Below are positions 1-64,000 of a stretch of DNA of 64,000 nt, piece after piece. The stretch's first letter is position 1. Each line of letters opens with the position of its first letter. The translations under genes were made by a program, and so were the position numbers. The notes under the pieces are model-generated. The model saw nothing but the letters and a program-made list of their open reading frames with translations, searched no databases and had not been told where the DNA came from. Source of the stretch: Lineus longissimus (lineage: Eukaryota; Nemertea; Pilidiophora; Heteronemertea; Lineidae); the NCBI RefSeq assembly GCF_910592395.1, contig NC_088320.1, positions 15,808,501 through 15,872,500 on the forward strand. Reading direction: 5' to 3'.

Positions 1-34
1 GTCACTGCTACCTGCGACAGAGCTAAGACAATGA

Positions 35-148
35 GTGATATGAATAAAGACTAGCAAATGCTTTTACTCCGGTTTTGTACAGGAAGGCCTAGTGTAAATG
101 TACATGGAGATTTAGATAAAAGCATTTGCTAGTCTTTATTCATATCAC
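35..148. mobile_element. 114-bp MITE with 32-bp perfect terminal inverted repeats
   Basis: The sequence starts GTGATATGAATAAAGACTAG and ends with its exact reverse complement; the inverted match covers about 32 bp on each side, leaving a loop of about 50 bp. There is no coding capacity. No convincing target duplication is visible. A second copy in the opposite orientation lies at 622-735. It sits in the intron to the left of the first visible XYLB exon. Confidence 0.8.
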
Positions 149-621
149 CCAGTGTGACGATTCCGGTTGGAATGCAGATTGGCTAAAATGCAATCACTCG
201 TAATGTTGTCCTTGGTCCTCTGTCCCAGGTCGTATGCGTACATTTGCGCCGGGCTTTAGTGATATGTCTACTTTTTGGCTAACACTCTGACATGGCCTAT
301 GCTGTTCGCTGATAAGAATTCAAAATTTGTCATTGAATTAGAATTATTTCCAATTGCGTAGAAGTGTTCTTGCCATAGGGTTGATAATGTTGGGCACCTT
401 TTATGAAGCCTTAAATAGTTGAATATACCTACCCTTAAAAAGATCGCAAGCAAACGACTGTTGGCCTGGTTCTGTACGGCAGTCCTTCTCAAGGCTCCCT
501 TCGGTAAGCCTTGACGGTGCCGTTTCCTTGTGGCATCAATGTGGAAGTTTGAGGGGAAGCCTGGATGTCTCCATCGTCAAGTCATGGCCCAACCACTTCC
601 ACTTGCAGAGACATTGGGTGA

Positions 622-735
622 CTGATTATGAATAAAGACTAGCAATGCTTTTATCTAAATCTCCATGTACATTTACACTAGGCCTTTCTGTACAAAACTG
701 AAGTAAAAGCCTTTGCTAGTCTTGATTCATATCAT
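622..735. mobile_element. Second copy of the 114-bp palindromic MITE, inverted
   Basis: The same terminal words (TATGAATAAAGACTAGCAA and its inverse) and the same loop are present as in the element at 35-148, in reverse orientation and with a few substitutions. Two inverted copies 470 bp apart could pair in the XYLB pre-mRNA. Confidence 0.75.
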
Positions 736-894
736 CCATTGTTGCAGACTTCATTCCTTCTGGCAAACTCCTAGTTTGTGATACCACTGCATAGCAGGAT
801 GCATCTCAGTCATGGTCATCAAACCAGCTGTATTATAATGTTCCAGGAATTATATGTTGGCATTCCCTAATTATATGTTGGCATTCCCTTGCAG

Positions 895-19898
<19,004 letters not shown>

Positions 19899-20110
19899 AC
19901 AGGAATGCAATACGGTGTCGTATGATACGAGTTGGAGGGAGAGATGGATAGCTGGACGTCGTGATTTTGAACTATCAAATCAAGTAGCATTTTATATAGA
20001 CGATTAAAAGTACAGCGGGCGCTGTGTATCAACAAAGGTATTTGAGAATAAGGTGATATCATATTATGCATGTTATAGTTTACTTGTAAAGTGTTTTTCA
20101 GATAGATATT

Positions 20111-20528
20111 AGTCGTACTTCCACCTATCAAATCCCCGTGTCTTTTGCGCTTACACCTATGAATTGCCGTGTCTAAATAGACCCGTGTGTCAAATCCCCG
20201 TGTCTATTAGCCCCATCGAGCTCGATGGGGCTAATCGGGGGCTAATTTAAACCCGTGTTCAACACAGGTTTTTTGATAGGTGGAATCTGAATAGCCCCGG
20301 CAATTGCAAGTTCTAAGACCCGGCGACAGATGGCGCGGTGTAGTTGCCTCAGTATTGCGCCCGCGAAATTCCCCTCCAACGGGAAAAAAACACAGGAGAG
20401 CTCCCTACCATTATTAACCATTATCTAACACCACTGATAGGTGTAAGTGCGCCCCGGTTTTTTTGACACACGGCGAAGACACGGGTCTTGAAAAAACACG
20501 GGGTTTTATGATAGGTGGAACTACGACT
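20111..20528. mobile_element. Palindromic non-autonomous element, copy 3, inverted (418 bp)
   Basis: Reverse orientation relative to copies 1 and 2, with ends AGTCGTACTTCCACC and GGTGGAACTACGACT. It is flanked by ATT on both sides (possible 3-bp duplication). It starts 213 bp after the XYLB stop, so it may form part of the 3' end or lie just beyond it. From 20529 to 21640 I see no gene, only a diverged copy of the CGTCGTC-led repeat (about 20940-21180). Confidence 0.85.
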
Positions 20529-21640
20529 ATTGCCAAAAATACTTGGCTGACCTCTTTTCACTTAACTGTAATAGTGTGATCACAAATAGTTATGTTACAC
20601 AGCCCTGGGCAGCTGGTGTCGTAGTTGACAACGTTAAGTCAGTGGAATATTGGCTAATAGTGGGATATATGGGTTGCAAAAGGTCTGTGCGGTACAGTAA
20701 AGCTCAGGAAAGAAAAGTCTAGAAATTTATTCTGAGTGTTATTCTTCCGCATGGGGGAGGCCTACCCTAATGAGTTTTGTGCAACACCACTCTCGTTTGG
20801 TATGTGATTTGGTCACATTCCTGAGCCTTTGGCCAACATGAAAAACACTCAACCCTTTTAACTGGCAAATATATGTTTTTAATTTTATGAATTTCCTATA
20901 ACCTGTTTTTGGCTCACTGTAGGGGAGTCTACATAACACCGCAGTGTCCGTCGTCGTCGTCGTCCGTATCCTGTTTCAAAAACCTGCTTTTGAAGAGGTC
21001 AGACTCGAAAATTTCAGCAAAGGTGGCACGTTTCGTCATTAATTGTCCTAAACTGTTCAAATTTGATATGTAGACACCTATTGGGTATCTGTACATATTA
21101 TCAAAAACTCATGTCAATGTCACCTACTTTTCAGGTGTAAGTACAAAATTCAAAAATTGTGTTCAGCTATTTGTTAATCTGTACAAAATTTTAAAATTTA
21201 GAATTTAAAATACATTGCTTATAGAAAATGCCAATACTGTTATGTTTGTTAACAGGACCCGTACAAAATCAAGGCCCAAGGGCATGCAAGTTGCAATAGC
21301 TTCATCATGACCCCAGATTCCTATGATCGTCCAACCAAATTAGCTCCCACCACATACAGTTTACACTGGATTCTGCAAGTCCCGCACAAGTTATTTCCCC
21401 ACATGCTCCACGTAGTGTTTTCCACTCCAGTATCTGTTGATGGCTTCCTACTTGTCCGGACGTTCAAAGGCGCTGGAAAGTGGGGGTGGTGGTTCTTCAT
21501 TCTGACAGATTTCTCCTGCTCGGATGATTCTGCACACCTCTTTCTGAAGTTCAGTCACATCAGTCTGAAAAAAGACTGTTGTGTTAATGAACATCGACTA
21601 ATCAGACTCATGAGACAAATACATCAATTCAGAGAACATA

Positions 21641-22075
21641 AATTCAAATTCAAATTCTTTTATTACACTAAAAACGCCCACTAGGGGCCAACGGTAACAT
21701 ACCATAATTACAAAATATATCATAAGAAATTACAGGGTATACAAAATAAGCTCACAACTATTTAAAGATAGAATCATAGTAATGCCAAGGGAATCAGGGC
21801 AATACAGAGTTACGCTGTTTAAAGAACTCATTGATTATCTCTGCAGAGGGAGGTGAAGGATTTTCCAGATATATTTTAGTCAGATCCGACACAGACAGAA
21901 AATGGAGACTACTTGTATCATAACTGGCATTGAGCTTTGCCCTTAAAGAAGCATATATAGGGCATGTCGCAAGGAAGTGAGAAACATCCTCAACCTCCCC
22001 TGACTTACAAACCTCACATACTCTTAGTTGTCTATCTATATAATGATAATCTAAAATCAGTATGAAATAAAAAGG
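21641..22075 (-). mobile_element. 5'-truncated LINE, 3' end
   Basis: On the minus strand the frame encodes RVCEVCKSGEVEDVSHFLAT followed by CPIYASL and ends NEFFKQRNSVLP before TGA. This is the cysteine/histidine motif (C-C-H-C) found at the C terminus of many LINE reverse-transcriptase ORFs. It ends in a short GAATTT-repeat tail at 21640-21660, typical of several LINE clades. Reverse transcriptase itself is absent. Confidence 0.75.
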
Positions 22076-22668
22076 TCATAGTTACAACATCTACAACTGA
22101 GAACAAATGCTAAGTACAAATGTACATACCGGTATTTAGAAACAGCAGAAAAACTGAAATTGCTGTATGCAAGATTCACTCAGAATCATCCAGTAAACAT
22201 GTTAAAAACAAACAAAATTACGCACAAAGATTAAAATACGTCAAAATTACAACATCTGAATTTGCAACAAAGAATATGAAACTCTGAAATGGCTGTCTGT
22301 ATGATTCACAATCACCCTATGTTAAGTACAAGAAGGCCTGAGACTTATTAGGGAAAGGCCAAAGACCAGTTACTACATGTATTACTTTACAAGAAGGCCT
22401 GAGAGCAGACTGACAACCACATTGCCCAAGGCTGAGACAAGAAAAGGCCAAAACACTAGTTACTCATTGACAACACAAGGCAGTACTTTGTCATCCTGAT
22501 TAGGCCTATGTATTCAGGACTTGTAATACACAGATTTAAATTCCTTCAGCTGGTTTGCAGAATATTTCCGGCTATGAGCATCACCAGGAACCGACTTGAC
22601 TACCAACATTCTTGTTCTTTATGTCGAGTTTCACTGTGTCTAGGGCTGCTGCTTGATAATTGGCAAAT

Positions 22669-25576
22669 TCAAGCTCCAGTGTCTGCCTGGATACTCCTGA
22701 AGAAAAAATTTTTCCTCGACAGAAAGTGTTTGTCACCAACAATGTTCACACATCCATCGTGAAACCATATGCCACAGCGGTCACATCCAATACTTTCGTC
22801 ATATGGTCTTTTTGGTTCCTCTACACAAATGAGCTGGCAGTTGCCACACTTAAAGTCCCCTGAATCTTGGATATTGCTACTACTACTAGCAGCAATGGTA
22901 TCTGTAGCTGAAGAGTTGCCATCCTTCTTCCTTTTTTTCTTCTCACGGCCTTCAGTGTTGGTTGGTCTTTTTTGTGATCCAGCCTTTGGACCCAACGGAA
23001 ACAGAGAGCTTGCTTCTTCTTGCGAGGCAGGTCTTCTTTCAAGAGGAATAGCATTTCCTTGAACATGATCCTTGTGAAGTGATAGGAAATGCTGTAGTAA
23101 AGGTCATTGAGTGTCACAAGGAACATGTCTTCCATCCCTTCATCTTCAGCTTCATCATGTGGTGTAATAAAATCAAATAAAGTGAACCACTTATGCATTA
23201 GACTCTGATTCTCCTGAGCAGTGTTCCTTGCAATTGCAAGGAGATTTTCACCAAAAATATGGTACCTTTCTGGAGAGAATGTCCTTCCTAACAAAAGAAA
23301 TAGATCACAAAAGAACTTAAATGCTTCATCAGAAATATTGACCAGTTGGCGACCCGGACCCTGTCGAAAGGCAGTTTCCTCAAGGCTGTCCATGAATTCT
23401 GATGAAGCAAAAATGTCTTGCTCTTTCACTTTTAACTGAGACAAGATACTCCTCTGCGTGTACGCCACTCTTCTCTCAGTTGGCCTGCCAATACACCTGC
23501 GGACACTTTGGCCTAATTTGAAGAGACATTTTGCTACACATGCACCCCTTATATAACGAATCTTCCCCTGCATCGGACCATCAATGTCATCCATAGATTC
23601 TGGCATCATTCTCACCACCTGAATGTCGTCCACCTGCTTTTCTATTACCTTAGCAGCGTCTGTACGAACAATTTTATGAATAACGTTCCGAGCTATCCTA
23701 GTGGCACACTTGAGCTGAATCTGGGAATAATCCTTGGCATTAAACAGAAAGTGCAACTTGGTTTTGTAATCCTGTGATGTAAGCAAACCATATTCGCCAC
23801 CAGCCCCAAACACTTTTGCCCATCCCTTTGATGTGGTAGGTTTCTCCTTATCCATGATGAGGCTATAGTGAGTAAAAATCCAGCTGAGGAAATGAGTGAG
23901 TTCATTTTTACGTTCCTTAAGAAGTTCATCCATTTGAGCTCGTAAAAGCAGTTGCTCCTTTTCCTCCCCAACTGGTTTTGCATTCTCCATAGCCTCATCA
24001 ACAAATCCTCATCACGGATTTCTCTTAAGGGTGGCAGCTCTTTTGTTGTCTCATGCTCTGTCCCAGGCCCTGGCATGCCTGACAGTGGTTGGTGTGTACC
24101 CTCTGATGAATCTGACTCCTTGTCGGCTGTCAGTGTCTCTTGAAATGCACCTGTAAAAAGAATGACATGCCGGTAATTAAAGCAGGAATTACAATATCAA
24201 ATAAGGGGGTTCTATATGAGCTCCTGTTTTCTTTTGCGTATTACTTAACTTACCAAAAGCACTTAACAGTCACTCCAGTTATTGGGCATAAATTCAATAC
24301 CTGATTTTAAAATATATATCATCAGCTTTATATTGTGGCTGAGAGGTGGTGTGCATGGGGGGTGGGGGGATTTTGAGACCCCCCCCCCCCAATTGTAAAT
24401 TATTTGGTCAATGGATGACCCTACTGTTACTTACCATCTTCATCATTCACAACCTTCTTGCAGCATGCCATTCCTTCGTCAGGGGGATGGTTGGTGTCTC
24501 CGTGGCATAAAACGTATACACATCTGGAGGGTGTCTCATACTTGCACCAGCCAAATCAAAGTTCACAATCTGAAGGCCAGTTGAACAAGTGGCTCTACCC
24601 ACTGCAACTCCCATCTGCCCAGCCTGAAAGAAGTTGTGACAGTCAACCTTGAGACGATCGATGGTTTTCCCTTGGGCTCTGTGCACAGTAATGGCATAGG
24701 CAAGCTTCAGTGGAAACTGGTTCCTAAATGCAGCAACTTGTCCTGTATTTTGGTCAATGGCCTCAAACCGGTGGCGCTTTACTTGGAAACCTTTTTACTT
24801 TGAAGTCAACTGTGATTTCATCATCACCCAATGCCAGCACTGTCCCTGTCAAACCGTTCATCAAAATGTCACTAACATTTCGGATTAATATCACGGGGCA
24901 GCCAACTTTCAACTGCAGAACCTTGGGTGCAGCACATTTAAACAGCAACGCCTTCCTACCAGAGTCCTGACTTTGGTAATTCCTCATTTCACCCTGCGGT
25001 TTATCCAATTCTTCTGCATTATAAAATTCACAATCAAGATTTGTGCTGCAAATGATCACACAAACTTGTTGAATTGGTCTTTCCAAAGACTTGATAAATG
25101 CCAACGTTTCTTGTGATAGGGGCCCATCACATAGTTCATGGACTGCTCTCACCAATTCTGCCTGATTTTGCCTTTTAACTTCTGTCAAGTTTATATGGTG
25201 AGGAAAACATGTAATAAAGGTACTCGAAAGAAACGCAAATTCACCAAAGTCACCATAATGGGGGGCAGCCACAGGTGGTAACTGCCTAAAGTCTCCACTG
25301 GCCACAACCTGTATCCCCCGAATACCCTATTGTTCCCCCTCACTTTCCTGCAGACAAACTCCACCTGATTCCACGTTCATCTTGAGTCATCGAAATCTCA
25401 TCAATGATAAGGGCATCAGTCTCCCGGATCCTCTCCATGCATCCCTTTTTCTTGTCGTCATGCAGGATCAGGGTAATTAGTTCCTCATTTCCGTATCGTC
25501 CATCTTGCAGCCCCGCCCAGTGATGTAATGTAGTTCCTCTAACAAACTGCATGCTAGATATTCCAGTGGAAGACAT
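22669..25576 (-). pseudogene. PIF1-like helicase with C-terminal PHD finger, decayed
   Basis: Read right to left on the minus strand: SSTGISSMQFVRGTTLHHWA and DALIIDEISMT (helicase motifs Ia and II), VASGDFRQLPPVAA (motif III), then AYAITVHRAQGKTI and GVAVGRA (motifs V-VI) near 24690-24590. An intron follows, donor at 24435 and acceptor at 24150, in compatible phase. The next exon encodes about 380 residues I do not recognise, then a lysine-rich stretch and a PHD-type finger (CGNC, CDRC, WFHDGC near 22750-22860). Frame changes are needed near 25375, 24780, 24000 and 23000, and Walker A is missing because a LINE abuts the 5' end at 25577. The combination suggests a transposon-borne helicase rather than the cellular PIF1. 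It is very unlikely to be functional. Confidence 0.8.
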
Positions 25577-26380
25577 TTTTTTTGTATTTTATTATGACAA
25601 AAAACATATTTAATATACAAAGATGAATTTAGCCAGGGCTAAAGTCCCCGAGGGGACATTAGCAGCCCTGGCTGTACAGTTTGGTACAGACATATATTCT
25701 ATATTTGAGCCGCAAGGCAATATGAAAAAGAAAGGAAGAAAATGGAGGGGAAAAAACAAAACAACAAAACCTGTCGAAACTCTGGGGGTTTCTACTTCGG
25801 GAAAGAGGAGCGGTAAAAATCCTCAAGTGACTCGGTTGGTTTCTATTATAACACTGAACTTTATTTGATCTCTCACTACCGTCATCTCATCGTACACAGA
25901 ATATAATTTACAGCCCCTTATGGTGGACACATGTTTTGGAGTCTTTCTCAGCCCGGAGAGGTCATCGTGTCCAGCGAAAGAATAATAAAACTTGATACTA
26001 TGCCAAGTGTTTCTGTGCCTTTGAAGTCTGTAGAATTACCGACAAAACCAAAACACACTAGGTATGTAACAGCAATAACAATCACAAAAAAGTCTAAGTG
26101 ACACCAAGCAGTTCCCCAGTAAATTTGGCTGCGCGAGAAACAATCTTTTGATTGATTATACATGGGAACGCTTGGTGCCCGTGAAGTAAAATGACAAGCT
26201 TTTGGTTTAGGTTTAAAGTGAAAAATACATGATTAAAGGAAGGCAGTTGTCCAAGGTCCTGAAGAAGGTCAGCTCTGATGTTTTGAGCAAGAGGGCATTG
26301 TAAGAAGAGGTGTTTTGTTGTTTGGGATCTGTAACCACAGGCACATAATGGATCAAAAGTCTATAGAGTTGGCTTTCTTC
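25577..26380 (-). mobile_element. 5'-truncated LINE inserted in the helicase gene
   Basis: On the minus strand, near 26360-26270, the frame encodes DPLCACGYRSQTTKHLFLQC, the Cys/His C-terminal motif of LINE ORFs. A long untranslated stretch follows and ends AATAAAATAC plus an A-run exactly where the helicase frame resumes at 25576. Orientation and tail place the LINE as the insertion that removed the helicase 5' part. Confidence 0.65.
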
Positions 26381-29300
26381 GATAACGCTAACTTTGGGAC
26401 CTTAAAAGCCATGATGTCACCGAAGAGGGGAATATTCCAACAATCTCTGTACAAATTCGGAAAAAAATACAATGCACACAGATGAGGAACACAATGCCAG
26501 GTGGATGTCTATCACCATCCGACCATATCAAAGATAGGCCTCCTAGTAATATGATCCACGTGTAGCCTAATTAGGTCCCTGGTCAGACCCATCCCAAAAC
26601 AGCGGCTATGCTGGCCTACAGTCAAACTCGTTCCCAGCGCCATACGCTACACTTCTGACACTGGCACCAACGTCTAGGTCTCATCGCGGAGCAACAACCA
26701 AAAATGGCTACCTCCACAGGTTTCGGTTCGCCTACAAAACACTGCTATGCGCTCTTCATTTTGACAGTACAGGCGGAATGTACACTTGTGAAGTAATTTT
26801 TTACAACTTACTTCCCTTTCCATGCCATTGATGCAGTCAGGTCGTCCCCGAACAGTCATTCTGGTATCATTCAACGGCTAGGTCACTAAAAACGTGCTTT
26901 TCACGCTCACATAACTAATGAGATGTTTACGATGTTTAGTTTGATTTGATTGGATGTCTGGTGGTGTATAAAATGTGGCAAAAGTCTGACGGCACGAAGC
27001 TGACAACTTGGGCAAAGCATCACTGTGATATGTGTGCTGCCGAGATATAGTGCTATCAAAAGTGCTTTTGATTGTTAGTTCTATGCAAGGTTTCCCAAGT
27101 GTTAGGATTTGGAATGATACTGACAAATTTAATTGACCGTTTGGAACAAAAAAGTGACATTTTGGTGAAAACACAGGTTTTTTCAAGAATCTTGAAAAGT
27201 GAAGGGTCATGTTGGTTCTAGAAGCGGGAGCAATCTAAAACGCGGACGCAATATCGCTAGCCCGCTAGATTGGCCTACAGTGGGGCCTACAGTGTTTGCA
27301 GGGGTGTTGGAAAAACCCATTCTCACATCGAGGCTGTCTGATCACGTGACTGTCTTTAACAAGCCTCTCACATTTTGGACGTCATCACATGGCGAGATCT
27401 CGCCGTAATTGTAAGCGCCCGCAATTGACGTGATCACATGAGATATAGGTCCAAATAATATCCACCTACCAATAAAATATTTTCCACGCAACTGCTATGA
27501 TTCGTTTAGAAAATGTATTTATATAATTAATACTCGCTGGAATAGACTTATTTATACAAATAAATGCGACTTTATTAAAAAGAATTAGCCGATGACGGAG
27601 CAACGATATGAAGTAGTTCCCAGTACGAGCCCATATCACATGTATCACACATTTTAGTGCGAAAGCGCTATCTGTGCAATACAATGGGAAAAATCTGGAT
27701 GCTGGATCCTAGATGTCGATCGCTGGATGTTCGACTCTAGATTCCACATCATTGGATTTGCGCTGATGCCTGAACCCAAATTGGGGGGTCGTCCCAAAAG
27801 GAATGCCTTTCATTATTTACCCTAGTTTCTCTAGCATTTAGTGTAGGATCAGGTCGATGTCAATAGGCCTATAGAATGCCGTTCAAAATCACTTTAATAT
27901 GAGCATACAATTGAAAGGGCATGTTCACTTTCGTTTTGTGACCAAGTTTTGTGATCCTTGGGAAAACGGAAAAAGCGAGGAATTTGAAAATTGCAGGGAT
28001 GATACAATGATTAAAATGATTAATATTGGGTGAAATGACAATTCGTTTACTTGTCATTAACTAAGACAAAAGAACAATTGAACTGATTAGGCCTTGTGAA
28101 AATGCCATGATTTTCTAAATATTACTTCAGAAATGGGTTGTGCCGGTCATGAGAGCTCCAAATAATCCAATAATTTGATTCATAATTATCAGAAACACCC
28201 CAAAAAATGACTTTGAAATTCATCGTTTAAGGGAGAGTTGACCTCAGATGAACTATTAATTCCTCAAGCCATTTTAAAAATAGCCATTCATTACTTCGAG
28301 TTGGGTATTACATGAATCTGTTTGTAACACAGCAGATTGAACCATTCAACAGTGGGGGTGTGCACTGCGTGCTGGACAACAATGGCCACAGTGAACAATG
28401 AAGGCCTAGGGTTCATAGGCCTATAGAATGGCAGATGTGCTGAGCTGCCATCATTTTCCTATTGAAGGACACAAAAAGCCAATTGTTTGAGTTACCTGGG
28501 CCTACTGCTGATGAACTTTCTAATAGTTTTCTTTACTTTTAGCTCCTAAAAATGTCGTAATAAATGTATTGAATCTCAATATGGCCCTACTCTTTCATAA
28601 AAATGACTTGTTCTTCATCAAGAGGGCATAATGAGAATGAATGATGTCTATAAAAGTGATCAAATCCAAATGGACATCAGAAAGAAAAGAAATGATAATA
28701 AAATGAACCATTTCATCGCATTTGCTACAGATAAGAGTTAGGTTTTCCCCTGGATATCACCAGTCTTCCTGTTGCCTTTTTTTTCTTCAGGGTGTTTCTA
28801 ACAAATGAAACCAATGGCAAATATGAAAGCGGATACCAGTACCATTTCATTTGTGAGAAAAGTATAGTTTGGTGTTCATAAGCCTACTGTCAACACATCT
28901 ATACTAGGCATGCTTGAAATCCCTCAATTGTGAAGCACCCACCACAATGAACTGCATGCAGTGAAAACTACCCAGTGGACTTAGGGGACAGACACACCAA
29001 TAAGAGGACTTTGTATGGCAATGAATGCTTTAGATGATAAGGGAAAGAGCAAGCATTTGGCCTTCTGGTTTGATGTTCCCCCCCCCCCCCCGATCAGTGT
29101 GATATAGCTTATTATTGTAGTTTGTTTTTTCTTCTATGAACAGAACTTGTGTTGAACCGTGCAAGGCATACATTTTTAGTTCAACAACAAATGGATTTGA
29201 TTACATGAGGTTGCCAAAATCATCATCAGCGCCACCATAGGAGTAAAGAGAAACAATCGGACAGAATTTGCAAACCAGGAAAACATCCCAAGTGCGCATG

Positions 29301-29740
29301 TGCGATCAATCATTTTTGCCTGGGGCGAGGTGGCAGATTATGACCAGTTGTTTATCTTTTCTCCAATGGTGGCACTGATGTCAAGTGTGGCAAATGAAAT
29401 GATGATTACCTCTGAGACATACACTGGAAGTGTTATTTGTGACAAATAACCCCATATCTAATTTAACACATTATTCTTTCAAAATTAAACCCAAACTATT
29501 TTAGCAATTGTCATCTGAACATTGTTATTCTTCTAATTGCCCGAGGAATTTATTGTCTGGCCATGCTATTGATATACTACTGTGAAGCCTGCAACGCATC
29601 TGAAATTGAAAAACGACACTGGTTATTAGAGAATAAAACTTATGGTATAGGTTGTCCTACCTATCTGCAATCAACTGCCCATAAATGGAATCATCAGTCA
29701 CATCCCCATCAGTTTATCCACAGTCAGAATCACCAGTAAT
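26381..29740. other. No gene recognised
   Basis: About 3.4 kb without a convincing ORF or domain on either strand. It includes a poly-C run at 29080-29091, many AT-rich stretches and a possible AATAAA on the minus strand at 29549-29554, which could serve the gene ending at 29961. A short minus-strand ORF at 26674-26874 with an internal GTAAGT could be a first exon, but nothing supports it. Confidence 0.5.
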
Positions 29741-29744
29741 CCAA

Positions 29745-29965
29745 AGGAACAAAAGATAATCCAGGACTTGAATCCAGCAAAGTACGTTATGAACACAGTC
29801 TAGGCCAAACGTCAAATCACCTCAGTATCCAATGGAACAACAAATAATCCAGGACTTGAATCCAGCTAAAGTATGCTATGAACACAGTCTAGGCCAAAAA
29901 TTGAACGTCAGAATCATATGAATCATATGAATCTAGTCAAACTGCTTTTATGAACATAGTCTAGG
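29745..29965. repeat. Imperfect ~90-bp tandem repeats at a gene 3' end
   Basis: Two and a half copies of a unit containing AATCCAGGACTTGAATCCAG and TATGAACACAGTCTAGGCCA. The array runs into the last codons of the minus-strand gene ending at 29961, so the gene's stop region derives from, or was copied into, the repeat. Confidence 0.75.
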
Positions 29966-32900
29966 CCAAAAAGAAAACATTCAGGGTAAAGTTGTTCCCT
30001 TGTTGGTCCCAAGGTGATGCAGCCACTGGTTGCCTATCATCATCCATCCTCCACCAGATGTTGTTGGGGTCTCTTAGATAGGCGAACCAGTGGCCCACAT
30101 TGCACTGGTCCCCAGAATGGCACATGATGCTTTGAATTATCTTGCCATCTAGGGTACCTCCCTCTGGAGGTCTAATCTTGGTCATGCACTTTTGATTGCC
30201 TGATCGTCTGTTGACCTCGATTATAGTTATAGGTCCATCTACAGTGATCTGAAACCCCTGCGAGTGGCGTTCACAGACTCTCCCATTTCGTCCTTGGAAT
30301 TGACAGTGACCCTGGAGAATACCTGAATTTGCAAAGTGATCATGGTAAAGATCGATAAGTGACACTGCTTGGGGGCCACGTGGAACGTTAATCCTTAACA
30401 CGGTGCCATCCCTCACCAACTGTAAGTCAATGTGCCCCAGGGGGCAGTGGAATTGCCCTGGCCACGAAGTGAGAACTCCTTCAGGTATACTGAGTTTTTC
30501 CAACAAGCTCATTAGAAATTCTCCTGCATCCTGGTATACTCCTAGCACATACCCTCTCCCATCAATTGTGGTATTCAGAGTGGTAATGAGTTCCTGGACA
30601 GAGAAAGGTGCACCCTGTCCAGCCATCCTGGCACAAATATCAAGAAAGGTGTTGTCCACAAGATTTGGTTGATCACCTTGTATGTGCTGGCCAAGATTCA
30701 CATGATTTAAACACTGGAGCACAGCATTGCTGTAGCAAATGTTTGCGTCATTGATCAGTCCTGATCCTGGATATTGGGGCGGCATGGGCTCATCATTCCT
30801 GTCCACATCAGCAATGTTGGTCACTTCAGAGTCATGGGTGTCAGGGATCTCAGATTGTTGGGGACTTGTGCTCTGTTGTGGTGGGCGTTGTCTTTGTGTC
30901 CTACGGAAAACTGGTGTGCGACCCCTTGGCGCAGTGTAGCGAGGCTGAAGGGGTTCTGGCAGCTTTGGGTCGGCTAGATGACATTTTCTTACTACAGGAT
31001 CCCGAAACCTCTCCTCAGCACACAGTATCATCAGAAGTGCGGCTACATGGGCATCTGACGTGAGCATACGGGAGCCAAGGTCCCTCTTGGCAGCTGTCCC
31101 ACAAGTCCAACCACAAAGTCTCTGTAGCGGCCCAGTAAATCCTAGATAGTTCTCCAACTCGCTGTTCCTCGGTGAACCACTCTGTGTGAACACTACTAGA
31201 GGCCGTTTCATGTTCCCCGGGTTTCTGTTCGTCCTGTTTGCCGATGGCATTTTCATCGTTATGATGGTCACTCCTGTCTCGGGCCACTGGAAGTAAGTTT
31301 CATTGTTCCAGCCATCCGGAATCTCATCGACATTTGTGAAGTAAACACGGGTGGTAACTGGAAGTTCACGTGCCATGTCCCAGTATTCAGCAATACTTTC
31401 GAATTGGCCCATTTGAGCACCGATTTCGAGTTGCTTACAATGGGTAATGTAAGAACAACCCCTACGAACCAAGTACGGTCCAAGAGTGAATTCGTATATC
31501 TGCTGTGCACTAAGAGCTGGCAAGTCAAGGCGGTCTCTGAGTTGACCAATGTCTCCGACTTCAACACTGTTCCACTGAATACTCCTGGCAGAAGGGAACT
31601 GCAGCACATGAGGAGGAAGAGTGACTGAGGGGTCATGCAGGAAGTTACTGATGTTGAGTCGGTGCTTAATCAGCTTCGCCAGGCGAACCTGCTCCTGATC
31701 ATCCACGAACTTTATGTTGAATTTTGCATGGAACTGATTGAAATGTGACACTGCAGCTAGCCATATAAGGTAGATACGAGGACAATTCACATAATCATTA
31801 GGTATACCATATTTGTTGCAAAATTGTTCTCCAAGTGGTTGGAGGAACTGATAAGGTATTATGTCCAGGATTTTTTCATCAGCAATAGCTCCATGAAATT
31901 GTTCTACTCCGAATCTGAGCTTTCCAACTATGATTTTGCTGTTTTTTGTGAGAACAGGGTCGCTGGGAGATGCCGTCATCTCAATTTTACCACTTGTTGG
32001 ATCAACTTGGAGAATATCCTCATCCCCCTCACTAGGCCATATTAGCCTGCAACCATTCTCAGAACACCACTGCTTCAGATTTGTCACATTTTGTTGGCTT
32101 ACATTATGTGGCACATAGATGTACCCCTTGTCCACAGCGAGTATCACGAAGTAGTCCGAGGTTCCTTGAAGGAGAGACAGAAGTCCCTGAGGTGCGACCT
32201 CACTGTCAGCCTGACTTTCGCATAATTGCAACTCAACACCACACAGATTGCTATCACCACACCTTGGGGTGGCTGCTGCAGCCACAGGAAGTGTCAAAAC
32301 CACATGTCCTGTAGTATCCACCAAAGTAGAAAAGGTTATGAAATGCCCTCCCTTTTTGGAATAATAACAATCCTTCTGTTGCTCATAATCCATTGAGTTC
32401 TGCACCTTCACTTTTTTAGAATCCATGCTTGCAGCAACAGGCATCCTTGAAGAACCATCTTTTGGATCAGAAAAGTAGGACAGCAACTCACTATGGATGG
32501 GGGATTCTCGACCTTTCATATTGGAGTAAACATCATTTTTCTCAGAGTCACTTAGGTTACCAAACCACTGCAATGGAAGGCTTGAGCTATTGAGAATGTC
32601 AGCACACAACTCAGTCCAGAAAATGTCATTGGCAGTTGGCAGACCTATATCAAAGTACGCAGCCAAATCACGAAACTCTACGTTACTCCGCATTTTGTGC
32701 CGATACAACAATACTCTAGCAGAAGGATCCAAACTACGGCAGGTTGACTTCTGGGTCCTCCCCTGCTGATGCTCCCACACAAGCAGCCAGAACTGTTCCT
32801 TTTTCATGCCTGTGAGATTCTCTAGCTTCCAATCTGGCATCATCCATGGCTTTCGCATGTGATTCCAGTCCCGTCGTCGGTTCTCAGGCCATTCATGTCT

Positions 32901-35900
32901 TGGAAACTCAGCATCATAGCAACTGTCTGATACCCCATAAACATATGTTCCATCAGTGTTGTTTTCACTGCGGCTGGAGGTTTGGCCAGGCCTATCGTTG
33001 GGACTGGCAGTTTCAGAGTCTACGTCGTTGTTAGCAGCAGTCTCCGGTTCATCATCAGAAGAGGCGGTGTCCATTGGTTCATCATGGCTGGCGGTGTCCA
33101 TTGGTTCATCATGGCTGGCGGTGCCGATTGGTTCATCATGGGTGGCAGTATCAGCGTCATCATGTTGACCATCAATTGTCCCATTGCCTTGGACGTCTGG
33201 ATTACCTTGGTGATATTGAGCCTGTAATAGAACAAGGAATTGTTGCAGTTACTAGTGAGTTATACATGACACTTTGCACTTTGCAGGTGGGCTGCTGTAG
33301 GCACATGCCTTCCCTATTTAATACCTTTTTTCTCCAGAATCAAATGATTTTAGTTTTAATCAGCTGAAGGCTTTGACAAAGTAGTGGTTCATGAACTTAC
33401 AGCAGTCATCCAATGCATGGCAGTACCAGTCCCAAGTGTGCAATTTCAGAAACTAGTGGACCAATTCAGAAAGTGCTGATACTTGGTATCAAATGAAAAT
33501 GTACCATGAATACATTTTAGTTGAAATGTTACAATTGCTAGGTAAAATCATTTTATATCTTTAAAACACTGAAACCTGGCAGAGAAAGAACTGACCACCG
33601 GTGTAAACCTTGAGGGTAAAATGATGTTTACATCGTATTTCTAATCTTTTGCTCTAAAAATCAGGAATCTTCGTTTTAGATACCGTATACGCAAATATTT
33701 TTGTGAGGAAAGATTTCGCGATTTGGCCCTGCACTGACTATTTCGCGAGGAATAATGTTCGCGATGGGATCCCAAAAATCTTTGTAGAAAATTCCGATAT
33801 TCTCCTGATCGATGGAATTGGTGCTAATCACTCTGAAAAAATCACAGAAATTCGTCACTGTGTGGTTGTTTTCCTAGAATTTTCCTTGTTTTGATTTATG
33901 TTCGCGGGGAATAATCTTCGCAATACCGAATTAAATTATTGTGTATACAGTAAGTAGGCATTTCGTGTGTTACTCAATTTCAAGAGTGCAATAAATCATT
34001 GCAATCGACTGATATTTTCTGAAATCGCCCTTGGGACATGGACTGACCTTACCCCTGCAGCCCCTTATGGAATCTTTGATCTTAAAAAAAGTAAAAACTA
34101 CCAACCTACGCTATATTTTTTAGTTTTGTTATCAGAAACACAACCTAACAAAAAAGCAGTACACCCGGTAATGGTATTTCTAAGAATCTATGAACGTTTT
34201 TGGTAGTTTTCACTTTTTATAAACAATCACTATTCCAAGTTGTAAAGCCCATTTACAATGTACACAGCATCCTCATCAGAGGAAGCCCTATGCACATTTC
34301 ATGTACATTTTTTTTGGTTTTCACCCTGGCCCATATTGCTGGATTGGCAGCCCTTTCTAAACTAGTGGAGATACTGTAAACCCCCTTATTTTCGCTAGTG
34401 ACTTGATGACCGTATTTCACCCTTTAATCAAATGTCTCCTATGGCAATCTAAAAATGCATGATAAGAGTAATACAATTTCGTGCCTTTTACTTGTATTTT
34501 TGCGTTTAACGAGAAAAACATTTAAGAGGTTTACAGTACTCCAGAGGATTTTCAAACATGGTGGCTTTCCCGAATTTGACAATGGCCACCTGTTGGCCTG
34601 GGTCGTATGTACACACCCTCTTCAATGAATAGACCTCTTGCCTTAGTCTGACTCAGGGGCCGATTGGCCGGGGGTAAATTCTAATGGCTTCATGAATTGT
34701 GAATCCCTGTATCTCAAAATCAACTTGGCCGATTTTCGCCAAACATTTTACTGAAAGTCTAGATCAGCAACATACCATTTTTTTACAAATCTCTGTAGAA
34801 TGTTTATCATGTCTACAAGCAGAAAAAGTTTGGTGAAAATCGGTCCAGTAGATTTTAAGATATAGGGATTCACAATGTATAAACGACATTAGAATTAGCC
34901 CCCCCCCCCCCTCCATCAGCCCCTTTATCGGACAAAGGCAAGAGGTCTATACAAAACCCTCACCAACAGGATGGCAAAGCTGCTCAAATCGGGAAATCGA
35001 CGATGTTCGAAATGCATTGGTTCACATAGTTCGGAGGATAATACTTACAAACAAATCTCTATTTATGCAGTAATGCCGAAGATGTCTTTGTAGATTCGAA
35101 ATTCGCTGTCCACTCTCATGTATCAATGCCCCACAACCTTCACATACATGGAGCACCATGTCTAAAGCTGGCAGTCTTCATTCAATGCACAAACGTCTAA
35201 TGTGTTCTGATGGTAGAAAGCATGCTGGAATCTTGACAAAAGGAACTATTAGGAATGATGATGTAACATCTTATGGTTTCCTTGACCCTATTCAAACACT
35301 AGACATTAGACAATATTTTCATGGACAGGGTCCCTGCAGAAACTCATCTGTTGAATAGATTGTTCTCATTCATGCACAGCTCTATTGTCTGAATGACAGA
35401 ATACAAAGCAGGTGCTGTCTTTGAATAGCTCAGCACCTATTATTGATAAAATCCTCCCTTCCAAAAGACCCTATGATCCGGAAAAGTGTTACATTCTCCA
35501 GAGAGTAGGCCTAAAGGCACATTACGCAACCACAAGTAATCTCAATCAACAATGCATAACCAATTTATAAAGGGTAACAACACCTTTCACCCCCAGAGAG
35601 GAAATGGGGCAGTCTGACTCGAACTTCACTAAGATGGTCATGTAATCACCTTATAGGCCTAGTAATGACATAACATTCAGGGTGATCATAACGACCCTAT
35701 TTCTTAACGTCTTAAAACGAAAGTGAACAGGCCCTTTTGAAACTCCGTTCATAAAGGAGAAAGATATGCCAATAGTACCAAATCTGGCCACCAGATGGCG
35801 CCACCTGCAGTTTTCATACTGTAACACATCAACGTCCATTAATATATGAGAATACAATTGAAATTTTGAAACTCCGTTCATAAATGAGAAAGATATGCCA

Positions 35901-36356
35901 ATAGTACCAAATCTGGCCACCAGGTGGCGCCACCTGCAGTTTTCATACTGTAACACATCAACGAGTGGGTCTGTGTTTTATACTGGGGTCTGACTTTTAT
36001 ACTTGAGTGGGTCTGTGTTTTATACTGGGTCTGAGGTCTGTGTTTTATACACACCCTGTATGAAAGTTAAAAAATACGACACCTACCTGTCTCCCACGAT
36101 CCGTGTTGATGGATACGTCCAAAGTTGGCTCAGTGGTTTCCGGGGCTTTACTGGTAGTTGCCTCCTCCGCAATTTCCAACGGTTGATTATCCGAGTCGAT
36201 CTCTGTGTCACTGTTGCGAGAATCCATAACCGAGCCAAGTCCACATTCACATATACACCGGCACTGCTTAAGCGGCAAGTCACAAAAACACAGGCATTTA
36301 CACTTGTCGTTCCTCATCATGCACTTTTTTACTACTGTAGATGGGTAGCTAGTCAT
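29961..36356 (-). CDS. DDE-transposase-like / ubiquitin-specific protease fusion protein
   Basis: Two exons, 36356-36087 (90 codons) and 33221-29961 (1,087 codons with stop), both phase 0 with CAG|GTAGGT and TTACAG|GCT borders, giving about 1,176 residues without a stop or frameshift. Residues 12-40 are cysteine-rich; an acidic stretch with a tandem SHDEPMDTA motif follows (about 112-150). Residues 230-560 resemble the IS4/IS5-type DDE_Tnp_4 fold: an entry helix region (RSNVEFRDLAAYFDIGLPTA), Asp357 in ASMDSKKVKV, Asp454 in LAVDKGYIYV and Glu530 in LRFGVEQFHG are candidate catalytic residues. Residues about 910-1170 form a compact peptidase C19 domain: Cys box GLINDANICYSNAVLQCLNH (Cys919) and His box GHWFAYLRDPNNIWWRMDDD (His1134). 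I know of no named family with this order. It probably belongs to a mobile element; a host gene derived from one is the alternative. Confidence 0.8.
33681..33952. mobile_element. MITE with TACCGTATAC-type ends
   Basis: Starts TACCGTATACGCAAATATTT and ends with a diverged inverse, GTGTATACAGTA. Internal words TTCGCGAGGAATAATGTTCG and TTCGCGGGGAATAATCTTCG form a repeat. It lies in the intron of the transposase-USP gene. Confidence 0.65.
34372..34538. mobile_element. MITE with TACTGTAAACC ends
   Basis: TACTGTAAACCCCCTTATTT at the left faces GAGGTTTACAGTA at the right, and GCGTTTAACGAGAAAA extends the right arm. Intronic, non-coding. Confidence 0.7.
34630..34950. mobile_element. MITE with TAGACCTCTTGCCTT ends
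   Basis: TAGACCTCTTGCCTTAGTCT at the left faces the inverse AAAGGCAAGAGGTCTA at the right. The interior holds a C-run at 34901-34912. It lies in the same 2.9-kb intron as the two MITEs above. Confidence 0.7.
35735..35963. repeat. 100-bp direct repeat pair, 29 bp apart
   Basis: Copies at 35735-35834 and 35864-35963 are about 97% identical by eye. Each contains a short palindrome GGTGGCGCCACC (first copy GATGGCGCCACC). They are followed by a shorter repeat, GGGTCTGTGTTTTATACT (35968-36050). Located in the intron just downstream of the gene's first exon. Confidence 0.85.
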
Positions 36357-36401
36357 TCTCTCGGTGTATTGGAATACAACTAACAAGCCGACTGATGTGG
36401 G

Positions 36402-36413
36402 CGTTTATATAGT
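36402..36413 (-). promoter_or_regulatory. TATA box of the transposase-USP gene
   Basis: On the minus strand, ACTATATAAACGC lies about 50 bp upstream of the first ATG (36356-36354), the usual distance for a TATA box plus a short leader. Two other minus-strand genes nearby have similar TATA boxes. Confidence 0.6.
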
Positions 36414-37009
36414 CATACCTGATGAATAACCAAGCGTGGGGTGACCTTGACCTTTGCCACTCCCACATCCTGTTTCACGCTTGGAAAGTCATCAAACAGA
36501 AGGTTTATCTGTTTGGACACGATTCTACCCTCGCTTGGATTGTACATCACCATTTTTCCCATCATGACATGCGGGGACGATTTAACAGCTGGGTTGAGCT
36601 TGAAAGAAAACTCTCCTTTCATGTGGTCTAGTTGAGCTTGTTGTAGTAAGCGCCTATACCCACTCGAGGTTTTTGTGTTAAAGTTTGTCTTTATAATGTC
36701 CTTTTTCGTACAAGATATGTTCTCCCTGTTCAACATCCGAAGAACCGACACTAGCATCGCGCGGGCACTTTTCCGCACCAGCCTCCTTGGCTTGCTGCTA
36801 TTCTGCACCTTCCGTGGTTTGGGTGGGTGTCTAACCTTATTGGTTATAACATTCATCAGCCATTGGGCATCATCGATCTGTGGGGTCAATCTACATTTGA
36901 AACGCTCAACTACGGCATACACCAGTGCCTCAACAGTATCCCTAGACCTGTGTCCCGAATGCAGAGATGAAAAGGCCGCAGTGAAAAGTTGAACAATCGG
37001 TGAATCCAT
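36413..37009 (-). CDS. Unknown ORF of 198 residues, possible alternative first exon
   Basis: ATG at 37009-37007 follows a TATA box by about 50 bp. The product begins MDSPIVQLFTAAF and is basic in the middle (KPRKVQNSSKPRRLVRKSAR); I recognise no domain. Unspliced, it ends at TGA (36415-36413). However, the last codons read CAT CAG|GTATGA, a good donor in phase 0, which matches the phase-0 acceptor at 33221 used by the transposase-USP gene. It could therefore give that protein an alternative 197-residue N terminus. Its stop codon touches the TATA box of the next gene. Confidence 0.5.
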   Translation of the reverse strand: MDSPIVQLFTAAFSSLHSGHRSRDTVEALVYAVVERFKCRLTPQIDDAQWLMNVITNKVRHPPKPRKVQNSSKPRRLVRKSARAMLVSVLRMLNRENISCTKKDIIKTNFNTKTSSGYRRLLQQAQLDHMKGEFSFKLNPAVKSSPHVMMGKMVMYNPSEGRIVSKQINLLFDDFPSVKQDVGVAKVKVTPRLVIHQV

Positions 37010-37054
37010 CTTAGTACCCCCTATTGTTTCTGATGGTGTCTCAGTAATTGGGGC

Positions 37055-37067
37055 CAATTTATAAGAT
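37055..37067 (-). promoter_or_regulatory. TATA box of the 37-kb ORF
   Basis: The minus strand reads TCTTATAAATTGGCCCC, ending about 46 bp before the ATG at 37009. The 5' context is nearly the same as that of the TATA box at 40458-40470 (TCTTATAAAATTGGGAC). Confidence 0.6.
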
Positions 37068-37073
37068 TGAAAT

Positions 37074-37210
37074 CACTTGAGATAACACGCTTGATACATC
37101 ATCAACTTCATGATGATATTTCAAGCGTGCTAGTCAAGTGTTTCATGCATCAGACTATGCGCTTGATATGTCATCAGGAAGTTGATGACACAAACACCAT
37201 ATCAAGTGCG
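37074..37210. promoter_or_regulatory. Cluster of six TCAAGYG half-sites
   Basis: The heptamer TCAAG(C/T)G occurs at 37074-37080, 37088-37094 and 37160-37166 (minus) and at 37121-37127, 37134-37140 and 37204-37210 (plus). Two of the sites are embedded in a larger imperfect dyad (arms about 37088-37109 and 37176-37210, with ATCAACTTC facing GAAGTTGAT). The cluster lies directly upstream of the TATA box at 37055-37067. A further CGCTTGA is at the promoter near 40425. It looks like a binding-site array for one regulator, possibly an element-encoded protein. Confidence 0.55.
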
Positions 37211-37387
37211 AAAACAAACACAAGTCAAAGATTAAAAATAACAAATAAAAATTTATTTACAAAAATACAAGGCAACAGGGTGTTTACTATATACGGTCCT
37301 GGCATGTCTCATCAGGATTTACTTTGACATATAATATAAAACAGGGTGTTTATTATATATCCTGGCATGTCTCATCAGGATCAACTC

Positions 37388-40267
37388 CTATACAAAGATT
37401 AGCTGTCCACAAGTGGACACTTCGTCACTGTCATTTGAAGAATAATCAGAGTCATCGTCGTCACCCGGCAACATTGAGAGATGGACGACCTGTAGCGGCC
37501 GCCGCTTAAGCTTAGTCGGGCGCTTGATGGGCGGAGGCGCAATCTCAGGGTCCGTGGCCACAACAGTATCATCACTGGGGTGGCAGCGTTTAATGTTCTT
37601 GGTTATAGTAAGGCGCTGAGATGCATGTTCTGCATACATGTACTCTGTTTCCAACGTCACAGTACGAACAGGTTCTGCGGTAGCGATGTTTGCGAGTATA
37701 GTGTTAGCAAAGTCCTCGAATATGGGCACAGCATTGTGGGTGCTTATAATCGTGGCCACCAGATACCGAGCATACTGCGTGGGATGTATACGCGGATTTA
37801 TGGCCTATCTAACGTCTCCGCATAGTTCTAGCTTCCATAGCACGTATTTTTCTACGTGCATAACAACAAATATGCCACAGCTGTGTCCGTCTACTTGTCG
37901 CGCACTACACCGTATACCGTCGTCGCTAGCTTTCCAGGCTCTCACACCACCGCAGCATTTGATCCACAGATCCGTGAAGTAACGCACAGTGTCCGTTGTG
38001 GCCTCCATGCTATCTAATAGCGTAACTGTCGCCGTCTTCGTGTCACCAACCAACACACGCCAGTGGCCACCAATGCAGCAAGGTAGTACCACGAATCTTT
38101 TCTCGGTGGTGTCGAATGGATTTCCCTGTAAAACATAATTTGAACAACATGGTTAGTTTCTGGTATGTTATACACGTTCTAGGCATGGTGTCTCTAGTAA
38201 CGAATATGTTGTAAGTAGGCCTATAACTATTCTAGCCTTGCCACATAAAGTCATTTTACAGCGTTAAAACATGTATAAAAAATCAAATAGAGGTGTATGT
38301 CTAGATATAGCCATGTGCGGCCTGGGAAAAAGTGTAATTACCTTTCTGTACTCATATCCAATCTTCTGCGTGTGCCACTTGATGAAGACGCATGGGGATA
38401 TTAGCTGCACATGCTCTGCGAGGTTGCCGTCTTCCAACATCGCTTCCAAACCACCCATTACAGACATGTCAGTCAACCAGCGGTTGGCGTCTCCGGGGAT
38501 GGTGGTGAATTGATTGACGATGGGTGCCATGTCACCTTTGCTCAGAGAATGAGTGATGGTTCGTGTGTGGGTAAATGTCCCGTTGATCAACTCGACCAGC
38601 TCCTGGTCAGTCAACATGTCTTGATCGGGTTGAGGGTGGATGTCTGCAATGAATAAGGGCAGAGACCTGGTCACTAAAAAGCCAAAAATTTACATACATC
38701 CTGAAATAAAGTAAAAATATTAGTGCTGCAAAAGAAATTGTTTATTAACTCATGAATTTGCGCCGGCAATTTGTTATTTGGGCCCGTGTATAGACAAATT
38801 CGCAAACGGACAAACGTCGGACACTATCGGGAATGAGTCAGCCCGAATTTTTTTGTTCGGCACCCGGCGGGATTCGAACCTGGAACCTTCCGCTCGTCAG
38901 GCGAGCGCCCTAACCGTTAGGCCACGGAGCGACCCGCTTAATACGCAGCACGAACCTTGACTTGGCAGAGAGCGGATTAAGTAAACTCAAATTTGATGTT
39001 ATACATGTTCTAGGCATTGACGCCACATGCCATGGTGTCTCTAGTAGCGAATGTGTTAATTAAAAAGATAATGTTACACTGACCGGCATGGAATTCTTTG
39101 GCTAGGACCATCAGTTGCGTAAACTGGTAGTCCTCATGAAACCCTCTTATTATGATGTCCGCCATCACCGCCTTCACAGTGTTGTTGGTGTCATGTAGCG
39201 CCAATTGACCCATAACTTCGGTTTCTGTGTCCGTATACCGGTATTCGAGCGTGTATAGCGAAAGATCGTCTCCTTTCACTCGCACAATGTCCGCTATAGC
39301 TGTTTTGAGTATATAAAATTGATCACCGGCCAGTTCATGGCGCATGTAGTTTACTGCTGTCCATTCGGTTGTAATTGACTGCCGTTGCGGTGCTGCCACT
39401 GGGGTGGATGTGTACTGTGGAAATATATCCATATGAGATTCAAAATGTAAAGATGTCAGATTTTGATATTCACTTTCCGTACTAGCAATTGGCTGCAAAG
39501 ATGCCGTACTAGAAATTGGCGGCACGGATGTATATTCCGGTAATTCCAATGACATAACAGTTTGTAATATGCCAAAGCTTTCTGGATAGTCCGGGCATAC
39601 ATCACAAGGGTTGTGATAAATAACACCATCATCGTTCATTTGATCTGGTTGGGAATCCTCATTGTCGTCAGACACAGAAGGAGGCGGTGGTGCCCTGTCT
39701 TTCACTTTCAGCTGCCCCATGGCTTTGGTATCGGGGGCGGCCGTTATTTTTCCCGACGACTGTAGATTCGTAACGAAATTGGGGGTAAAGCATCCATATC
39801 CCCCTTTCGTCACGTCTACGGCTAGAGCTCTATACCCTTGCCGTCTATTGAAGTGTTCAATAATATCCTGTATCTCCAAACTCCTCGGAACAATCAGTAC
39901 ATTGCCGTCCGATGAATCGAATACGAGTCTTAGTTCTTTTTTTTGTTCCTTGTGCGGAACAGGAACCATGGCCGATTTCAAGTACCGGTATTTCCTTTGC
40001 CTGTAGTAACATTGCGTGTACTCTGTTTTGGTACAGTCCTCGCACTCGTTCGGTAGGAAATCTTCCCTATCTTGTGGGGGGCGCTGTGGTATTATCCTGT
40101 CCCGCTCGATGTAGTGAAGCATGAGGGTATACTCCTTGTCATCTATTATACCCGGACCTCTAGAGATTGCGGTGTCGCTTAAGCTCGAGGACTTGTACCC
40201 TTTCGCCGGCCCCGTGTGCACCAATGGAACAATATCTGTTGCTGATTTGTGGTTCCTTGGCTTGCGC
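37388..40267 (-). CDS. Ulp1/SENP-type cysteine protease gene with in-frame UAG
   Basis: Three coding exons are readable: 40267-39084, 38643-38342 and 38125-37388, with matching phases. An upstream exon should supply two bases and the start, but I could not identify it. The first exon (about 394 aa) has no domain I recognise and is Pro/Ser-rich in the middle. The last exon has a C48 (Ulp1) core: GGHWRVLVGD (His), VTLLDSME (Asp) and QVDGHSCGIF (Gln and Cys at SENP spacing). A UAG at 37807-37805 interrupts the frame 20-odd codons after the catalytic Cys, yet the frame stays open for 139 more codons to 37388. A possible AATAAA lies at 37254-37259. Ulp1-like proteases remove SUMO-like modifiers or process viral and transposon proteins; the substrate here is unknown. 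Confidence 0.75.
38859..38934 (-). repeat. tRNA-derived SINE head in the protease-gene intron
   Basis: On the minus strand there is a perfect B box GGTTCGAATCC (around 38870-38880) and an A box TGGCCTAACGGTTAGGGC (38907-38924), with an anticodon-arm-like hairpin between. In one register the loop is CTGACGA (GAC, Val-like). The acceptor stem pairs poorly, so a SINE or pseudogene is likelier than a tRNA gene. Confidence 0.65.
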
Positions 40268-40457
40268 CTACAAAATATAAACCCAAAACAAAAGTTTAGA
40301 TTTCAGCAAGAATCGTAACTCGGACGCACAGATAGTAGGCAGGGGCTATGCCGAGGATGCTAAACCGAAAATGATGAACAGAGAGTAAATCATTTTGCGC
40401 CGCTGTTATTTGGGAACGTGTATATACACGCTTGAAATGTAATAATGTACAAGTCCC

Positions 40458-40470
40458 AATTTTATAAGAC
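40458..40470 (-). promoter_or_regulatory. TATA box upstream of the Ulp1-like gene
   Basis: The minus strand reads TCTTATAAAATTGGGAC, followed by the small palindrome CGTGTATATACACG. The first ATG downstream (40393) opens only 13 codons, so the first exon is either non-coding or uses a junction I could not define. Confidence 0.5.
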
Positions 40471-41089
40471 TGCGCATGCTCAAGTAACTCGGAACTATCC
40501 TAGTTTGGTTCTCTCACTCCTCGCTAGGGGCAGAAGAGTTCGGTAATGGCCGCCATTTTGTTCATGAATAATTGATGAGGTGCTATTTTTATAACGGGGG
40601 AATCCCTATACACAATGTGCATGCAGTGGGGCCGGAGAATGGCCACAATCAGGTCAGACGTTTCATCCTCCTTCAAACCGCTAACCTCATGTGGATTTAA
40701 ACTACACTAAGAACTATGTCTGGCATTTACATTAGTCAAAGCACGTTTACCTTTGCGGGAAATAGCGATTAACTCGCCTAAATTCACAGACACGCTCGCC
40801 ATTTTGACCATGTATCACGTGATGCTCTCGTGCTATTTTTAATCTGGGAAACTCCATGATCTCTGCGGCGGCATTTCGAAAACGCAGAACAGACAGAAAA
40901 GACGGAAAAGACAGAAAAGACAGAATTTCACTAGAAATATCACCCCATAGACATCGTGTTTCAAATATAATGGAATATTACTGAATATCGATCCCTCCCA
41001 TTTATTTTGTCTTGAAAATAAGACAGAATGCCGAATGTTTTTCGTGGATCAATACATGCAAAATGGTCTGCAGACGATGCCACAAGCAC

Positions 41090-41600
41090 ACAAATTCAAA
41101 TTCAAATTCAAATTCAAATTGTTTATTGTATCCTTAAAAATTTTTACAATTTTTATCGGGTAGTCATTACAATAAACATAGAGAGGAGAAAAAAAGAGGA
41201 GGGAGAAGTTTCCTGGGATCTGTCTAGTGGAATGTACCCAGGGAACCTAGAGTGCAGAGATTGTGCGGTGCATAAAAAAAGTTTTATATAATATAAATGT
41301 ACAATTGAATGAATATTGAAGAATGGTCAAGTTCTGGATGAGATGAATTTACAAACTTCTTTGAGAATTTCACCTTCTGCATTGACTAAATAAAAATATT
41401 TGTCTTCATCATTCAAGTTGATGACATTAGGTGGCAAGCATTTGTTGAGCTTGTCTCTGTTTATATTGAAGTTGGGACAGTGCAGGAGGAAGTGGATTTC
41501 ATCCTCCACTGCAGAAATATCAACCAGTTTAACAGTGCAAGTGACGGTTATTCTGACAGACAACTACATAGCTCAAAATACCTTTGTTCCCGCTTGTATT
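41090..41600 (-). mobile_element. 5'-truncated LINE, 3' end with AATTTG tail
   Basis: The minus-strand frame encodes VEDEIHFLLHCPNFNINRDK and ends EVCKFISSRT, the C-terminal EDxxHFLxxCP motif of LINE ORFs. The 3' end is a run of AATTTG units at 41093-41118, like the tail at 21640-21660. Reverse transcriptase is absent. Confidence 0.75.
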
Positions 41601-41930
41601 GGCTATACAACCACTTGAAAAAACCAGGTGAATCTGGCAGCAGTTTCCCCCCCCCCCCCCCCGGCTTCCCATTACGCTCCAGCCCCATGTGTTCGTGGAA
41701 TATCCATCCCCATTTCTCAATGTCGGTAAAATACACTATTATTATTACAGCCAGATACGTGGGGCTGGGCCTCCAGCTGTGAGAGCCCTTTATTTTCAAG
41801 TGTCTTACAGCTAACGTAAATAGGTAGTCAATTGATCATATCAGAAGCTTGCCTGGCCAGAGGTGAGGGCAGACATGTTACCTGTGATGATGCAATGGAT
41901 AAGGTAGCCATGCTATTTTTAGCTCACCTC

Positions 41931-41971
41931 TTAGCAGAGGTGAGCTTATCCCATACCGTGGCGTCCGTCGT

Positions 41972-42021
<50 letters not shown>

Positions 42022-42960
42022 CGTCGTCCGTTAGCAGGGCACGTTTCGTAACTGTTAGAGCTATTGAGTTGAAACTTGGTACACATGTACCCTTATGTAA
42101 TGACACCTTTGAGACCAAGTTTCGGTCCGATTCGTTTTATGGTTTGGCCACCAGGGGGCCAAACGTTAAAAGTGAAAATATGCAATATCTCCCTTAATAG
42201 TAGTCGGGAAATTTTGAAAAAAATATGGTAGGTACTTCTAGCAAAGGTGCATCATACATCCTCCGGGTTTTTGATTTGACCTCCTTTTCAAGGTCACAGA
42301 GGTCAAATGGTGTAAATTGGCCGTTAGGATGTAACGATGGCACGTTTCTAAACTGCAATGACTATTGATACCAAATTTGGTACACATTTACCCCTTAGTC
42401 AGGTGATCTCAGGGACCGAAGTTTGGTCCAATATGATTCACCACTTGACCACCAGGGGGCAAAATCCAAAAACCTTAAAAATGTGATTATTCCTTAACTT
42501 CTTGCCCGATTGCCACCAATTTGATATCATGGGTACATCTAACCACCATACAGTATATGTCACACAGGTTTTTAATTTGACCTTCTTGTCAAGGTCACAG
42601 AGGTCAAATGGCGTAAATTCGCCGTCAGGCCGTAACTATGGCACATTTCTTAACTGCAATGACTATTGATCACAAATTAAGTACACGTGTACCCCTTGGT
42701 CAGGTGATCTCAGGTACCGAAGTTTGGTGCGATCTGATTTGCCGTTTGGCCTCCAGGGAGGGGGCCAAATCCTAAATTCTTCAAAATGCCATTATTCCTA
42801 GTAATGACTTGCCCGATTGGCACCAATTTTATATCATAGGTACATCTAATTCTAACAACCATTCAGTGTGTCACCCGGGTCTTCTTTGATTTGACCTACT
42901 TTTCAAGGTCACAGAGGTCGAATGTACTGTAAATTGGCCATTTTGGGGAAATTGTAATTG
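41931..42960 (+). repeat. CGT microsatellite followed by ~300-bp tandem units
   Basis: GTGAGCTTATCCCATACCGT leads into a (GTC)n run (about 41966-42025) and then about three diverged units of roughly 300 bp containing GGCACGTTTC, GGTACACATGTACC-like and AAGGTCACAGAGGTCAAATG phrases, ending near GGTGAGCACAATGGCCCTGG (43031). Same family as 14470-15260. The Arg-rich ORFs over the (GTC)n run are artefacts. From 43050 to 43890 I see nothing. Confidence 0.8.
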
Positions 42961-43889
42961 CTTGGACCTACATCAAACCTAACACTACATGACACAATAC
43001 CATGCTCTTTATCCATCTTTCCTCCACATGAGGTGAGCACAATGGCCCTGGCCATTTCATTATGGAATTGTTTAGTTCATTGGGTCAGTAATGCCCTGCA
43101 GCCTTTTCAAGCCTCGTTGATTTCACGACTACTATCCAGAAAGACTAGATCGGAAATTGTCTATCAAACATTGCATTCTTCGTCTCGAACAACAAGGGTA
43201 CGGTATACGGTAGTTGGCTGCAGTGCAGGTCTACCAAAAGTTTGAGTTGAATCGGGTTGATCAGTCTCACAGGCTGGCATTGCCACCCTTACTCGTTTCA
43301 TTAGCTAAAAAAAAATTATAAGCATATGCATCATGACCATACGTTAGAAAATTCGAAAGGAAACCATTTCATTCGTTCCCACTATTGACTAATGAGTCGG
43401 CGCAACATCAGGTAGGCTACAGTCGGAATTCCGCACCATGTTGACACTTGATCATGCTTACCATGTACGCTCTGTTACTGCTATAGTAATCAGATGTAGC
43501 CTCGCCAGAGGGTGAACCTTGATGTCTGGGCCTTAAGAAAGGTTACAAGCATCACTTGTGAACATACAACCGAAAAATGGAAAATGCAGTGAATCAGATT
43601 TATTCCTACCTTTTAAGATAATTGCCAGGTCTGATTGCAAAGAAGAAAGTCTCTCTTTTTAAAGTAAATTTTGATGGACTTTAGTCTGGTTAGTTATAGA
43701 AGAAATTATAAAAGTTACGAACCAGAGTGATCAAAGTGACAACATTACATGATTTTGTTGCTAAATAAAGAGGCGAGACGTCATGTGCCAGGTTCCCTTT
43801 GGCCAACCTTGAACAGCCTTGCATAACCTTTTATGCAACGCTGCTCAAAAGCATTGTCTTTCTAAAATGACAACATGACCGGCACAACG

Positions 43890-44495
43890 AACCGTCTTTG
43901 GACCCGTCACCTCCACGTGCCGTTCGGAAGTAAGCCTGTTCTTTGGTAAGCCTCCTATTGCCTTGGTATGGTTTCATGCACCATGGCAACAACCGAGAGG
44001 CACTGTCCCCCAGCAGATCCAGTCCGGGAACAGTTCATTATTCTCACCCCTTTCATAAATGTCGGACAATGCGAATACACGGGCATCATGAACACTTGCA
44101 GGGTGACCAAGGATGATGTCAATAAATTTGTAATCCGCATCAACAGTACCCTGCAACACAATGCTGTAATACTGCTTCCGGCAGAAATAGTCAATTCTAT
44201 TGTTCCTTGGTCCAATAATTGGAATATGGGAACCATCTACCGCTCCACAACACTGAGGGAAGCCCCACTTCATCTTAAACAGTTCCACAGTTCGTTTCAG
44301 GTCTGCTTCATTTGGTAGTCTAATGAATTCCCCGAAGAGAACATCCACAATTGCTCGGCAAGTGTCGTTGACAATTTTGACCACAGAACACTGAGCAACA
44401 CCAAACAGGTGACCAATAGTTCGACATTCGTTGTTTGTGGCCAGTCTCCATATCGTGATGACGTGATTTTAACATTTAACAAAGCATATCTTCTT
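43890..44495 (-). pseudogene. Harbinger transposase, 5'-truncated and frameshifted
   Basis: The minus-strand frame runs from VITIWRLATNNECRTIGHLF through VVKIVNDTCRAIVDVL and CCGAVDGSHIPI (first Asp) to VDADYKFIDIILGHPASVHD (second Asp). After a frameshift near 44025 comes LLGDSASRLLPWCMKPY, which carries the third acidic position of PIF/Harbinger transposases. The N-terminal third is missing and the C terminus fades out near 43890. Confidence 0.85.
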
Positions 44496-45038
44496 CTAAT
44501 AAATCATACACTGTAACTCAACTAGTCATATCAATTCATAATTAGATACATGTACATTTATGTAGGCCTATGGTTTTAGCATGTTTAGTCAAGTTTCATA
44601 GCATAGTTTATCACAACAGATGATTCATGCTGTTCAAGTAGTTTTACTTGTAAATTTCATTCTAATGTACTGATGTCTGCTGATGTTTGTGATAAGTTTC
44701 AATATTATACTGCTGATTATTTTTTATATCTACTTTTCTTTCTTGTGCCTACTACCTAACAAACTGAACAGCAAGACCAACCATGTGCAAAAGCGAAGTG
44801 CATGAGCATATGATGAGTGCAGTGCACATGGCAAATGCATGGTCAAATGGTGCAGTGTCATGATACGTACGTTGTTCGTTCCTTGTTTCATCCTGAAATT
44901 CTCATGCCAATCCCTTTCGGTCCATGTCTTAAACCCCCAACTCCCGAGCCCTGGACTCGAAGAGGAAGATAATTAGTTCCACCAGGTGACCTAAAAACAG
45001 AGCACTTGCTGTGAAGAAAAATTGGGACGTACCATTTT
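44496..45038. other. No gene recognised
   Basis: A spacer between two minus-strand transposase remnants, AT-rich, with no domain or clear repeat that I can name. Confidence 0.5.
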
Positions 45039-46520
45039 CTATAGGTAGAGTCGCTCCATACAAGAATCCCAGATATCCTGTTTGAAGTGGTAAGATTTCT
45101 TGCACAGAACTTTGAATCCTGACTTTCGTCTTGGGTTGGCAGCATCCTCAACCAATCTCACCGAAGTGAATTTTCTATCCACATGTTCATTCCAGTCTAA
45201 CAATGACAAATCTGACCTTAGTCTATAGTTTCTGTGTCCATATGAAATTCGTTTGTCATGATATTGTAGCATTGCATTGTTAAAACTTTCAACATAATGG
45301 GTATCACGGCAGAGTATATAATCCTTTGGATTCTTATAAATAGGGGTTGATTTTATCATATTCGTCAGCATCTGTTTCGCTATATCACTTTCAAGAACTA
45401 TCTTTGATGGAATATATTGTGGGTCCTTTTTGCATCGGGATTCACTGCTGCAATTCGTATGAATGTCACAGTAATGGTCGACAATTGTATCTAATGATGC
45501 CAACAATTTCACTTCGGACTCCCCACACGTTTTCATTGCCCAATAAAAATGAGTTTTCACCGAAGCATCTTTATCTGACAGTTCCTCATGCCATGTCTTT
45601 CCGTGTTTATATTTGGCACCCTTGGATATTTTGGTCATAGCTTTGCCCACCTCTTTTGAAACATGCCAAGTGTCATTTGTATTGTGGACCTCTGGTCTCT
45701 TTTCACGAAGAAATTTGTTAATTGACATATTCCTATCATGCCCATGAATGTTTATCTTTACATTGTTCTCATCTGCCCATTTATTGAACTTTTTGACTCC
45801 AACCATTTCATGCCTTTGGGAACATTTATCCTCCATTTTGGTCACCAACTCTGGCCTTATGCATTTGTGAGTCCCATGGCCAAGAAACACAACATCGGTG
45901 AAAAATGAATTTTTCCTCCACCCATGACGTGCATCTGATAAGATGTCAACTGTTTCCCCATCACCCCTTTCCTCCTCAACTGCAGCTTTGCAAGAAAGTT
46001 CAGCTAATTTTCCTACTTCTTGGGCATACATATCCATCATAGAATTGAGGTAGAAATCCCTCATTACACTAACATTTGCAGCTTCACAAAATTTCACATA
46101 ATTTGCATGAAGCATTCCTGAAGAAAAGTATCCATGTCCTACTCGATATTTCACAAGAAATCTTGGGGTGATAGTACTTCCAATGTAGGAAGATGAATTC
46201 CAATTAAACTTATGTCCTGCAACATCTTTGCAACTTAGCTGGCACATTGCAACATGTCCTCTTCTTTCCGTTTGAGTCAATTCAAGCTTTGAAGGGCACT
46301 TTTGGGAATGCTCTTGGATGTTGCCAGTTAGGTTTTTCAGAGCCGACATTCTTGTAAGAAATATATCCTCATTGGTGTCTTCTTTGGCACAGTGCTGATA
46401 AACTGGAGTTGGGGTAATCCCTGTTTGTATCTCATTTTCACCATCTCCAGTAGGACTAGGTAGGTTATTAGCTATGTAGACTGTCTCTAGCGCTTGGTAA
46501 TTGCTTGAACGAGATACTTT
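45039..46520 (-). CDS. DDE-like transposase of an unnamed family
   Basis: An uninterrupted frame of about 490 codons (first ATG at 46349 gives 436 aa). Candidate acidic catalytic residues lie in ILSDARHGWRKNS, HGHDRNMSINKF and THYVESFNNAM, with THWHxA-like TWHVSK and VKTHFYWAMK between. I recall this protein type as a repeated, transposon-like family in fish and invertebrate genomes, but cannot name it. Cysteine pairs near the N terminus have been lost, or lie upstream. A TGA at 46523-46521 separates it, in the same frame, from gag-like sequence further right. It may be the body of a decayed element. Confidence 0.6.
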   Translation of the reverse strand, partial: KVSRSSNYQALETVYIANNLPSPTGDGENEIQTGITPTPVYQHCAKEDTNEDIFLTRMSALKNLTGNIQEHSQKCPSKLELTQTERRGHVAMCQLSCKDVAGHKFNWNSSSYIGSTITPRFLVKYRVGHGYFSSGMLHANYVKFCEAANVSVMRDFYLNSMMDMYAQEVGKLAELSCKAAVEEERGDGETVDILSDARHGWRKNSFFTDVVFLGHGTHKCIRPELVTKMEDKCSQRHEMVGVKKFNKWADENNVKINIHGHDRNMSINKFLREKRPEVHNTNDTWHVSKEVGKAMTKISKGAKYKHGKTWHEELSDKDASVKTHFYWAMKTCGESEVKLLASLDTIVDHYCDIHTNCSSESRCKKDPQYIPSKIVLESDIAKQMLTNMIKSTPIYKNPKDYILCRDTHYVESFNNAMLQYHDKRISYGHRNYRLRSDLSLLDWNEHVDRKFTSVRLVEDAANPRRKSGFKVLCKKSYHFKQDIWDSCMERLYL

Positions 46521-46773
46521 TCAATCAACTGCACAATTACTACTGTTAGTGGGTGCACTAGCAGTTTCAACATGGACCTGATCAGTGAGAAAGGAAACCT
46601 GCTTATTAGCAGTAGTTGGTCTGTCTGGCTCAGAAAAATCTAAATATTGTTGTGCACATTCAACGAGAACTGCCACGTCTGCATCTGCAGGGGCAGCAAT
46701 GATGAGTGCTGCCTGACAATTGGTAGGCAAAACCTGTAAGAACTTGTCACAAACCTGAACCTCATTATACTGG

Positions 46774-49700
46774 TGTACACAAAGTCCCTGGATACGGGTT
46801 ATCCAGAAACCCTGCTGCCGTAGACCGGCTGAACTTGCAAAGAGACTAACTACTGGTAGAAGAGGAAGCCCGAAGACAAGAGTATTAATTAGAATACATG
46901 TAGTTTATTCGCACTTACAATCACAATCAGTTTGTAATCCTTAACGGCGGAGCACGCTCAAAGTCCTAGTTCAGAGGTGGTTGGCAACAGAGAGGAAAGA
47001 GAGAGAGAGCCGGCGTGCCCAGTGCTTAAATACCCAGATGCCAAGTCACGAGCTCAGAGTCCAGGATTACGGAAGACGAATACTAATTAAAGGAGCAACC
47101 CGGTCCAGGGTACGAGGCCGTCCCGAGAGAGACCTAACAATGTCAATTGCCTCCCCCTGGTAGCTGAAGACCATTGGGAAGCTATGATTGGACGCCTCGT
47201 ACCAGGTGACCATGATCGGAACGTTAACTGTGCCAAGATCACGGGCCATCCCTTTAAGGACTTACTGCTGTCACCGCAATCCTCCGACTTGGAACCGCGT
47301 GACTCGGACACCTGGACTCACTGCTTATATTGTATAATAATATTAATCAAGGCTAAGAACAATGACGAATAGCCTGATAAGGCACGTTCGGTAGACTTCA
47401 AACGAATTGAGTTAACCCTATGAACACCGTGAAGCCTACCTTTTAAGGGCTTCACGGTACATGCCCCCCTCGAAAAAGACCAGTCTGTCCCCAGACTGAG
47501 TAAGCTTTGCCCGATAATGAAAATATTGTGAGTGGCAGATCGCCAGTGACCCCAATGACAAACGGTGTTACAGTGTGACCCGTAGTAAATAAAAAGAGAT
47601 AAGGTTCATTGGTAATCAGTTGTGATAAAAACCCGAACGACCTTTCAACGCCGCACACGCCTCGCCATGTTCTTTCACCATTTTGTTCCCAGCAATTATA
47701 TATGGTAAGTACAATTTTCTGATTCTCTATGTACTGCATCCTTGTTAAAATTAATCACTTATACTGAAAATGTTGCGTTCACCCCTGATAAATTCATAAC
47801 ATATATACATGTATGTGACAACTCACGAGAAAGGAAACAAACAAATCTCGGCTCACATTCGGCCTGTGCAAGACACTGAAACGTCGAAAAAAAAATTATT
47901 GGTTTAACTCGATGTTACTTGCCCGTACCCAGGCCTATCACTTTCAGGTAACCGTCCTTCAACCACACCATTATTATTAAAATATGCTTATCATTTCTAT
48001 CCTTTTCACCGTAATGAAGCGGACCCTTAACACATGACAGCGTAACCTCACCAACACTGGGTAAAGTAACCCAAAGTACTCAATCAACTGGAGTTTGACA
48101 AGAAAAACTACCAAAAAACTAATAAATATTGTGCTACTATTCCATAATTCTTTTTACCCCAAATCTAACCCGAATCAGGTCCATTACCCTAGACAAACCG
48201 GTCTATGAAAAATATAAAACGCTGTAAATATTCTTCGGTTTGCCCATTGTATGGAATATCCAGGACCATGACTCAGCTGTGTCATAACTAAGCCAGTGCA
48301 ATCACGCAATCTGCACTAATGGTCCGGTTACTTCTTGCCTGAAACTTACTCCGTTCCCTTGAACGAGAGTAAAAATATCCTCTAGAGTCTGCCTTCTAGA
48401 ACTTTGCTTTCATACTCCTAGAGGATATCGCTACAAGAGCGCGTAGCCCATGCTATGAACACTCTTAAAGGCAAACCACTGATTTTACAACTATATATAG
48501 ATAAAAAAAACAAACTCCGATGAGGCCCCGAATCAGGTGTTAACCCTTTTGCTGCCAACTTCGCATTTCTGCACAATGACTTTTGTTCCTTTTGCTGCCA
48601 ACTTCGCATTTTGGCGAAATTTTCCTATGTGGTGAAAATACATTGATTTTTCGTCTGCTAGTGTCGTTTATGGTATATACCTATAGATGGCGTGGTAGAG
48701 GAGTTACCACGCTACGTTTCTACTGTACATGTTATATATCGATTTGCTGAGATTTCGGGTGAAAATCACTTCCAAAAGTTCACAAAATGGCGAATCGGAT
48801 GTCATTATCACAGGTACTCGATGAATTGGATATCATGCATGATTCAAAGAACTGTTTCGAAAGGTACCACACAGTTGTCAATTATTAGAATAGAGTTATC
48901 TGACTGCTACATACATTCTATGACAGGACATTTGGCTGAGAAACTTTGAACTTTCATGTTTAGTTGAGGAAACCCTGAATTTTAGCTGTTTTATACCAGG
49001 CCCCCTCCATAGGGACCCCTGACCCCCCTATCTACTATTAGTTCTCTGGTAGCACTAAAAAGGAGCTCTAGGGAGTGAAGGTATGTAATTTAGTCCCAAC
49101 ATATCACCATAAGTAGTAATTTTTGGTCTACAAAGAAAATGGCTGATCATTGAATTTTGAAGAATTTTGCTCGATTTCTGTAAATAACGCATCGGTATTT
49201 CTTGGCAATTTTGTTACAAAGCAATACAAATTCAGGGTTTACAAGGTTATGGACTTAGAAAGGAAAGAGTAAAGAAGCATGCAGATGCATAAAAATAGTT
49301 TTATTAGTTGTATTATTACATTTATTCCAAATTACAGTGGTTTATTCTACAAAATCTTCAATTCTCATTAGTTATTCAAGATGGCGGCATGCAAATTAGG
49401 GCGTGACCTACTTTTTAAAAATTTTAATTTGAAGTCCAGGTCATACTGAACAACTTCCATGTGCATTGTTTTGACATATCTCCAATAGTTTTCTCAGGAA
49501 AAATATTTAAATTGATCATATCAATTTTTTTCAATTTAACCTGAAATTGCTTGGCACTGAGGACTCAAAAAAAAAAAATTTGCTTGGCAGCAAAAGGGTT
49601 AAGGACGAAACAGACACAATTCTTGCCTTGGCTATCACCATGAATAGCCAAGAAACCAGTGCGTAGATATCAGGAAACGGTCAGGTGGAACAACCGCCCG

Positions 49701-51155
49701 ACCTCCTCCTGTAGGGTCCAGCATACATTCCCTAGCTGGTTTCTTCCTCTACACCCAAAAAACTATCCTGCTAATAGGTACTCGCTTGACACCAATGGCC
49801 ACAACAACCCAATTAAATAAAAGTAATGGTGACACAATGATTCACCAGCCTGTGCTGAAAGCAAGGATGCACCCTGAGTAGCGACATATGAAAAAAAAAA
49901 AAATCAACGACCAAGGCCTATAAAAGATATTAGTTGTCTTTGCTTCAACCATTAGGAGGCAACGTAAGCGACAATCAATAATAAACGATAATGCCGTGCC
50001 TCCACGCAAATTAACAACAAACCACTTCATTGACCACTGAATCAACACGAGACATGCAATTGCCCCGAATATCCCTACGCCCCTTGGCTTGCGAAATAAA
50101 CCACATGTATATCTGTTCCGAGAGTTGTTACCATAAAGATTTGAATACGATATATCAAGGCATATAGCATATACTAAAGATAACCTCAAACTTAATGCAT
50201 AGCCTACAAGTATCAAGGCTCCCAGTTAATCTGACCTAGAAGGTCACAAATTTAGTGAACCTTACGCAAGATGTCTTTATATGACCCTATATGGTTATCA
50301 GTATGACACAATAGTGTGTTATATTTACAAATTCGATTAAACTGGCAAACCACCCAACATATAGTACCATCAAAAGTCATACGTTACTCTCGAAAGATAT
50401 CTTTCATTCAAAAAAAATATTTATCAACACGGTCACCGTCATCAGTGTCTTGTAATGCACAAACAAAACAAAAACAAAGTCCCTGGATACGGGTTATCCA
50501 GAAACCCTGCTGCCGTAGACCGGCTGAACTTGCAAAGAGACTAACTACTGGTAGAAGAGGAAGCCGGAAGACAAGAGTATTAATTAGAATACATGTAGTT
50601 TATTCGCACTTAAATCACAATCAGTTTGTAATCCTTAACGGCGGAGCACGCTCAAAGTCCTAGTTCAGAGGTGGTTGGCAACAGAGAGGAAAGAGAGAGA
50701 GAGCCGGCGTGCCCAGTGCTTAAATACCAAGATGCCAAGTCACGAGCTCAGAGTCCAGGATTACGGAAGACGAATACTAATTAAAGGAGCAACCCGGTCC
50801 AGGGTACGAGGCCGTCCAGAGAGAGACCTAACAATGTCAAGTGCCTCCCCCTGGTAGCTGAAGACCATTGGGAAGCTATGATTGGACGCCTCGTACCAGG
50901 TGACCATGATCGGAACGTTAACTGTGCCAAGATCACTGGCCATCCTTTTAAGGACTTACTGCTGTCACCGCAATCCTCCGACTTGGAACCGCGTGACTCG
51001 GACACCTGGACTCACTGCTTAAATTGTATAATAATATTAATCAAGGCTAAGAACAATGACGAATAGCCTGATAAGGCACGTTCGGTAGACTTCAAACGAA
51101 TTGAGTTAACCCTATGAACACCGTGAAGCCTACCTTTTAAGGGCTTCACGGTACA
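46774..51155 (-). mobile_element. Non-autonomous LTR retroelement (about 4.4 kb)
   Basis: Direct repeats at 46774-47461 (688 bp) and 50472-51155 (684 bp) are about 98% identical by eye. The outer ends are TGTACA...GGTACA, and CTGG flanks both sides (46770-46773, 51156-51159), a 4-bp target duplication. On the minus strand a purine tract GAGGGGGGCA directly precedes the left-hand repeat, so the element reads right to left. The outer LTR end forms a hairpin (CCGTGAAGCC/GGCTTCACGG). The inner edge of the right repeat lacks the last few bases, and I see no clear primer-binding site. The 3-kb interior has no gag, protease, reverse transcriptase or integrase, only a nested piggyBac element, so it depends on proteins from elsewhere. 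Confidence 0.9.
48544..49598. mobile_element. Non-autonomous piggyBac-type element
   Basis: It is bounded by TTAA (48540-48543 and 49599-49602), with ends CCCTTTTGCTGCCAA and TTGGCAGCAAAAGGG. A TTAA duplication with CCC-starting ends is diagnostic of piggyBac. The interior (1,055 bp) shows no transposase. It is inserted inside the LTR element, so it is younger than that insertion. Confidence 0.85.
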
Positions 51156-51559
51156 CTGGATACGCTGTGCCGCTTAGCGTATTTTATTTAAAGTTATTTC
51201 GGCTGAATCGCCTGTGGTGTGAGAGAGAGAATGAACATGTTTGACATTGGCAAAATTTGAATGGGTCGGACTGAACCTCTGCATAAACTGGGCTCTGAGA
51301 TTGGCGATAGTGGGGAAAACTTTTCCCTCTGCCCACAGACGGGCTTTGCCATGGAGTCTAGCCTTGAACAATGTTATAATGTGTATCATATCTGCAGCAT
51401 TTGCTGGCTCATTGAGATTATGAAAGTGGGGTAGTCCATAAAAGACAAGATATGCGCATGACAAATGTCATGGTCTATCACTTCACCATCAAACAAAGGA
51501 GGTAGTAAATCAGTGCCCCTGAAAGCAGATGGTGGTGGATATGCCGGATCTGCCATTAT

Positions 51560-52227
51560 TACTGTTGTATATTTCCCAAAGAAGTGTTAATTAATCAATG
51601 AAAGCAAGCAATATTAGTCACCCAAGATGTAGAATTTTAAAACCAAGTTGGAACTGGTCAATCTGAATGATAATTTTATGGTGAGACTACCACCATTAAA
51701 TTATTCCCAGGTGAGCACAATGTCCCAAGGACATTTCATTTACCAAGTTGTTTCTTGTTATGATACATGCTATAATGTTGCTCTTTACTTAAAACATGAT
51801 CTCATGATTTTCCATTTCTTGACCGTGAGACTTTTACCTACCCCCATTTTGATTGAACTCGTTCCCCAACAAAATACTCTTTGAAGTCCTTGTTAGGGTT
51901 TATTATTCCGCTCAGCACCTTGGCTGCCAGCGCATTGTCTATTTCCCACAAGAAAACAGCATGGGTTGCCATTTTTCTCCTTTGAAAGTGCACAAATATC
52001 ACTGACAAAATTGAAAATTTCACTGAAGCTGGTACGTTTCACAACTGTTTGTCACAATTTCTTCAAATTTTATATGTAGACACCTATAGGTATCAAATTT
52101 TATATGTAGACACCTATGGGGTATCTGTACAAGTTGACCCAAAAACTGTTAACTGCGACCAGTGGAGCTGTGAATGGTGGAGCTGCGAGCAGCCTTGATC
52201 TGAATAGCTGCTTGCGGTGGAGCTACT
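51560..52227. other. Decayed repeat DNA
   Basis: It contains a relic of the CGTCGTC-led repeat family (CAGGTGAGCACAATGTCCCA near 51709) and a tandem duplication of AAATTTTATATGTAGACACC at about 52067 and 52097. No gene seen. Confidence 0.5.
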
Positions 52228-53353
52228 TCAAGGAACACACTCATACATTGTCGCTTTGTAAAGTACTTCTATGGTGTCCTTAGCCAGATGATGTATGTTT
52301 ATGAGACCTTTCACACCAGTGGGACAGGCAAAGGCCTTGTGGTAGTCATTCTGCTTATCTGGGTGATGACTTGGACATTTAGACTCTACGCGTCTCTGAT
52401 CCTTGCCTTTGAATGCACCGAGTGCCTCAGTATCTGTGTCAGCTGTATGTGACATATCGAACACGCTTCGGTTTGGTGTCGGACATGGACATCGGGGTGA
52501 AATCATCACCATCATCATCATCATCAGCGTCTTTTTGTTCATATACTATTCGCGATCCCAGTGTCGTAGTTTGGGGGGGGGGGGGGGTTACCATTCCATC
52601 TTTACACCTACCTGATATCACATTGTATATAAGGTGTTGTTCAACCTCGAGACATTCTTGAAGGCAATAGCATCTTATGGCATCAATTCTGTCTATTATA
52701 CAATCCTCCACACGGAGTCCATCTTTACACCTACCTGATATCACATTGTATATAAGGTGTTGTTCAACCTCGAGACATTCTTGAAGGCAATAGCATCTTA
52801 TGGCATCAATTCTGTCTATTATACAATCCTCCACACAGAGTCCATCTTTACACCTACCTGATATCACATTGTATATAAGGTGTTGTTCAACCTCGAGGCA
52901 TTCTTGAAGGCGATAGCATCTTATGGCATCAATTCTGTCTATTATACAATCCTCCACACAGAGTCCATCTTTACACCTACCTGATATCACATTGTATATA
53001 AGGTGTTGTTCAACCTCGAGACATTCTTGAAGGCGATAGCATCTTATGGCATCAATTCTGTCTATTATACAATCCTCCACACGGAGTCCATCTTTACACC
53101 TACCTGATATCACATTGTATATAAGGTGTTGTTCAACCTCGAGACATTTTTGAAGGCAATAGCATCTTATGGCATCAATTATGTCTATTATACAATCCTC
53201 CACATCGAAGTCTATTTTCACACAATATTTAAGTGCAACGATGAATGTGTTGGGAGACACGAAGCATAGCGTCCAAATTTGACTCATCTTTATTGTCTGC
53301 AGATTCTGAAGGAAAGAAGTACAATGTGAGTTGATAGATAAAAGTATAGGCAC
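52228..53353 (-). CDS. Unknown protein with five 41-residue repeats
   Basis: A minus-strand frame (304 codons from 53353 to 52439; first methionine after a possible acceptor is in KMSQIWTLCFVS, about 53287) encodes five repeats of a 41-residue unit containing VEDCIIDRIDAIRC and LEVEQHLIYNVISGRCKDG. It then runs through a poly-proline stretch made by a C-run (52574-52587) and an acidic DDDDD stretch. Another frame to 52228 carries SKCPSHHPDKQNDYHKAFAC and looks coding, so a frameshift, probably in the homopolymer or near 52450, is likely. I do not recognise the protein. Repeats may be an amplified single exon. Confidence 0.45.
52596..53210. repeat. 123-bp coding minisatellite, five copies
   Basis: The unit of 123 bp (41 codons) starts CCATCTTTACACCTACCTGA. 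The copies differ at only a few positions, including alternation of GGCAATAGC and GGCGATAGC. Unit length is a multiple of three, so the minus-strand frame is preserved. Confidence 0.9.
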
Positions 53354-54736
53354 TTCTTTCTTCTGAAACCTGTCAAATTCAGCTTCAAGATGCCATGAAA
53401 TTGCTTCTATGGGTTTCTACAACTCAAAAGTTTCTTGGGGAGGGTCTCACTCTGCCATGGGGAACTCTGGTATTCTGTATAAACTTTTTTCCTGGTGAGA
53501 ACCATGGTGATATATGATGACTCATCACCCTAATAAAATAAGTGCCTATGTCATATTTACCACTTCTGAGAAAAATGAGAAAAACTAATTTTTTGGGTGA
53601 CAACATCAACTTTATTAATCATCTGATTCATGCCAACTATCAAATACATGACTATGAATATGTGAATAATGATTTCTGTCTAGAGTGTGACATAACCCGC
53701 CTAGATGACATAGTGTGATCGTGCCCGGTTGGCACCTCAGATTCTCGCAATTCCATCGGCCAAATAAAGGGACTACGTTTTTTATCCTCGTATATATACT
53801 CCGAGATTTAATATAATGCTATATCTACTGTTCGTACAAAGGTGGTACAAAAGGGTCAGAAAAAGGGCAGAGAAACGTCTCATATCAGCTGTCCTAGCAA
53901 CCTGCAATTAAACAACAAATCATGATGATAAACAAATGGACCAATTTCAATATATCATGTCTAGTGATGTGAATAGCTGGCAATAATTTCTAACTCTCCT
54001 CTTAATAACATATCACCCACCCAAAGCCCCAACATGATTACGCACGCCCATCACAGACATGGGATGTTCAAAGTGATGACGTCATGTTACAGGCCCCCAA
54101 CGACATGGCAGACGCCCAGAACTGATCAGGTTCTGAACTAACCTCAAAAATACGAATTGACTAATAAAGAAGATGACCTTGCATTATTATCAATATTCCA
54201 TTAACAAATCTTCCTAATTTGTTTACCTACATATATGTGACCCTCCAGTACAAAACAGTACACTTTGGTCAAATTGAAGAAATAGAGATAATGGTGTCAA
54301 ATGAAAGAGTATAAAAACCCCTTTTTATTGGTACCTGAATTTTAAGAATCGGACAAAAATTGGCGGAGATATGGGAGTTTTAACTTTTGAATTTTAGTAA
54401 TTCTGGGAAATGCAACTTTTGACAAAAATGGTCTTGAAGATGATCAATATATACTCATTAGCAACATGCATCCATTTTCAAGCGAATGAAATGAAATTCA
54501 CACCATGTATTACTCATATATAGACCAATATATTCATGAAATTTCAAGTGAAAATTCCATCAGGAACATTATCAAACATCAATTTCTTTTTTTGCAAAAT
54601 TTCATTTTTTGTCAGATCACCCGACAGATACACTGCAGTAGGTCGCTTCATCCACTGTCCTATCACTTATCAGAAATCAAACAATATCACTGTTTTTTAG
54701 TCTGTACATTGCAATGCAATAGAGTTTAGAATGTTA
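53354..54736. other. No gene recognised
   Basis: AT-rich DNA. The stretch 54240-54480 (GTCAAATGAAAGAGTATAAA and following) resembles low-copy repeat text also seen near 58740-58800 (a TTGGTGTCAAAT context), but I could not define an element. Confidence 0.45.
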
Positions 54737-55829
54737 GTGAGGGCTGCGGCTATGATCTACTGCACCCCTGCCACGCCCACACCCTGCGCCACGACCACGC
54801 CCTGCGCCACGCCCACCTCCGCGTCCCCTTTTCCCTCTAGTGTTGTCCTGTCTCCTGTTCATTGTCCGAGTTATCAGCAGGCAGAGCTTCTGGTCTTGGA
54901 CACACAACATCCTTGTAAGGGTCATCTACAAATTGACGAATCGACTTGTAGAGGTATTGGCGTCTTGCGAGTGGCAGTCCTGGTGGCTCAATAACCTTTG
55001 CATGTCCATCTGGAAAGACAGCCTGAGGAAGGAGAACTGGGAATGGGGGTCTCTTCACTCTCTGAATTCGCCTTCACAAATACCACCCCTGGATGCTGTG
55101 AATCGAACCTGAAACAGATAGGAATCATTTTGAGTTGACTCATCATTGAAAGTACTTTCCACTGAAAACACACACATGCGTACAAGAATACTGTAGCTCT
55201 TATTGGTAAGTTTTTATCACTACAAGCATTGAAAAACAGATTGATTTTGATTATTTTATGTACTAACCTAAAGTGTTGATAAGTCATTGAAAACAGATTG
55301 ATTCTGATTATTATTTTTTTATGTACTAACCTAAAGTGTTGATACTTTTTGAATCCAAGCACAGGCTTGCATGAACCAGTAGAGAAGTCCTGCCAGTTAC
55401 AAACCGGAACTTGGCTTGTCCCCTCTTCTCGGCTGATCACCTTCGCAACGTTAGGAGTAGAGCACGTGTTGACTACATCCTCCAATACGCTAAGAGACGG
55501 TATTGCAGTGCGCTTAAATGCCCTTTTCACGAGCCCGAAGCACCAATCTGGGGCGAACTTTGTGTGCCCCGCAATGAGGAAGTGCAGCGAAATCGATCTG
55601 TGAAGGCCCTTGGCAACTCGCCATGCACAGTACCACAAAACTTAATGGTTTTTATTTTGTCCCAAGCAATTGTCACAGTGGAGGTCAACATCAGTCTCTC
55701 CAAGGCCATAGTTATTGAAGAAATAATCCAAGTATGATGTGACAGCATTTGAACCTTTGCTGATCAGGTGGGCCTCATCAATCAGGAAGTTCACCTGTCG
55801 AGGAAGCTCCTCACAGCAGATCCCAAATA
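54737..55829 (-). pseudogene. Transposon-like gene fragment with DNCxGQNKN motif
   Basis: From 55829 leftward on the minus strand: FGICCEELPRQVNFLIDEAH, then VDLHCDNCLGQNKNH, a TAA at 55644-55642 where related proteins have an aromatic residue, then VLWYCAWRVAKGLHRSISLH and FLIAGHTKFAPDWCFGLVKR. A donor follows near 55342. The intron carries a ~75-bp duplication that repeats the donor region (55205-55345). A last exon (about 55110 on) encodes VIEPPGLPLARRQYLYKSIR after a frameshift, and an Arg-Gly-rich tail in another frame. This protein type is repeated in many aquatic animal genomes; I recall it as a domain of unknown function and infer a mobile origin. Broken. Confidence 0.65.
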
Positions 55830-58450
55830 CAGGGTGTCCCAGAAAAAACCTAATCCTGAAGTAATGGGATAATATGACCAAGTTGCGGACTACATGGCCA
55901 AAATCACGTTTTTACCATAAAGTAGAAGCAAAATGCTTTCCAATGATACCTTGAGGACATTTCTCCAGTCAAGCATGACTGAGCACCACTGCTTTGAAAA
56001 TGGCATGTCAAAATCCACTTGTTTCAGTTGGGAGTCCGAACATGAAGAAAGAAACCAAGACTTTTATCAATTGAGGATATTAACATTTTTTAATCAATAA
56101 TTACACAGTTTATGCACCAACACTGTGGCCGCAGCACCCAGCAGGGACTATCTGGTTCCAAGGACTCGACGGACTCGTATGGTTACTATAAAGACTGGTC
56201 TTTATTTGCTCAAATGCTGATATCATGAGTTCACATCAATCTGCTCCAAAGAGTCGGTACAAAAGGAGTCGTGAAATCTGTAACCAAACAAATACAATAC
56301 AATAAGGCAAAAGGTTCATCAAAGGCTACAAGATTTTCTATAAGAGGGTAGTCTCCAAAACTACAGCAAGGTAAGCAAGAAAAACCAAAGTTTCTCTTAG
56401 AAATTCTCTAAGGCTCAGTGGTGCCATCTACAACCCTAGTGGCGAACTATCCAAAGCACATGGCCAGAAGTGCGCGGTCACGTGACCTCAAGAAATAGAA
56501 CATGGCTTCGGCTAAATACTCGTTTCTGACAAAAACAGGCACTAAAAACATACTGGGGTTCTCAGTAAGCAACGTCAGGCATGCATAGACCGTGACAAAA
56601 TACATGAAACCGCCTCAAAAGGGCGATAAACCAGGGGTTTTACTGAAAACTCTCACGCGTCAGTGGCGAGAAAAATGTGGGCCTGTCGAAGACAGGTTCG
56701 CTTCACAAAGTTCTCAAATACTCGAGCTGCACCAAAAGTCATATTCTGGGAACAAGATACGGGAGATCTGTACATATTAATCTTTCACGTAGGCCTAGCA
56801 CAATGCCAACATACCTCTTGGATTGTCTCAAATTCGTGTATTTAAAAGGAGTCCCGCTGGGACGCTGGGACAAAAAACGCAAACAATGGCTAATGCCCAG
56901 AGCGCATGCGCGCAATCACCTAGGTTCCATATCCGGAAGTTTTCGCACCAGGGCGCACTTTCAAATTATTGAAGCGCAACTACAAACACCCTCTACGTGT
57001 CCACCTCCCCTTTCAATGCAAAGTTCACAACGGCGGTGCATGTCAGCCACAGCTCTTCTCACCATTGCTGGATCTTGGCGCAAGATGTCGACTTCGTGAT
57101 CAATGCGAGCTCGTAACTCTTGGATGTTAGGCGGTGGACTGGTGTAAACTTTGTTTTTTAAATACCCCCACAAGAAAAAGTCCCAAGGGGTCATATCCGG
57201 TGACCGGGCCGGCCATTCGATAGGATGGTTCAGAGCAATTACTCGGTCCTGAAAAAGTTCCCGCAAGCGATTCCGGACAGCAATGAGTCTGTGGGCAGGT
57301 GCACCGTCCTGTGCCCACCACAGTTGTCGGAAGACACCAGGTTGGAAATGCAACTGCAGCTGGGGGCACAACATCTTGGTTGATCATCATCAGGTATGCT
57401 TGACCATTCACATTGCGTTGAAAGAAGAATGGTCCGATAATCGTACCATTACCACACAGTCCTATCCAAACGGTGATCTTTTCTCGGCTCATGTCTTTCT
57501 CGAAGTTGAAATTGGGGGGATGTCTCATAGGCGCATATTCAACACAGTTATGGGTGTTAACTTGTCCATTCATGGAAAATCCTGCTTCATCGCCAATCGT
57601 CAACCACTCGAGAAACCTTTCATTTCTCCGACATCGCTCAAGGAGCCATTCAGCAAAACGTAGTCTTCTCCCCAGGTCCGCAGGCAACAGTTGATGACGA
57701 ACGTGCATTCGATATGGATGGAAATTCAGGTCAAGCCTGGTTATGCGATTGAACGATGAGTGGGCGATTCCAAGTCCATTTCTCCTGCTACTGGTTCCCC
57801 TTGGATGCTCGAGAAGTTGCTGTCGAACTGCGGCAATGTTATCTTCAGTTCGCACCGTGCGTTGTCTACCTGAATGGCCCTTGTTCAGATTGAGGCTTGT
57901 TCCATGTTCTCGGTACTTCTTCACATTTGCCCAGATTGTCGTCTTTGCTGGCGGATCCCTATCAGGGAAGGATTCCCTAAATGCATCTTGAGTAGCTTGT
58001 AGACTCTAGTTTTCAAGGAATTTTGTTACAACAAACACTCTTTGCTCACTGGTAAGTTGCACCATGTTGCTGGCTTGATGTTCTGTTGTTAATAGGCCCA
58101 TCCTTCACCAATTGCCTACATAGCTTACTCAAGAAATCATTGCATAACTTAAAAATTATGTAAGTTAACCTTCGATCATGAAGGTTATTGTCCCTGTCTT
58201 CCAGGTCAAGTGTGACAGTGAGTGCACATTCCATTTCACTGGTTCATCCCAATTGAAACAAATGCGTTTGGACACACCATTTTCAACACAATGGTGCTCT
58301 CTGATGCACGACTGGAGGAATGTCATGAAGGTATCATTGGAAAGCATTTTGCTTCTACTTTACGGTAAAAACGTGATTTTGGCCATGTAGTCCGCAACTT
58401 GGTCATATTATCCCATTACTTCAGGATTAGGTTTTTTCTGGGACACCCTG
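55830..58450 (-). mobile_element. Tc1/mariner-type element with long inverted repeats (2.6 kb)
   Basis: The ends are CAGGGTGTCCCAGAAAAAAC and its inverse, flanked by TA on both sides (55828-55829 and 58451-58452). The inverted repeats pair almost perfectly for about 135 bp and less well to about 200 bp. It encodes a mariner-like transposase (56961-58065). The 1.1 kb between the left repeat and the transposase end has no recognised content. Confidence 0.9.
56961..58065 (-). pseudogene. Mariner-like transposase, two lesions
   Basis: The frame opens at ATG 58065 (MVQLTSEQRVFVVTKF) and meets TAG at about codon 20 (58008-58006). It then runs through a helix-turn-helix region (LNLNKGHSGRQRTVRTEDNI), GDEAGFSMNGQVNTHN (first Asp) and WIGLCGNGTIIGPFFF. 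After a frameshift near 57340, WWAQDGAPAH (second Asp) and ARSPDMTPWDFFLWGYLKNK (third Asp) follow, with 36 residues between the last two Asp by my count. The type is common in arthropods. The stop and frameshift make it inactive. Confidence 0.85.
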
Positions 58451-58715
58451 TATAAATTTCACGTTCGTCCAAGCTTGGGGCTTCGATGGGCACATGAACT
58501 CCGTCAACGCAACCTAGCACATCAGGAAAACCATACTGTTCATAGAATTTCCTTTTATTTTCAACAGCTTCCTGTCCAATTGGAAAACGAATTACTTCGG
58601 CCCGTTTTCTTGCTAACAGTCCTGAAACCCTTTTGACAATTCTTGAAGCCGATGGCTGGGACACTCCTTGCAAATAGGTACCGGCAGCCAAATTTTCAAA
58701 TTCATGATATGATGT
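58451..58715 (-). pseudogene. Second Harbinger transposase fragment
   Basis: The minus-strand frame encodes LAAGTYLQGVSQPSASRIVK, then a GLLARKRAEVIRFP stretch and LGCVDGVHVPIEAPSLDERE (first catalytic Asp), where it is cut by the mariner end at 58450. The rest of the transposase does not resume beyond the mariner. Confidence 0.75.
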
Positions 58716-59807
58716 GGAAAACTAGTTTTTCCAACTCAGTTTGGTGTCAAATAAACACACACAAAATTTCAGCCCGATCGATTGAACGGTTTTTGAGATC
58801 CGAGGGTCAGGGGTACCCCCCATGCCAGGGGCCCCCCGAAATTTCAAAAAAGTGGTTTTTGGAGGCCTATATTTAAAAAAGTAAGTACAATATCCATTTA
58901 TTTATCCTATTTTCCAGCACTGCCTACCCCCTAGTATGCAGAAATGCAAATTCACAGCATTTGAAGGTGTAATAAACAAATTATGACCATCCAAAAATGC
59001 AATTTTCCTCAATGGCCGCCCCCTGATTTTGGTGAAAATGGCATTTTTAGGGGGTCATAATACAGAATTTAAAGGTTTCTGATGTCTGAAAGCATTATTT
59101 TCCCAATTAGAACTGTGGGGACAGCGAGTCTAATTTTTTTGAGGGGCCTGAAAAAATTAATTTTGCAGATATTCACCTCCAAAAATGGCTTCGGGCCAAT
59201 TTTTGCCTTTCGCCGCGTAACACGAAAAAACGCTCAAAAACCGCCGAAATGGACCATTTTTGAATGGTCAGCAAGAGGTTATTTCTTAAAATAGCTCTGA
59301 GATAATTTGTACCTGGGGTATATAATACCTCCTAAATCCAATGAAACCATCCTTTTTTCTCTATCTTTAAGGCTTATAGGAGAAAACCCAGGTCAAATAT
59401 AGTGAAATTTCAGAAATTGAGGATTTTTCTGCTTTCTCACTGTCCGCACATTTTTTAGGGAAATTTACATAAAGAAATACCCATAAAGCTAAATAAGCCT
59501 GAATACACTTTGAATCATAAAAAACACATCCTTCCCAAGAGATACTACATGTAATGCAGGCATAGTTGCCCTCTTATAACAAACAAGATCAAGATCCAAG
59601 GATCAGCACTTCAGACTGGTGACCAAGGAAGCCACTCTCAAATGTGCACTGCCAGCTGCAACAAGCAATGTTAACTCTGGTACTGTCAGTGTCCCTGACA
59701 AAACTTTAGTACATCTGCTAAGCAGTCCATATACATGTATAGACAAATTAAACATCTAGGGTAGTCATGACTTCTTAACTGAACTTCTAAAACATCACTT
59801 GGAACTA
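58716..59807. other. No gene recognised
   Basis: AT-rich sequence with several G/C homopolymer patches such as GGGGTACCCCCCATGCCAGG near 58810. No ORF with a recognisable domain and no clear terminal repeats. Confidence 0.5.
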
Positions 59808-59960
59808 CAGTCAACATTGCCTAAGTCGAACTTGCAGTAGTCAAATTTTGACGAAGTCGAAGCGAATTCCCAGGATGTTTCATGCTTTTCTTTTGAATTA
59901 TCATCACCTGTCCTAAGTCGATTTTGTTCCCAACAGGTTCGACTTAGGCGAGGTTGACTG
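59808..59960. mobile_element. 153-bp MITE with CAGTCAAC ends
   Basis: CAGTCAACATTGCCTAAGTC at the left faces the inverse (GACTTAGGCGAGGTTGACTG) at the right, with TA on both sides, as for Tc1/mariner MITEs. The right end contributes the last codons and the stop of the minus-strand gene that ends at 59944. Confidence 0.85.
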
Positions 59961-62900
59961 TAATGTACTTCTTCACATATGCTGAGAATGTTTTAGCCAG
60001 TGCTTTATGATTTACAACTGTCCACATTCTGCCTGTTGCAGTCGTCATCAGGAAATCGGAGTCCACCACAAATTTACTGGCAATAGTGTCAATGTAAGGA
60101 GATCCAGGCCAATGGTAGGAGTTCTTTCGTACACATTCCATGAAGTTCACCACAGCACTTTCTGGAGAGATGACCTTCACAACCTCTCCAATGGCGCATT
60201 CTGTTTTCCCAACGTTGTCCTCGTAGTAGACTGCGACCCTGGTACCTTGGGCAGTGAACTTGAAGGATCCCAACTTATCAAGTGTGGTGTGGACCCGCTT
60301 CTGCTTTGCTCCAGGTTCTTCGTCTGCAAATTTGAGAAGATGCAATGAATTGGTGTTCACATGGGATCCATTATGTTGTGATACTGACTACAAATGTGTT
60401 ACCAGGGTACCTTAATGTACTGCTCTAGTCTAAGTGAGCATTTGAATGGTGATACTAGCAGACCCCAATGGACTCTGTCATCATAACTATCATCATACCG
60501 GAACTGTAGTGTCAGTGTCATGAGTTTAATACATATTCTTCAATTTGGTGTCAACTTGTTGCTGCACTGGAAATGAAAAACAACCATTTGGGCAATATCG
60601 AGAATAAATGCAACTGCAAAGTTTTCTCATTTACCTTCAAACTCTAATTCACTCTCAGTCTCCTCTTCATTTTCAGATGATGGCGGCTCATCTGATTCTG
60701 AACCATCATAACTGTCTGAATCATCACCATTGATGCTTCCGTAGTCTGAGGAAAGGTATTCGTCATCATCCATGGGATTACCAGTACCACCAGTAGCTTC
60801 AGGTTCAACATCGTCATCAGCATTGACACTGACATCAGGTTGAGGAGGCTGAAGTAAACAAAAAAAAACATTTCTCTTATTTGTATTCACATGGTCAAGA
60901 CAAGACTAGTTAACACCCTCAATCATTCCCAAAAACAGTAGAAGAATCAGAAGATGTAGTTGTTTTCCTTGCCTGAAAACAAGAATGATAATGCATAAAG
61001 GTGATAATATTTCAGTTAAAACAACTATCCTTTTATTTTCTAGGTACTTTATGGAATGAAAGTCAACTCACCTGGTGCTGCTATCCCAGTCAAGGTTGCC
61101 AGGTAAGTCTTCAGGTTCTTTCTGATCTCCTCACATTTCAGCTTGGACGACTTCAATAGAGGATGTTTGCCACCGAGGACCACCTTGATGTACTGTACTT
61201 CGGCATTCAAGGCTGCTTTCTGTGCTGTGATTGTCCTAAAATTCTCTGGTTTCAAAATCCTGTTGACATCATGGGGTGTGAGGCAAGGTCCACCATGATT
61301 CTTCACCTTCTGAGTGATATCCGCCTTCCGTTTAACAGCTTTTGCTCTTTTTTCTTCAATTTTTCTCCGGACAGATGCAAGATGCTCCTTCCTCTTAGCA
61401 ATGCCCTCTACTTCTGCATCACGATGCTTCTTCCGAAGGGGAGCTGCTTTCTTGGCCGAGAGTGACAGAAGGTGACCCTGCTCTGTTTTCGTCTTTGCTA
61501 AAAACCAGGAAGACATCGTCCGATTCCTCTGCATCATATTGATGAAGCTTCTGTAATGAAGTGACGCATGTCTTCTCATGAAGAGGCTGTAGTCTAGATC
61601 CCCCAGGTTTTGTTCTCCGATCAGATTCGTTAGCTGGCAATGGCTCATCTTTTCACGGATGGCTTGGTCCTGAACATCATAGTACCTCCCACCTGGGAGA
61701 AAATCCTGTAGCTGACGGTCAGTCACAGCAAGGAATCCAGCAAACAAAGCCTGTAGCGTTTTGACGAAAAGTTCTGGTTTCTTCACAGTCTGAGTACAGT
61801 GCAGCATGACCTCTCCGCCTTCAACAGCAAACTCGGGAATCACAGAGTCCTGGTTTTCCAAAATGCCTGAAGCATCTTTTGAGTACAGTTCAAATTTCTC
61901 TCTCATGGGGGTTATAAACTTGTACAAGTCTAAGTACACTGTTTGACTGGTGATCAACCTCCAGTAAGGCCCAGTTACCATGAAAAACGTGATCCCAACA
62001 GCCGAAAGCATGGTATCCACATCATCATCCTGGCAATCTGCCAAGACACTCTGCAACTTCAGGTTCGGGGATTCACTGTAGTTCGAGAAAAAGTCCTGAA
62101 TTCCCTTGCGGTGGAAATGCAGTGTGCCAGCCCCTTCAAAAAAGTTGTTGAACCTGTTACTTCTGTAGCTTTTCACCAGCGATCGCTCACCCTGCAAGTG
62201 ACAGTAAGCCTCCCAGGCGTCTCGACATCCTGACTTGTCATCTCCTCTTGGCCCTAACACGTCGCATGCAGTCCTGATAAACCTGGAAACAGCCGACTCC
62301 CCAGCAGAAGAAAAACTCTTGAACTGGTTCAGTTTGTCCCGTCCTAGCTTTCCTGTTCCATCCCCAATCGCCTTCTGGAGCTGCTTCAACACCTTCTCAC
62401 TTTCCGAGCTGAGTCCCAGCAGAAAGTGAGCATTGCAATATATGAATTCTAGCTGGGCAGACTCATCTCCAATGATTTCCTTTCGCTTCTTGTCGAATTC
62501 CCGGTTATATGCTTTATTCACACTGGCTCGGTCCGACATCAGTGCACTAAGCTTTCTGACCAACTCCTTGAAGGTTGCTTCAGTATCAGCTGCATTTTCA
62601 ACAAACCCATGAATATCAGCAAGTTCTTTCAAAATAGTTATTGCAGCATCTAGGAGGCTTGAGGCATCTTCTGTCTGCATCATCATGTAACCTAAACTCA
62701 TGATATTTCCTGAAGAAAGTGTAATTTGATTCCCCAGGTACTTTCTGTGGTCCCTGCTGGTAGCATCAGAATGCATGTCGTATCGGTCATTTTGTAGTAT
62801 GGAGTCAGTCACATGATATTTGGCTAGAACGTGGCCTCTATCAGCAAAGCGCCCAGTGGTTCTGATGGATGGCAAGTCCTTCATTTCCACTTTGCAGTCA

Positions 62901-64000
62901 AACAAACAGTTAGCAATGCATTTTATAGCAGGTGCACAACGCCCAGCTGGAATGTTGACTTCTCCAATCAACTGAATGATACATTTGACGATTTCATTCG
63001 AATAGACTGTTCCCGATTTTGTGACAAGTTTCCGATTTGATCCGGCAATTGCTTCAAGATCCTCGATCTTAATAATGTATGCATCACACTCACTTTTCAG
63101 TTTCGTAATTTCCGCTTTGAGTGTGCTTTTGTTCGAGCGAAAATTGGAAAGTGCTTTAAGATGTGTACTGCATTCTGTTTGCAACCTTTTCACTTGGTCT
63201 TTTAGAGAAGATATAACATGTTGACAGCCATTGTCCTTGTGTTGCCTGAGAATTTTCTCATTTTCAGTTACGTTTTTTTCTCGTTCTCTAAGTTTTCGTG
63301 CCTTTGTACCATTTTTATACTGAAGGAGTTCAGACGCAATGTCACCAAATTCAGTCTGTAATTTACTATGTTCCCTTTGCAAGGCTTTCAAATTCAACTC
63401 CTCCTTTCTGTCAGATAATTCTTTTTCCAAGAGATTTGCACGCTTTGCATGGTGTGAACACTCCTTTGAACACACCCCAAGCTGTTCTCGCAACTCAGAG
63501 TTTTCTTTGTTGGATTCCTCAAGTCTTCCCTTGAGTGCACGGAGTTCACGTGCCTGTTTCATTGCTGCCAAATTTGCCACATGTTCAGAAGCTGGTTTCA
63601 CAATCACAGGTTCCCCATGCTCTTCTTGATCAATGCGATTGTCAGAATCCTCATGTCTATCTTCAGCATCAGTATTGTCCATCACAGGTTCCCCATGCTC
63701 TTCTTGATCAATGCGATTGTCAGAATCCTCATGTCTATCTTCAGCATCAGTATTGTCCATCACAGGTTCCCCATGCTCTTCTTGATCAATGCGATTGTCA
63801 GAATCCTCATGTCTATCTTCAGCATCAGTATTGTCCATTTTATCAGGTTCAATGTCCACAGGCCTACTTTCAATGACCAACTTGCACAAACTATGTGAAA
63901 ATTTATCAAATTCACTCACACCGTCTGGCCCCTTTCTGCTCTTGGATTTGTTCGTCCTGCGATATGTACCCTCAGTTTCGTTCAAAATCTTCGCGAAATC
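59944..64000 (-). CDS. Large coiled-coil protein of unknown family, partial
   Basis: The frame is open from the right edge to 61072, where CACCAG|GTGAGTT is a clear donor (unspliced it stops at 61049). About 980 residues: a basic start, three 26-residue acidic repeats, a coiled-coil stretch (roughly residues 110-300), then a conserved-looking region with LSALMSDRASVNKAYN, LEFIYCNAHFLLGL, SYRSNRFNNFFEGAGTLHFH and NLGDLDYSLFMRRHASLHYR, and a Lys/Arg-rich end. I recall this arrangement from multicopy genes in cnidarian and other invertebrate genomes; a hAT-like transposase ancestry is possible but unproven. Two further exons are convincing: 60848-60635 (very acidic) and 60323-59944 (a VAVYYED...VVNFM...SYHWP module, tudor-like in pattern), joined in phase. 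The donor at 61072 leaves phase 1 while the acceptor at 60848 needs phase 0, so a small exon or error lies between. Confidence 0.65.
63603..63836. repeat. 78-bp coding tandem repeat, three copies
   Basis: Three identical 78-bp units (63603-63680, 63681-63758, 63759-63836) encode three copies of a 26-residue acidic segment containing MDNTDAEDRHEDSDNRIDQE. Identity at every base indicates very recent amplification or homogenisation. Confidence 0.97.

Follow-up and report, generated by a model that had tools for sequence, protein, structure and literature searches.

The 64,000-nucleotide stretch of Lineus longissimus DNA analysed here (the window) very probably contains a recent cut-and-paste transposon of 7.8 kb which lies beside two unrelated genes and encodes a transposase ending in a USP domain, with this domain likely to work in cis. 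The initial annotation of the region had read three minus-strand genes lying head to tail, and all three are real (a 1,095-codon frame, a 198-aa frame and a spliced Ulp1-like gene). The single self-contained unit of 10.5 kb which they had been taken to form was not recovered, as the mobile unit is bounded by 27917 and 35734 and lacks both the Ulp1-like gene (gene A) and the 198-aa gene (gene B). The features on which this account is based are listed in Table 1.

Table 1. Positions in the window of the transposon, its gene, ends and target site, and of the neighbouring open frames.
Feature	Position	Strand	Remarks
Spy-like DNA transposon	27917..35734	-	7,818 bp; 8 full copies in genome, near-identical
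Terminal inverted repeat, 3' side of gene (GGGCATGTTCACTTTCGTTTT)	27917..27937	+	Pair I3; ends of all 8 copies
Terminal inverted repeat, 5' side of gene (GGGCCTGTTCACTTTCGTTTT, minus-strand reading)	35714..35734	-	Ends of all 8 copies
AAA half of target site	27914..27916	.	AAA in 7/8 copies; CTT in C6 copy
TTT half of target site	35735..35737	.	TTT in 8/8 copies
Empty-site copy, neighbouring tandem-repeat unit	35844..35963	.	AAATTT unbroken at 35861-35866
Near-terminal repeats	29734..29970	.	88-bp unit, 1.9 copies, plus third partial motif (motif scan)
Predicted exon 1, transposase-USP gene	35049..35159	-	Start codon and Cys/His zinc-finger-like motif; inside transposon
Main exon, transposase-USP gene	29961..33221	-	Predicted acceptor 33221, stop codon 29961; open in 8 copies
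HTH_Tnp_4-like helix-turn-helix	32619..32735	-	Frame residues 172-210; Pfam below cut-off
DDE transposase region	31329..32756	-	D276, D373, E449 (1,095-codon frame numbering) conserved; alignment A1
C19/USP domain	29964..30770	-	Cys838, His1053, Asp1070 in their boxes (1,095-codon frame numbering)
90-aa open frame	36087..36356	-	Ends at splice-donor-like site; beyond copy boundaries, not in transposon
Gene B, 198-aa orphan	36416..37009	-	One match in genome; not in transposon
Gene A, Ulp1/C48-like	37388..40267	-	Predicted exons 40267-39084, 38643-38342, 38125-37388; not in transposon

Extent, copies and age of the element

The transposase-USP gene includes a 1,095-codon open frame on the minus strand (29961-33248), and a search of the whole genome with its protein (391 Mb in 30 contigs, including the window) returned at least 59 match rows, with 42 of 85 candidates scored. 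Among the matches listed, eight were full-length, open and approximately 100% identical, on eight contigs, and a frame which recurs open in eight places at this level of identity is not there by chance. Two additional near-identical loci in the same genome each have a TGA inside the main frame.

We retrieved 20 kb around each of the seven other open copies, as well as around three copies of a 60%-identical relative, and aligned these stretches against 24-46 kb of the window by BLAST. The other copies and the ends, for which self-alignment of the genome had been suggested earlier, were obtained by this route: seven more copies with boundaries at inverted repeats. One continuous block, about 27914-35737, was common to all seven (BLAST identity 99.7-99.9%), and in each case the limits of the block were those of the inverted-repeat pair I3, where continuous homology ends. 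Beyond the block the seven stretches matched this part of the window in scattered repeats only; these include a 274-bp match at 25772-26044 in the C17 stretch which does not adjoin the element, and matches in the C2 stretch to the tandem repeats of 41.9-43.1 kb, outside the element block.

Over about 7,818 bases, any two of the eight copies differ by 2-9 substitutions (0.026-0.115%), with short indels besides, and these low numbers indicate that the family has moved very recently. Judged from the sequences of its copies, the 7,818-bp element is mobile as DNA and multi-copy in this genome. As a separate observation, we note that TAGGCCTA was in excess (10 observed against 0.9 expected), which is loosely reminiscent of DNA from echinoderms or hemichordates.

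Ends, target site and empty site

The two inverted-repeat arms agree at 20 of 21 bases (counted from the printed sequences). Of the two features for which a search of the ends had been suggested earlier, inverted repeats and target duplications, the inverted repeats are present, and the place of a target duplication is taken by flanks of AAA and TTT and an empty site which aligns without a gap. When the eight copies were compared, the flanks were AAA/TTT in seven and CTT/TTT in the C6 copy, with no target site duplication. The empty site was found in the neighbouring tandem-repeat unit, and the joined flanks of the element (20 bases to the left and 100 bases to the right of the junction) match this at 117 of 120 positions, ungapped across AAA|TTT. 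Such an ungapped alignment means that the AAA and TTT were there beforehand, with no bases duplicated and none lost, and on this comparison of filled and empty sites the element inserted between AAA and TTT without duplication.

Relatives within the same genome have comparable ends. The 60%-identical family consists of three copies of 8.08 kb which are 99.3-99.7% alike; their ends read GGGGCTGTTCA and their inverted repeats are 163-175 bp long (about 165 bp), with arms 91-93% alike. The flanks are AAA/TTT in two of these copies, and the C7 copy has ATA on the right. In a 51%-identical family, the GGGGATGTTCGG ends of the C6 copy lie between AAA and TTT, and the left flank of the C20 copy reads TAA, with its right end beyond the stretch compared. 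The three deviating flanks (CTT, ATA and TAA) are points which tell against the transposon reading. Further relatives at 44-54% identity are also present in the genome.

The 60% relatives also have a direct repeat of about 96 bp at a similar place to the near-terminal repeats of the window element, and we would guess that the latter might be transposase-binding sites. Two other sets of candidate ends were considered. An inverted-repeat pair (17/18 bp) at 29802/42735 was rejected because it sits in a tandem repeat, and a blind search for inverted repeats between 26.5-29.76 kb and 40.47-42.26 kb returned four pairs where the background averaged 14, and was likewise set aside.

The neighbouring genes

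The initial annotation had placed USP-like and Ulp1-like proteases in one mobile element, and a single element, at least some 10.5 kb long and containing genes A and B as well as the transposase-USP gene, would agree with the head-to-tail order of the genes, with the TATA-like sites and with the protease domains, which are real. We nevertheless consider such an element highly improbable. All seven retrieved copies stop at the inverted repeats and are without the other genes, including the Ulp1-like gene; the 393-aa N-terminal region of gene A and the 198-aa protein of gene B each match only themselves in the 391-Mb genome; and the empty site places the insertion junction beside genes A and B. 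Two proteases in one unit are thus refuted by copies which end at the inverted repeats and by a gene A N-terminal part and a gene B which match only themselves, and the single-copy state which the initial annotation had named as evidence against its own reading is found for these parts of genes A and B. We infer that the idea of an element counteracting its host survives for the USP half only.

This result agrees with a translated search of the sequence beside the seven copies (about 10.7 kb past the element end on the gene A/B side, E up to 1e-3), in which no match was found to the N-terminal, Ulp1 or C-terminal parts of gene A, to gene B, or to the 36356-36087 frame. The TATA box reported before each gene can be located, with TATA-like sites at 40466, 37063 and 36411, and its value as a shared signal was not sustained. 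The minus strand has 20 TATAWA sites between 29 and 42.3 kb, and the window has 70, so many that three matches are weak evidence of one unit, and the site at 36411 is outside the transposon and is not the transposase-USP gene's own promoter.

Gene A itself can be followed through three predicted exons which, downstream of its first exon, join in frame except for one TAG at 37807-37805, with 138 more open codons beyond. For the SENP-type protease claimed here there is a Peptidase_C48 match above the cut-off (E=2.4e-5, 24.7 bits against 20.7), and the motifs GHW, LLDS and QVDGHSCG can be read by eye; as read, however, the gene is not intact, with the TAG preceding the 138-codon downstream frame. 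The N-terminal part of gene A and gene B gave nothing usable in NCBIfam, PHROGs or PDB, leaving gene B without a family, and the Ulp1 exon, gene B and the gene A N-terminal part had no relatives in viral contigs (single-protein scans, which reach close relatives only).

Genes A and B and the 36356-36087 frame might instead make up an older element distinct from the transposon, or a locus that has been domesticated, into which the transposon was inserted. These three share a strand, TATA-like sites lie 54-55 bp upstream of the ATG of gene B and of the 36356-36087 exon frame, and the Ulp1 domain is known from several transposon groups, according to the available text of PMC2836005. We regard this origin as possible but doubtful, given that the N-terminal part of gene A and gene B are single-match in the genome, and that neither a transposase nor ends were found for genes A and B and the 36356-36087 frame.

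Structure of the transposase-USP gene

The main frame appears to be preceded by a short first exon within the transposon. The window sequence 35159-35067 is 52% identical over 31 aa to the zinc-finger-like N-terminus of the 60% family, and the predicted exon (an ATG start, 111 bp, phase 0 and a GTAAGT donor) fits the phase of the predicted acceptor at 33221. If 35159-35049 is joined to 33221, the gene would encode about 1,123 aa. The frame at 36356-36087 is in frame and had also been a plausible first exon; it was dropped as it is outside the mobile unit.

We assessed the transposase part with alignment A1, which consists of seven frames representing five lineages (L029 and L031 seem to be nearly identical, and L027 belongs to the L023 family but is truncated; L025, from that family as well, was left outside, as were L032 and L034, which have broken frames). 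Among the aligned sequences reaching them, D276 and D373 are kept in five of five and E449 in seven of seven. Pfam matches to the expected families are sub-threshold, with E=0.054 for DDE_Tnp_4 in the window protein and 0.01 in the relative L030, and with E=0.01 for HTH_Tnp_4, 0.0035 when the fragment is included and 0.00059 in L030; no match to either family was above the Pfam cut-off in any member scanned. Single-protein scans of viral contigs and prokaryotic genome contigs, which reach close relatives only, found no relatives of the transposase-USP protein. A SWIM-like reading of residues 700-740 had no Pfam support and was set aside. Two structure predictions, made without relatives, had mean pLDDT values of 38 and 36, too low to be usable.

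The single predicted protein would combine a zinc-finger-like motif, a helix-turn-helix, a DDE nuclease of the PHIS type (Harbinger/ISL2EU/Spy) and a C-terminal USP domain. In the mechanism we propose, the transposase would bind the GGGC...TGTTCA ends and excise the element, a biochemistry which we infer, and would then join it between AAA and TTT with the target bases unduplicated in the manner of Spy, an outcome which can be read directly from the insertion sites. DDE chemistry at the ends would be expected from the families named.

The USP domain

The C-terminal part of the 1,095-codon frame has a Pfam UCH match which clearly exceeds the threshold (E=5.7e-11, 42.9 bits against a cut-off of 23.9), which, together with the eight open copies of recent date, bears out the earlier reading of a transposase-USP fusion in a mobile element. 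A PDB profile comparison with the domain matched 54 sequences, USP36 and USP14 foremost, all of which are named ubiquitin carboxyl-terminal hydrolases apart from one Josephin-type entry. The Cys, His and Asp boxes occur in order, with C838 present in 7/7, GHW in 6/6 and Asp in 6/6 of the aligned sequences reaching them. Silent sites in the domain are saturated (pS 0.76-0.86, with pN 0.28-0.42), and in the linker before it pN is 0.53-0.70, or nearly free; these values are from six pairs, which are not independent, drawn from five lineages of one genome. On this comparison, the USP domain and its catalytic residues are kept by purifying selection in the five lineages, and membership of the named family suggests that the domain would have deubiquitinase activity.

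The usual Cys box of USPs is NxGNTCY and the common His box is GHY. The corresponding boxes here read ND..xCY and GHW, which might be taken to mean that the domain is catalytically dead or merely a ubiquitin-binding module. We consider this improbable, as the Cys, His and Asp are kept in every aligned sequence which reaches them and purifying selection extends over the domain.

An active USP domain would most likely work in cis, travelling with the transposase and removing ubiquitin either from the transposase or from proteins present where the element is excised or inserted, by which the complex might escape proteasomal removal or gain favourable repair. Protection of the transposase itself from proteasomal removal is quite possible, and we offer it tentatively. 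We think it rather unlikely that the USP domain acts instead on host chromatin (e.g. ubiquitinated histones) or on repair factors at excision and insertion sites, although this would also suit a domain fused in cis and conserved, and a repair-factor role was proposed for the Ulp1 and OTU domains of Ginger in the accessible text of PMC2836005; the sequence alone fits self-protection equally.

Comparison with known transposon groups

What is described here is a very young family with eight open copies, defined ends, target and empty site, and a USP domain under purifying selection. We would tentatively suggest, while holding it to be somewhat less than probable, that this represents a clade of AAATTT-targeting, duplication-free transposons in which the transposase is fused to a working deubiquitinase needed in cis against host ubiquitin marking. 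If true, this would be a direct molecular contest between a transposon and the ubiquitin system of its host, recent or still active in the genome. Ubiquitin- and SUMO-protease domains occur in several transposon groups, and repair may be their purpose, as the Ginger authors proposed in the part of PMC2836005 available.

The closest resemblance by integration outcome is to Spy, one of the PHIS groups available for comparison along with ISL2EU and Harbinger, and one in which the transposase is of the DDE type (available text of PMC4482050). Spy transposons make no target duplication and insert between AAA and TTT, the published elements being 1,165-5,910 bp with a transposase of about 700 aa (PMC11304231, text as available). 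The window element likewise lacks a duplication, is inserted between AAA and TTT, and has inverted repeats and a putative DDE transposase; it differs in that it and its 60% relatives are 7.8-8.1 kb, and its protein, predicted at about 1,123 aa, ends in a USP domain. We therefore describe the element as Spy-like, with the assignment resting on this integration signature, as DDE_Tnp_4 and HTH_Tnp_4 remain below the Pfam cut-offs. A cell-culture transposition assay exists for the Spy group (as reported in the available text of PMC11304231), and with this the role of the deubiquitinase in the jump is directly testable by removing or inactivating the domain.

ISL2EU elements are also similar, having inverted repeats which start with GG, DDE and helix-turn-helix parts, and a target, A|AT|T, which resembles AAATTT, but they make a 2-bp AT duplication of their own and most autonomous candidates have YqaJ as a second frame (PMC4482050, available text). 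At the window element we found no AT duplication, and no second stop-to-stop frame of at least 150 codons within 27917-35734.

The fusion of a transposase to a deubiquitinase is not wholly new, since the Trichomonas vaginalis protein XP_001314237.1 combines a DDE transposase with a C19 deubiquitinase domain; this protein is from a protist, has a transposase_11 domain, and is mentioned in the available portion of PMC2836005 without an element, ends or activity. Among the titles and abstract openings listed from open-licence PMC papers, none mentions a USP domain on a transposase of the Spy or Harbinger type, and in the text available the words 'ubiquitin' and 'protease' are absent from PMC11304231 and 'ubiquitin' and 'peptidase' from PMC4482050. 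Within these sources, a USP domain on a young, multi-copy, Spy-type element which targets AAATTT and has defined ends appears to be new.

Ginger1 provides the nearest parallel in protein layout, with a transposase which ends in an OTU or Ulp1 protease, never both, and for which the authors suggested that the Ulp1 and OTU domains may activate repair factors. It differs from the window element in having a Gypsy-integrase-like transposase of its own, CCGG/CCGT-specific duplications, and OTU or Ulp1 rather than USP (PMC2836005, available text). Mutator-like elements with Ulp1 are a further case of a transposon-borne modifier protease in the same source; both their transposase and their protease differ from those of the window element, and they bear on the neighbouring gene A only.

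Additional coding fragments and repeats

The window contains a frame with a match to the Pfam Mutator family, and a Harbinger-type fragment whose domain match is clearer than that of the USP-fused transposase. A PIF1-helicase fragment is also present, and the frame adjoining it had no Pfam match above the cut-off.

Features in the window and near a relative of the transposon (L024 is the genome stretch around one copy of the 60%-identical family, with local coordinates)
Feature	Position	Strand	Details
Array of 17-bp units	2096-4853		~162 copies
PIF1-helicase fragment	within 22821-25326	minus	Pif1_2B (Pfam), E=1.3e-7
Adjoining frame	within 22821-25326	minus	395 aa
In-frame TAG, Ulp1-like gene	37805-37807		followed by 138 open codons
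tRNA-Val (GAC) gene or tRNA-like SINE head	38859-38931		
~1.1-kb repeat	41916-43062		301-bp tandem units
Harbinger-type fragment	43975-44468		DDE_Tnp_4, E=1.7e-11
Mutator frame	45040-46520		493 aa; PF20700, E=3e-12
Endonuclease_7 (His-Me finger) frame	L024:5833-8844		1,004 aa; E=1.8e-7

Of the introns predicted for the Ulp1-like gene, the first contains the tRNA-Val gene or tRNA-like SINE head. The TAG in this gene may represent a nonsense change, readthrough or an assembly error.

Several minus-strand frames remain open through the array of 17-bp units. The ~1.1-kb repeat is also present to either side of the C2 copy, another full copy of the transposon. Across the whole window TAGGCCTA was found 10 times compared to an expected 0.9, an excess that may hint at the host lineage. 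Finally, the Endonuclease_7 frame found near a copy of the 60%-identical family could, at a guess, be part of a KolobokP-like element (cf. PMC9587614).
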